Source: Fragilaria crotonensis
Lineage: Eukaryota; Bacillariophyta; Fragilariophyceae; Fragilariales; Fragilariaceae
Length of the DNA: 64,000 bases
NCBI GenBank assembly: GCA_022925895.1
Contig: JAKSYS010000056.1
Span: 1 to 64,000, forward strand
Direction: 5' to 3'
The notes below the pieces were generated by a model. That model was not told where the DNA came from. It worked only from the letters and a program-made list of their open reading frames with translations, and made no database searches. Positions within the stretch are counted from its first letter, which is position 1. Every line of letters starts with the position of its first letter. The translations under genes were made by a program, and so were the position numbers. Of this stretch, positions 1 to 64,000 are shown in pieces.

Positions 1-1450
1 GGTTGGCCAAAGGCAAGTTTGTCAGATTTCAGGAAATTAAGTGCCATATGCCATTTGATGAAATGAACTTGACATGGAAGGCCTGCTTTGTCGCCGGGTG
101 GCATATGACAGAACCGCCGGCAAGTATTACGTTTTTGAGTGTTGTCAGCCGTGACAGTGTGCGAATAGCTTTTATGTTAGCAGCATTGAACGACTTGGAC
201 ATATTGGCTTGTGACATTGGGAATGCTTAGTATTTGAATGCGCCGTGTCGGGAAAAAGTATGGTTCGTTGCTGGCCCTGAGTTTGGATCAAGACAAGGAA
301 CAGTGATCAGGATTGTGTGGGCCCTATATGGACTCAAGGCAAGTGGGGCGTCTTGGAGGGCGATGTTTAACAATTCGATTCGAGATGTGGGTTTCCAGTC
401 TTCAATCGCGGATCCGGATGTTTACCTCAGAGCTTTTGCGAAGCCGGATGGATACAAATATTATGAGTATATTCTTGTCTATGTTGATGCTGTTTTGATT
501 GTTTTGCATGCACCGGAAGAATATTTAAAAATCATACTACAGGCAAATTATGAGTTGAATCCGGCAAGTGTGGGACCTCCAAATCGGTATGTGGGTGCCG
601 ATGTGGAGAAAGTGCAGAATCCGGGCGATCCCACCGGTCGTGAATACTGGTCATTTTCTGCGAGAACGTATGTCAAGAACGCGGTAAAAATGTGAAGTTA
701 TTGCTACAGGAAGAAGGACGAGGACTCAAATCGACAGCAAAGAGGACACCATTTCCGAGCTCAACTTAGCTATCGGCCAGAGGTGGACACGACGGATGAA
801 TGTAACAGTGAACAAGCAACCCGTCTCCAAAGCTTGATTGGTGTCCTACGCTGGGCAGTGGAGTTTGGACGCCTTGATTTATACATTGAGGTGGCATTGT
901 TGTTGCAACATTTAGCCTTGCCGAGGATAGGACACCTCGAGGTTGTTTACCATGTTTTTGCGTACTTGGCGAAACACGAGACATCGCGTATTAAATTTGA
1001 CTCATTCGACCAGGTGCCCTATGATCCGACACACCACTGTCCAGATTGGGCAGCCAAAGATGCCGAATCCTTGTTGGGAAATCCGGTGACTTTGCACGTG
1101 TTTGCTGATGATCATGCTGGTAACATTGTAATGCTGCGATCACATACACGAATTCTAATATTCATCCAAAACTCACCCATGGTTAAGTCGGAGACAGAAT
1201 ACAATGGAGACGTCAACGCTTGGAAGTGAATCTCTGCGATGCGAACGGCTTGAGATCTAGTATGCATTGCAATGAGGTACAAACGTACAAAATGCAAATG
1301 TTTGAGTGCTGATTGATGGTCCGACTCAAAGTATATGCAATAATCAGGGAATTGTCAAGAATACCAGTGTCCCAGAGTCGGTGCTATCAAAGAAACACAA
1401 TGCAATAAATTACCATGCAGTACGAGAGGCAGCAGCAGCTGGAATTTTAC
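1..1450 (+). pseudogene. Ty1/copia retrotransposon pol remnant (RT and RNase H)
   Basis: This is the 3' part of a copia-type polyprotein: reverse transcriptase followed by RNase H, cut by the window start. Visible RT_2 landmarks are ALYGLKASG (about 325-351), the ADPDVYLR block (about 410-430) and the catalytic box near 480-491, which reads YVDA instead of YVDD. The connection/RNase H part includes SLIGVLRWAVEFGR and LPRIGHLEVVYHVFAYLAKH (about 830-980). It fades into a KKHNA...NYHAVREAAAAG-like end near 1390-1445. The frame is broken by an extra TAG at 228-230 inside the GNA/YLNA motif, by two shifts (near 690 and 770), and by several breaks after 1229. The wording resembles diatom CoDi copia elements. 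It is a dead copy, and no LTR was recognised downstream. Confidence 0.85.
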
Positions 1451-1647
1451 ATTGATGATTTCATTCAGTAGTAATGTTACAGTAGATAGTGCACTGTCAG
1501 ACCTAGTAGTGCCGTGTGGCACTGGCAGGAATCTCGTCGAGGCAGTAGTACATTGGGAAGGTTTGACCTGTGGGTTTGGCAATGTGAGAAAACAAGAAAA
1601 CACAGGATACTGGAAATGCGTATCCTACTCCTTTTTAAATTTGCTTT

Positions 1648-1673
1648 GTGCGTGTGTGTGTGTGTGTGTGTGT
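1648..1673. repeat. TG/GT microsatellite
   Basis: An uninterrupted alternating TG run of about 22 nt, flanked by G/C steps. Similar CGCACGCACG runs lie at about 3746-3770 and 3844-3867, next to the repeat blocks described below. Confidence 0.9.
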
Positions 1674-1750
1674 TGGGTGCTATGTATGTTACGTGTAGCT
1701 ACTAGGCTAGGGAAGTGTGTATGAATGATTGGGACGGTGCGAGTGTGTGT

Positions 1751-1832
1751 GTCTGTTACGGAGTATGACCACTCTGGGGTACTGTTGTACTGTTACGTGG
1801 ATTACATGTACTACAGGTCTACAGTACATAAA
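1751..1832 (+). repeat. Inverted repeat arm, left (82 bp)
   Basis: This 82-bp segment, beginning GTCTGTTACGGAGTATGACC, is the reverse complement of 3666-3747 as far as I can read. The pair brackets about 1.8 kb that includes the 919-bp TIR element. A shorter relative of the same sequence (GTACCCCAGAGTGGTCATAC) occurs at about 2600-2633 and 3810-3837. Confidence 0.85.
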
Positions 1833-2372
1833 TCGACGGTAATTCATGTTGAAACGACAGTGTCTTACTTTACTGTAGTACTGTACTGTACGTATTCAAA
1901 GTTACTGGATGGAATAGTCATTGAATTCGTTGTAAAGCACAGGTTGCTTCACAAATGCTACTTACTGTACGTGCCATGCGATGAACTGCAATACTGGGGC
2001 ATGAGCGCAACACTGGGGGTACTGTGTACTCATGTAGTAGCTTACGTTGGTAGAAGGGTACTGCATACTATTATGAGAACAAAAAAGGTATGCTACTGTA
2101 GTAGGTCTTTTCCTACGGAGAGTACGACCAGTTTGGGGTTTGGGGGCACTGCGCGTCCTGTATCCTGTATCCTATCCTGTGGTATGTAGTCATATCATAC
2201 TACTCCGATCAGTTGTGAGGAACCCACTATTATAAATTAAAATTTAGTCATACTGTAGAACCAGGTACCGTCATACCTCATAGCTCGCACTGAAAATTCA
2301 AGGTGTCTTTGATCTGAATATATCTTTTGTCTTGTATCATATACAGTACACATTATATATATCATACAAGTG

Positions 2373-2443
2373 GGTACCTCACATTTGATCGGAGTGTCTA
2401 CTACAGGAAACGGGACGTACAGTACCCCCAACCTGGTCGTACT
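2373..2443 (+). repeat. Related empty site for the 919-bp TIR element
   Basis: This 71-bp stretch matches the left flank (2668-2701) and right flank (3621-3660) of the element at 2702-3620 joined together, reading ...CTACTACAGGAAAC without the insert. It is therefore a paralogous copy of the same repeat without the insertion, and it fixes the element ends and the target duplication. Confidence 0.8.
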
Positions 2444-2580
2444 CCGTACCACTACTTTTTTCCCCTACAGTATGCAGTACCATGGTACCAACGTAGGAAA
2501 CTTCATGAAGTACAGTACCACTACATATACTCCGAGTATGAGACCACTGTACTGCGTATTGCGCACAGTGAAAAAATTCT

Positions 2581-2660
2581 GACAGTATTCATTTGATCCA
2601 GTACCCCAGAGTGGTCATACTCCGTAACAGACGGACGCACGCACACAATTATTTTATAAT
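2581..2660 (+). repeat. Direct repeat, copy 1
   Basis: This begins GACAGTATTCATTTGATCCA and continues through the GTACCCCAGAG box, a GACGCACG run and an AT-rich tail. It is repeated in direct orientation at about 3791-3888 with a longer GCAC run. Confidence 0.75.
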
Positions 2661-2701
2661 ATACTATGGTACCTCACATTTGATCGGAGTGTCTACTACA
2701 G

Positions 2702-3620
2702 GAGGTTCCGGAATATCTTCTTTTCGAGGACGCTTCTGTCGACCGACAGGAAAAAATAAGTGAAAACGGATAAACGAGTTTATTGATTTTCCAACGGAAT
2801 TTCGCACCTGACATTTGGACTACCGGTAAGTTTTCAGATCAAATATGAATTCACCTATCTGGAATACTAGAAATGTTCGTTCGACAAATTCGCCGTGACA
2901 AAACGGAAAGAAAGCTTGGAAAAATGCACAGGCAACGACTTCTGTATGACAATAATCCAATGAATGCATTCTTCACGTTTGATTCTTAAGGAATTAACTT
3001 GAGATACTCCGAAGCATGTGAATGGAACCCTTTAATTAGGAATCGTCGAGATACATTTTTTTCTGGCAGTTTCTTAAATTTTCTTAAGTTTTCTCAAACT
3101 TTCTTAAGAAACTTTAAGAAGATTTGAGTTGCTTAAAAAATCTTAAATAATCTACGTGAATCTGGTAATAAAATCGCTCCTTCTTAAATTTTCTTAAATA
3201 ATCTCAAACTTTCTCAATCGGACGCGAGAAAATAGAAGTTGCTCATATTTTCTTAAACTTTCTCATACTTTCTCAACCCTTCTTAAAGCAAGATTCCTAT
3301 GTGTAAGTCTTGTTCCAAAACAATTTGTCCGAACGATGGCCTAGGACAATATGAAATCAATATAGTGTAGAACAAGATCGGTGTAGGAAGTTAGATTGAC
3401 ATATGGTAGGAAACAAATAGCTGATAATCCATCAGAGTATATACTTTTCTCGATTTGTACATAAGAAAGTGAGGTGTGTCACGTTTTGACACTTGATCTG
3501 ATTGAATTACCTTTCGTGGTTTAGACATTTTTATATGCTCTTACACATTCTACCAACACTATACGAAGGACGATACTCGGTGTACTCGAGTACACGATAT
3601 AGAAGGAATTCCGGAACCTC
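2702..3620. mobile_element. Non-autonomous TIR element (919 bp), GAGGTTCC family, copy 1
   Basis: The ends are GAGGTTCCGGAAT and its inverse ATTCCGGAACCTC. The flanks carry a 3-bp duplication, CAG (2699-2701 and 3621-3623). The empty site at 2373-2443 confirms the boundaries. There is no coding capacity inside; instead the right half holds an array of TTCTTAAA-like words. A second family member of 906 bp lies at 55125-56030 with CTG as its duplication. A 3-bp duplication is compatible with Harbinger or CACTA-type transposases, but I cannot assign the superfamily from two copies. Confidence 0.75.
3060..3292. repeat. Clustered TTCTTAAA/TTCTCAAA words
   Basis: The segment is largely built of degenerate 8-11-mers (TTCTTAAATTTTCTTAA, TTCTCAAAC, CTTAAGAAA and their inverses), more than a dozen in about 230 bp, inside the TIR element at 2702-3620. 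Possible subterminal transposase-binding repeats; this role is inferred. Confidence 0.6.
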
Positions 3621-3665
3621 CAGGAAACTGGACGTACAGTACCCCCAACCTGGTCGTACTGGTCG

Positions 3666-3747
3666 TTTATGTACTGTAGACCTGTAGTACATGTAATCCA
3701 CGTAACAGTACAACAGTACCCCAGAGTGGTCATACTCCGTAACAGAC
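3666..3747 (-). repeat. Inverted repeat arm, right (82 bp)
   Basis: Reverse complement of 1751-1832. It runs straight into a CGCACG repeat and then an AATTAATTTATAATATA segment that is repeated at about 3868-3886. Confidence 0.85.
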
Positions 3748-3790
3748 GCACGGACGCACGCACGCACGCACACAATTAATTTATAATATA

Positions 3791-3888
3791 GACAGTATTC
3801 ATTTGATCCAGTACCCCAGAGAGGTCATACTCCGTAATAGACAGACGCACGCACGCACGCACGCACACAATTAATTTATAATATAGTA
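3791..3888 (+). repeat. Direct repeat, copy 2
   Basis: Second copy of the 2581-2660 block, with an expanded CGCA run and the same TTAATTTATAATATAG-type tail. These copies suggest repeated local duplication of one short mobile sequence. Confidence 0.75.
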
Positions 3889-3958
3889 GGATAGTAGGAT
3901 ATCATCGAATACAATGAAAGAACATGACACTTGAAATAAGCGCCGGCCCAACAAATCG

Positions 3959-4332
3959 CTACTACCGTATTTCACGGAGATTTGTACCCACCAAATGTTC
4001 ATCGAGGGATTCCGGAATCCCACCAAATTTTCATCAAAAATGACAGATAGATAAAGGGAATCCGTGAAAAATTTATGTCGGGCTGACGAGGGAAAAAAGG
4101 AAAATGAATATTTAAACTCGTCTTCTGATCATTAGAGTTATACTTGCATAGATAGCTTTCAGCCAGTGGAATTCAAATGACCTGACGTTTCGGTGAAATG
4201 CCAGGATTTTTCTGCCAAAGGATCACAAATGGACGTTCATTTTTGAGTCGAGTGGTTCGAAAATGTGCATAATTTTGGGAGGGGTGGGTACAGGAATGCG
4301 CGGGGTACAAATCTCCGTGAAATACGGTAGTA
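3959..4332. repeat. Short inverted-repeat (foldback) element
   Basis: The 31-bp left end, starting CTACTACCGTATTTCACGGA, is found inverted at 4303-4332, giving a 374-bp unit with no coding content. No target duplication was recognised. It may be a small MITE. Confidence 0.5.
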
Positions 4333-4812
4333 CCGTACGCTTTCGGAGATTGGTTTTCTGATGCAAGTACTGTACAGCTCGCTCAACCCACTGGTTTTCT
4401 GAGTACATACCTGCTAGTAATAATCGCCACTACATGTCTACTACTAGCGCGCACTCCCATCATGTGTCATACTGGAGTACTCCCTAATACTCCAGTACCT
4501 GGTACCACTCTAATATAATGCGTTCACTATACTGTATACATAGTATAGATGTCAACAAGACCTCATGGTATCAAACTGCACCCCGTGTAATGTATTGTGA
4601 GTATTGGGCCAGGTCCAAATTTGCGAGCGAACGGACGTGCAGTAGATTTCAAATAACAAGTACCGGTACTTGTACCAGAGTACTTGCTAATACGCCGAGT
4701 ACCGAGTACTATCGACTTTCATCCAGTGCCTCCTACTACCGGTAGAAACGATGATGACAACCGAGTTACGATGGTCATAAGTCTTGATGCTTACTCGTCA
4801 AAGAGCGCGATT
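4333..4812. other. Non-coding interval with GTAC palindromes
   Basis: No gene seen. It contains two exact copies of the palindromic partner words TACTGGAGTA (4470) and TACTCCAGTA (4488), and many GTACC/AGTACT words. Confidence 0.5.
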
Positions 4813-5453
4813 CTATGCTACTCCAGCACACGTAGGCACTTGCCATAAGGCACCCGTGGTGAAACCATCAAGATCATCTACATCCAAATCCGTGTTGTCC
4901 TGATGTTTGAGGAGATATGCCACATTGGCGAAGTATGGTACTGCACTTTCGTATGCACTCCTTTCCAAATGTATCTCAGCGATATTGTTGAGCAATCCTA
5001 AATCAAGCAGTTTGCTGGCCGATCGTTTTCTCTGTTTTCTCAATCCCAACGCAATCTCGTATCCATTTAATGCCGTCTTCAGATGCTGCGAGTCTTTAAC
5101 GCCTGAATGTGAAAGCCCAAACTGACATTGAAGATAATCGCACTCGCAATATCCCCCGCCAACGCTTTACAGTCTTCCAGTTCCATCTTTTCCAACATCT
5201 GTATCGGCCGTTTAAACATGAATGCTTCTGAATCGATTTCCGTTGGTATTGGCGTCAAAAAGTGGTATTCAAGCCTTACACACTTCGTACTTCGTGGGGG
5301 GAATTTCTGAAGTGCGATTGTTATCATTTTTGTGAATTTCAGTGCCCTTACCAACAACAGCCGAGACTCTTGAATCTTTCCTTGTGATAGAAGTTCTGCC
5401 CCCTTGTTGTTGATGCGGATGGGCACGAGGTAGCCCGAATTGTTTGCAGCCAT
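4813..5453 (-). pseudogene. TPR-like protein, frame-shifted
   Basis: Read on the minus strand, residues 1-120 start MAANNSGYLVPIRINNKGAE at 5453 and contain helical repeats resembling tetratricopeptide units. The frame ends at 5079. The sequence resumes in another frame at about 5093 (HLKTALNGYEIALGLRKQ) and runs through LGLLNNIAEIHLERSAYESA and an acidic DNTDLDVDDLDG stretch to 4813. This A/G-pattern helix-turn-helix spacing is typical of diatom TPR-type proteins of unknown partner. A single-base shift near 5085-5095 separates the halves, so it is either a recent pseudogene or a sequence error. The C-terminus may be truncated. No intron explains the break. Confidence 0.6.
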
Positions 5454-5660
5454 GGTAATTATATGCTTCGTTCAACGGTATTTTGCTCAGTTACTTGTCA
5501 AGTCGTTATTCGTTTTATGTTTGCGACGTTTGACGAGAGAATTATGTGACACCTGATACTGGTAGTACGGTGTTAACGGCATGTGAGAATCAGCGAGAAC
5601 GGTGGCTTTGGAGATGGCATTGAAGGCATCCGCGCGCAGCTTGTCTGGTTTACGCACACT

Positions 5661-7102
5661 CCTAGTGTCTAAACGCCCGAAATCTTTAATTAAAGATTGC
5701 TTAGTGGTAAAATCTTTAATTAAAGATTGATTTGGCCCCTACTCAACTTCGTTGTTTTATGATTTACACCCAAATTACTACGGCCAATGTGATCTCCATA
5801 AAGTCAAACCTCATGGGCCAAACGGGGTCATCTTAGTCAGCGACAGTTTCTGACGTACGTTCTTGAACACTAATCTGAAGCCCATTTTTCCAGTTTTTGC
5901 TTGGAAAATACCCGGATATACAGTACTCGAGATACGCAGGCTACACAAACTCAAGTCATTCGAAGCCTCAACAAACACATTAACTTCATCACCTTCCACT
6001 TCGATTGAGCTAAAACACTCAAGTGCAATCGTCTTAAACTTCCTTTAAACGAAAGGTATGTAGTTGGTGTGAATCTCTAATTTTTGTTATTTGTTGAATT
6101 GTGAGCACGAATTTGAGGTTTTTTATCACGCGCCACTATTTCATTGACACCCCATTTCTCACTTCCTTTGTCATTTAAAGCGCTTGTGTTGACCATTCAA
6201 GTCCAACCAGATGACCCGAGACCTTTGTTGGTGGTGCATTGTTTGAAGCAAAAGTGATGTTGCCGCAATGGAAGCAACTTAAAGCAAGAATGCCAAAGTA
6301 CATGGTACCCCCGGCGAGATTTGATGTGAAGGATCACTCGGTGGTAATTGGTTGATGCAGGTGGTGAAACAACGAGCAAGCTTGAATACTTACTGTGGCT
6401 GTCAACAGGGATGATGTTGAACAATTGTTGGCATTACACGACGACCTCAAGCAATTTGGTCTCGTGTCGAATGAACGATGTCGCCGCATCGTCGAATCCT
6501 GTTGTACATGAGACGCCAGCCAAAGTCGCTATGACACAACATTTTCTGCCACCAAGTGAGTCTGGATCAAGACAATAGCGCCAGCATCAAACGTACTCAT
6601 ACTGTCAGAAGCAGGATGACCGGAGCATCTATAGTGCTGACCGCAAAACTGTATATGGCTGGTGTTGTTGTTACACAACCGACAACCAACAATGACAAAA
6701 CCTCACAGCTTTGCTTCATTGGAGACTCAGTGGATAAAGCAGACTAGCCTTTGATGAAACAGGAGATGAATTGACGAAGGGTAGCTGCCGGTATGAAGGT
6801 TCTTCGAGTGCACAACAATCTTGTTGAATTTCACAATAAAACAAAAGTTAAACATTCTGACCCACCTACAAAGCTTCTCCAGTGTATAATGAACAGGTGT
6901 CAATTGATCCTTCACGAATGTAGCACAAGATATGTGATGAAATTGATGCCGGTGGTCGGCCATTGTCGATGTTGAATTTTGTGTTCATTATGGTACAAGA
7001 TGTACCTTGACCGTCTTGCAGAACGTACGAAAATGGTCATCTTTAAAAAAAGACAACTTTGTCGTTAATTAAAGAAACCCCCCCGGGCGTTTAGACACTA
7101 GG
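5661..7102. mobile_element. TIR element of 1442 bp, non-autonomous
   Basis: The ends are a perfect 19-bp inverted repeat: CCTAGTGTCTAAACGCCCG at 5661-5679 and its inverse at 7084-7102. A further shared TCTTTAATTAA lies just inside each end. Near the left end are two perfect 18-bp palindromes (5681-5698 and 5711-5728). The interior has only weak open frames (for example around 6190-6970) that I do not recognise. I saw no clear target duplication. Confidence 0.65.
5681..5728. repeat. Pair of perfect 18-bp palindromes
   Basis: AATCTTTAATTAAAGATT occurs at 5681-5698 and again at 5711-5728, exactly 30 bp apart. Each copy is its own reverse complement. A partial copy sits near the right end of the element (about 7063-7073). 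Possible transposase binding sites. Confidence 0.85.
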
Positions 7103-7983
7103 ATATGACGTAATTGATGTCATAGGTACCGACGGGTGTCATGAGAAAGTGTTGAAACAACGTCAATCATGACGTCACAATACTGATGCTTTCACGTTCA
7201 ATGTCAACTAACACAGTACAAGTACTCCATAAACTTGTAGCGCACGAAGGGAATCCCTATGCATATGGGGACGAATAAGCAGAGACGTCATCTCGCTGCA
7301 TTCTAACCTGGTACTCGGAGTCGTTGTTGGTGGAATACCAGGTATCAGTACTACCGGTAGTACAAGGTACTAGTACCTGGTACCTGGTACCTGGTACCTG
7401 TATGCATACCTTGTCGTTCGACAGCGACTGCTATGTATGTGCGTCCGTTGTATACGCTTGCAGACGCGCATCTTGACTGCTTCCAGGCTCCGGGCACCAG
7501 GCACCCACCACCACGTGATGGCAGATCCATTCCGACGTCAGCAGCAATTCACGACTCGCTTTCGTATCATAACAGCTCTTCTGTCTGCGTAACGGTTTAC
7601 CTGCTGTTTATAAAAATTCTAACGGTTCTCAGCCGTGTTGGATAACGGTTTCTCAAAAGACAACGTTTTTCTGCTGACGGTTTGTGCTCGTTTATCTAAA
7701 GCTAAAGTACTTGTACTGGTGCTGTGACATAAAAGCATCGGTACAAGTACCCTCGTAATAGTACGTATCAAACACTTTAAAGCGGCATCACGGCATCGTC
7801 ACTCCTCATGACTCAGACTCATGTCCAAACCACTTTAATAGTGGCGCACGCCACTGTTACCACTATTGAGCTAATAGTAGCGCCGCCAGAAAGTTATTAG
7901 TGGCTCATTGGTCACGCAAGTGTACGAGAAAACACTACTGCTCCAGTAGTCAATAGAGGTGCAAGTGTCTAGCTAATGGTAGT
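7103..7983. other. Non-coding interval
   Basis: No gene supported. It contains the GGTACC repeat (7341-7400) and, at about 7875-7905, a GCGCCGCCAGAAAGTTA segment that recurs in the same orientation at about 10195-10222, the far side of the hAT-like remnant. Confidence 0.5.
7341..7400. repeat. GGTACC-type short tandem/palindromic repeat
   Basis: Tandem CTGGTACCTGGTACC units preceded by ACTACCGGTAGT and GGTACTAGTACC palindromes. Low-complexity, able to form hairpins on either strand. Confidence 0.8.
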
Positions 7984-10149
7984 ATGTTAAAGCAACATGG
8001 ATTGAAGCCTCATAAACTGCTTGGCATGCAGAATGCATTCCAAGAAAAGTCTGTGAGACCAATTTGGCAATCATCTTTCTCCCACTTTACAATAGAGAAG
8101 CCACTCGTGACACCGGATGTCCCTGGGAATGCAGTTGCTAAACCTCCACAGAACATCTTGAGGTGCACAAACCAGTCCAAGACATAGCCCCAACCTTGTT
8201 CAAAGGTCATCTTTGCATCACACTGGTCCAGGACCTGCTAAAATGCAGGCTCACGCATTTATGCTGAGCAAAGATCTTGGAAGTCCAGTTCAATGAGCTT
8301 GACATGTTGCCAATCAATCAAACTGTAGGAATACAACATTTGCAAACTCTTGCCTGCCGCAATTTCAAAAGCTAATGTGGTAGGACTGGTGGCATGAAGT
8401 CAGCAGCATCAATTGATGCAATCTGTGCAATCAGTTTAACAATGCAAGTTGCTATGTATTTTATAATTTGGCATCATGGCATTGATTCCCGCTTCATTGA
8501 TTGCCGTGATAACAAAGTTACCCAAATCCTCCAAAACCGTGTTGACATCATCAAGCTTTATGGAGTAGTTACATCCAAATCCAAACACGGATGATGTTTG
8601 AATGTCAATAGCATTTGCAGCTTCTTCAGATGATGGCCCCAATGCCTTAAACCACGACATGTATGCTGCCTGCAATTGCAACAACCCTTTGCATTGCTGT
8701 GAAACAAGGGTTGTTAACCCTTCAAGACTTCTGAACATGTAGTTTCCTTTGCATGATACTTTCTCAACAAATATAATGCAAACCCACCATGCCATTGGCG
8801 GTTCACAAGATGGTTTCTTCTCATTGAGGTATGCTTGTTGTACACTCAGTCTATGCTGTCTGAACCAGGAAGCGACATTCAACATTGATTCCCATTGAGA
8901 CTCCGCAACCTTCTTTGCCTTTGTTTTCATCTCGTTGATAAGATTTTGTTGTCTACCATAAGCCTGGGAAGGATAGAGTACTCCTCATTCATGGTGGCCT
9001 TGATGAATGCCTGTAGTGCGATGTTGAGATGATGCTGACAACACCAAAGTTGGAAGAAGCCAGGTTTTGCAACTTGTTTGTAATGAGTGGCAACGCCTTG
9101 CACTCGGCCAGTCATCGGTCTTGCGTTCGCCGTCTGTCAATATTGAAATAATCACATCCCTCCAACGACAGCAGATCACATCCAGTGCCTTTGCTCCATG
9201 AAGAAAAATCTCCTCTCCAGGGGTCTGACGGCTGAACATTGGAAATGGCAAGCAAATGGAGTTATGTATTGCTCCAGTACCAATGAAGAGATGAATGCGG
9301 ATGTCCAAGTATGAAGTAGCCATACGTGTAGACATGTCCATAGCAATGGAAAAGGTCCATGTCAATGCCATCACTTCCAAGATCTTCTGAAGATTCACAG
9401 CATGCGCTATCCCCCAAATATCTTGTGACCTTGCCTTCACTGGTACTACCGAGTACTATGGAAGCCAGACATGGTCTGTCTCTAGTCATCTGCACAATCC
9501 TAGATACCATACGAAACAATGCACCTGCACTGACATAGTAGTCAATAGCAAGCTGAAACTGTGCACGATTCCTGAGAATCATACAGAAGCCATCTGTCTG
9601 CAGGCCATCTTCTTCCTGTCCAGTTACATACTCAAATATTGCCAATGCCCGTTCCTTGGGTCGTGACCTCATCGTTTGAGTCATCAGGATGGAAGGAGAG
9701 CATGCATGTCACCAATGATAATGTCAACAATGCCTTGTTTGTTTACAAAGAAGCAAACGCACTGTGGCCTGAGATCCACCGAAATGCGATTTGAGGGTAT
9801 TGCATTGAACAGCTGGTGCTTCTTCAGCCATTGAAAAAGGCAGTCTGCTTTCCTTCTTTGTTAACTCATTGCTGTATGTCTGCCAATGAAGTGAATGCTG
9901 CGAGAGCATGTGCCTACTGTAGACGTCAGCTCGAAAGGGTTTCTGAAAGTACGGTGTGTTCTCTGTTGCCTTCCCTTTGGCACCAATCAACAGGAATCCG
10001 AAACTAGCTACTGTCTTTGTGTTTGCATCTCGCTCACTACTGTGCGACCGCATGCAAAGACATGGCTTTTGTTGAACAGAGTCGCCCTTGTGTTTGGGGT
10101 CATCGTGATGAAAGTATGTAGCTACTACTAGTAACGTGAAAGCGAGCAA
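7984..10149 (-). pseudogene. hAT-like transposase remnant
   Basis: Minus-strand coding fragments in several frames line up in the order of a hAT-like transposase of the oomycete/diatom type. First comes an N-terminal part with YFQKPFRADVYSRHMLSQ (about 10000-9900). A central part follows with RMTGRVQGVATHYKQ and FFQLWCCQHHLNIALQAF (about 9115-9010). The C-terminal part is FPGTSGVTSGFSIVKWEKDD (about 8130-8060), like the hAT dimerisation region. At least four frame shifts separate them, so it is inactive. A GCGCC(G/A)CCAGAAAG motif lies in direct orientation on both sides (about 7877 and 10195). No intact TIR or 8-bp target duplication was found. The family assignment is by remembered motif wording, not by alignment. 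Confidence 0.55.
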
Positions 10150-10286
10150 TAAGCCGTAGTAGTATAGATTCTACGTAAAATACTAGTTAATATTGGCGCC
10201 ACCAGAAAGGTTACTAAAAATGGCTAATCGTGGTTTTTCCCACCAGACTACACTATTAAAGTGGCCTGCTCATGACACATGTGGAG

Positions 10287-10372
10287 AGATCCTCTCTTTT
10301 GTTTACAGTACAGAACCCGTAACCTTATCAGGATTTGGCGTAGATTTGACAAAGTAATTTAACCTACGGAGT
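10287..10372 (-). repeat. Copy of Harbinger transposase-upstream sequence
   Basis: Reverse-complemented, this 86-bp segment aligns with 49803-49888, immediately upstream of the Harbinger transposase start. Shared words are CGCCAAATC, AAGGTTACGGGTTC and CTGTAAACA, followed by GAGGATCTC. It is probably the end of a Harbinger-related fragment. Confidence 0.55.
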
Positions 10373-11219
10373 CCTCCAAGTACTACATCGTAAATTGATG
10401 TCCTCAATTAGGTAGAGTACAGGGAGTAATACAGGACTCCAAGGGTAAGTCCATACAAGACAACTTCGATCAAAATTTCCAAGTACACAAACGATAAATT
10501 TTGGGTTCGATACTCGTCTGCTGCGCCAACCTCCGTTGCTCCATTCACTCTCCATTTGGTTTAGGCTCCGGCTTGCCTAGGTTCTTGTGTAGGCTGAAGT
10601 CGGTTGGTATGAGGACCCAAGACTGGGTCTTGGATATCCCCGCTTTTGGATGTTCCTGTTGTCCAAATTGTCTTCAGGATAAAGGTCAAGAATTGCCTCT
10701 TCAGTTCTGTTTGGATCAGTGAACATCAGGGAACGCAAATCTCTGGTTTATCCATTTTAATGTAATATTTATTACATAATAATGTGTGACCAGAGTTTTT
10801 ATAAAAATATGTATATTCTACATCATTATGCAAATGCATATCGTGCGTTGAAGATCCAAATTCTCGGACATTCTGTTTCACATAAATATTTGAGTTTACA
10901 CATCATTTGTTCCCTAAATACTGCATGTTGCACATATTACTTTGGCAGTTTCAGTTCCATTCCTCTTCTTCTCCATCGTCTCTTCCTTCCATAATCGTGA
11001 CTTGTGCAGTGAGTCCTATACTGCGTATACTACATACTCACCGTCTTCTCATTATACTCACGCGCCAATTTTTCCTTTGTGTGATGAGCGTCAAATGCTA
11101 GTATTACGACTACAAGGAGGCATCATTCTCCCTCATTTTTTTCTCTACGTTGTCGTCTGTTGTATGCTTTATATTCATTGATTCCAACATCATCCCTTCT
11201 GCATTTCCTTGTTAAGAGA
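10373..11219. other. Non-coding interval before transposase
   Basis: No gene supported. AT-rich from about 10740, with pyrimidine-rich stretches. It probably includes the 5' end of the following transposon, but I could not define a TIR. Confidence 0.45.
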
Positions 11220-14141
11220 ATGTTTGTTTGCTACAACATGAACTGCTACTCGCAGTTCCGAACTGAACGCGGTTTACAACAGCATTTGTGGCACAGTTCT
11301 GCCTGCAAGGATTACATGTTGGAACAAAGGGATACTGATGCCGGTATCGAGGCCATTAATAGCACACGGCGTCAAGCATATGGAGTTCAATGCACACGCC
11401 TGAACTATGAAATGAATGCCGAATTTCCATTGTATGCTCCATATGAAGAATTTCAGTATGATGCACCATCCGATGACTTTGATGGTGACGACACATCGGC
11501 ACTCGATGACATGTACGGCCATTTAGATGGCTTTGCCTCATCGATTTCTGGTCTAGAAAATGTCTCTCCCTCTGTTTTACATGGAATCATGGAACGCATG
11601 AAAGCCAGCGATCGCCAAAGCATCCTGAATTTGCAACATGATGTCGAACACAGAAATATTGTGGAACTACTTAAGATTCTGGAGGATGCCCAATGTCCCG
11701 ACTACATGTTGCAGAAAATTTTGCAATGGGCGTACATTGCAAAATTAGATGGCTTTGACTTCAACCCCAAAGCTACAACAAGGAAGGCAAATATTGGGTG
11801 GATGTACCGGTGTCTGGAACAGTCACATCAACGATTGCCTCATGTGATCTCGACAACTCTCGAGGACCAAGAGGCAGCTCAAGACATTGTGTGTTTTGAC
11901 TTTGGTGTTTCTCTTTTGTCGATGCTGCAAGATGATGAACTTATGTTGCCGCAAAACCTTGTGATCAATCGGGACGATCCAACTTCGATGTATCATCCAT
12001 TGGATGGCAAACTTGGGGAGGCAAACAGCGGTCAGCGCTATCGTGACCTATACAATCAATTGATCACTCCAGGAAGAAATCAGCTCCTAGTTCCGATCAT
12101 TCTGTACCTTGATGGAACCGCCATTGACAGCAAAGGTCACATCGAAATATGTCCGGTGTCGTTCACAACTTCTTTGTTCACGGAGAAAGTCCGCAGAGAC
12201 AGTGGTGCATGGCGTGTCCTGGGTTACGTCCCCGACCTGAACCGCGGACGATCAGGTGCCATGAATCAATTTGCAAACAGCACTTCCGAGGAAGGAAAAG
12301 GTAGAACGACTCGTAATTTTCACAAAGTGATGGATGCCATGATGAGGGCATGGTCGAAGCGCAAGCCGGCAAAGATTGTCGACTGAAGAAGGTTCCTTTG
12401 AAACTTTGTGGGAAGTGGATTGTCGTTGATATCGTCTGTCCTCTGCTCTTCGTCATCAACGATGGCAAGCAAGGGGATCAACTTTGTGGCCGCATGAATG
12501 GACATCACAGTAGTATGAATCGTCATCATCGATCATGCGACTGTCTCTTTGACGATCTTGACAATCCAGATGTTGAGTGCACTTTTCTTGATGTCGACAC
12601 GATCAATGATATCTGTCGCAACGGCTCCGACGACGACCTTCAGGAACTCACGATTTACAAGGTTGATAATGCCTTCAACCGCATTCAGATGGGGCAAAAC
12701 GCACATGGTATCTTTATGTGCGCTGTCATTGATGTCATGCATACTATACAACATGGTATCATCATGTACTGCCTCGAATCGTTCAAGAAAGGGATTAGCA
12801 ATGAATCACTGGCAAAGCTTGATGGAATGGCATTTTCCTTTGACAAGACCTGTCGTCAAACTATACGATCTAGTTTCCCACGGACTGACTTCTCACGTGG
12901 AATCACAAACCTCTCCCAGGTCGAATGTTCTGAACAGTCCGGCACTCTCTTCCTGCTTGCGGCCCTTACAATGCAAGTTGAAGGATGGCATCTCCTCGAG
13001 AGACACTTCGCAGATATGGAGGCTGTTTTGGGAACAATCGAATGCCTTCTGTGTTTTGAGGCTTGGCTGGATCAGTTCACATTTTGGGATGTCAACGATA
13101 CAACTGGTGAGGCGGACAAGGCTGAAGCTGCAATTGCTTCTCTTATGCGCCTCATCGTGAAGTATCTTCCGCGATTGAAGGGCAATGGGTGGAAGGTTTC
13201 AAAATTTCATGAGATCAAGCACATCGTCCGCTTTATCGGTGTGTTTGGTGCACCCGTGGCTACAATGCGTCCCGTCCTGAGGAGCATCACAAAGCGCATG
13301 CAAAACGTCCCGGCCGACGTTCACAGAAGGACATGAACACCATCGACCAGCAGTGTGCGCGCAGAATTGCCGACACCATTGTTATTGATACCATGCATGG
13401 GTTGTTCCAAGAAAGAAATGTTCTTGGGAGTGTCGACAAGAACCGCATTGACACTCCCACTTATCGTCCTCCGTATGTTGGCATCAACACTGACGGTGAC
13501 AATCCCGCAATAGAAGAAGGCCGTGGAACAATGTATTGCATCAGGTCGTTTCGAGATCCCGAAAATGGTGATCATTTGGTACGAGACGTCAAGTTCACCA
13601 CGCAAACAAGAGGACCCATGCATTTGGAGGACAATCTTTCGATGTTCATCATACAGTACTATGGCTCCTCCGACCTTGATGAACGAGGGGGAAGGCAGCA
13701 TCGCGTGCTGCACAGAATACCACAAGACTGATTCCATCACGAAGGAAAAGATGATATGCATTCGCTGCCATCCCAATTTCAGAGCCAAGGGATATCCATG
13801 GTACGACTGGGCACTTATCCAGTTTGAACTTAGTACAGGGGTGAAAAAAGGACTTTCCATGTCGTGTAGTGGCTTGTGTTCCAAGACAAACTGACAACGG
13901 ATTCTCTTTTGACCTAATCGTACAAAGCTGTTACGAACCAACCGGTCGCGAGTCGTTTCTCTTCACCGAGTGGTCGTTCAGAAAAGACTTCCATGTTGTG
14001 AGTGCAACCGCACTGGTCGCCTTATGCCTCGTTCTTTGCAGCAGTGACTTGAATGGAGATGTCCTTGTCGTAAATGACAGGGACAAATGGCCGTCATACT
14101 TCTACGAAGCTGCAAACGTAGAATATAACATGCACGACTAA
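11220..14141 (+). pseudogene. Plavaka/CACTA-like DDE transposase, frame-broken
   Basis: The product begins MFVCYNMNCYSQFRTERGLQ, a C2H2/C2HC-type zinc finger (Cys-x4-Cys then His and Cys near residue 29-36). A core follows with LVPIILYLDGTAID (first Asp, about 12090-12130), ending EICPVSF. Then come VRRDSGAWRVLGYVP and, after a shift, VIDVMHTIQHGI (second Asp, about 12725-12760) and TNLSQVECSEQSG (candidate Glu, about 12905-12945). This D...DxxH...E layout and the N-terminal finger resemble Plavaka transposases of the CMC group. Single-base shifts near 12360, 13315, 13725 and 13880 break the frame; rejoined parts would give about 970 residues. The gene converges on the oxygenase at 14143-16326 with no gap, which suggests one mobile unit. 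The family call is by motif similarity. Confidence 0.6.
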
Positions 14142-14142
14142 G

Positions 14143-16326
14143 TTAGAACCCAGTTTTCTGCTTCTTCCTTGTTGCAATTTCTCCATCAAGGCTGGATTTC
14201 TTGACGTTGACGTTTGAAGTCCGTTCGCATGCATCGTCTCGTTTCTCAAGCATCGCTCGTCGCCAATACCATCCCAACCATGTCGTCGGGCATCCATCCT
14301 TGGGAACAGGGCCATCGTCAGGATCAGCATCCTTGATTGTCGGTGCAAATATCTCGTCCTCATCCGAAGGCTCCTTCTCATCGCCTAAAATTCGTGAGCG
14401 CTCCTCATCGGTGTATGCGAATTCCTCCATCTCTTGCATCATCTTCGCCCTCCTACGCCCTGCATTTACAAGGCGTTCCTTTGCGCAGGTGAAGGTGCCA
14501 TACAGGTGATTGAGCGATCCTTTCCCGGAACCCACAACATTGGTTCCCACACCGTCAGGTCGTGAAAGCGAAGTACAATGCCGGATTAAACGACCATCCC
14601 AGCTGATGGCCGTGCCGTGACGAAGTTTGATGGCAACACCCTCGAAAGCCCTGCCGTCAACCGAAACTCCATGTAGGTTGGGCATGACAAAATACCAGTT
14701 GTCCGCCACACCTGGCATCTCCTCTGTCCAGACACTGAACCCTTGGGATGCATCGTTGCTGTCGAAGTGCGATGCATTCGCAAGATCAACTGACATGTCG
14801 ATGGAGCCTCCAACACGATTGCCCTTGACATCACCGGCCATGACAGCAGCAGGTCTTACACCGGCGTCTCCCTCTGTGTCCTGAATCACAGACAGCACAT
14901 CAGGGAAGACAACACTTCCAATTCGTGCAAGTGCATGTACAAATCGTCTCGATAGCTGCGAGGAAACCTTCTTCCCGACAGCATACTCCGCAAGGGTCAT
15001 GCCATCAAGCATGACTCTCGTTCCAATCGGATGCATGGCACCAACATCACCCTGGTCTGACCTCGCATGGCCGGCGCGGACGTGTCTCCTAATGACTGAG
15101 TTGTGCATCGTGATCAGGGGCAGCTCTCCAACAAAGTAGGGCCAGCCCTCGTCACCCCAATACATCTGCTCCAGTTCTGGGGAGAGGAGGTTTCGCACCA
15201 TCACAACTGACTTTCGATTCATGTACGTTCCAATCGGTGCGATGTCAACAATGATGTCAACATGAGGGGCAGAAACGCCGTCGATGACAAGGCAGTCACC
15301 AGGAATCTGCTGGTGCAAACAACCTTTAGCATAGTGCCTTCCACCAGGTCTCGCAGACAGTGCAGAAGCCAGTCGTTCGTTGAAAGCTTGGCCACGATCT
15401 GCGTTCGGCCAAGCAGCAATGTTGTGGCCACCAATGACATCGGGCGCCATGCGTGGACCTTCGGAGTCAGAGCACTGACTCGCCAAATATACAAGACGTC
15501 TCTGAAGCTTTGGAACAATACTTGTCGATACCCTCCAAATCGACACTCGCCCATCGGGGACATGGTAATTCCGTTCTTGGGCAAGTCGCTTTACATATCC
15601 ACCGACGCCAAACGAAAATCGACCGTTGTAGGGAGCCACCAGAGCATCCTCTTGAAATCGGAACCAACTTGCATCAAGCTGGATGTGGGCGTTGTTGCAA
15701 CCCACCTCCGACCGACGACGCTCACGTGCACAGTAAAGACGCCAGCACCGGGGAGGAAGGCGACCAATGTTCGATATTTGAAGTCCACGTCATCCACGAG
15801 ATCGCCATCACCATACGCTCGCACCATGACAACAGAGTCCGGGTCAGGTTCAGCGACGTCATCGTCATTCCGTGGGGTGACAATTCTACGGTTGAGGATG
15901 ACGTCCATCAGAAAGAATTCCGAAAGGTCGTCGCGCATCCCAGGGCTCGGAAACATCTCATCCATTGAATTGAGCTGACATACCCTGTACTGAGGCCCGA
16001 AACCCTCCTTAAACCATCGAACAGGAGTTGCACACAAACAACCGTCATCGCCAGCCCTTGCCCTTCCTTTTGTCATTGCCTCTTGGAATCGATGCTCCAT
16101 CAACTCTCGCCCCGAAGGGGATGCACTTCACGGCAACCCTCAATGCCATTGAGTGAGATGGCAGGAAACTCCGCTCCGTACGAACTCGTGGCATGCCAAA
16201 ACCTCCGTCATTCTCTTCATCCACGCCCAACACTCTTGGGTTATTTCCCAGGTTCATCACGCTGGATCTGCAAATTGAAGTCCGCCCACGTCTTGAAATT
16301 CGAATGTTGTCGAAGTTCCTGATCAT
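14143..16326 (-). CDS. Transposon-borne predicted 2OG-Fe(II) oxygenase (TET/JBP-like?)
   Basis: The best-preserved part is 520 residues (15705-14143). It carries a double-stranded beta-helix signature: H313-F-D315 (codons 14761-14769), then a strand, AIKLRHGTAISWDG, ending at H376, with Arg382 following. That is the HxD...H...R iron and 2-oxoglutarate site with the usual spacing of about 60 residues. The C-terminus is acidic, then lysine-rich. The protein continues upstream in two other frames (15591-16103 and 16045-16326) after shifts near 15705 and 16080, giving about 720 residues in all from a Met at 16326. It lies tail-to-tail with the Plavaka-like transposase. TET/JBP oxygenases are known cargo of large eukaryotic transposons (notably KDZ elements in fungi). 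The substrate here, possibly 5-methylcytosine or another base, is inferred only. Confidence 0.5.
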
Positions 16327-17520
16327 GCAAAAGTATGTCCAAGCTATATGGCAGGGACAGAACGATGATAATCAGGTGGAAACAAAAGATAGATTTGTTG
16401 TCGTCAGCTATATGGCAGACCTCAACAAAGCAACTGTTGCTTGTGGTTTTCTTCAAATGGCGGGTGCTTTGCTTTGTTGTCGTCAGCTATATGGCAGACT
16501 TCAACAAAGCAACTGTTGTGAAGTGTTCTTGCTTGTAATTGGTGTTGTGATGTGTTGTTGCAGTGAGGAGGACCTGAAATCAACAAAACTTGTGTATTTC
16601 GCTGAAATACTGAACGACATTTTCGGCGAAGTACAGCCGTGGTACAAAATGTACTACGACTACGTACGAGAAAATCACGGGACGCATGGTCAAAATTACT
16701 TAGCAAAAGTGTTTTACCTGCTACGTAGTTCCTCAGTACCAAATGTACGGCAGCGAAGAAGGTCCAAAGCATACTAGGCTATCCGTAAGAAGATAAACGG
16801 TTGGACGTATTGCTTATTTATACACATATATGAACACTTTAAGGAGTATAACATTGTGCAACGCATATTCCTCTAAGTAAAAATATAGGTCCTTTGCAGA
16901 GACATGCGAGAGCCTGCCGGTAAACTCGCTGTTGTATATTTGACTGCCTATTCATGTACATACATATGCGTTTAGTAGCGTATAAGGTATAAACATGTGT
17001 TTTAAAGTACAATATGAAAATACAACGGTACACAACGATCATATATATTTTGAACGTAGCTACTTAAGAAATTGTATGTTTATCTACGCAGCATTCAAAC
17101 CAAAGCCTTCGCCATTTCACCAATGTATATCTAAATATGCGTTGAACAGTTTATTCTGCATTTGTATATAAGTTTTAATTTATATTATATAAATATTAAA
17201 GTATATAAGATACATACATATTTGAAACGAACGAACTTTTTTCATTCATAGATTATTGTACAACAACACCACCACAGCATCAGTCCATTCAAAAAGGTCG
17301 CCACCACCACTAGAAGTCACCACACCAGTTTGATTACTCTTACTCTTTTTGCCTTCTAGTAAGAAGAAGGCGTTGTTGCATGCATTGAAACCTGGATTAA
17401 AGAACATAGCTTTGTTGTGCCATATAGTGTGACATTGCTGAATTCTGCTACGGTTACCAACCGCTGTTGCAAAGCTGCAGAAGGTAAGGAGGTGAGGATT
17501 TGTGTGTTGATATCATTGCG
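16327..17520. other. Transposon flank with tandem repeat; no clear gene
   Basis: This holds a 79-bp tandem duplication (16394-16521) and an AT-rich stretch (about 16800-17250) with many short ATATA words. An open frame at 16193-16777 crosses the repeat and shows no conserved feature, so I do not call it. Confidence 0.5.
16394..16521 (+). repeat. 79-bp tandem duplication
   Basis: TTTGTTGTCGTCAGCTATAT with the following GGCAGAC(C/T)TCAACAAAGCAACTGTTG occurs at 16394 and again at 16473. A partial third AGCTATATGGCAG unit lies at about 16342. Confidence 0.8.
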
Positions 17521-17697
17521 GTGCATGATGTCGTCGTCCCCAGTGCGTCAGAGCACAAGATTACTAAGGGGTAATGCGCAAGGTGCAGCACAAGGGAACG
17601 TGCAAGACCACAACCATATCCTGATGAGTCACCACGTACAGCAGCAGCAAGAGTAACGCGCAGCAGAGTAGCACCTGGAAACAGTCGGACAACTCCT

Positions 17698-19222
17698 GTG
17701 AGCACTGAAGCGGCGGCATCGGTTTCAACAGCAGTCATACCATCACCAAATACAAGAGGTGCAGCTGCCAGAGAGGCGGCGGCATCGGTTTCAACAGCAG
17801 TCATACCATCACCAAATACAAGAGGTTCAGCTGCCAGAGTGGCGGCGGCGGTTTCAACAGTCATACCATCACCAAACACAAGAGGTGCAGCTGCTCGTGC
17901 CAGTTTGGGTGCTGCTACAGGGATACCAGGTCCATCAGCACCTGATATCCCTGCAGGAGGCCGGCGTTCCCGTGCTGCTCCACATGCCAGTGCCCGACGT
18001 GTTCCTACTACTACTGCTGCGCAAGCTCCAGCACCAGGAGCAGCAGCTGTTGCTACTGCCCGTGCCTATGCAGGCGTAGGCATAAATGCTGCACCAGCAG
18101 CAGTTATGCCTGCAAACCTTGGACAAGATTTTGTTGGTGAGGCGCTTCTTGCTCAACGAGGGGGTGGAGTTGCTATACAAGGTGGCGGAGCAACAAGGAG
18201 GAGGCAAGGCGGACAAGGAGGACAACGCAACACTGTTGCAAGAAGTGCGGATAAGTTTGCAATTCAAAAGTGTGTGAAGGAATATGTGTTCCCCAAACAA
18301 AAGTTTGTGACTGATGGCGACCTAGATTTCAGCAACAACGAAATGTCCATTTGTCGATGCATGGCGGCGGTGCTAGATGTAGACAATCGTAATATTGAGA
18401 ACTGGTGGGAGACTGCAAGGAAAACAGTGAAAGAGTCGATATATAGGCACAGGAACAACACAATAAAGAAGATAAAAACAGTATTCCAAGGTAAGATGGT
18501 TGCGAGCGTCCATTTCAACCATTTAATTCTGAACTTCTAACCCTGAGTGTGTGCTGCCTTCTTCTCCTCGATACACAGATATTATACTGCCAAGGAAAGG
18601 CAGATTTAATGAAGTCTTTAGCATGGACCGAATCATAGCATTGAGAAATGACGCTTTGGAGGGTGAAATCTACATGGACTTATTGGACGACTTGCTGAAG
18701 ACTGTGGTTGGAGCCACCAAATTCAAGGAGAATAGGTGCGAGAAACATCTAAGTGAGTGGTTCACTGTCACAGATGAGGCATTCCTCCTCTTGTGTCTTG
18801 AAAATTACTGGCAACAATGGCATTACGAATGGATGGTTAACAGAAATGGACCGCCCGCCGACGAACCTGCACCTGAAGTCATTAACCCACGGTACACGGG
18901 CAAAACAAGGGGCACCAAGCGAAGTTGGTCAAGGGAAGGAATGGAGCGTTTCAATAACCTGGCTGTATTGGTCTATAACGACAGAAGGGAAAGGGGCGAA
19001 GAGTTCGATCAGTGGTTCCTTCGGGAAATGATACAATCATACGGTGATCGTAATCGAGATGCAGGAAGGGAAAACATCGAGGCAGAAGTTGTCAACGCAG
19101 CACCGACAATTGTGTATAATGAATTCAATATGCAGCTCCTGATCGCCCATGCACAGCACCAACAACTGCAACCACCAGCTCCTGAAGAAGATGATGTCGA
19201 CAGAGTTCAAGAAGCCGTGTAG
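17698..19222 (+). CDS. Uncharacterised two-exon protein with Ala-rich repeats
   Basis: Exon 1 (to 18490) and exon 2 (18579-19222) are joined by an 88-nt GT-AG intron in phase 1; the splice restores one open frame of at least 479 residues. The N-terminus is Ala/Ser/Thr/Pro-rich with three near-identical units of about 20 residues (SVSTAVIPSPNTRG). The basic middle is QGGQGGQR-like, followed by a helical domain with conserved-looking ENWWETARKTVKESIYRH and WLREMI-type helices and an acidic end. The frame is open upstream to 17575, and an ATG with a plausible start (MMSSSPVRQSTRLLRG, 17526) is in another frame, so the true start may lie there if one base is missing. Polyadenylation-like AATAAA lies at about 19427. 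I do not recognise the family. It could be a transposon accessory protein, given the neighbours. Confidence 0.55.
17713..17892 (+). repeat. Tandem coding repeat, about 60 bp x 3
   Basis: Three units with GTTTCAACAGCAGTCATACC at their core and CCAAATACAAGAGG at their end. The third is slightly shortened. They encode the Ala/Ser-rich repeats of the gene. Confidence 0.8.
18491..18578 (+). other. Spliceosomal intron, 88 nt
   Basis: Donor CCAAG/GTAAGA and acceptor TACACAG/AT. Removing it joins exon frames that are otherwise in different phases and skips the stop at 18538-18540. Confidence 0.75.
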
Positions 19223-19539
19223 GTTCGTGATACCTGGTAGTAGAACTTTAGAAACAATAACGCACAGTACAGCACTGAAACAGATTGCAACCCCCCAGAA
19301 TTGGTCGTAGCAGCAAGCTGAAACCGAAGAAGAAGTTGTGAATATTTCTCAATCAACTATGAATAAAACTGAGTACGACATAACAAATATTTCTCTACAT
19401 TTTGTACATATTAATTTTGAATTATAAATAAAAAAGTAGAAACTTGTAAATATGAATATAAGAAACATTCGGTAAAACATCACAGAAACATTTACAAAGT
19501 CTTGTAAATTAAGATGTACAAATCAGAGATTTGCACTCC

Positions 19540-22500
19540 CTGATGTGGCTTGAGTCGGATCGGGATGAAGGCCTTGTTGGTTCAGAATGGCCTTTCTCGG
19601 GTCCGGGGTCCTCCTGAGAGGTTTGCCTTGAATCCGTGACGTCGCTCCAGAAAGGAGTTGTTTGCAATCATGTCTCTTGACATGTTGTTTGCTCACTCTA
19701 GGACTTGTGGTTGTATGTAAACCAAGAAGGCATCAGATGACCACCGTCCTAGGATCATTGTCTTGTGAACCGGTGGTTCATCAAGAACATTGACATGGCG
19801 GCCCCGGACCGAAGGGACTTGGTTTCTATGTCCCTATCTTTGAACCCAAATACTTTTGCCCTCCCAGTAGTGGTGTACACATGGGTTGCATGTGCGATTG
19901 TAGTGGATCACTCGTGACGTGAGTGGTCTTCGTTCTTGATAGTCGGGTTGCATTGATTTGGGTCTCGCTCCTGGCATCCGGGACTAGCCGCAGTCTATTT
20001 GGGCTATGAGTGATGCCAGGTTCTTCACCGGCCACAATACTGGGTCCCCGTCCACTGGTGTGTCCTTCTTCTGGTCTTCAAACATCAGTGTCACCCTTTC
20101 AGCTGACAACTTCATCTTGGGGCTATTGAGGTCCAATGCATAATGGTTGCCGTCGCGGAAGAAGGCCACACCCCAAAGTTTGATTACTCGGTTCTATTGG
20201 GCGAGGGTGTGGTGGTTATATCACACGAACGCATAGCGAAGACGTATGTCACAATTGCAATTTCTTTTGTGATTGTCAAGGCGGTGTCGCTCGTGTGTCA
20301 GTGGGCCTTGCTCAGAGAAGTTTTGGTGTTACTGGCTGCCCTCGTCTCTTGTCATGCGAGCGGGTCGGTGTTCTCGAACGCCCTCATCAGGCGACGAGCG
20401 AAGGGTCGCAGGTTCGTTCCCCCGCCTTTGACATTGAGGGGGATGACCATGATATGACTCCCAAATGCCGAAGCCAAGTGGCCTGCGGCTTGTTGGATAG
20501 TGCCGACTCCCAAAGGTGGATAGTGCCGACTCCCAAAGGTGTCGGACAGACACCTGTAAGGCTCCTCGTTGGGACCACTGGGCAGTTCCGTAATGCTGTA
20601 GGAAGGACTTGGTAACCACATCTTGCTCGAGTTTCTCAGCAGGGTAAGCGGACATGTCGATCTGCTTAATCATCTAGAGCTTGGGGCCTCTTTTGCTGCA
20701 GGAGAACAATAGGTTGTGGGTCCACCGGTACTTGTTCACCCGAATTCCATCTGTGTCAATCGTCAATTGGCTGGCTACGCGCAGGGGTTGGACGCCCACA
20801 TTTGGGATCTTTACAACCGTCATGATGTGAGGGGCATTGCGAACCCAGGACTACATTCTTATCTAGTAGCTTAGACACTTGGTCCAGGAGGTCATGAGCA
20901 CACTTGTGGTTCCCTCCCTCTTGCAAGGATTGGCACCATCTCCGTTTTATGTTCTTCAGCAGGACTCAGTTCTTGTGTGAATATCAAGTCCATGCTGTGG
21001 TTAATGACATGGGCCAGCATGTTAAAGTTTGGGTGTTGTCCCAGCCAAGAATAAGGGTCTGGAGTTGCTTGTCGATTGGAACTCCGATCCGTACCCGATT
21101 GTGGTCTTCCGGAATTGTTTGATCAGCACCTCAAGATCATAAAATTGGGGTTTGCTCGCGCTGCCTCCGTTGGTCTCCTCGCAAATTGGTGAATCGTCGG
21201 CGACTTTTTCGGTGTGGGTGCCACGGTGTTTCCGATTTCGGTATGCGCCGATAGGAACCACCCTGGCGGGGTGAATTGGTCGATCGGTCCCTCCATTGGT
21301 GGTGGGAAGGATTACTCTGGGTCCACCTCTACTAGGTACGTCCGTTCCGGACCCCCGTTGGTGGTTTGTTGCTGATGTCCATGCCTGTCCGCCGCACTTA
21401 ACTCACCTTCCAATACTCGTTTAGTACTTGTCATCAGCGTCCAACGTCCTCAACCGCTCGTTATGTCGTTCGTGACGCCTAGCCCACAATCGGGCCGCAA
21501 CTTGGGATGATGATGCGGTTGGGGGAAGGCTTTTCTGGTTGGGTTGTTCTCGGGTTACTAGCGGTTTTGGGCTGTGTTGGTTAGTGGTGCTGGGTAGCTG
21601 CTACTGCTCGCATATCTGGTACCGATGGTGTGGGGATGGTGTTGTTGGCATCCTTGACCGCGGCATTGGGCACTACCCCAAGGAGGGCAGCACCAAGCTT
21701 GTTTCCCCTGACCAATTCCTGGTGTGCCTTTGTTGGTCGGCTCCCCCTACCGGTGGAGTTTTGACCATCATTGGTCGAGGGCGTGGGGATGTGGTGACCC
21801 TTGTCCCAGCATGTGCTGTACTTGTCGTATCCTGTTGCTGCGTTGGAGTAGCGCTGTTACTCGGGATGGTGCTGCCCTCCTCCCCTCCCTTCTTCAGCAA
21901 GTTGTTGGTGGTAAGATTCCTATGGTGCTCCCCGGCGGCCTTTCCCAACAACTGTCCCCATCATGGTGATGAAAAAAGCCCTGAGAAGCTTAAGCAAAGT
22001 CTCCAATATGCATGAAAAATTCATCGGATTCGTGACACAACCATTGTGAGGGAATCCTTCAAAATTCCAATTAAAAAAAAACCATAGAATGTCTGTGAGA
22101 CAAAAGATATGTTCCTCTCTCATCAAGGCTAACAAACAATTTTCTAATTGAAAATCTTGTTTTGAATTTGAATTGGCAGGAAGGTATGGCAAAACTCCAG
22201 TGCTTGGTACTCAATATACGTAGGAAAATATCCCCTGAAGCTTAAAGCCTCCAGTATGAATTATAAAAGCAAGAGATACGTTGACATGTCCGATAGAGAA
22301 GTAGACATTCCTCGCTCATCAACCTGGACAAACAAGCAGATTTGATCATATAATTGAAAACCTTGTTTTGTGACATTATACAAAATATTATTTAACACTA
22401 TTACTCAAAACAAAATGTCCATTGGTTGACATCATCACAGGCTTCAAAGAAACTTATTTCACTTGTGTAAATCCTGTTGTGTTTCAACAGATTATTTGTG

Positions 22501-23272
22501 CATATTTTGAATTTCTTATTTATATTCATCAATGAATAAGTAGCTATCGCATTCAAAAACAACAATTTTTGTATATACAATATTATGTATACTCCAAAAA
22601 ATTGCATTCCCAAGTTACTGATGTAGATATGCTTGTTTACCTAAAAACAATTGTTTATGCTTTATCCATGTTTATTTAGAACAATTAATTTGAATAACCA
22701 ACCATATATTTTGACAATCATATATACTTTATACAGGCGTATAAATGTTTGTGTTTCAAATATTCTTGAATCCATGTCCATGCTCTTGTGTATCCCAAAA
22801 CAATGCACAGACCTACATTTCAATCATTCATGCATGTATAAAGCAATGTATTAAAAAAGTGATTGAAACAGGTTGAAGTTGTAGCAATAAAAACCAAAGA
22901 TAACTGAACCGGACATTTTACTGTCATTATGACTTAAGAGCTTGTTAAACTTTTTTGAAGTATTAAAAATTCATCGTGGAATGAAATCACGAATTCCCAT
23001 GATTAAAAACCGGGTTTTTAGCTGTTATGCACATAGGGTACAGAACCCACCCGGGGACTAAGAGCATGTTGGCGTTTGAGCTTCCTATGATGGTGTTGGT
23101 AAGCTTACCAGTGTCGCCGAGTTGTTCCTCTGTCTTCCCTGCCATCCCTGCAATGTTTTCCGCTTAGGACTCCTCAATTGTTCCTCCGTCTTTCCGGTTC
23201 CTAGTGTAGAAGTCGAGCCAGGTGAGGGGCGGGTGAGTGGGCGTAGTCGCGATAGGATTAGTAGCAGCCATT
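19540..23272 (-). pseudogene. Decayed tyrosine-recombinase retroelement (older copy)
   Basis: Pieces of the same element type as 25915-33530 appear in the same order on the minus strand. Tyrosine recombinase: 20169-19984 matches the FRD...P...VTV(T)FE(N)QK block, and about 19830-19790 reads ETKSLRSGAAMSM, the catalytic K/HxxR region. Then comes the RT upstream region (21261-21022, IGYGSEFQS...RPL). Gag N-terminus: 23040-23272 parallels the start of the younger gag, including a start-codon position at about 23270. The frame is broken throughout and the middle is replaced by AT-rich sequence (about 22000-23030). No split direct repeats were recognised around it. Confidence 0.65.
22000..23030. 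other. AT-rich insert with a degenerate direct duplication
   Basis: This replaces the central part of the old retroelement copy. A block starting about 21985 (AAGCTTAAGCAAAGTCTCCA) recurs degenerately from about 22237 (AAGCTTAAAGCCTCCAGTAT) and both continue into a shared AATTGAAAA(T/C)CTTGTTTTG. No gene seen. Confidence 0.55.
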
Positions 23273-25914
23273 GAACGGTGTTTCAAGATTAGTTTTAGAA
23301 GGCGAATAGATCGGCACTGCCAACCTTCTTGTTGGGTTAGAAGTGATCGGGATGGATCGCTGATTCCGGTTTGGGTTTGCCGTTCGACTCAAGTCTCGCC
23401 TCGTGTAGGATTCTGCGTGCTCGGTCCTCATCTGCCAACCTCTGTTGGCCATCCGCTTGTTTTGGTTGGGATGCTTCGAGTCGGATCCACGAGGGCACGG
23501 TTCTTCCTATTTGGGTCGTTGCCCGATTCGCTCTACTGGTACTGTACCGTAGTATCCTTCTCAGTCCGCTGCGTTGCAGACGATGAAATCATTTCTCGAC
23601 CGAATTTGCTAATACACCCATTCTCTTTGACCACACTTGTAACGACGTAAAGAATCGTGTTTTCTTTATGAGTCACGTCTTCTACAAACGATTCGATACA
23701 GCACCGCACACCGCATCCAAACAATTCTGTCTTGACAACAAGCACTTTACTACTAATGCTGTTGGGATCATTACTCTATTAACAAGCAAGTACTGGCTGC
23801 TGGGTGTTAAGGGGAGTATATGCGCATCCCTTGTGCCTTTTTGACAAAAAAGTCGTCTTTTGCCACTACCAAAAGTGACTCTCGAAATCACCAGTACTGT
23901 GGTAGTTTGTAGTCCATGAGTTGCGTACATCTTCCGCGGCAACACAAATCATGCTGGTCAGCATCATTAACCTCATTATCTTCTCTTTCTGGCTTGTCCT
24001 GGACTCCTCATCTCCTAATACCTTGCCACTTATCAAGATAGTTCAAGAATTTTTCCCATCATTTTCCAGGGACCCACAGTTCTATATCCCTGTCCCTACT
24101 AGTACTACAATAGGATGTTACAGCACTTTGCAAGAATCCTTTCTAATATATTCAATGTAGCCTTGTACTGTTCAGTAGCTGTGTTACATCTCCTGACTTC
24201 ATCGACAGCCAGTGGTCATACTTTACCATCATGGTGAATGGCTCATCAAGTAAAGTCCATCAAAGATGTCATAGCACATTCTCCAAAATTCAAGCATGTG
24301 GTGTGACAACATTGTTTTCTCTGCATACTTCAAAGTTCACGGTAGGGTTGAATTTGGAATCACTGTTTAATTTCCCTTTCGGTCCATCAACTCGAAGCCA
24401 ATATTCTAGTGTGCCCTTTCGGGTTGTTGTTGACTAGAACAACACATGCAAGCGCATCCTTTTTGGGGGGCATTGATATCCTTTCGGTATGTGATCTTGA
24501 ATCCAAAATTTGTCCACTGCAGACTTGCTGGAGCATGGCATCAAACGTGCAACGAAGCCCGTTTTTAGATAACGCGAGTGTTAGTGTGAAAGGTTCTCGA
24601 ACAACTGATCTGTCGTCTCACATCTCACCACCCTTTGAATTTGTCATTACCACATGAGCTTCCATGCTAGCTAGAGTATGTGGATGCCACCCAACTTCTT
24701 TGTTTACCATGAATGGGTGCTTAACCAAATGCTGACCGCGCACACCAATACAATTGCCACCTTGTCAACTCTAATTCAACAAGGGTGGGTGGTTGCTTGT
24801 CATTGCACTCTGGGATGCTTGCAATTTAGCATCCCAGACACTTGGTGGATGATTGATCCTGATGAGAGCCCATTTCTTGGCATCATTGTCAACATTGCCT
24901 GGACAGGTTCAAGCACATTTTAGAGGAAGTCTGTGATCATCATACTGGTGAGAAGCATTCTTGATGCATCCCTCAAGTCACTCTATTGTCACCCACCACC
25001 ACAACCTTGCTGGTTCCCTTGAGGCAATAGTAGAACACTCCTGCTCTCCACTGCAATGGCAGGAATCTGTTGGCAAAGCAAGGCAACACAAAGGTAAACA
25101 TTATGTTGCCTCATTGTGTCTGGTTCTAGCTTCTTGTGTTGATTGCAAATGGGAGTGCATGATTTCAATCCAAAATGAATTGTACTCCAAGTACTCTTTA
25201 CGCATAGGGTACAGGTGCATCGGTAGTTTTACTAGTATATGTTCATTCTACTTTCACGTGGAACAAGTTGAGGCGCAAGTCGACTTCGTCAGAACCCCAA
25301 ATTTCGAGAAAGCCCTTGCACATAAGGAACCTTGATGAGTGTTGTTCCTGGTAATCCAGAGTACAGCTGTTCACTGCCCCATCAAAATTTGGAGATTGGA
25401 TGAGATATAGCACATTCAATTAATACAAAAACCGTTTTTGCTGGATAGTGAATGCAACAATGTGACTCGTAGTTAGTAGCGGTCTTTTCCGGCAAGGCTG
25501 GCAAGAGCAGTACATGGCTTAATGAGTCAAAAGGTCTCTCTAGTACAAGAGTGTGGTAGCTACACGTAGTGATTTCAGGCAAAACAAGGATTTTCAACGA
25601 AGTCTCTAAATATGAAGTGCACGGAATGCTGAGCACAGTACTCCAGTCCCCAGCATGCGCTTGATTGCCCCTGAGCTTCATAACACTGTACGTCCTATGG
25701 CTATGGGACAATAAATTTTGGATGTCAGCAGGTCTTGACAAAATCAGAAACTAAAATTTTCAAGTGATGCTCGAAGCTAACTCATCAGACCTTGTCCAGT
25801 CTTCTTCGTTCCTTGGAACTCTTTCAATTTTCATCCATGGTCTGTTATGATGGACTTCAGTCCATTCTCCTTCATTCAGCCTCCGCTGAAATCTTGGATT
25901 GTTGGATCCTTTGG
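23273..25914. other. Interval without a recognisable gene
   Basis: Only fragmentary open frames. A minus-strand patch near 24420-24310 reads EYWLRVDGPKGKL then NSDSKFNPTVNFEVCREN, which looks coding-like but is quickly interrupted; it may be a decayed transposon gene of unknown type. I found no terminal repeats. Confidence 0.4.
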
Positions 25915-26137
25915 ACGAAGTTGTTCGCTGCGCCACTTCGAAACCAGTCTGTTGTTCTCTCTTGTTTCCGTTCGGGTTGCCCAGAGTATCTCTCCGTCAT
26001 GATCGACGGTGTAGGTAGTCAGCATTAGTGGTGACGTACGACTGTAGGGGCGAGGTAGACTGATGTTTGGGTTGGTCGAGGGGATTCCCTCGACGGTAAA
26101 TTCAGCTCCAACTCCCCGGATGTTGGGTGGTCCAGCC
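25915..26137 (-). repeat. Split direct repeat B2
   Basis: 223 bp, beginning ACGAAGTTGTTCGCTGCGCC, matching 26523-26745 except for one G/A difference at about 26029. On the plus-strand right it is followed by a short unique spacer (26138-26167) containing a second GATGTTGGGTGGTCCAG. Confidence 0.9.
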
Positions 26138-26167
26138 GATGTTGGGTGGTCCAGAGGTGGGCTTGGG

Positions 26168-26523
26168 GAAAATTAAACGATTAGTAAGCTATTGACTTAG
26201 TTGCTGGGATGGAAGTTTGCTTGGCACAGTCGGTTCACTTTGGTGGATCGATGTGGGCAAAATCTCCCACTCCAGCGGCTTGGATCGGCGAGTTCACGTT
26301 GCAGCTAGTTTTCGCGTTCAACGGTGAATCGTGGATGTCACCGTATCCATTACGTATGTATGCATACAACATGCCGATACGACATGCCGATATGAACTGC
26401 CGATCCGGGGCAACGATAGTACAGGTAGTCGTGCCCGTAGTGCTGCCCGTACAGTACTTTCGTGCCCCGTTGTAGTAGTGGCGCTGGAGGCACAGTACTG
26501 TGCTCCCACCCCAGACCATGTAA
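26168..26523 (-). repeat. Split direct repeat A2
   Basis: 356 bp, identical by eye to 33175-33530. An 88-codon open frame in it is identical in both copies, but only because the DNA is; there is no evidence that it is a gene. Confidence 0.9.
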
Positions 26524-26745
26524 CGAAGTTGTTCGCTGCGCCACTTCGAAACCAGTCTGTTGTTCTCTCTTGTTTCCGTTCGGGTTGCCCAGAGTATCTC
26601 TCCGTCATGATCGACGGTGTAGGTAGTCAGCATTAGTGGTAACGTACGACTGTAGGGGCGAGGTAGACTGATGTTTGGGTTGGTCGAGGGGATTCCCTCG
26701 ACGGTAAATTCAGCTCCAACTCCCCGGATGTTGGGTGGTCCAGCC
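26523..26745 (-). repeat. Split direct repeat B1
   Basis: 223 bp, abutting A2 with no spacer, and lying directly 3' of the recombinase gene. Confidence 0.9.
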
Positions 26746-26781
26746 ATTGAACTCCTCCCTGAACCAAGCACTCAACTTCCG

Positions 26782-27975
26782 TCAGTGGTGAAGGTGCATC
26801 CTGTTCGGCACCTTCCTCAATCCGTTCGCTAGCGGGGCTCCCGCTTTCGTTCTCGTTCGCGGGTCACTTGGGATTACCCGTCTCGAGTCAGCTGCGTCGA
26901 AGAATGAATCGTTCTGGATCATGTCTCTACTCAGCTGGTTTGTCCATTCAAGCACTTGGGGCCGGATGTAGTCCAGGAATGCGTCCGATGACCACCTTCC
27001 CAATATCATGATTTTCGCCACTGGTTGGTCCATCAGGAACAGCCCCATCGCGGCTCCTGACCTGATCGACCGCGTCCCGATTTCGCCTGCCGTGTATCCG
27101 AAGGTGCTCGCTCCCCCTCCCTTTGTGCACGCTGCTCGGAGGCTGCTCCGCAGTTCGCTGCTGGAAACTATTCGCGTTCCCTTCAGTGTTTGGATGGTTC
27201 CGACGGGCGTTTCGTGGCCAGAGTTGGGGACTCTTTCCAGGACTCGCAGAACTAGGGATGCCAATCGCCGGACGGGGCACATTACGCTGTCCCCTGTCCT
27301 CTCCTGAGTTCGTTTGTCCATCTTAAGTCCGTTCTTCTGGTTCTCGAAGGTGACCGTCACTCTTCGTGCCGTCCCGAGATCTTGTTTCGATGTGTGCGGG
27401 ATCTCTCGGTGCTTGGAGTCCCTGAAGACTACTCCTTCAAGTCGGATGATCTTAGTTCTTCCAGGGGTCGCCGTCTCTGTTATTTCGCACGACCTCATCG
27501 CGAAGAAGTATGCCGCGATCGCTATCTCGGCGATGACTGCTTCGCGTGTGTCTCTTCTGTCGATCGTCCCTGCTCCTGACTGCTCGAACATAGCTCGCAG
27601 GAGCTGGGGTGTCGCGGCCTTTTGTTTCCGCTTCGGGGGGTCCACGTTGTCGCAGGCTTTGAGCCATGACTTAATGAAGGGTCGCAGGTTTGGGGATCCT
27701 TTGAGGTGCAGGGGGCTGACCCCGATATGGCTCCGAAACGCCGCAGCCAAGTTGCTTGCGGCTTTGCGCATAGTACTCGCGACCACTGGTTCGCGACGAT
27801 CTCCCGAAGGTCTGCCCCTTGCGTCCCACTCGGTCCCTCGAAAGAAGTCGAGGAACGCTCTGAGGAAGAGGTCTCGCTCGCCGTCGGATAACAGAGTGAG
27901 GAGGGGGTCATCCCCGTACCCGACGTGGATGCAGTATCCATTCCAGCGGCGCCATGTTCTGTCGTACGACTCGTT
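26782..27975 (-). CDS. Tyrosine recombinase of the retroelement
   Basis: The enzyme would integrate the circular cDNA. From the Met at 27786 there are 334 residues. The catalytic set is Arg98 (AMRSCEITE), Arg239-x2-Arg242 (GTRSIRSG), Trp265 (GRW) and Tyr273 (LDYIRPQ). The first position of the usual HxxR box is Arg here, and Lys in the older copy at 19540-23272, so the family seems to use a basic residue instead of His. The frame is open further upstream to about 27975 with a plausible SAM-like N-terminal domain (WNGYCIHVGYGDDPLL), overlapping the end of the RT/RNase H frame. A single-base shift near 27975 would make RT-RH-YR one polyprotein. Confidence 0.8.
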   Translation of the reverse strand, partial: NESYDRTWRRWNGYCIHVGYGDDPLLTLLSDGERDLFLRAFLDFFRGTEWDARGRPSGDRREPVVASTMRKAASNLAAAFRSHIGVSPLHLKGSPNLRPFIKSWLKACDNVDPPKRKQKAATPQLLRAMFEQSGAGTIDRRDTREAVIAEIAIAAYFFAMRSCEITETATPGRTKIIRLEGVVFRDSKHREIPHTSKQDLGTARRVTVTFENQKNGLKMDKRTQERTGDSVMCPVRRLASLVLRVLERVPNSGHETPVGTIQTLKGTRIVSSSELRSSLRAACTKGGGASTFGYTAGEIGTRSIRSGAAMGLFLMDQPVAKIMILGRWSSDAFLDYIRPQVLEWTNQLSRDMIQNDSFFDAADSRRVIPSDPRTRTKAGAPLANGLRKVPNRMHLHH

Positions 27976-30969
27976 GCTGCTCTCCTGTCTCCCGTCAAAT
28001 ATAACTCTGCGACTCGCAGCACTTGCGTGACCCAGGATAATATCTCGTCCGGCAGTTGTGAGATGGCGAAGTTCTCCGGCACCTGTGAAGGGTACGACAC
28101 CAGGAATCGGTTGGTTAGTTCGTCGTTTGAGGTTGTGTCATCCGCGATCGGGTGACTCTTCCCCCTCGAGTCGTCTCCCACAAAGGACAGTAGGTCGGCG
28201 ACCACGTTGAGTTCGCCTTTCAGGTGTTGCGAGGCGAGGCAACACCGGAAGTCGATCAGCAGTGATGCGATCTTCCTCGCGACCTGGAGGTGTGCCTTCT
28301 GTGCGTCCCATAGTGTGTCCAAACGAGATGAATTGTGGAGCCAGCCAATGGCCGACGTGTTGTCCCCGATGGCCAGAATGCAGTTCTCCCCCCCCTCGGA
28401 CTCGAGACAGGCCAGCCAGATGTTGACCGCCATCCCCAGGAACTCGAGTAAGTTGTTGATCCCCTTGTGCCCGAAGATGGGGCTCGTCTTTGGGATACGG
28501 AGTCGCCATGCCCGACCCGAGAGGCTGTACCCTCCCAGACCGTACGGGCAGGCGTCCGACCAGCAGATCTTATCAGGTTCTCTGGTCACCAGGAGGTTCA
28601 TCGGGACCCCTTTGTGGGCGTGGTCCAAGAACCCTTCCCACAGGTGTAGGTCGGCCAGCGCCTCTTCTCCCACCTTCCTTTTCCTCCCTCTCCCTCCCTC
28701 GAGTCCTCTCCGGATCCTGCTCATGAAGTGACGGGAGTTCGGGATGATGTATGCCGTGTGGTTGAGCCTTCCTACCAGCGTCTCCAGCTCTTTCACCTGG
28801 CAGTGGCCGTCAGCCCTCAGCTTCCTGACGTCCTCGGACCACGCAAGGTACTTGTCGGTTGGCAACGAAATCTCGAGCAGGCGCGTGTTGAGTCTCCACC
28901 CTAGGACGATCTGAACTTCTTCGGGCCTCCCCTCTGCGATGAGCTTCGGGATGGAAAGGATCGGACGGCGCGGGATCGGCTCGACTTCGTCGCCAGCGTG
29001 AGGTCGGCTGGTCAGGTGCATCGCGAGTGGCACAATGTGAGGCTGTCGCCGGCAGTTCTCGGGAGTGTCGAGGAACACGTTGATTAGGTCGTCAATGAAC
29101 CCATCCACGCGACCTCCGGATTTGGTCGGGGGGATGTGAACAGCCATCTTCCGTGCTTGGGTGATGGGGACCTCGGCCGGGAGCCGAGACGGCTCGGGCG
29201 TCGTCGGTTGCGCTGGGCTTCGGGTCTCGACTGGATCCCACTCATCGCACTGCCCTATCTCGTTGGCGAGGTCAGTTACCAGCTCAGAGAACATGCACCA
29301 TGTGGGTGGGTTGGGAGACCCTCCGAAGGTGAGACGAAGAGAGAGAAAGCCGTGTCCCCGTTTACTGCGATCGTCTGGGCAGCCGCGCACGAACTGTGTG
29401 CGATGCGACGGTACGCGTCGCTGTAGTCGTACTTGCTGATGAGGATCAGTAGCATCGGGTTCTGCGACCGTAGGGCGACGATGAAGTGGATGATGCGTGG
29501 GAGACACCATCCATACACCATCTCCGTGTAGGCGGACATGTTGATTCGGGAGTTTATCGACGTGGGCTTCGCTCCGCGCCCCGTTGAGAAGCTCAGATCC
29601 TGCGTGAGCCGGAACTTTGCTTTCGCTCTCCGTCCTGGTCGACCGACCACTGCTGTACTAACCCCAAGGGCTGTACCATTGCCCCAGGGATCATCTTGAC
29701 CACAGCGATCGGTAGCGGGATTGTGAACCCGTGGATGACGTCCTTGGCGAGGCTCGCCAACTCTGTCTTGATCCTCCTGGGCCGACTTGTGGTTTCCTCG
29801 CGCCAGCATGGCCGTTACCTCGTCGTCCTTTTCATCGGGACTGAGCTCCCGCTCAAAGACGTACTGCATTCCCTTCGTGAGGAGGGATTCCAGGCGGGGG
29901 AAGTGAGGGTGCCGTCCGATGAGTGGCCGGAGGTCCCTGATTCGGCGGAACTCAGACCCGAACCCGATGGTCGATGACTCGTTATCTTGGATCAGACGTC
30001 CAAGGTCAAAGTCGAAGGATTTCAGTACCTCCGCGTTGTGCTCCGCGGCGGCTTCCGACATTGCGAACTGGATGGGGGACATTGATGGGACTTCGGGGGT
30101 GGTCGAGCAAATTCCCTTGATTGCCTCCAGGAACCAGGCTGGGGGTTCGAACTCGTCGCACGGCCCCGATGGCGGCTCCGAGAAGAAATGTGATGCATCC
30201 CCCGGCAGGTGCTGGTCGCTTCTTGACGAATGAACGAGGAACGGGTACTCACCTAGTGTCTCCCGGTCAGACGCGTCCGCATCCCTTAGACGCTTGACGT
30301 TTCGTTCGTCGCCTTTTTGGGCGCTAGCTGATGGGCGCGAGTCGATTCCGCCCTTGGTTGCGGTGTATTCCGCAGTGGTGAGCCGTCGTGCCAGGCGCGT
30401 CGTCGGGCTCAGGATACTCCTGATGCGCTCCGCTGCGCTCGTCGTCAGGCTCCCCCCCCGTTCGGTTTCGATCCTACCTTGCCGTCGTTCGGCTCGGGTG
30501 TTCCCTCTGCAGCGCTATCCCTGGAAGCCGCTTCGTGGCGCAGCCTGGCCCTCCGGGCTGAGGTCGCGTCAGCGATAAACGACGCCTCCGATCCTCGGTC
30601 ATATCGCCGAACACGCTGGCTGGGACTTCGGTCTGCGTTCGGGGTACTGGCCGTGCTCGAAGTGGCTTGATTCGCGTTCTCCGGATCCGCATCGGATCTT
30701 GTTATGGTGTGCGACGCGGGGTCCCGGTACATCTCGGGGCTCGTTGTTGGGGACGTGTGTCTGCGACCATACTGGTCGTGTCTGCGACCGTACTGGTCGC
30801 TGTTTGGGTCGTGTTCCCTTCTGGGCGCTCCGTCACCCGGTCCCGCCTTACTGGTGGGGTCCCTGAGTGCTTTTCCAGACCCCTTACTGGGGGCTGCTTG
30901 TGCTGTCCCGGCCTCCTTACTGGGTTCCGGATGATGCTCCTTTCCCTCCCCTTGCGTCCGTCGAGCCAT
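27522..30969 (-). CDS. Reverse transcriptase/RNase H of the retroelement
   Basis: The start is probably at 30969 (MARRTQGEGKEH), with a long low-complexity leader that contains a DQYGRRH tandem pair. RT landmarks in minus order: IPLPIAVVKMIPGAMVQPLG (about 29745-29680, seen in a second frame), KFRLTQDLSF (about 29615-29585), KYDYSDAYRRI (motif A, about 29435), LTFGGSPNPP (motif B, about 29340) and FIDD (motif C, 29088-29099). The DIRS-type RNase H follows: CWSDACPYGLGGYS, NLLEFLG, IGDNTSAIGWLH and HLKGELNVVAD. The frame shifts at about 30445, 29830, 29620 and 29355, all apparently by single bases. Given the fresh repeats, these may be sequence errors; otherwise the copy is inactive. Confidence 0.8.
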
Positions 30970-31066
30970 TGAACTTTGACCGTCTGTGGGCGGGAGGGGT
31001 GGGAGGGAGGAAAATTTTGAGTGGCCATCAGTGGCGGAGGGGGTTTGGCCCCGATGGCCGACGCCT

Positions 31067-33173
31067 TCAGGCATTATAAACTGCCTTAAAGCGGGCTGTG
31101 GCTGTCGCCCGGGCGCCCTCGGGCATGTCGAGGGCAGTGATGTGGGCCAGGGAGCAGCTCTGCTGGCACTTTCCGGTTGACTGAAACCGGACACACATGG
31201 GTGCCTTCTGTGTCTTGTTCAGCCGCTTCGAGATGCGTGTGTCCAGGAGCACTGGCCACCCCTTGAGCCCTGGCATTTTGGTGCCAAACAAGTCCAGGTA
31301 GTCGGTCCCGGCGGGCAGCATCCAGGTCGCTACGGGGTCGGTGTTCGGGTGGCTAACATCGTCCTTCGCTGCGGCTCCGGCTCCGGGTGTTGCTGGCTTC
31401 TTCTTCTTCGGGGCTTTATCGTTGGCGGCGACATTCCCCGCTCGCTTGGTTTTGTCCGGCGTCGAGGTGCTGGCCAGAGCGGTTGGTAGCACGACGTTCA
31501 ATCCTTGGCCGTCTTCGAGTCGCTCGACGAGCTCCTCCGCCTTGTTTGCCAGGTAGCGGGACTGCCCCTCCGTCGCGATGTCCTCCCACCTCGTCACTTT
31601 GTTGAAGAATGTTTGGAGGTGCCGGTCGAGGGCGTAGCAAAACTTTGCCCCGAAGTCCTTCTCCGATTTGAACCTGTCGTTGAGGACTGTGGTCAGTTGA
31701 GACCATCGTCTTGGTTCGAGTATGTACGCCAGCCCCTTCCCTGCGATTGTCCCGTCGCAGGTCAGCAGTTCGAGCATGTCGAGGGCCGTCTGAAGTTGGA
31801 CTCGTAGATCATTTGGTGTGTTCGGGGTGTAGAAGCCCTGTTTCATGTAAAACTCCAGGGTCGCTTCGTCCACATCCATCCCGAGGTACTCGCGCAGCAG
31901 TTCGTTACCACCTCTCCCCGTCTTGGATCCGAGATCCACTGTCTTCGGGTGAAACATGAAGATGGTGTATCCGCCAGGGTTTGCCCTGTTCGGGTCCTGA
32001 GAGAAAGCCATTCGAGAGCATCCGGTGGAATCCTCCCACTGAGAATGTCCCCTCCCAGTCTCGTGTCTCGGACTGGATGAGGTTTATCGCCTTCTGCGGA
32101 GTCTTGCTCGTCGTTAAATTTGTCATGAACTCGGTCATTACGGGCTCAGCGTTCATTCGTCTTGTGCAGAGCGAGGTGAAGAGGCCTCGCTGGGTTGGCC
32201 CCATGGCCTTCAGGATTGATTTCTCGGAGTCCTTCTTCTGTCTGTCGGCTTCGGCTCCTTCTTGAAATCGGCTGAGCAACGCGACCATGCTCTGCGAGGA
32301 TGCTGCCATCATTTCCATGCTCGCGGTTCCTTCGGTCGTACCCGGGGCTCCGGCGACCCCTCCCGTTGGGAGGGTCCTCTGCTCCCCTGCTAGTCTACTT
32401 CGGACTCCTCGAATGAGGTGACTCATCATTGTGCTCTCGGGGACGTCGACGAGACGGATCTCCCGGAGTAGTCCGTTCTCAGAGGCCCACAGCATGGCTA
32501 ACGTGTCTTCAAGTCCTTCCGCTTCCGCTTCCCGCTCCGTGCTGATCTCGTCGTCGTCTGCCGCTGCATTCTGGAAGGCCTCTATGATCGCGAAGGCTAG
32601 GTCCCTGGCTGATATGACTTTAGCTCCCCCGACTTCTTCGAAGATCCCAGGTGTGATGAGGCAGTGGTTCGGGCGATTCGTCAGGATTGGGTTCCCTTCT
32701 TCCGCGAGGTTTGCGAATTCTTCTGGCGACTCGGCTGACATCATGCTTTCCAAGGTTGGGACAGCAAACGCTCCCCTGTTCCCTTCATCCTCGCCGGGAT
32801 CGGGGTTTCGTACCACGGCTGGAGCCACCATCTCGTCCCGGTCGACGGTTTTGAAGGTGGTTGTGTCCTCGATGTTTCCGTGCGCGAACGCGAGCGAAAA
32901 TCCGGCGTCGGTGTTGCAGGCGAACCCGTGGTGGATCAGCTGCATGATTCCTCTGCTTCCCGGGACCAGTAACATGTTCCCATAGTCGCTCCCCGTGATT
33001 GTCTCTGTCAGCTTAGCGGCGTTGTTGAGGTGCCCCTCTGTCTTCCTTGCCATTGCTGCTCCGTTCGTTTCAAAGAGCGCCTGAAAAGGTCCTCCATCAT
33101 CCCGATTTCGGGCGTAAAAATCAGTCCACTTGTTCATAGCAGTATTTCCTGCGATGTTAACCATGGGAGCCAT
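31067..33173 (-). CDS. Gag-like protein of the retroelement
   Basis: The product starts MAPMVNIAGNTAMNKWTDFY at 33173, two bases inside repeat A1. The first frame runs 422 residues to 31905, and the second (32011-31067) carries the remaining 314 residues after a shift near 31995 (LSNGFLSQDPNRA is split between frames). The C-terminus has a CCCH-type finger, Cys-x8-Cys-x3-Cys-x3-His, near 31190-31135, after a Lys/Pro/Ala linker. The position directly after the 5' repeat and the terminal zinc finger fit a nucleocapsid-type gag of a DIRS-order element. I saw no other known domain. Confidence 0.7.
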
Positions 33174-33174
33174 T

Positions 33175-33530
33175 GAAAATTAAACGATTAGTAAGCTATT
33201 GACTTAGTTGCTGGGATGGAAGTTTGCTTGGCACAGTCGGTTCACTTTGGTGGATCGATGTGGGCAAAATCTCCCACTCCAGCGGCTTGGATCGGCGAGT
33301 TCACGTTGCAGCTAGTTTTCGCGTTCAACGGTGAATCGTGGATGTCACCGTATCCATTACGTATGTATGCATACAACATGCCGATACGACATGCCGATAT
33401 GAACTGCCGATCCGGGGCAACGATAGTACAGGTAGTCGTGCCCGTAGTGCTGCCCGTACAGTACTTTCGTGCCCCGTTGTAGTAGTGGCGCTGGAGGCAC
33501 AGTACTGTGCTCCCACCCCAGACCATGTAA
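33175..33530 (-). repeat. Split direct repeat A1 (5' end of the element)
   Basis: 356 bp, ending just before TACTCCAGTA at 33531. It adjoins the gag start codon (33173) and must hold the element promoter. Confidence 0.9.
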
Positions 33531-33744
33531 TACTCCAGTATGCATGAGTAATTTTTTGCAGGTCGAGTGTCTCCAATCATAGGCACCGCGGCAACACGTA
33601 AAATAGATGTTCTGTTTTTTTTTGATCGGGCAACACGAATCGACGCACTCGGAACTATTTTCATTCCGAGGTCAGTACTCTCACGAAAAATCATTCTTCC
33701 TGCTTTGTGCATCCCTTGACCGTGCGTCTTTGAACGTCGAACCT

Positions 33745-36700
33745 ATGCCGTTGAGTGTGAACGATCGGAAATTGATTATCAGTGCCTCTTCTGGTAATCT
33801 CCAGGAGGTTCTTGATCTGTTACGAGCGGGAGCCAATGTGAATGCTCAACGTGATAGTGATGGTCTAACTGCTCTTTACTTCGCGAGTCAAAATGGCCAT
33901 TTGGAAGTTGTCCGCGAGTTGCTCCGAAACAACAAGGTGGATGTGAATCTTCAAAAGATAAGTGGTGCATCAGCCCTTTACGTGGCGAGTCAAAATGGCC
34001 ATTTGGAAGTTGTCCGCGAGTTGCTCCAAAACGACGATATTGATGTGAATCTTCAATGTGATGATGGTGCATCAGCCCTTTACATTGCGAGTCAACAGGG
34101 CCATGTGGATGTCGTCCGCGAGTTGCTCCAAAACGACAACGTGGATGTTAATCTACCATGTCCAGATGATGGAACAACAGCCCTATACATGGCGAGTCAA
34201 AATGGCCATTTGGAAGTCGTCCGCGAGTTGCTCCAAAACGACAACGTGGATGTTAATCTACCATGTCCAGATGATGGAACAACAGCCCTATACATGGCGA
34301 GTCAAAATGGCCATTTGGAAGTCGTCCGTGAGTTGCTCCAAAACGACAACGTGGATGTTAATCTACCATGTCCAGATGATGGAACAACAGCCCTATACAT
34401 GGCGAGTCAAAATGGCCATGTGGACGTCGTCCGTGAGTTGCTCGGAAACAACAAGGTGGATGTGAATCTCCAATGTACTAATGGTGCAACAGCCCTTTTC
34501 GCTGCGAGTCTACAGGGCCATTTGGATGTCGTCCACGAGTTGCTCCAAAACAACAACGTGGATGTTAATCTCCAAGCGACCAATGGTTCAACAGCCCTAT
34601 ACATGGCGAGTCAACAGGGCCATGTGGATGTCGTCCGCTTGTTGCTCCGAAACAACGATGTTGATGTGAATCTTCAATGTGATGATGGTGCATCAGCCCT
34701 TTACATGGCGAGTCAAAATGGCCATTTGGAAGTCGTCCGCGAGTTGCTCCAAAACGACAAGGTTGATGTGAATCTCCAACGTAATACTGGTGCATCAGCT
34801 CTTTTCATTGCTAGTCTACAGGGCCATTTGGATGTCGTCCACGAGTTGCTTCAAAACAACAACGTGGATGTGAATCTCCAACGTACTGATGGTTCAGCAG
34901 CCCTATACATGGCGAGTGAAAATGGCCATTTGGAAGTCATCCGGGAGTTGCTCCAAAACGACAACGTGGATGTTAATCTACCATGTCCAGATGATGGAAC
35001 AACAGCCCTATACATGGCGAGTCAAAATGGCCATGTGGACGTCGTCCACGAGTTGCTCCAAAACGACAAGGTTCATGTGAATGTCCAAGTCACTGATGGT
35101 AGAACACCCCTTTCTATTGCGAGTCAACAGGGCCATTTGGATGTCGTCCGCTTGTTGCTCCGAAACAACGATGTTGATGTGAATCTTCAACGTGATGATG
35201 GTGCATCAGCCCTTTACGTGGCGAGTCAAAATGGCCATTTGGAAGTCGTCCGCGAGTTGCTCCAAAACGACAAGGTTAATGTGAATCTTCAAAAGATAAG
35301 TGGTGCAACACCCCTTTTCATTGCGAGTCTACAGGGCCATTTGGATGTCGTCCACGAGTTGCTCCAAAAGAGCAACGTCGATGTGAATGCCCATGACATA
35401 AATGGTGCAACAGCATTTCACATTGCGAGTCTACAGGGCCATTTGGATGTCGTCCGCGCGTTGCTTCGAAACAACAACGTGGATGTTAATCTCCAAGCGA
35501 CCAATGGTTCAACAGCCCTATTCATGGCGAGTGAAAATGGCCATTTGGAAGTCGTCCGTGAGTTGCTCCAAAACGACAACGTGGATGTTAATCTACCATG
35601 TCCAGATGATGGAACAACAGCCCTATACATGGCGAGTCAAAATGGCCATGTGGACGTCGTCCACGAGTTGCTCCAAAACGACAAGGTTCATGTGAATCTT
35701 CAAAAGACAAGTGGTGCAACACCCCTTTTCATTGCGAGTCTACTGGGCCATTTGGATGTCGTCCACGAGTTGCTCCAAAACAACAACGTGGATGTTAATC
35801 TTCAAGCGACCAATGGTTCAACAGCCCTATACATGGCGAGTCAAAATGGCCATTTGGAAGTCGTCCGCGAGTTGCTCCAAAACGACAAGGTTAATGTGAA
35901 TCTTCAAAAGACAAGTGGTGCAACACCCCTTTTCATTGCGAGTCTACAGGGCCATTTGGATGTCGTCCACGAGTTGCTCCAAAACAGCAACGTCGATGTG
36001 AATGCCCATGACATAAATGGTGCAACAGCATTTCACATTGCGAGTCTACAAGGCCATTTGGATGTCGTCCGCGCGTTGCTTCAAAACAACAACGTGGATG
36101 TTAATCTCCAAGCGACCAATGGTTCAACAGCCCTATACATGGCGAGTGAAAATGGCCATTTGGAAGTCGTCCGTGAGTTGCTCCAAAACGACAACGTGGA
36201 TGTTAATCTACCATGTCCAGATGATGGAACAACAGCCCTATACATGACGAGTCAAAATGGCCATGTGGACGTCGTCCGTGAGTTGCTCGGAAACAACAAG
36301 GTGGATGTGAATCTCCAATGTACTAATGGTGCAACAGCCCTTTTCGCTGCGAGTCATAATGACCATTTGGAAGTCGTCCTTGAGTTACTCCAAAACGACG
36401 ACGTGGATGTGAATCTCCAAATGACTGATGGTTCAACACCCCTTTTTAAGTGCGAGTTGTAATGGCCATGTGGAAGTCGTCCGCGAGTTGCTCCAAAACG
36501 ACAAGGTTGATGTGAATCTCCAACGTAATGCTGGTGCAACAGCCCTTTACATGGCGAGTCAAAATGGCCATTTGGAAGTTGTCTGCGTGTTGCTCCGAAA
36601 CAACAACTTGGATGTGAATCTTCAATGCGACGACGGTGCATCAGCCCTTTACATTGCGGGTCAAAATGGCCATTTGGAAGTTGTCCGCGAGTTGCTCCAA

Positions 36701-37140
36701 AACGACAAGGTTGATGTGAATCTTCAAATGACTACTGGTGCAACACCCCTTTTCATTGCGAGTCAAGAGGGCCATGTGGATGTCGTCCGCGAGTTGCTCC
36801 AAAACAACAACGTCGATATAAATCTACAATGTGCTTTAGGTGGAACAGCCCTCTACGTTGCGAGTCTGCGGGGCCATGTGGAAGTTGTCCGCGTGTTGCT
36901 CCAAGACAAAAAGGTGGATGTAAATCTCCCATGTGATGATGGTTCAATAGCTCTTGAGATCGCTCTCGTCAACCGAAACGATGATGTTGCACGGCTCTTG
37001 GAGGAACACATGAGACGTGAGGAGCTAGACAAGGAGAACGAGCTAAATCTTCGCACTGATCCTCAAGCTGAAGCGCACGCACCGGAAGAGAACCATTCTA
37101 GCACTGACTTGACGTTGGAAAAGGACCAAAAAGCTGCTTC
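33745..37140 (+). CDS. Ankyrin-repeat region of an ankyrin-kinase-RING gene
   Basis: From MPLSVNDRKLIISASSGNL (33745, the natural start of the first repeat; the frame is open further up) there are about 26 consecutive ankyrin units of 34-35 residues. Their pattern is GxTALYxASQNGHLEVVREL, then LLQNDxVDVNL. The frame ends at 36462 after a run of T (36442-36446) and continues one base shifted from about 36440 with about seven more units. An acidic/charged linker follows (LEEHMRREELDKENELNLR). Near 37140 another shift leads into the kinase exon. Many 102-105-bp units are almost identical in DNA, which indicates recent internal amplification. Ankyrin stacks bind proteins; the partner is unknown. 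Confidence 0.85.
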
Positions 37141-37148
37141 TTCATGTG

Positions 37149-38521
37149 ATGAATACAGGCTCCGCTGATCCTGTGGAACTGTCCATGGAGTTCATCGAAC
37201 GATGCATCAAGAAGGACCACGAACTTGGATCGGGTGGCTTTGGTGATGTTTTCTTGGCAGAAGATAGCCGCCTGACAAAGAAGTTCGCAGTGAAGATAAT
37301 GCGTTGCAATACTCACTGTAATGAGGCCGTCATCAAGGAAATGCGCAGAAGTTTTCATAGAGAACTGTCGGTAAGTTCTGTATGGCGTATCATCTTTTCG
37401 CAATGGCAGTAATCATCCCTTCTCAAACACGATGATTTCTAACGGCGCATTTTGTACAACAATACCAGACGCTAAAGCGCTTCCGGCATCCCAACATTAT
37501 TGTCTTGTACGGCTACAGTTTAACTGCCAATAGCACACAGCAGTACTTGGTGTACGAATACGCCACCCATGGTTCCCTCGCGGGCTTCTTTACCGATGAT
37601 GTTAACAGGGTTCGCTTGTCTTCAGATATTCGATTGTCCATCATGTTTGAATTGACGAGAGCGGTTCACTTCTTACACACTGGTGGATGCAAGGTGCAAG
37701 GCGAAGGTTGGAAAGTGTTTCATCGCGATATCAAGAGTGCCAATATTTGCCTGGCGGACGACTTCACCCCCCGGCTGATTGATTGTGGGCTGGCCGTATT
37801 TGTACAAGACGACAACTCCAGCGTTACTCCGGAGTCGTTCCCTTCCGCTCTACGAGACAACACTGACAGGTTTTTCTGTGGAACCCCTGGATACATGTGC
37901 CCGGATTATATCATCAAGAAGGGCAGAGGGCTTCCATGTCCCTACATCGCCGCCTATGATGTGTATTCCATTGGCGTTGTCTTGGTTGAGCTAATTTTGG
38001 GATGTTTGCATGATCCTCAACGCCATGACGTATATGCGATGTACGTCCAAGAAGAGCGTACAGAGCATCGGGTTGTCGATAGGTGGGAGAGGCTCAAGGA
38101 TGATGCCGATGCCACCATCAACTGGAATGTAGACTCTCTTGAACGAATCTGCAAGGCTGCTATTCAATGCATGGCTCCAGCCTCTAAGGATAGGCTGAGC
38201 ACGAAGGACCTCCTCGATAAGCTCAGAGATGCAATCAATTTGAATACCAACGCAGGCATTCGGCACCCGGGTGCTGCGAGTGCAGTAGACAGCGGTCCAT
38301 ACTGTCATGTTTGCAAAAACTATCGTACGGACATAAAGTGCAGCGAAGGCCACGCGCTGTGTACATTTTGCATCGTGGACAAGCTTGGTGATGACAACGA
38401 AAGCCAACTTTCGTGCCTTGTCGAAGAGTGCTCAAGCGATCTCCGAGATCTAGATCTCTATGGACGCATTCCAATTGAGATGTACAATCGGTACGTCAAA
38501 AACCGTGAGAGGCAGATATGA
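37149..38521 (+). CDS. Protein kinase with C-terminal RING-like domain (fused to ankyrins)
   Basis: Exon 1 (37149-37370) has the glycine loop LGSGGFGDVFLAED and AVKIM (catalytic Lys). A 98-nt phase-0 intron follows, then exon 2 (37469-38521), beginning TLKRFRHPNIIVLYGY. The catalytic loop is FHRDIKSANI. The metal-binding motif is DCG (LIDCGLA) instead of DFG. The activation segment ends GTPGYMCPD in place of the APE box. The shape resembles IRAK/Pelle/TKL kinases. The last 80 residues carry CHVC...C..GHALCTFC...C, a RING/U-box-like zinc site, suggesting a kinase joined to an E3-type domain. An ATG stands at 37149, but the upstream ankyrin frame runs to 37168 in another phase, so one shifted base would give a single fusion. 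Confidence 0.8.
37371..37468 (+). other. Intron in kinase gene 1, 98 nt
   Basis: Donor CTGTCG/GTAAGT and acceptor ATACCAG/ACG, phase 0. Position and length match the intron of the paralogue (41239-41335). Confidence 0.85.
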
Positions 38522-40956
38522 GAGACTTGTTTCCTCCGATTTGATTTGCAAATCGCCTTCCAGAAAGTGGTAGAAAGGGGTGGACGACGTCAATATGGGC
38601 GGTGATGAAAGAAACGTTTTCAGAGACAGCAGAAGATGCTACAGGGGTTGGCAAAGGGATTGAACCGGTCAATGACAGCGCTAGCGCGCTGTCGGCTTAT
38701 CTGGTCAAGGAGTGGACCCCCACCATTGATAAGGAAGACCTGAGTGATCCTAAGAAATGTTTTACAAGCCTTGTGAAGCAAAGATACATCGTCGTCGTCA
38801 TTCCGGTGAACAAGGCCACGAGCCCTTTGAGATCAATGCGTCAAAAGCATGGATTGCGAAGGTAACCGAAGCGATTGCCACCTCTCAAGCTTCTGGAGCA
38901 GCAGGGAATGATTACGGCCTCAGCATCGATTGCCGTCGTGCAAAATTGTGAGGCTTTCGGTTGAGGATGGCACAATGCCAGTTGATGCGTTTGGTCAAAC
39001 GCAGGCACTAGCGCGAGATTCGTGCAACTTCATTGCAGAAAGGGCAAAGAAAGTGAAAGAGGTCCCATCTGTGGATGCCACCACAGATGGTTCCGGTGCC
39101 ATCACACCGGAATGCTATCGAGTGAGTGTGGATTGTGAGGGTGCCAATACCTGTAAGACCTGTACTCCTGAGCGCCCACTGTACTGTTGCGTATGTCCGC
39201 TCAGGAATGCCTGGAGCCGCACTATAAATACATGTTGTTCACTTAATTGTGCTCTTCGGTCAAAAGCCATACAATGAGAGTCGGTCTCTGAGTGTGCCAT
39301 CGCAATGTTGGGTACAACTTCCCATGGCGGCCGCCATACCAGTGCTATCTTCTACTTAAGTCTAGACGACGACCAGCGTATACTGTATATCGTAAATTGA
39401 CTCTGCATGAATATCAAATGGCACAAGATCGCAGATCAGAATTGCTAACGATTGGTTTGACGAACGATGCTGACAAGGTCGACAGAAGCTGCTATTCATT
39501 GTGAAGTGTATCATTAAAAAAGGGATTCGATCCGGTGGCGATCAGCTATACCGCATCAGAGTATCGATGACAGAGTCTTGCGGCTTTCCATGATCCTGCC
39601 ATTCGCAACAATAACAGATTTCCAAATCCCTTCTCGTTGTCTCCTAGTTCCAATTTATGGTTTGAAGAGTCCTTCCAGGTTAAATAAAAGAATTTGTTAT
39701 CGTGTAATGCTTGCATGGCGGCATTCATGCTAGGCTCGGAACAGGGGGAAGATACCTCACCAACCAGTTGCCTTCGTATCGGCAGTATCTTGCGAAAAAT
39801 TAGATTCCTCATCATATTTTATCAAGGCAAACAATTCATGATCGATATCGATTGGCTTCACGTTGTAAAGACAGGGGTGTGATAGCCTGTGTCAAGTAGC
39901 TGAAAAATCTCGCCTGCTGGGTCGCTCGACTTGACTGCAGCAGCTTGGCCAGGCAATAACAAAGCTCCACGGGACAGATAGCACCCACGAACGAAAAATC
40001 TTGATACCTTTCCAACTGCAAGAGATTGATATTTCATTTCCGACTTCGGTGTTTATACGCCTTCATATAGAGGAGTTCCTGTTCCTCATTGTGAATTGCC
40101 ATCGTTTCCTAGTGTCTGTATTGAACCTTTGTCATAACTAGACAACTGTGGGTGACTCCAAAACGAGTCAATCGCTGTTGTAGAAACAACGATGTGAAGT
40201 ACCGGTAGATCTCTTTGGGAATCAAATTGGCACGGGTAGCCTGCAAAACTGGTTCCACAGGTAAACGTGTGGAGACACGCGTTTCTTCGCAGCGCTGAGC
40301 CGGTCTCGCTATATAATGCTCGTCAATTCCATCACAATCAGATTGGCGATCATGTTTCCATGGTTGAAAACTTAAAATCAAGAGTACAACGTGATCGCAC
40401 CTTCGTGACTCAAGAGTCGCCTGGACTGCGTGACAATTCAGAAGCCTTGCCTTCAACATTGGGAGGTGGCGCAAGTTACATGTATTGTAGTATATGCTAC
40501 GGTACCGGTAGTAGGATATATAGGATATGTAGGCTTATCTGGAAAGTTCTGTTCGACAACTACCAGTATGACATAGTAGAAACGTCCCTATGCTTACACT
40601 GTATGACGCCCATTTTTCTGTTGATTTCCGACACTTTCGCGTTTCTCACACCCCTGCCATCTGCCATCTGCCGTCCTCCGTCGAATCTTCTTGACCTTCT
40701 GAAATCTTCAATTCCCGAAATACTCCGGGGTACTTGAATGTACTATGATTGATACCGTTGTCGTACGTCGTACAAGGACCTCGAACTCGGAGTACGTGAT
40801 AGTTCTCTCCAAACAAAGCGAGACAGGGATATCTTTGTCGATTCGAAGTACATAACAAGGGTTCATTTCCCATCTCATATGTGCACTTGTGCTGAGCACA
40901 TCGGTGCATAAATCACTCCTGAACCGTAATTGTTAGAAGCTAATTCGTACTCCAGG
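38522..40956. other. Interval between kinase paralogues with coding-like scraps
   Basis: At 38554-38600 the words CCAGAAAGTGGTAGAA..GGGGTGGAC..CGTCAA match 42433-42475 behind the second kinase, so the duplication included 3' flank. From 38602 to about 39240 three overlapping frames read like one broken protein (LSDPKKCFTSLVKQRYIVVV, then GEQGHEPFEINASKAW, then VRLSVEDGTMPVDAFGQTQA), which I do not recognise. The rest (39250-40900) shows nothing I can support. Confidence 0.45.
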
Positions 40957-42385
40957 ATGGAGGAGCAGGGGCGGCACCTTGCAGATCAGTTTGAACAAGA
41001 TCGAACCAACCTTCGCCATGTGATGAATACACCATCCGCTGATCCTGTGGAACTCTCCTTGGAGTACATCAAGCGATGCCTCACCGACCACAAACTAGCA
41101 AAGGGTGCCTATGGTGATGTTTTCTTGGCGGAAGATAGTCGTCTGCCAAAGAAGTTTGCTGTGAAAATGATTAGTCCAGAGCAATGTGATCAGGAAACGA
41201 TTGATAACATGCGCAAAAGCTTTCAGATGGAACTGTCGGTAAGTTCTGTATCGAGTGTTATCTTTACGCAAAGGGCGTAATCATCCCTTTCAAAAACAAG
41301 GATTTCTAACAGCACACTTCGTGCAATATTACCAGACTCTTAAGCGATACCGGCATCCCGACATTATTGTCTTGTACGGTTACAGTTTAAGTGTTAACAG
41401 TACAATGCAGTACCTGGTGTATGAATATGCCACCAATGGCTCCGTCGCGGACTTCTTTACTGATGATGGTAACAGAGCCCGCTTGTCGTCACGTGTTCGA
41501 TTGTCCATCATGTACCGATTGGCGAGAGCGGTTCACTTCTTACACACGGGTCGGTGCGTAGTGGGAGGCGAAGGTTGGAAAGTATTTCATCGCGATATCA
41601 AGAGTGCTAATGTCTACCTGGTGGACGATCTCACCCCCCGCCTGATTGATTGTGGGCTGGCCAAATTTGTACAAGACGGCAGCCCCGGCGCTAATCCGGA
41701 GCCGCTCCCAGTGTCTCTACGGAGCACATTTGGCGGGCTTGCATTTGGAACGCCTGGATACGTGTGCCCGGATATTCTCAGAAAGAAGGGCAGAGGGCAA
41801 CCATGTCCCTATATCGAAGCCTATGATGTATATTCTATTGGCGTCGTCTTGGTGGAGCTAGTTTTGGGATGTTTGAATGCAATGCCATCGACGCGATTGC
41901 GCACTCCATCCCTTGACGTCTTTGAGATGTATGTCCAAAATTCGGGCACGGGTCAGCGGGTTGTCAATGGGCGGGAGAGGCTCATGGGTGATGCCGATCC
42001 CACCATAGCGTGGAATCCAGGCGCTCTAGAAATTGTATGTAGGGCTGCTATTCAGTGCATGGATCCTCTCCCTGAAGAAAGTTTGACCACGAAGGACCTC
42101 CTCGATATGCTGAGCGATGCAGGCATTCAGGATCCCCAAGCGGTGCGTGCTGTAAACAACGGTCCTCTCTGTCGTATTTGCAACAACAATCGTACAGAGA
42201 TAACGTGCAGAGACGCCGGTCACACGCTGTGCACGGTTTGCATCCTGGACCAACTTGGTGATGACAACGGAGGCCAACTTTTGTGCCTTATCAATGGATG
42301 CCCAAGCGAACTCCGAGCTCTAGATCTTTATGGACGCATTCCTGTTGAGATGTACAATCGGTTCGTTACAAGACGAGATGTTTGA
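40957..42385 (+). CDS. Protein kinase with C-terminal RING-like domain, paralogue 2
   Basis: Exon 1 (40957-41238) starts MEEQGRHLADQFEQDRTNLR and reaches LAKGAYGDVFLAED and AVKMI. A 97-nt phase-0 intron (41239-41335) is followed by exon 2 to 42385. Motifs are FHRDIKSANV, LIDCGLAKF (DCG again) and GTPGYVCPD. The C-terminal zinc site is CRICNNNRTEITC...GHTLCTVC...C. It is a close paralogue of 37149-38521 and ends with the same LDLYGRIP(I/V)EMYNR tail. No ankyrin repeats precede it, so the ankyrins were either gained by copy 1 or lost here. The frame is intact. Likely a soluble signalling kinase; substrates unknown. Confidence 0.85.
41239..41335 (+). other. Intron in kinase gene 2, 97 nt
   Basis: Donor CTGTCG/GTAAGT and acceptor TTACCAG/ACT, phase 0, the same place as in paralogue 1. 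Confidence 0.85.
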
Positions 42386-43315
42386 TGGTTTCCTATCCAA
42401 ACTTATCATCGCTGTGCATGGCATCAAAAGAGCGTCCAGAAAGTGGTAGAAGGGGTGGACTACGTCAAAAAGGGCGGTATATCGTGCATCTTATATTACA
42501 GACATTCTACTGTATTGTATGTATTCGTAAAGTACACTTGCACTCCAAGTAAAATTGAATGCAAACATAAATCCAAACTCTCCTTTCGAATGGAATCGAT
42601 GTAGCAAGATGGAAGTGTCCTGAGGAAATAGCTCAATCGCCCCGAGGATGCTGAACGTACGCCTGCATCGGAAGGGAAGAGCGGTCGTCGATACGAGGTT
42701 GGTTGATAAAATGTAGAAACAAATTCAAGGATACAAGGTACAGTAGCACACGCCCTCTGAGCATTGGCATGGCGTTGGATGAGGTCCATGAGGAACCAAC
42801 AAGTTCCCTGCGCCCCTTTAGTAATAGCCTGGAGCGATGCACGTTATGCAGTATCTTTCTTCTTATTAGTATCCATTATGTTGTGATAGGAGCATTCGTG
42901 CGCTGAATTTCAGTTCCGCCAAGTTTCATAGTAACAGAGATTTCTCGTGACAAACAAGAGTATGTTCGGGCTCTCATCAGGCCTCGCCTTCTATCGGCCC
43001 ACTTCCTCAATGAGACATTTTGCAGCAATATGTGATACACACGGTTTTGACAGTTTTGTATCTGGTATTCTGGACCATCATATCTGGTTCATTGAGAAAA
43101 AAAAAGGCAGCGAGCACAGGGTTGGCCACGATGGGTTTGGCTTCGATTCGTTCGCCCCGGATTATGCGTAGTGAATGGTCGCAGTTTGCTAGAAACGAAA
43201 CGGAATCTCTTAGAGTCTATTCTGTTCTCGTTGTGGAAACTGCGGCTAGTGCGACTGGAGTCTCTTGAACTAGAGGAAGAAGGACAATAGGATTTATAAT
43301 TTGTGTTCCTCGTCG
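42386..43315. other. Intergenic, nothing recognised
   Basis: The first 90 bp share the kinase 3' flank with 38554-38600. The remainder shows no gene or repeat that I can support. Confidence 0.5.
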
Positions 43316-44968
43316 TTACAATACAGAAACATCTCCCGATGATAGGATTCTCTGAAGAAATTCTGATTTTTCCTCGACAAGAATGGTTCGTAGGAGCAAA
43401 TCTTCCGCTTGGAGTCTTGTCTTTCTTTGAAACTCTGGATCAGCTCGTTGGAGTGCCGTGTCAAAGGCAGGAATGATTCGATTGAAACAACTGGTCTTGG
43501 GCAAAAATCTCGTCGAGCGACGTGCGGACCAACCTCGATGCAATCGTGGACGACCATTATCATGATTGTTGATGTCATGATGATTATTACTAGGAGCTGA
43601 TTCTTCTTGCGTCAATTTCGACAATTTCAACAATTGTTGCAATTGCAATTGCGCACGTCGTTCGGCCACATCCATACGTCCAAAGGTGGTACAGGCACGT
43701 CGTTCGACTCCATCACAAATGGCCCAATCGGCGACATCGACAAATCCCACCAAGACAGTCCGATGTCCACGTGTGACACGATCAGCACCATGCAACAATT
43801 TACCACAATGCATTACCGTATATCCTGCCGCGGGTGGTCGAACAATGCCGTGGTCGTGTTGTACAATGTAGTTGATGTTGTTGTATGATGTCGATGACTA
43901 TGATGATTGTCGTTGTGATTCATCGCCATCATTCTCCATTGTACTTCCACCATTAAGCCTCAGTGCATCAAAGAATGTACCACCCCCTTCGAATTCATCG
44001 GGTGGTGTGAGTAGGACGGTAAAGGATAAGATCGATCCATCACGATGTGCCTCCAATCGATCCATGGTTTGGTCGTTCTTGATGTTGTTGACGTCGTTTG
44101 GATTGTCATTCTCGTCGTCGTTGTCTTCAAAATCATCACCATTACCATCATTACTCTTGGCAACATAATTGACACAGAATAAATCAATAAATCCCAACAA
44201 ATCATCATAATCGACGCTATAGGCTTGACTGAGACGTGTAAAGATTCTGGATTGGAAATCAAGATCATTCATGAGGTACGAGTGCAATTCGGGAGCTCCA
44301 TTAGTGTCATTTTCATCATCGTCATCATGATCCTCATGAACATCCATCAAGACACTAAAATCACATGTTGCATAATTGGTATGTCGTTGATAGTCGGGTG
44401 TATTCCATTTTCCTGTATCTTGTCCGTATCGTTTTGCCAATTCGAGACATGTGGCTGCTTCTGTCAATGATAACAAGGGTTCAACATGAATGTTGTGCAA
44501 TAGCGATGGATAGTCATGGGATTTCTTCTTGCTATTGTTGTTATTGTTGGAGTCGTCGTAGTAGTACTGTGGTACTTGGATGGTAATATTGACATGGCTG
44601 TCGTTGTCATCGTTGTTGTTGTTTATAATGACAATGGAAGATGAGTCCATGTTTACACAATGACTTTCCTGAAGGAATGAATCATGACAATGACGACGAT
44701 GTTGTTTTAGTACTTGCCCATACTGTTGTCGTCGTTGTCGAATCTGTGGTATCACGAAGGATGACGCCATGGGTATCATCTGCAGTGTCATAATTGTCGT
44801 CATCATGATTGCCCAGAAGACGAAGCAGCAGGACAGCGTTACAGTCCTTTGCATGGTACGATATGGACGCCGTTGGTGTTGTTGCAGTTGTGGCAGTTGT
44901 TGTTGTTTTACATGCTTCATGACCGGGACATGGTTGGATTGGAACATCCCCTGCTCTAGTAGATCCAA
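43316..44968 (-). CDS. Prolyl 4-hydroxylase-like 2OG-Fe(II) oxygenase with in-frame TAG
   Basis: The first segment (44968-43898) has 356 residues. Then comes TAG at 43898-43900, and the same frame continues to 43316. Iron ligands are H308-x-D310 (EAHRDGSILSFTVLL, then GGGTFF) before the stop. H393 and R403 (LLHGADRVTRGHRTVLVGF) lie after it, so the fold spans the stop. A hydrophobic segment at residues 43-70 with ASSFVIP at its end resembles an ER signal plus the diatom ASAFAP-type plastid motif; Met39 (44854) is a better start than Met1. Asn/Asp/Gln-rich loops are simple-repeat derived. The C-terminus after the domain is charged. Either a nonsense mutation in a dispensable loop, a sequence error or readthrough. 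A damaged copy of its 5' end lies at 54480-55030. Confidence 0.7.
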
Positions 44969-45139
44969 ATATTGTTGTGTCAGAGGGTGTATCGGTGAAT
45001 TGTTGTTTCATGATGATTTTGTTGGATGTCGATGGGTCGGTCAGATCACCGTTCGGATTCGGGATGTCCGCAACTAGCATACCGGTACGTGATGTGTGAT
45101 GTGTATAGTACTCCAGTATTCCGTTTGCACGACCAGATA

Positions 45140-46649
45140 TGAAACGTATGACATATCTCATATCTCACATAATAGACGGCACTGGAACGCAGCACGAGTC
45201 CATCAGTCTACTACTGTGCTACCAGGCACTACTGTATGAGGTCATGCGGCGAAATGAGATGCCAACATCCCGAAAAAATCTTCATCCAAAAGAAAAACTG
45301 TCTTTATATCGAAGGATTTTGACGAAAAATTCCTTGACACTCCTCCAAACTCCCAACCCTAACGATGCATCCAGCCATATCCTTCATCAACGCAGGATCC
45401 CCATTCAAGATCAAGGTTATGGGCCTAAAGATGAAGCTTCGTGTCGCACGGGTGCCGGATGAAATTCCCTAAACATGCGAGTGAAGATTTTTTCGATAGT
45501 TGACAGTATTGGGCCCGGTCCCCTTTCTAACTTCCGGATGCCGATGCGAATGATGTTGACGATGAATCTGACAACAAGAAGGACAATGTTGACAATTTCC
45601 AAAGATCCAGCAGATGAGCATATATATGAAGAATAAATAGGAGAGAGGAGAAACGACACTGACAAATGCTGGTGGACGAACGCGCGAGCAAGTCGGCCTT
45701 TCACAAATTGCTACCAGTGTTAGACTGCGTTTCGAATTATCACAGCCTTCCGACTCGTCACAACAACGACAAAAAGTTCTCAACAGACGTGGTGGACAGC
45801 TGCCATTGGTGAAATGATACCGAGAAAGGACAGCTACTGCTAGTATGCTGTTTGGTGCTGCTCATTTTCGACATTTCTCGCGGTGCTATTCAAAGTGCTG
45901 CTATTCATGGACTTGATCTTGTCGCAGTCTTACTTTACGTACTACGAAATGATGACACTGGAATGGATCAGTATTGCCAGAGCAGTCATGGCGCAGGAGC
46001 GGAGTTGGGCGTGAATGCCGTTTTCTGGCATTTCGTCATGATTCCTGGCTTGATGATGTTTAATTTGATGATTGCGGGACTATAGACGATGCGATCACGA
46101 TTGTTGACCAAGTGTTGGCTCGTGCCCGGGAGGCCAGAACAAGAGGAATCATTTTGGAAACTCCAAAGCTGCAACTAGAATATGCTCACCTTCGAATGGA
46201 TGTTTCGTCAGAGCGAGTGGATCATATGCTTGTAAACTCTCGAGTCGAAATGCATGGAATGTTAGATTCACCGCCTTGACCATACGGCGGCGCTTCCCCG
46301 AGGTACCAGCCACGATACAGGTGGGAAAGCATCATGATGAATCGCGCATTCGTTCATGCCGACGCAAATACAGTGCAGCACAAAAATGTCCATTGGCTCA
46401 TTGTATAGTCGGGAAACAATGCAAAGATCAATCACAATTGCAAGTGCTGCTCTGCCTTGCGCTACGCTACAGGTTTGCGCATGAGAAGTTCAGCGTGCAT
46501 GCATGTGTTCCGTACTAAAGAGTCAGACATTATCAATATCATCGATGAACTCCGAGACATATTCTATCTACAACAACAGCAACGTTGTCGACTAAATGTG
46601 TATCACCTTCGGCGGGCCCTTATACCCTCCACGAGGCTGGTTTGATATC
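45140..46649 (+). pseudogene. Coding-like patches of an unknown gene
   Basis: Plus-strand patches in different frames look coding. 45852-46080 is a hydrophobic stretch ending VMIPGLMMFNLMIAG. It leads with a one-base shift into TIDDAITIVDQVLARAREAR and LETPKLQLEYAHLRMDVSSE (about 46085-46280). Then QLQVLLCLALRYRFAHEKFS (46435-46510) and ESDIINIIDELRDIF (46518-46640). There is no convincing start or intron set. It may be a frame-damaged membrane-associated gene. I cannot name it. Confidence 0.3.
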
Positions 46650-47840
46650 TCAGGCATTCCAGTGCAACAGCAAACCCAGCGCAAGTCCTCCGTCAAATAG
46701 CCGGCCACTCAAGCCATGAACTGGTAAGCCACGATCAATGAGTTCCGAGTTGTTGGTTTGATTCCCGTGAACTGTGCAGGACGCGGTTTCAGCCTCATCG
46801 TTGGTTTTGAGGAATGTTCCGACCGAGGAGTTCTCGCGGTGCTCAAAGATATCGTCAGTCTCAAACATTATGATTTGAACGGCTTTTCTGGATATCTCAA
46901 TGGGAAACGGGATCTTTATGACTGCCAAGCCAAACTCACGGATGCTGTAGTCCACTCCATAGTACAGTTCCAACGTCGACTCAATGCGGGGAGTGAAGAG
47001 TTTGGACATGAGATGCCACGAGTCAGATGCTTCCCTGGCAGTCAAGTCAGTTATGTTATCTTTTGTTGCAAAGATGGTCTCATTGCCATATTTTCCCCAT
47101 CCGGATCGTCCGAAAGGCTCCCAAGCTCCAACTTTCACGAGCAATGATTTTGCGTCGGCTTCAACAGTCTCGAGATGGCCAACAAAGTTGAGCTTGGGGA
47201 TGAATTTTCTGTCGATCCAGCTGCTCATTGGCATCCAGTGCTTGTCGTTGCAGGTCTGGATGAGGGTTACAAAGTCAGTAACGGTCTGATACTTGTGAAG
47301 ACAGCTCTCGCCGGTGGGGCAGCATGATTGTTTGATCGAGGTATCGTAACTCAACACTTTGTCCAGATAGGTGGACATGAGGCGGTCCTTTGGGTCGCGA
47401 AGGAAGATGGCTCTGGTGTAGTTAGGAGAGTTCATCATCTCCGTTGCCTCGTCGATGGAGAACTTCGAGAGGTGGACGAGGCCATCAAACGAATCCACAT
47501 CGAGGGACTTCCATGTTTCCAATCCCATCATGCGTCGAACAAGCATAAAAAACACAGTTTCAGCGACCTTTGGTACTGGAAAGAATATGAGCCTGTATTT
47601 CTCAATTACTATCGGGGAGGTGTTGCTCGTGTTATTGTAGATGTAGTCATCGTGTTCAACAGGAATGTAGGCAGATGCACCTGTGAGGATCGCATTTGAG
47701 ATTGGAACAGAGAAGCATGGGAGGAACACAATGGCCGCTACTGCTGACTTCAGACTCTTAATCATTTTGTAGAGGCTGCGTGAGTGAGGGAAAGAATGGG
47801 TATTCAGTAAACTTCGCAATAGTTTGGATCGTCTTGGCAC
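46650..47840 (-). CDS. Carbohydrate sulfotransferase-like type II membrane protein
   Basis: Up to 396 residues. A start at Met26 (47765, MIKSLKSAVAAIVFLP) would put a signal-anchor of about 20 hydrophobic residues at the N-terminus, as in Golgi sulfotransferases. The PAPS 5'-phosphosulfate site is IFFPVPKVAET (Pro88-Lys91) and the 3'-phosphate site is AIFLRDPKDRLMSTY (Arg148-Arg153). Both are in the spacing of the Sulfotransfer_2 family (carbohydrate sulfotransferases). Several N-x-S/T sites follow the anchor. The catalytic Lys91 is present, while the usual Gly/Ser after PK is Val-Ala here. The likely reaction is PAPS-dependent sulfation of a polysaccharide. The last 100 residues are not recognised. 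The frame is intact and no intron was seen. Confidence 0.75.
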   Translation of the reverse strand: MPRRSKLLRSLLNTHSFPHSRSLYKMIKSLKSAVAAIVFLPCFSVPISNAILTGASAYIPVEHDDYIYNNTSNTSPIVIEKYRLIFFPVPKVAETVFFMLVRRMMGLETWKSLDVDSFDGLVHLSKFSIDEATEMMNSPNYTRAIFLRDPKDRLMSTYLDKVLSYDTSIKQSCCPTGESCLHKYQTVTDFVTLIQTCNDKHWMPMSSWIDRKFIPKLNFVGHLETVEADAKSLLVKVGAWEPFGRSGWGKYGNETIFATKDNITDLTAREASDSWHLMSKLFTPRIESTLELYYGVDYSIREFGLAVIKIPFPIEISRKAVQIIMFETDDIFEHRENSSVGTFLKTNDEAETASCTVHGNQTNNSELIDRGLPVHGLSGRLFDGGLALGLLLHWNA

Positions 47841-48316
47841 CTCAACGTGATTTCTTCACAAACGTAGTCCAAATTGTGAGAGCATTGCTTCCATAATTGA
47901 ATGTGCGTATCAACGTCCACTCCCGTCGACGCTTTTGTGCGTCGAGACGATAATGACTGCCGGTTTTGTCATCGGACATCCGAAACGCACATCTCCATTA
48001 TTGCTACGTTAAACAGACAATGGACGACCGTTGTCTTAAAGTCAGACCACAACTATGCAGTGAACTTCCTCGTATGTCATACATAAACAAGTTTACCTGT
48101 ACACGCAGTCATTCACATATATGATGAAAATTGGAATTCGTCACATAGCGAATGTCAGAGTTTCCAAGTGTAGGACCTTTCGCACTTACCATACCCTTGA
48201 ACTGCAAGTCTGATACGATCATAGGATACATAAAGACCCTTCGTTGATTTCAAATGCAGTCATTTCGATTATTCGGAACCCCTTAACCAGAGCAGCAATT
48301 GCCCCTTTTCTTTTCA
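47841..48316. other. Intergenic, no gene
   Basis: Upstream of the sulfotransferase gene and left of the Harbinger insertion. It contains the left TCA of the target duplication (48314-48316). Confidence 0.5.
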
Positions 48317-48366
48317 GGGCCTGTCCATGCAAAGTTTTTTACATCGAAGTTTCCAAGTTTCCAAGT
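48317..48366 (+). repeat. Harbinger left TIR
   Basis: 50 bp; one A/G mismatch against the right TIR. It contains a TTTCCAAG doublet near its inner end. Confidence 0.9.
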
Positions 48367-48966
48367 ACACATAACCAGTTTCGATTTTCGTGAAAATGAA
48401 CCTACGTCCATGCAAAAATTCTTGGACCGACGTTTCGAACTCCCAAGTCTCGTTGAACTCCCAAGAAACCCCGTCGAATTCAAGTGGCACACGCGCGAAA
48501 TTTTCGCGCCGAAAAACCATACGTCGTGCTACTTGTGTAGTAATGGTGTGAATGTCTTGTCATTAGAGAGATCCTCTTTTGAATTTTTACACTACAAATT
48601 TACAGAACTCCGGACCCAGTACCGGTTCTGGGTCCTCAGCTTCGTAAAATTGAGATTCAATTTTCCCTTAACTTCATGAATTTTGGGGTCCTTTGGTAAA
48701 TTTGAAGCCCGAATTTCCCTTCGACTTGACACTGAGCAAATTCCGTTCCACGTGTTTACTTTGGTCAGAAATTACTTCCACGTGGAAAATGATTTGTGTA
48801 CATCAGCATACGGCCTTCTACTAGAGTTTGTTGACTTTTCATCTTGCTGCGCTACAGTACCGGTACTTGACATGAGGCGGCGCGGTTTGCATGTCACCGG
48901 GAGTTCGCGACACAAAACTTGTATCTCGTATTTAGTCCTCATCGGAACTCGACGATGTCGCCTATT

Positions 48967-48999
48967 GCGATGTGGTTGTTCTAAGAGCAACCACATCGC
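48967..48999. other. Perfect-loop hairpin in the Harbinger element
   Basis: A 15-bp stem, GCGATGTGGTTGTTC with one mismatch, around a TAA loop. Role unknown. Confidence 0.6.
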
Positions 49000-49802
49000 T
49001 ATGTAGGTCATTCGATTGCCCTTGTTTCGAGTGATTCAACGGAAGAAACGACATCTATCTGCGGTGGCGTGGACACAAGAAATTTGACATCTTGTACTGA
49101 AGGCAGATGGATGTCGCTGGCTAAGCATCGGCCACTGTATGTGGCTTAGCTCTGAAAGCAACAAGGAGGATACCAATGCCCAAGTACTTCGGTGACAGTC
49201 AAGCTTGAAAAGTGACGTTTTGATCCAATGAAAGGAAACGATGCAAGAGGTCGGTCTTGTGGATGATTTCTACATCCATAGAAACAGGCGAAACCTATCG
49301 CAGGCACTGGTGATTTCTTTGCTGGTTAAATCGACGATGACAACCGTGAAGTGGAATGCCAGTTGGACGCAACCTCACTCACTCCAGATTGCATGGACCA
49401 AACATCTTCAAATGAAGGATGTTCAACAGGACAGGCTGATCAAATTGAAAAGCAGGAAATGAAGCTGCAAAAGCCGACATGTTCAAAAATTTTCAGCAGC
49501 ATTTGTCAAAGGGCAGAAAAACAGCGAAGGAACTAGAGTAGCAGTTGTGATAAATAGTCAATCAAGATCCTACTTTTTATACTACGTACGAAGAGATTGG
49601 ACAACACCGATGGACGGAGTGATGGAGTCGATGTATGTCATACTTGCTGTTGTATGATCTCAAAGACTCAAAGTAACTGCGAGTCCGAGAGTCCATGTGT
49701 TGTGAAAAAAACGGAATCTTGTTGAATGATACGAGAAATTTCGAAGGAATCTGAGTAATGAAATTCATCTTGTATTTTCTAAAAAGAGGACATAAATTTA
49801 CA

Positions 49803-49888
49803 ATGTAAATTACTGTAACAAAAAGACGCCAAATCTTCGTAAGGTTACGGGTTCCGTTCTGTAAACAATCAAAAGAGGATCTCTCTAT
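49803..49888 (+). repeat. Transposase-upstream repeat shared with 10287-10372
   Basis: Ends 33 bp before the transposase start codon. Shared in inverted orientation with 10287-10372. Probably the promoter region of Harbinger relatives. Confidence 0.55.
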
Positions 49889-49921
49889 TGTATCATTACA
49901 GCATTACAAATTACAACCATC

Positions 49922-51348
49922 ATGACTAGAAAGAAAGGACGATCATTACTCGCCCAACATGAGCATTCGTCGTCGGTTGCAAACCTTGTTGCAAATGTCG
50001 CAGCTGTTGTAGTTGGTTCCGCAGTAAGTCGCCGTGTAGGATGGGAAAGAAGAAGGCGACGACAGCGGACAAATCGAGGATCTGTCACGGGACGTCTATC
50101 ATTTAGAAAGCGTACCCGAAGGTCGGTCAAGGACGTCTTTAACGAACTTGGTCAACGGTACTTCCGGAGGGCATATCGAATGACGTTTAATACTTTCAAA
50201 CGTCTTGCCAATGTCCTCCGTCCTTACATCATTACAGCATCTGGCAAGAAAGGTAACACAAGATTTATCCCAATGGACCAATCTCGCCAGATGTCAGGCT
50301 TGCCTGCGCAATTCGTTGGTTTGCTGGTGGCTCGTTGTATGACATTATGACCACGTATGGTATTGGTCACACTGACACAATGAACAGCTGTTGGTATGTG
50401 GTGGATGCCATAAACAAGCACCCCAGATTTGCGATCAAATACCCCGATGACCACAACGTGCAACGTCGCATAGCTGATGGTTTTCACAAAGTTTCAGGTG
50501 CCAATTTTCAGTGCTGTGCAGGAGCTATTGATGGAATCCTTATTTGGATTCATAAACCGTCTGACAAAGATTGTAATGAGGCTGGATGCAGCCCTGGAAA
50601 GTTCCGTTGTGGACGAAAGAAAAAGTTCGGGCTGAACTGCCAAGCTGTTTGTGATGTCAGGGGACGCTTTCTGGACTTATCGATTGTCTACCCAGGATCT
50701 ACGTCTGATTGTCTTGCTTTTGAAGGAATGACCCTCTTCCAGAAATTGGAAGCGGGCATTTTGGCTCCAGGATTATGCATATTCGGTGACAATGCATACT
50801 TAAACACACCATACATGGCAACGCCATATCCTGCGGTTTCAGGGGGTACAAAAGATTCCTACAATTTCTATCACTCGCAGTTGCGAATTCGAATCGAATG
50901 TGCCTTTGGAATATGGACACACAGGTGGGCAATACTCAGAAGCGCAATCCCGATGGGCGTAAGCATCAAAAAGACTGTTGCTCTTGTGATCGCACTTGCA
51001 AAACTGCACAACTATTGTATAGATTGCGATGACACTGCTGTTGCTCCTGCCACTGCTGCTGATGAGTGGCGAAGTGAGGTTCATGGTGCTATTCCGTTGG
51101 TTCCTATTGTGGAAGACCATCGCAATTTGGATGTTGGTATAACTCCTCGGCAATTGCTAGATGGGGGGAACCATTTCGATGATATTGGAAACAATGGTCG
51201 GTACAATAGGCAACGTCGTTACAATTACATGGCGGAAAGTGCAGGTATGCCACTACCACGTGAGTTCTTGCACTCGTTGGTTGCATCTACTGGTGTCACA
51301 CGACCATCACCAGTAGCACGAGTTGGTGCTAGTACAATAAGGAGATAA
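49922..51348 (+). CDS. Harbinger (HARBI1-type) DDE transposase
   Basis: This is the nuclease that cuts the element TIRs. Residues 1-115 start MTRKKGRSLLAQHE and include a basic region and a helix-turn-helix-like part (RAYRMTFNTFKRLANVLRPY). The catalytic DDE_Tnp_4 domain follows in the next frame: Asp66 (AGAIDGILIW), Asp152 (IFGDNAYLNTPY) and Glu188 (RIRIECAFGIW), counted from 50335. A single-base shift near 50270 splits it; the shifted frame reads NGPISPDVRLACAIRWFAGG into LYDIMTTYG, which is the expected family wording. Total length about 450 residues, normal for the family. The C-terminal tail is Asn/Arg-rich. Confidence 0.8.
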
Positions 51349-51394
51349 CAAAATACTACGGTAGTTATTGGCTGCATAGTAGCACTTATCACTA

Positions 51395-53253
51395 CTAGTC
51401 GTCGCTGTCATCACTTCTTGTTCCCTGCAGGTGCTCGTTGTTTGGTGCTGGTTCTTGGTGGTAAATCTGCAGATCTAATTGACGAATTTCTTCTTCAAGT
51501 AGGCGACCTTCGTTCATATAAAACTCTGACAGCCGCGGAGTTCTCTCGTCATTCGGATCTAGCTCTGCATTCAGCTTCCTGTATTTCCTCGCCAAATCAG
51601 ACAGCTCGGCTTTCCGACGGAATATACGTTCTTGGCATAGCCCTCGTTCTGTAGACTCCTGCTTTTGGTGCTGCAAGTCTCGCTCATGACGTCGGTCCTC
51701 GGAGCGATCAATTACCAGCTGGCGTTGACACTCCGCCAAATCCTGAATCGACTGCACGAGAGGACGTAGCACTGACTCATCATAGTCAGGAGGAGAATCA
51801 TCTTTGCGGCGTTTGCGACGATGACTGCTACCGACACTGCTCGTGCTTGCAGCAAAGGATGCATCTGATGCGGCTGCGCCATTGCTTAGGCGCTGCAGTG
51901 ACGACTGGAGCAGTTGATGGCTATCAGCCACCTCCCAGAAGTATAGAACATACGATGGTCGACCATTGAGAAATGCGGCTCATGTTTGTAAAGCACGAGC
52001 TCGTCGTCCGCTGAGAGATCCGATGTTTCTTCCATCAGTGGACGAACAAGTGTGGTCATCGTCATCGTTGGCAGCAGCTGGAGAGTTTTCCACATTCTGC
52101 GCCTCTTGTTCTTGTTCCTCATCACCACCGTCATAATTGTCAATTCCACCTTCTCCTTGTCCGCTCTGTTCCCACCTTGTGATGATCCGCAACAGGTCTG
52201 AGCGCATTGAAGTGAAAATGTCCTCAATGCGTTGCGGCGTTGCGGGCGTAAGTGCTGCCACTTGTTCGTAGGAACAGTTGATGGCAGTATGAAAGTCAAC
52301 ATGACAATCGGATGCGGGGGCAACAGGATTGAAATCAGGACTGTTCCATAAGTCAGCAATGGTTTCGAAAACAGTCAATGGTCTGTAAAGAAGAAGAGAC
52401 AAAGAAGAAGAAGTGAGTCGTCAGTTATTTCGTTTTGACTTGAAAGAACAAGCACCAGCAAACAATCTTCCTCTTCTTACCTACTATCGCTATTACGTCC
52501 ATCTATCTCTCGTCGTGTTGGAATGTTTGCTCGAGTAAGAAACAGGCATTTCACGTTGTCCTGTGTGAGACACATTATCACTCGCAGATATGGAACTGGT
52601 CCTCGCCAGCTCCGCCCACTTACACTGCCTGAATTTGATTCGGCTGCAGTCCCTTGTTGCTGCGTTAGCTGAGCTCTTTCCAATACGTTACGAAGTCTCA
52701 ATACTTCGTTTGTTAGGAACTCAACATCATGAGGATCGCGAATTGGATTGACTTGGAGCCACTCCATGGTTGACTTCCTGCTCCAGTTGCGTGGACGTGG
52801 GGTAGGAAGTATGTTATATAGTTTTGCACGACGATCAATTTCGACTCCGAAGTCCGTGTTCTTGGGACGCACCAGTGACGTCTTTGGGAGTTTTGACCAT
52901 GGCAACATTTCAAACGAGAACAGAGGTGCATCATTGTGATTGAGACCGATACACATCAAAAACAGTACTTTCTTATCGTTGCCAGAGTCTTCATATGCTT
53001 GTTGACACGGGCTCAAGAAGCCCTCATCATCAGCACCAGCAGCAACACTTAGACTTACTTCGCCGTGTTCGTTAGGACTACTGTCACTGGTCGTATCATG
53101 CTGCTGATCCTCGTCGTCGTCGTCGTTGACAAAGGCACCAATCATCCTCTCTTGTTGGCACCCAAGCTCACCATGGGTGCCATACTCAAGGAAAGCAAGA
53201 TATGGATTTTGTGTCTCGATAATTGTTGGAAGCAGAACAAGAATTGTACTCAT
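51395..53253 (-). CDS. Second protein of the Harbinger element (unknown family)
   Basis: Exon 1 (53253-52481) is joined to exon 2 by a 98-nt GT-AG intron (52480-52383 on the minus strand, phase 2). Two compensating single-base shifts near 52015 and 51930 then lead to the C-terminal frame (51931-51395). The N-terminal half has a conserved-looking LFLMCIGLNHNDAPLFSFEM, ending LPWSKLP, and WSRKSTMEWLQVNP. The C-terminal 110 residues are a charged coiled coil (RRHERDLQHQKQESTERGL and following heptads), after a basic RRKRRK patch. Harbinger elements usually encode a Myb/SANT DNA-binding partner; I do not see a Myb signature here. Likely the accessory protein that helps the transposase, by position only. 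Confidence 0.55.
52383..52480 (-). other. Intron in Harbinger accessory gene, 98 nt
   Basis: Minus-strand donor AGTAG/GTAAGA and acceptor CTTTACAG/ACC, preceded by a pyrimidine tract. Phase 2 is restored. Confidence 0.7.
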
Positions 53254-53520
53254 CTACGAGCATATTGCGTAGAACATAGTACTGTATTAATTAAGAACAA
53301 AGAATGAGACATACGACATACGTGTGCTCTCAAAGATCTTTTCACACACACCGAATCATCCCCAATGTGTGGTCATAACTAAATAGGTTGAACAGGTTAT
53401 GAAACTTGGATTTGTAAACTTGGCTAAAAAAATCTCGTTAACTTGGATTTCGAGGTTAACGAAAGATCAGTCCCACTAAACCAAAAATCCAAGTTGAATC
53501 ACGAGTCGATTAGTTCGAGC

Positions 53521-53570
53521 ACTTGGAAACTTGGAAACTTCGACGTAAAAAACTTTGCATGGACAGGCCC
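53521..53570 (-). repeat. Harbinger right TIR
   Basis: Inverse of 48317-48366. Immediately outside, 53595-53625 has a diverged sequence of the same type (inverse GTCCATGCCCCGTTAGAAAC), possibly another element end. Confidence 0.9.
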
Positions 53571-53573
53571 TCA

Positions 53574-54479
53574 GCCATGCGTTTTTTTAAATCCAAGTTT
53601 CCACGTTTCTAACGGGGCATGGACGATGTAGTGATGTAGTGTCCATTCAGACAAAAGGAAGTTGGAAGTTCCGAACTCCCAACTTTTGACTACTCCGCGA
53701 TGTGTTGCAGGCCTGTTCGTTGAGTAGGGTCATGTCTCAAATTTTACTGGCCTTTACGCACCACTATGAATATCTTCCATTCATTTATTAGTGGAGCCAT
53801 GACAGGATATGAATTTTTTAACAGCTGAAGAAGATGCTCGTGAGTCCCCTTAGAGATGCTGGAGTATCATTTCATATAGTAGTTGAAGCATCAGCAATGA
53901 TGAACGTGCATTGCTGCTCTGCAAGGATCAAATGTGTGGCGGTTTGCTTGACAACCAAGGCTCTGCATGCAGACTCTCTTTCCACAAGGTATTCCTTCGT
54001 GTCAAGGCTCAATTTCTGTTATGACTCCCACTGATCTTGGTGCTGAGCCACAGTGTGCTGTCTCTGCAAGTTATTGATGCAGAATAGTAGCTGTGCACCC
54101 TACGATGAGTGATTTTGTTTGCTGACGGATGTTGTCCGATGCTGTGATATTCAGCGTGTCTTGACCAGAAACTTGCAAAACATTGAGTGGTGTGTGGCTG
54201 AGCCTAATGGGCATGCACCAGCATCTCTGGCTGTAAAACATCAACAGCACCAGGTACCAAAATCCAAAGCAGCACAGCAGTCGATGAATCATGGATCATC
54301 ATCATTGCATTGACATTATGACGTTACTGCTGATGCTACCACACCAGGCCTCTGAACTTGTTGTCAGCAGTGATGTTTTTGGAATTGCCAGCAGCACACA
54401 AAACATACCAAGTTTGGGGTGGCGCTAAAGTGTGTGAAACAGTCAATCCAGCCTAGCTAGTATGCATCATGGCTGGTAC
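53574..54479. other. Intergenic, no gene seen
   Basis: Apart from the TIR-like 53595-53625 I see no structure. Short frames are not conserved-looking. Confidence 0.5.
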
Positions 54480-55030
54480 TAGTACGATATGGACGCCGTT
54501 GATGTTGTTGTGGCAGTTGTGGCAGTTGTGGCAGTTGTGGCAGTTGTGGCAGTTGTGGCAGTTGTGGCAGTTGTGGCAGTTGTGGCAGTTGTGGCAGTTG
54601 TGGCAGTTGTGGCAGTTGTGGCAGTTGTGGCAGTTGTGGCAGTTGTGGCAGTTGTGGCAGTTGTGGCAGTTGTGGCAGTTGTGGCAGTTGTGGCAGTTGT
54701 GGCAGTTGTGGCAGTTGTGGCAGTTGTGGCAGTTGTGGCAGTTGTGGCAGTTGTGGCAGTTGTGGCAGTTGTGGCAGTTGTGGCAGTTGTGGCAGTTGTT
54801 GTTGTACGTGCCTCATGATCAGGAAATGATTGGAAATTGGAACATTCCAACTATTGTTGTGGCATCATTACCTGCTGGTAACACGTAGCTGTGAATAAAA
54901 AACTAATGATGGGAAAGGATTCCTGGAATTGCTGATTTCATGATTTTGTTGAATATTGACCAGAGATTGATTCCCGCAACACTACGGTAACAACAGTGAC
55001 ATGTAGTATTCCATTTGAACGGCCAAGATT
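54480..55030 (-). pseudogene. Truncated copy of the hydroxylase gene 5' end
   Basis: 54489-54510 and 54799-55030 align with 44868-45130, the 5' coding end and upstream region of the oxygenase at 43316-44968. Shared parts are ACGATATGGACGCCGTTG, the CATGA...GGAACAT block and the TTTCATGA(TGA)TTTTGTTG region. Only about 35 codons of the gene are present; the catalytic part is missing. The single CAACTGCCA-type unit of the parent has expanded into a minisatellite. Confidence 0.65.
54511..54798. repeat. 9-bp minisatellite, TGGCAGTTG x 32
   Basis: 288 bp, exactly 32 copies without visible variation. Because the unit is 9 bp, every frame stays open (Leu-Pro-Gln, Thr-Ala-Thr, Ala-Val-Val or Trp-Gln-Leu repeats), which creates artificial long open frames on both strands. 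The paralogous locus (44886-44905) has a single TGGCAGTTG preceded by a TTGCAGTTG. Confidence 0.95.
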
Positions 55031-55364
55031 CTGGGAACACAGTAGTTCAAATGAAGGAATCTGGAATTAACAATAATCACTTCTTCAGTACTGGTTCGTA
55101 CATGTCTCTCCTCTCAGAACCTGGAGGTTCCGGAAGTTTGGCTTTTTTGCCGTACGGAATACTGGCGGCTACGCATTCTATCGTATTCCATTTCGAACGG
55201 ATCCGGATAAATTATCCCCCCCTTGCACCGATTTCGAATGTCGGGATTATGTGTCCCTTTTTTAATTACCAATCGTGATGTCGAGAGTCTTAAGTACATT
55301 GCATCGAAACGACGTGTGCAAACGTCAAATCAACGCATTGTTCGTGGAACTACTTAGGGATAAA

Positions 55365-55454
55365 AGCCATTGGCTTCCAGAAGCCAATGGCTTAAGACAA
55401 AGGCTTCTGGAAGTCATTGGCTTAAGCCAAAGGCTTCTGGAAGCCAATGGCTTC
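55365..55454. repeat. Left palindromic array, AGCCATTGGCTT/CTGGAAGCC words
   Basis: Alternating GCCAATGGCTTAAG and GGCTTCTGGAAG words and their inverses, each imperfectly palindromic. It begins 240 bp from the left end of the element. Confidence 0.85.
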
Positions 55455-55683
55455 CACGCTACAGTCGGCGAAGCCAAACTGAAAAACACACGTTTTAATA
55501 TTATTGGAAGCTCGTCATCAAAGGTCTAACTTACGGCTTTTCATCTTCATATAGAGTGTGTCGTGTCGAACTTAGAGACTTGAATCTATGGTACGCATTT
55601 GACGATGACCCCTCATTATGTCTCGTTTCCTTTATGCAACGAGTTCCCATAGGAATAAAACACGTTCTTTGATTAGCTCGGCG

Positions 55684-55786
55684 AAGCCATTGGCTTAAGC
55701 CATTGACTTCCAGAAGCCATTGGCTTAAGCCAATGACTTTCAGAAGCCACTGGCTTAAGCCAATGGCTTCTGGAAGCCAATGGCTT
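55684..55786. repeat. Right palindromic array, mirror of the left
   Basis: Same words as 55365-55454, here in the order AAGCCATTGGCTTAAGCC...CTGGAAGCCAATGGCTT. It ends 244 bp from the right end of the element. Confidence 0.85.
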
Positions 55787-56030
55787 TTGGACATATCCTT
55801 ACTAAGTAGTTTACCACCTTATTTAAACCGTCGTCAGAGAAGTCATTTCCGCTACCATTACTTAAGTTCAAATATAAGTGCTTGTTGTTAATAAAAAAGG
55901 ATCATAAGCTCACCCTTCCGATTTATATCAGACGTGGATTTTTTTAGCTTTTGTTTTGAAGGAATCGCACGTACAGAATTTGTGTAGACAAATGTACGAT
56001 ACGGTAGAAAAGCCAGACTTCCGGAACCTC

Positions 56031-56915
56031 CTGCACATCGCCGTATCTTGCAACCAACCATTCATTTTTCGCCTCGGTGGATTACTGCGTGTATTGTTTG
56101 GTAGTTGTTGATCCTGTTCATAGTGCATCCAACGATAACAACCTCCAACCACCTGTCATACACCTCATACATGGCATTATGAATCCATCATGAATACCAT
56201 CATGTCGATTGAGATCACCGCCATGTTAGTGTGTGTATTGTCATGAATCATGACATGTATACTGGAGTAATTTGCATCATGCTCTACTCCAGTACATGGA
56301 CTGTACGATGTCCATTCGTATCACGACAAACCCCATGAATGACACAACAAGGTGCGTAACCATCCTTTCATTTCTTTCACTCTCTCTCCTGTGTGGAGCC
56401 ATTATACAAGTGATTTTCGGATCGGGGGTCTATTTATATATAAAGTCATTCTTTATATATATTCGTTTGGCTCAAACCCTCGTGTTTGGTCAAACGTGGC
56501 GCCCAAGGACGTGATCGCAGGCTCATTTTTTGAATCACAGGTATAGGAATGGAGATCGAGGTCGATCGTCACACCGTGTGACTGGTCCCTTGATTTCAAC
56601 GAGTTGCATCACTCTGTCAATTGAACAAACCCTCTGTTTTCATGGTTGTATGATTCATGACAATTTAGCATTTTACTCAATCATTTCCCAATCACCAGCA
56701 TGTTACAGGTGTGCAGGTTCAGTACTAATGTTTGGACAGTCAGTGAAAGATGCGCAGTGAGAGTCAAGAATAGACACTCGCTCATCTACAACAATCTTCA
56801 AACGCATTCGTCTGCTATATTTGTTCTATAATCACCTATTGTGCCATCGATGCATGTATGGAAGGAATACTCTCAAGATGCCTCAAGACTCAGTTTGCGA
56901 CACTTTCGATTTTCC
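56031..56915. other. Intergenic, no gene seen
   Basis: Contains TACTGGAGTA (56260) and TACTCCAGTA (56285), which face each other 25 bp apart around CATCATGCTC. Nothing else supported. Confidence 0.5.
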
Positions 56916-57136
56916 CTAAACCTCCCAACATTCATTCACACCCTCCGTGTCGTCGTCATCATCATCATCATCATCATTGATATCATTATCATCATGATCC
57001 GAACAAACTGAAGTGTACTCTCGAGCCATCAACACAACTTGTCCACCATGCTGGTTGCGACTCGTGTTGCTCACTTGTCGAATGTTGGAATGAGGTGGCA
57101 TAAAATCATTCAAATACAATTCCTGATCCCGTGGAC

Positions 57137-58759
57137 TCAATTCTGAAATTGTAATGGCACACACACGGGACGACGCATCAAGATTGGACATGGACGAATC
57201 ATCATTGGTCCACTATTGTCATTGTCATGATCATGATTATTCTCGTCCACTTCAGAATGTGGTACATCCTGTTCGTGTTGCAAACACTCCAAATCATCAC
57301 GGACATCAGTCGACGCTGTGGATGCTGACAATGCTGATGTTGACGTCGTCACCACTGGAGTATGATGATTCCGCGCTGCTGCATCATCAACGTTGCAGTC
57401 ATTACCGCCTCCACCACCAGCAGTATCATCAAAACCACGTTTCAATGTCGATTGCTCGCACTTTACCTTTTGTGATGAAATTCCAGCCTTGTTGTTGCCA
57501 TCCTCCTCCTCTTCCGAATACGACGTGACTTTGCGTTTCTGCAATGGACTTTGTCGATCCTCATCATTGTCATCGTCCGACGACGATGACGTGGATGCAC
57601 CACGACTACGACGACGACGCAATTCTGGTGCCCCTTCTCGCAATGCCTGACATGTCTTTTCACGTGCCCTCTCATTCCCAATATCCACCCACAAGACATG
57701 ATGTTGTCCATTCATAATACCACCACCACCCATACCATGATTCATACTTTCATCATGTCTTCTCAAAAAACGTCCACCACGATTTCGAATTAAATCCACA
57801 ATCAAGGCTGCCACACCAGGTTTGTCACGTTTCTTGGCCTTGAGATACTTGTCTTGATGACGCTTCACCAACGATCGGAAGGAACGATTCCCCGAATGAC
57901 TATTCGTAGCACCACCCCGACCACACAAGACATCACTCGATTGAATGTTGTAAATGTATTCGACAATTGGTAGTGGTAATTGCTGTTGCTGTATCGGTGG
58001 TCCCCATGATGGAGAACCGTAATATGAATTACCAAAAGATGGTGGCATACCATGATGACTGCTCGAAGGCACCGCATATGGATACGAAGTGACGATTGGT
58101 CCTGGAGTACCACCATTTGCACTGACAACATAGTTTGGTTGGTAGTGATGTTGCTGCTGCTGATTGTTGTTGTTGTTGTTATTGTGAACATACGGCTGAT
58201 GATGCTCCGATGTGTGATAATGATGATTTTGATGAGGACTAATGTTGCTGCCATTGTTGTTGTGGATTCCGTAAGGTTCAAAAGATGATTGCAAGTTGCT
58301 ACTGCTGCCATGTGGCATGGGACCATGTCCACCATATGAACCATACGGGGCAGATGTGTTGCGTTCCAACGATTCATGATGGTCCATGGATACTGCCGTG
58401 GTGTTGTTGTTGGTCATGGCTCTGTGACGACCATGTGGTTGTCCCCTTGGCTGCTGTTGTAGTTGCTGCTCACGTCGATTCGAGGAACTGTCTGGTGCAT
58501 CCCACGAATGCCGACTTATACTGGATGGTGCTGCATACGGTGGATACTGTTCTTGTGGTTCTTGTTCATGACGTCGTCGTGGTGAAAAATGATAATCATC
58601 ATCATCATCATTGTGCATGCGTTCCATGGTCATGAATTCATCCAATAATTGCAACGAGTCCGGTTCCGGATGACGTCCATGGTGGTGTTGTTGTTGACGA
58701 CGACTACTACGATGGTGATGACGCCCACCCCTGCGGTCCAAACGATCTGGTTCGGGCAT
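57137..58759 (-). CDS. DUF6824-domain protein (putative DNA-binding/regulatory)
   Basis: 540 residues from 58759. The first 270 are His/Gln/Asn/Ser-rich low complexity. The DUF6824 domain lies at about 276-380: SDVLCGRGGATNSHSGNRSF, KKRDKPGVAALIVDLIRNRG and WVDIGNERAREKTCQALREG. A Ser/Asp-rich tail follows. The domain is abundant in diatoms; function is not established, and a nuclear regulatory role is only a guess. Upstream, an ATG at 58872-58874 is followed at once by a 64-nt GT-AG candidate intron (58871-58808) that would add MDRDDNKNSNDNVPLPF. Downstream, another frame (57191-56916) reads SSRVCAITISELSPRDQELY and ends in an Asp run, so the true C-terminus may lie there after a one-base shift near 57180. 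Confidence 0.75.
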   Translation of the reverse strand: MPEPDRLDRRGGRHHHRSSRRQQQHHHGRHPEPDSLQLLDEFMTMERMHNDDDDDYHFSPRRRHEQEPQEQYPPYAAPSSISRHSWDAPDSSSNRREQQLQQQPRGQPHGRHRAMTNNNTTAVSMDHHESLERNTSAPYGSYGGHGPMPHGSSSNLQSSFEPYGIHNNNGSNISPHQNHHYHTSEHHQPYVHNNNNNNNQQQQHHYQPNYVVSANGGTPGPIVTSYPYAVPSSSHHGMPPSFGNSYYGSPSWGPPIQQQQLPLPIVEYIYNIQSSDVLCGRGGATNSHSGNRSFRSLVKRHQDKYLKAKKRDKPGVAALIVDLIRNRGGRFLRRHDESMNHGMGGGGIMNGQHHVLWVDIGNERAREKTCQALREGAPELRRRRSRGASTSSSSDDDNDEDRQSPLQKRKVTSYSEEEEDGNNKAGISSQKVKCEQSTLKRGFDDTAGGGGGNDCNVDDAAARNHHTPVVTTSTSALSASTASTDVRDDLECLQHEQDVPHSEVDENNHDHDNDNSGPMMIRPCPILMRRPVCVPLQFQN

Positions 58760-58807
58760 AAATGGTAAAGGGACATTGTCGTTACTGTTCTTGTTGTCAT
58801 CGCGATC

Positions 58808-58871
58808 CTGTTATAATGTTGTGAGTGAGACATACACGATAAGACCCAATCTAACCGACGAAAGAACGTAC
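58808..58871 (-). other. Candidate 64-nt intron directly after the start codon
   Basis: Minus-strand ACCATG/GTACGT...TATAACAG/GAT. Splicing joins ATG in frame to the DUF6824 gene. Supported only by signals and frame. Confidence 0.35.
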
Positions 58872-58874
58872 CAT

Positions 58875-59655
58875 GGTGTTTCTAGTTCCTCGTTCATTCC
58901 AATTCGGTCTGGTGCACCCGTCATCCTGAAAGGCAGTATTGATGTTGTTATTGTGATAGTCCGTCATCATTTTTGGTCGAATTATGGAAACAAGTCTTGA
59001 ACGAACAATCTCTTGATGGAGTTGGCGAGTAGTCACAGGATATAATGTACTGGCGCATCCTTATTCGATGGATCGTCCACGTTTTTTACATTCCTACCGT
59101 AGCTGATGTATCTGCATCAGTCGAAACAACTCACTGTAACGAATTGGGACCGTCCACGATCTTTGAGACTCTCCATACGCATGTGCGGTTCTTAGAGTAC
59201 TACTGCGTGTGTGCCGATTGCAAGTGTGTCCTAGTAATGCATGTTCTTGCCACAGGAACGTGGATGCCATGGTCGTCAACTCCGAACGTGCTCCACTTGT
59301 GTGAACGACCTACAATACCACCTTGGCAAAATCAAATCAAAGAATTCCACGGAGGAACGGTCGTGGTGGAGAACGGCATCGGTGCGGCAAACGGAGATTT
59401 GTGGAACGGCGAACCAAATAGACTATCTGCTTCATGGTCAAATTGTGAACAGAAGTGGATCATATGTGGGTATACAGCACACTACGAAAAATGTCAACAT
59501 AACATCCTACGTGTATGGATATAGTAATTGGTAGATAGAGCAAGAAGCAAAGACAGGAGGTGATAATCAGGGGAGGAGTGCAGACGCATTTGACCTGTCC
59601 CGTGTCCCGCGTTGTGCGACCGCATTGACCGCATACAAGCTGTAGGTGACGTAAT
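58875..59655. other. Intergenic, no gene supported
   Basis: An open frame at 59045-59524 (+) has no recognisable feature and no composition signal. The shared promoter region of the DUF6824 gene would lie here. Confidence 0.45.
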
Positions 59656-60961
59656 AGGGGATTTAAGCAAACTCAAAAATCTCTGCGCGCGCACGTTTTT
59701 TGCCCTCCTTCTGCCTCTCGGAGAAAACCCGATGTCACACCTGATGTCTCCGGTATTCAGATTCCAACTTGAAGCTGAGCTAAGGCTAAAGTTGTGCGCA
59801 GAACCAAAAAAACATGGCCAACTCAACCTTAAAATGCCATTTCAAAGCTGCGTTGACAGGCAACCTCTATCTCCGCGCGCACCAGGATCTCCTTTGGCCG
59901 CGCCAGGAATTTCCTCATTGAGATACCAGATGTACCGTAGACCTCTGCGACTGAGTATTGTCCGCTCATTTGTGAGTGCTTTCAATCGACCATACTGCTA
60001 CAATGACCTCTCGTTCGTTTGTGGTACTCAGCATTGCAGTACTGTATGCTGTATGTCATACAAAGCACGAAGGAAATGTACCATATAGACTGAAATTTAC
60101 GAATTAACCGTCAAAATCTTCTACGGTAGTTGAATTATTCTGTACAAAGTATCATTACATGCCTTCATTTCAGTAAAGGCGGATCGAACTGCCTCCCCAA
60201 TCGCAGAGTTCTTCTCCGCAACAAGTTCTTGTGCCAGCTCGAAGAGCTGCCACATCCCGTCGCCGTCATGAGAATCGTGTCGACACATGCCTTGACAGCA
60301 GTCACCTTCTCTTCCTCGGTCGGTTCTGCTCCCAACCACTTGTGCACAAAGGGACCGTAGTGTGACACAAGATTCGATGTTCTGTCCGACAAGATGACCT
60401 GTCGAAGTGCGTGCGTGTGTCGTTTTGCGCATTTCTTCCGGAGTGGGCGTCTCTGGCGTTGTTGTTTGAGTACGATTGTTGTTGCGATTTGCATTGTTGG
60501 CATTGGCGTCGCCTCTTGTGGATCCTGTATCCGATTTTCTACGTCTGGCCTGAGGTAGATTCTCGGCTGCACGTACATGCCCTTGTTCAAGGTCATGTGG
60601 ACGAAACTTCGTTAGGTCGACAGGACCTGCCAATCATTCCAACCTGTCGCCATCGTCAAAGCTTGTTTGACATATACTCAGTGTAGTAGCAATACTCCAG
60701 TTCCACCGACCGGTTTTTGGATTCTACTGTAGTAGTACTGTAAAATGACTGTAGTACTACTAGGTACTTTCACTTTTGCAACAGTAGCCTTTTTTGGTGC
60801 GCGCGCGACGAAACGTTTTTGCTTACCTGCATTTTGCGAGCATCCTGACTTGTCGGAAGCAAACTCCCGAGTGCCGGAGCGCACAATGCGGTACTGTAGT
60901 ACTCGACGAATGCCAACGTTGTGCGCGCGCAGAACTTTTCCAAACTTTGCTTAAATCCCCT
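59656..60961. mobile_element. Harbinger-like TIR element, 1306 bp
   Basis: A perfect 16-bp TIR, AGGGGATTTAAGCAAA (59656-) and its inverse (-60961), is followed on both sides by TCTGCGCGCGCAC. A 3-bp AAT stands outside both ends (59653-59655 and 60962-60964). It encloses the frame-broken minus-strand gene near 60121-60633. It may be an internally deleted element that lost its transposase. Confidence 0.6.
60121..60633 (-). pseudogene. Unknown gene inside the 1.3-kb element, frame-shifted
   Basis: The 170-residue frame begins MAGPVDLTKFRPHDLEQGHV and ends with a helical AQELVAEKNSAIGEAVRSAF...TLYRI. An overlapping frame (60596-60165) holds SHYGPFVHKWLGAEPTEEEK and TAVKACVDTILM, which looks more like the true middle. 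Two one-base shifts would combine them. A basic/Asn-rich linker (RRRKSDTGS...NRNNN) separates N- and C-terminal parts. By its place in the element it could be a second-ORF type protein; the family is unknown. Confidence 0.4.
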
Positions 60962-61310
60962 AATCAAGGCTTCGCATTTCGAGTCCTGTCTTGACAGGTT
61001 CTCATTTTGTTCCACTCCAAAAATGCTACTGTTGGATAATCATTCTAATAGTAAAACGCACTCTCTAGATGAATGCCGACAGATTGGAATCGATGTGCAG
61101 CATGATGCGAACACAGCTGGTGTCCCATTCTAAGTACAGGTCTCAGTCTACGTCGTGTTCATCGATTCCTTGGCACCAGATGCGAACCTTGTTTCCGACA
61201 CTCTTGTCCTTTCACATTATGGTGATGTTCGTCCGTGTCAACACTCGAGTCGAACAACCATTTTCTTCTCAAATACTACAGATTCGCTGCGTCATTCCCA
61301 AGACACGACC

Positions 61311-61945
61311 ATGAAAGTGATCCAGGTTTGCCTTTTGCACATTTCTTGCGCCTTTGCTCTTTTGGCAAGGCCAATCGCCTTTCGTCAATCTCGCCATGTC
61401 CTTCACATTGACGCAGAAATCGCAAAGTTGTAAGTCCATGATCCAAGATCTAATGCTAAGCACTCGAGTCTTCGAATACATGCATGCATGTGAGCGTAAT
61501 ATCTTTCTCGAATGCACTCACTGTGGCGTTTCCTTATAACATAACATTTGAAAGAATTGATGACCAGTTGTGGCGTCAAAATCATAAAAGTGAAGTCGAA
61601 GCCACATGGCACAACAGGAATGATCCCCTGTTGGACCGGCAGGTCGTGCCCGACAATTTCGAGTTCGGTGAAGAACTCATTGTCCCAGACATTAACAACG
61701 ACCATGTCATGATTCTCAATCGTCAACTCGAAAAGGACAAACGAATGGCACGCAATAATCCAAGTGCCTACTGTGCCGATCGATGCCTGGCAACTGGAAA
61801 TTGTGATGTTTGGGAAGATGTGTTCCAGCTGTCCCCCACTGAGGTCATGGCATTTTGCCACGATTGTGTCCTGTCGGATGGTGAAGAGCCATGTGACATT
61901 CCTCCACACATGTTGGAAGAGGGCTTTGCCAAGCTCAAGCCCTAA
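61311..61945 (+). CDS. Small secreted or plastid-targeted Cys-rich protein
   Basis: Exon 1 (61311-61429) encodes MKVIQVCLLHISCAFALLAR, a typical signal peptide; a 125-nt GT-AG intron (61430-61554) follows, and exon 2 runs 61555-61945. The splice is phase 2 and gives 169 residues. The mature part is acidic, with FGEELIVPDINNDHVMILNR and two Cys clusters (YCADRCLATGNC and FCHDCVLSDGEEPCDIP) that could bind metal or form disulfides. I know no named family. The frame is intact, and the gene ends 217 bp from the convergent HCF173-like gene. Confidence 0.7.
61430..61554 (+). other. Intron, 125 nt
   Basis: Donor AAAGTT/GTAAGT and acceptor TTTGAAAG/AAT. It joins a signal-peptide exon to the exon with the conserved-looking domain. 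Confidence 0.7.
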
Positions 61946-62162
61946 ACGGAACACAGCGAGATCCACACTCGACGGCGCCTAGAGTCAAAACGGATAACGT
62001 CAACGGTGTCATTGCTTAGTACGGTCGCTGAAAATAGAACATAACACGAAAGAAATGGGTTATTCTTGCAAGTGTAGCATGCTAGTTTAACTGCGGAAAG
62101 AGCTACTCGAACCTGCCAGGATCCAAAAGCAGTGGAGTCAGTTGCATTAGCTGCCGATCCAT

Positions 62163-63990
62163 TCACGCGTCCATGGGGATTCGTGAGAATTTTGCCGAAA
62201 TATTTTCGTCTTCGGATGTCGCTGCCTTCAAAGATTTGGCCATGTAGAAAGACTTATTCAGTGCATTTGGATCGAGCAACGCCAGCGCACATACTTGAGC
62301 CACATCGGCTCGTGACACTGCTTCTAGGGACGGTTCCGTTGACAACTTAATCGTTGATGCTTCACCAAATGAGACTTCGTTGAAGCCTGCCACTCGCACA
62401 ATCGCGTATGCGAGGCCGCTGCGTTTCAGAATTTCTTCTCCACGATACTTGTAGTACGTTTCCTCGCTGCTACGTTGATCCACAGCTGGGAGGAGAACAT
62501 CACTGTCGTCCAAAATGGAATCTCGCTTCTCACGGATTTGTTTCCGATCGTGCCGAACCATGCCTCCAGTAATCACTCGCGGAATACGCGCATCACTGAG
62601 ATACACAAACTCAGGTTCCGGTTGCGCGCGTACACTTTGATGTAATCAAAGGCCAAGTAGAATTGGCGATATTCGTTGTCCTTGTCGCCTTTGAAAAAGA
62701 ATGCTGAATCGATTGCTGGTGTGGCAGCATCCTGGGCGCTGAATCGAAAACCGAGGTATCGAATGTCGCTGCCGCGGAACTGCGGGACGTTCTTAATCGC
62801 ATCACTTCCCCTTCCCTTTTTATTGGCAGAGGTAGATCCTCGCATAACAGGCTGAAACCTTTCAAAGGCAAGACGAACTGTTGTGAATTTGTTGCGCGAC
62901 TTCTCACCGTTGAGCTGCATTTTTGTCTCCGTTGTGAATTTGCAAACATACTCAATGCCTTCCGTTTCATAGAGTTCAGTTCGAATAAATGCTTCATAGC
63001 TCCCACCATCGGAACAAACTCGTAAAATGAAACCCCCAAAGCCATTGCTCAAGTCTATACCACTTTCTGGTTCTTCCCTGGATCTCAATCGTGAGCTCAC
63101 GATTGCGGCTTCGCTTTCATCGAGGACTCTTCCGACAAAGACTGCGTGGTTGAATGCATTGCGCATCCAAAGACATTGCGTCTTGGTCAGCACGCGGCCA
63201 CGCGAAAGCTGAAGGACGGAGCTGTATTCGTCACCATCAGTTAAATCGTAGCGTTGGCTCAAGTAATCGTAATACTCGTCGTCCTGGTCGTCTTCAGCGA
63301 ATGTTTCGTCACCGTATTTGCCAAAGTTAGAGACAGCAGGTCGGTCGCTGGCGACATTATCCTCGACGTCATCATCATCATCATCGTTTCATCTTCAATG
63401 GCAAAGAGGTGAAAGTCTTCGTTCCTTGATCCAAATTTGAACAACGAACGCTTGGCTGTTTGCAATGCCCCATAATCTGCAAATCTAACATTTTGATAGG
63501 CTCGAACAAGATTTTGCATTCCAATACAATCTACTTGCTCCGCCAGCTTGGCTCGGAGCTCTAGCAGCGATGACATACGCTCCCACTCTAAATCGGACTC
63601 TGTCGGTTCCGATGTATCGTGCATGTCGTTGGAATCGGTACTGCTCAAGATTTCTCGCGTGTATTGTTGAAATTTGAGTTGAAAGTCAGTTTCGTCCTGT
63701 CGCGGTGCACCGGCACAAAAGACAATCTTATCCACATCCGTGAGGGCATATTCCAAACTCTCGTAATTCGCCAAGTCTCCCTGACAGTACGTCACACCCG
63801 TTCCCAATAAATTCAACGTTTTCGAGTACAAATCTCGCACCAGTACTCGCACACGGACATTGCCATCCAACAAGAGTCGTCGGACGACCAGTCGTCCCAC
63901 TTCTCCTGTGGCCCCAACGACCAAGACTTCTGGAACGTAATCTGATTGTCGTTGAACTGATGGGTTGCGTTCGGCAAGAGACATGCCCAT
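62163..63990 (-). CDS. HCF173-like: HCF173-like protein: split NAD(P)-binding fold with inserted CIA30 domain
   Basis: Order on the minus strand: an N-terminal Rossmann part with VLVVGATGEVGRLVVRRLL (GxxGxxG, residues 26-32) and VTYCQGDLANYESL (63990 to about 63390); an acidic linker; a CIA30 domain with NGFGGFILRVCSDGG, FRGSDIRYLGFRFS and YLAFDYIKVY (about 63200-62620); then the rest of the dehydrogenase fold with YYKYRGEEILKRSGLAYAIV and RADVAQVCALALLDP (to 62163). This nested layout is that of plant HCF173, which promotes translation and stability of psbA mRNA in plastids. One-base shifts lie in the GAT/ATG run near 63390 and in GCGCGC near 62630. For a conserved single-copy-type gene these look like sequence errors. 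The frame is open to the window edge, so the plastid-targeting start is probably outside. Confidence 0.8.
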
Positions 63991-64000
63991 GCCGATGCGA

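Follow-up and report, generated by a model that had tools for sequence, protein, structure and literature searches.

The 64,000-nucleotide stretch of Fragilaria crotonensis DNA analysed here (the window) contains a three-gene DNA transposon, which encloses the transposase−oxygenase pair recognized earlier. From sequence comparison and structure prediction, the element very probably belongs to a family of PlavakaB-like cut-and-paste DNA transposons, with an oxygenase of TET/JBP-like fold. The element would encode a DDE transposase, a strongly diverged Fe(II) oxygenase adopting this fold, and a conserved third protein. Taken as a whole, the data are best explained by a PlavakaB-like element whose TET/JBP-like oxygenase would edit the element's own DNA, a reading to which we assign a probability of roughly two in three. 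The initial annotation had taken positions 11220−16326 as the transposon; both genes do lie in this interval, but it is too small, the element spanning 10724−19545 and including the third gene (table 1).

Table 1. Features of the transposon, in window coordinates.
Feature	Positions	Strand	Basis
Whole DNA transposon, PlavakaB-like, 8.8 kb	10724..19545	.	Copy boundaries; eight full-length copies
Left terminal inverted repeat, CATCAGGGAACGCAAATCTCTG...	10724..10761	+	Pairs with right end
Plavaka-type transposase gene, zinc-finger-like N-terminus, DDE core; frameshifted here	11220..14141	+	ORFs, C529 homology, motifs
TET/JBP-like oxygenase gene; upstream part frameshifted	14143..16326	-	ORF, relatives, predicted fold of L028
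R372..R375-H376-C-T378-S379, predicted distal metal-binding His	14569..14592	-	18-sequence alignment
S312-H313-F-D315-S-N-D318, predicted metal-binding HxD and D+3 position	14752..14772	-	Computed from ORF start 15705
Third gene exon 1, low-complexity N-terminus and conserved block	17575..18490	+	ORFs; start only approximate, the open frame being longer in other copies
Predicted 88-bp GT-AG intron of third gene	18491..18578	+	Visual reading
Third gene exon 2, conserved block without known family	18579..19222	+	ORF; relatives at other loci
Right terminal inverted repeat, ...CAGAGATTTGCACTCCCTGATG	19508..19545	-	Pairs with left end

The element boundaries were placed where sequence common to the copies begins and ends amid differing surroundings. 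The terminal inverted repeats are approximately 38 bp long, with 32 of 38 positions matching when the left one is compared by eye with the reverse complement of the right one. The termini of the window copy (CATCAGGGA..TCCCTGATG) and those of C529 (CATCAGAAGG..CCTTCTGATG), a complete diverged relative of 10.1 kb with three open genes and a transposase scoring above the Pfam Plavaka cut-off, both have the form 5'-CATCA..TGATG-3' published for PlavakaB of fungi, the branch of Plavaka in which TET/JBP genes are found (PMC12730594). PlavakaB target duplications are 2−3 bp long (Kojima 2025, PMC12730594); here, a 2-bp duplication is present in seven of the eight copies in which both flanks can be read (TT, AC, CT, TA, TA, GA and TG) and in C529 (CA/CA), and is absent from C109 (GA/TA) and from the window copy itself (AA/TG). 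The genome, in which genes for silicic acid transporters point to a diatom, contains eight full-length copies (8.73−8.85 kb) at different sites. The search for terminal repeats in other copies, proposed with the initial annotation, found one pair of inverted repeats flanking both genes in all eight and in C529, which argues against nested insertions having placed two unrelated genes side by side, a scarcely credible reading even if three of 36 oxygenase−transposase neighbours are not tail to tail. The CpG observed/expected ratio is 0.86 in the element versus 0.94 in one window flank and 0.83 in the other; since the element is not clearly CpG-depleted, no deamination scar is claimed.

The transposase and oxygenase genes meet as initially described, on opposite strands with one base between their stops: the plus-strand frame ends with TAA at 14139−14141, base 14142 is free, and the minus-strand frame ends at 14143. 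Contrary to what would have spoken against the pairing, the two genes remain neighbours in other genomic copies. The tail-to-tail arrangement was found in nine of nine close copies (from 92 of the 93 rows of the search, secondary rows in already represented loci being omitted) and at 24 of 86 further oxygenase loci, a recurrence that exceeds chance. The total of 95 oxygenase loci may include duplicates or haplotypes and leaves aside a 308-bp oxygenase remnant in C818. At 59 of these loci no transposase was detected within 8 kb, which would favour a mainly host multigene family of oxygenases, copies of which were picked up by transposons. Such an origin is nevertheless quite improbable: detection is limited, scores having been obtained for 83 of 423 candidates in one genome search and for 61 of 540 in another, and searches with the window transposase and with PF18759 recover largely different subsets of loci. 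That transposase loci with no oxygenase match are truly oxygenase-free is contradicted by C26, the one such locus examined, where the N-terminal portion of an oxygenase, diverged in sequence, is present; this also weighs against the host-family origin.

The Plavaka assignment of the transposase, initially made from the window alone, is supported by the termini, the target duplications, the sequence motifs and the PF18759 match of C529 (31.8 bits versus a cut-off of 26.3), to which the window-family copies are homologous (BLASTP, 7e-37). The same profile gave no match in the window's own ORF pieces or in two long ORFs of near-identical copies; across the genome it identified 80 places. The Plavaka/CMC superfamily is defined by a D..D..E pattern in which C(2)C and H(3-4)H lie between the second D and E, and the transposases conform to it: D, D, E and H(3)H are conserved where covered in six aligned sequences, two of which are parts of the window family and one of which lacks the N-terminal half. 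The C(2)C pair is present in C529 and L051, with HxxC in its place in L050 and the window family. The acidic residues of this pattern would be the catalytic ones.

On the oxygenase side, the window ORF at 15705−14143 of the minus strand, open for 520 residues, corresponds to the 3' part of a gene with its ATG at approximately 16326. Among relatives with an intact oxygenase, the frame measures 747 aa in C529 and 761 aa in C137. An alignment of the window sequence with 17 relatives, picked mainly for long open frames, shows S312, H313, D315 and D318, as well as R372, R375, H376, T378 and S379, to be invariant (18/18), so that the HxD...H predicted metal ligands of TET/JBP oxygenases are present throughout. 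Purifying selection acts on the oxygenase in relatives. Thus, of the initially proposed H313xD315...H376...R382 signature the three metal ligands stand, but position 382 is Arg in only five of the 18 sequences. No conserved Arg is found shortly after the distal His across the alignment, so that 2-oxoglutarate (2OG)-dependent activity is not assured. The Pfam Tet_JBP profile matched none of the 18 sequences, and Pfam scans of these, of five of the element's ORFs in the window and of the longer near-copy ORFs returned no oxygenase family; sequence searches of the PDB yielded matches at chance level only, none credible, and scans of viral and prokaryotic contigs found no relative. A PF12851 search of the genome was also without match, but its controls were silent too, so that it is not evidence. 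With the Pfam match absent, the oxygenase is named TET/JBP-like and not a member of the family by sequence; the class initially read from the motif is upheld by the metal ligands and the predicted fold, and not by the sequence profile.

The structure predicted for the relative L028, which is not the window's own protein, has a pTM of 0.73 and resembles double-stranded beta-helix oxygenases, with TET/JBP enzymes ranking first, the outcome that the initial annotation had anticipated. Human TET2 and Naegleria NgTet1 are the best structural matches and share the HxD...H ligands, with 10% and 7% identity, respectively, over the residues aligned with L028. Foldseek TM-scores are modest (0.20−0.24 by query and 0.18−0.52 by target for the first 16 matches), with non-TET 2OG oxygenases next in rank at E values of 3.9e-4 and 8.5e-4. 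An oxygenase that keeps fold and metal site to act in nucleic acid repair or on RNA, as AlkB or FTO do, and so aids transposition instead of evasion of silencing, is improbable, by taking into account the gap below the TET group (17.4−12.4), whose matches align 242−300 residues versus 169−208 in the rows beneath. Among viral predicted structures, the best match was the unnamed A0A516M562 (1.5e-7).

In diatoms, 5-methylcytosine marks transposons and methylation silences them; methyltransferase knockouts exist. The oxygenase might act on the DNA of the element itself, flipping out and oxidizing a modified cytosine, which would most likely be 5-methylcytosine. The oxidation would lift or alter the silencing methylation, and the element genes would be expressed or the element ends kept usable. 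The predicted match in fold to enzymes that oxidize methylated DNA bases, next to a transposase as in fungi, suggests that members of the family may alter the very marks by which they are kept silent. For 5-methylcytosine oxidation as the specific use of the enzyme we see an even chance. A TET/JBP-fold oxygenase with another reaction, which would hypermodify a base (thymine as JBP does, or by CMD1-like ascorbate transfer) and protect the element, is a less probable alternative: D318, at the position of the contact with N4 of 5-methylcytosine, is invariant and fits cytosine over thymine, and another basic residue (R372, R375 or K409) could bind 2OG. CcTet, NgTet1 and TET2 have a 2OG-binding Arg shortly after the distal His, whose counterpart is not recognizable in the diatom oxygenase; CMD1 of Chlamydomonas reinhardtii, although a TET homologue, makes no use of its own 2OG-site Arg. 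This algal enzyme of TET fold also has an Asp three residues after that of HxD (D347/D350), as in the diatom oxygenase, with 14% identity to the L028 model over 280 aligned residues, and the portions of the source available describe no role as transposon cargo. It is conceivable, if rather improbable, that diatom PlavakaB oxygenases are a new TET/JBP-like branch lacking the usual 2OG arginine, which would use another co-substrate to place a new or hypermodified base on their own DNA, as a eukaryotic counterpart of phage hypermodification directed against silencing; their capture would then have been independent of that in the fungal TET+ transposons.

TET/JBP-carrying transposons have been described in fungi (PMC12730594); none was reported in diatoms among the matches listed in the open-licence literature. 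The closest known systems are the TET+ PlavakaB of Agaricus bisporus and Gymnopus confluens (Kojima 2025, PMC12730594), with which the present element has in common the Plavaka transposase, the CATCA..TGATG termini, a target duplication in the 2−3 bp range and a TET/JBP-fold oxygenase, here predicted, encoded inside the element. It differs in its diatom host, in a third conserved gene between the oxygenase and the right end, in the large size of the family (counted with possible duplicates or haplotypes) and in HxD as opposed to the HxE of the PE-type oxygenases of these fungi's transposons (PMC12730594). The KDZ transposons of fungi (Kyakuja, Dileera, Zisupton), which the initial annotation had taken as reference, are likewise DNA transposons with TET/JBP cargo, but their transposase is different and their target duplications are of 7 bp (Kyakuja) and 8 bp (Zisupton) as compared with 2 bp, which sets the element apart from KDZ; PlavakaB is the closer published case. 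The pairing of a transposase with a TET/JBP-like oxygenase, known from fungi, is thus also present in a diatom, and the family adds a TET-like branch missed by the sequence profiles used here. The large, selected and partly young diatom family makes the idea of mobile DNA editing its own epigenetic marks directly testable.

Relatives of the third gene lie 5' of the oxygenase on the opposite strand at 32 of the 95 oxygenase loci, and the predicted intron would preserve the frame across both exons. Structure prediction for four sequences gave a pTM of 0.30 and Pfam matches were at chance level.

All three genes are frameshifted in the window copy, the transposase being read in five pieces plus one stop, the oxygenase in three and exon 1 of the third gene in two. 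Comparison with four near-identical copies gives 83 indel events (59 single-base, 35 within homopolymers) and 91 substitutions; since indels are about as frequent as substitutions, part of the frame breaks may be assembly errors. The window copy and C43 were considered as two alleles of one insertion, a candidate that was rejected: their left flanks are a common repeat up to position 10511 and then diverge.

The tail-to-tail arrangement of a Plavaka-like transposase and a TET/JBP-like 2OG oxygenase, proposed in the initial annotation, was recovered, with the + strand transposase stop codon (14139-14141) separated by one free base from the − strand stop at 14143, and with H313-F-D315, H376 and R382 present in the 520-aa − strand ORF (15705-14143). 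No Pfam family was named for any of the five element ORFs scanned. In the window, the transposase frame is broken into five pieces and contains one stop, the oxygenase is split in three and a third gene has its exon 1 in two parts; the frames break at partly different places among near-identical copies. Between the window and its four closest copies 83 indel events were counted (with shared events counted more than once): 59 involve a single base, and 35 fall in homopolymer runs of at least three, which make up 15% of the bases. Long-read assembly error, mixed with possible decay, is likely to be behind some of these indels; all three genes are unbroken in none of the nine close copies.

A DNA search of the genome (62.1 Mb, 881 contigs) returned the oxygenase gene in nine nearly full-length copies, that of the window included, at 97-100% identity, along with partial and diverged ones. 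Comparison of their surroundings set the element boundaries at window 10723/10724 and 19545/19546, with common sequence inside and differing flanks. Eight copies are full-length (8.73-8.85 kb), and the ninth, on contig C157, matches window 13178-19127 only. The left end reads CATCAGGGAACGCAAATCTCTG... and the right end, reverse complemented, CATCAGGGAGTGCAAATCTCTG.... A 2-bp target duplication is found in seven of the eight copies with both flanks readable (TT in C17, AC in C405, CT in C471, TA in C170 and C43, GA in C230, TG in C818), the window copy, flanked by AA/TG, having none; C650, with its left flank cut, is outside this count. Relative to the window, the copies on C17, C405, C170 and C650 carry only 18-29 substitutions each in 8.8 kb (62-128 for the other three compared), so the family has been mobile in recent times. 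The copy at C818:126-5471 (locus L027) has lost the equivalent of window 11967-15395 internally, keeping both ends and its duplication, and is likely a non-autonomous derivative. The sequence at window 6100-10511 is a repeat shared with C43:94439-98835 (97.5% identity), and at each site an element copy follows approximately 200 bp beyond it, amid different sequence.

Six transposase sequences were aligned, two of them parts of the window family and one without its N-terminal half; wherever covered, all keep the acidic triad and H(3)H, and HxxC replaces C(2)C in the window family and at locus L050. One diverged element, C529:17653-27776, is complete at 10.1 kb, with the ends CATCAGAAGGTGCG and CACCTTCTGATG and the duplication CA/CA. 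Its transposase matches the Pfam Plavaka profile PF18759 (1.1e-7, 31.8 bits, above the cut-off of 26.3) and is homologous to that of the window family (24% identity, 7e-37). Contig C109 carries similar ends and a transposase split over two frames, with no matching duplication in its flanks (GA/TA). In fungi, PlavakaB elements have CATCA..TGATG termini with target duplications of 2 or 3 bp, and every TET+ Plavaka family belongs to PlavakaB (PMC12730594). TET+ Plavaka elements are already known from fungi, and the diatom is a new host lineage. That article is about fungi, with no occurrence of the word 'diatom' counted in it, and no report of TET-carrying Plavaka in diatoms was found among the publications listed in the literature search. 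Plavaka also occurs outside fungi, in Amoebidium (PMC11244446) and in a green alga (PMC12633428), with no TET gene mentioned in the passages concerned. The diatom element differs from the fungal ones in its HxD oxygenase branch without recognisable 2OG Arg, its third gene and its many copies. Gene 3, located between the oxygenase and the right end, probably contains one predicted 88-bp intron and matched no known Pfam family.

A protein search gave at least 93 matches merging into 78 oxygenase loci (36-100% identity; best 83 of 423 candidates scored), to which DNA matches add 17, for a total of at least 95, where haplotypes or duplicates may be included twice, several locus pairs scoring alike. 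The window-family transposase was found at 48 or more merged loci (best 61 of 540 candidates scored) and PF18759 at 80 places. By either search, a transposase lies within 8 kb of 36 of the 95 oxygenase loci, tail to tail in 33, on the same strand in two and on the other side in one, with approximately 3.2 neighbours per 95 expected under a uniform random model ignoring repeat clustering. With the nine close copies excluded, the figures are 27 of 86, 24 tail to tail. Gene 3 is within 8 kb of 35 of the 95 (32 on the opposite strand, 5' side), and 24 loci have a transposase as well as gene 3. No transposase was detected within 8 kb at 59 of the 95 loci, and no oxygenase hit within 8 kb at 61 of the 80 PF18759 places. 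Locus L052 (C26:29100-33100) has a transposase fragment adjoining gene 3 and an N-terminal portion of a diverged oxygenase, and probably represents a further internal deletion in an element of this gene arrangement. At C599:13872-23485, transposase (97%) and gene 3 (98%) have no oxygenase match between them, the spacing exceeding that of the window by approximately 2 kb.

For the oxygenase, dN/dS was 0.10-0.18 (NG86) in the ten closest pairs with measurable dS, which share sequences, come from a set chosen for open frames, leave out saturated pairs and have dS <1 in only three cases (0.17, 0.10, 0.18); selective constraint on the enzyme has been maintained in the lineages covered. In the diatom oxygenases, the residue at the position contacting N4 of 5mC is an invariant Asp (D318). 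In TET2 and NgTet1 this position stands three after the HxD Asp, and a distal His precedes R1896 and R289, respectively. The contact is made by N1387 in TET2, D234 in NgTet1 and D350 in CMD1, Gly331 being the CcTet counterpart (PMC11040006); counted from the HxD Asp of CcTet (D328) and of CMD1 (D347), it is the third residue (PMC11040006, PMC7854593). With D318 invariant, cytosine is favoured as the predicted substrate. The 2OG-binding Arg follows the distal His in CcTet (H376/R385; PMC11040006) and corresponds to R289 in NgTet1 and R1896 in TET2 (PMC7854593); no conserved counterpart after the distal His was found in the diatom oxygenases aligned. Arg410, the aligned residue of CMD1, points away, and this enzyme uses vitamin C instead of 2OG (PMC7854593). 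R372 and R375 are invariant and K409 is present in 16 of the 17 sequences reaching its position; these residues could serve in place of the 2OG-binding Arg.

The silicic acid transporter family marks diatoms, and the host is a diatom because such genes were found in the genome (PF03842; 19 matches, among them a tandem frame of 1456 aa; best E 4.0e-193). Cytosine DNA methyltransferases are also encoded (PF00145; 13 matches, the best at E 5.9e-67). In P. tricornutum, DNMT5a loss is accompanied by a global drop in methylation and by overexpression of young transposons (PMC9998398). The simplest reading would be that the element supplies its own predicted base-oxidising enzyme, which would lift or alter the methylation mark on transposons.

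Elsewhere in the window, positions 26001-34000 combine high GC (0.53-0.61), strongly negative AT skew and long − strand ORFs, three of which had no Pfam match.

Other ORFs of the window and genes of the complete element on contig C529
Feature	Location	Strand	Length	Match or frame
Protein kinase ORF	window 37436-38518			PF00069, 5.5e-26
Protein kinase ORF, sequence similar to preceding	window 41243-42382			PF00069, 6.1e-23
Ankyrin-repeat ORF	window 33607-36459		951 aa	PF12796, 4.8e-204
Transposase ORF, second DNA transposon kind in window	window 50257-51345			DDE_Tnp_4, 9.9e-22
Sulfotransferase ORF	window 46653-47855			PF03567, 4.8e-18
DUF6824 ORF	window 57140-58810			PF20710, 4e-29
Transposase	C529	+	1159 aa	open, stop to stop
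Oxygenase	C529	−	747 aa	open, stop to stop
Gene 3	C529	+	604 aa	open, stop to stop
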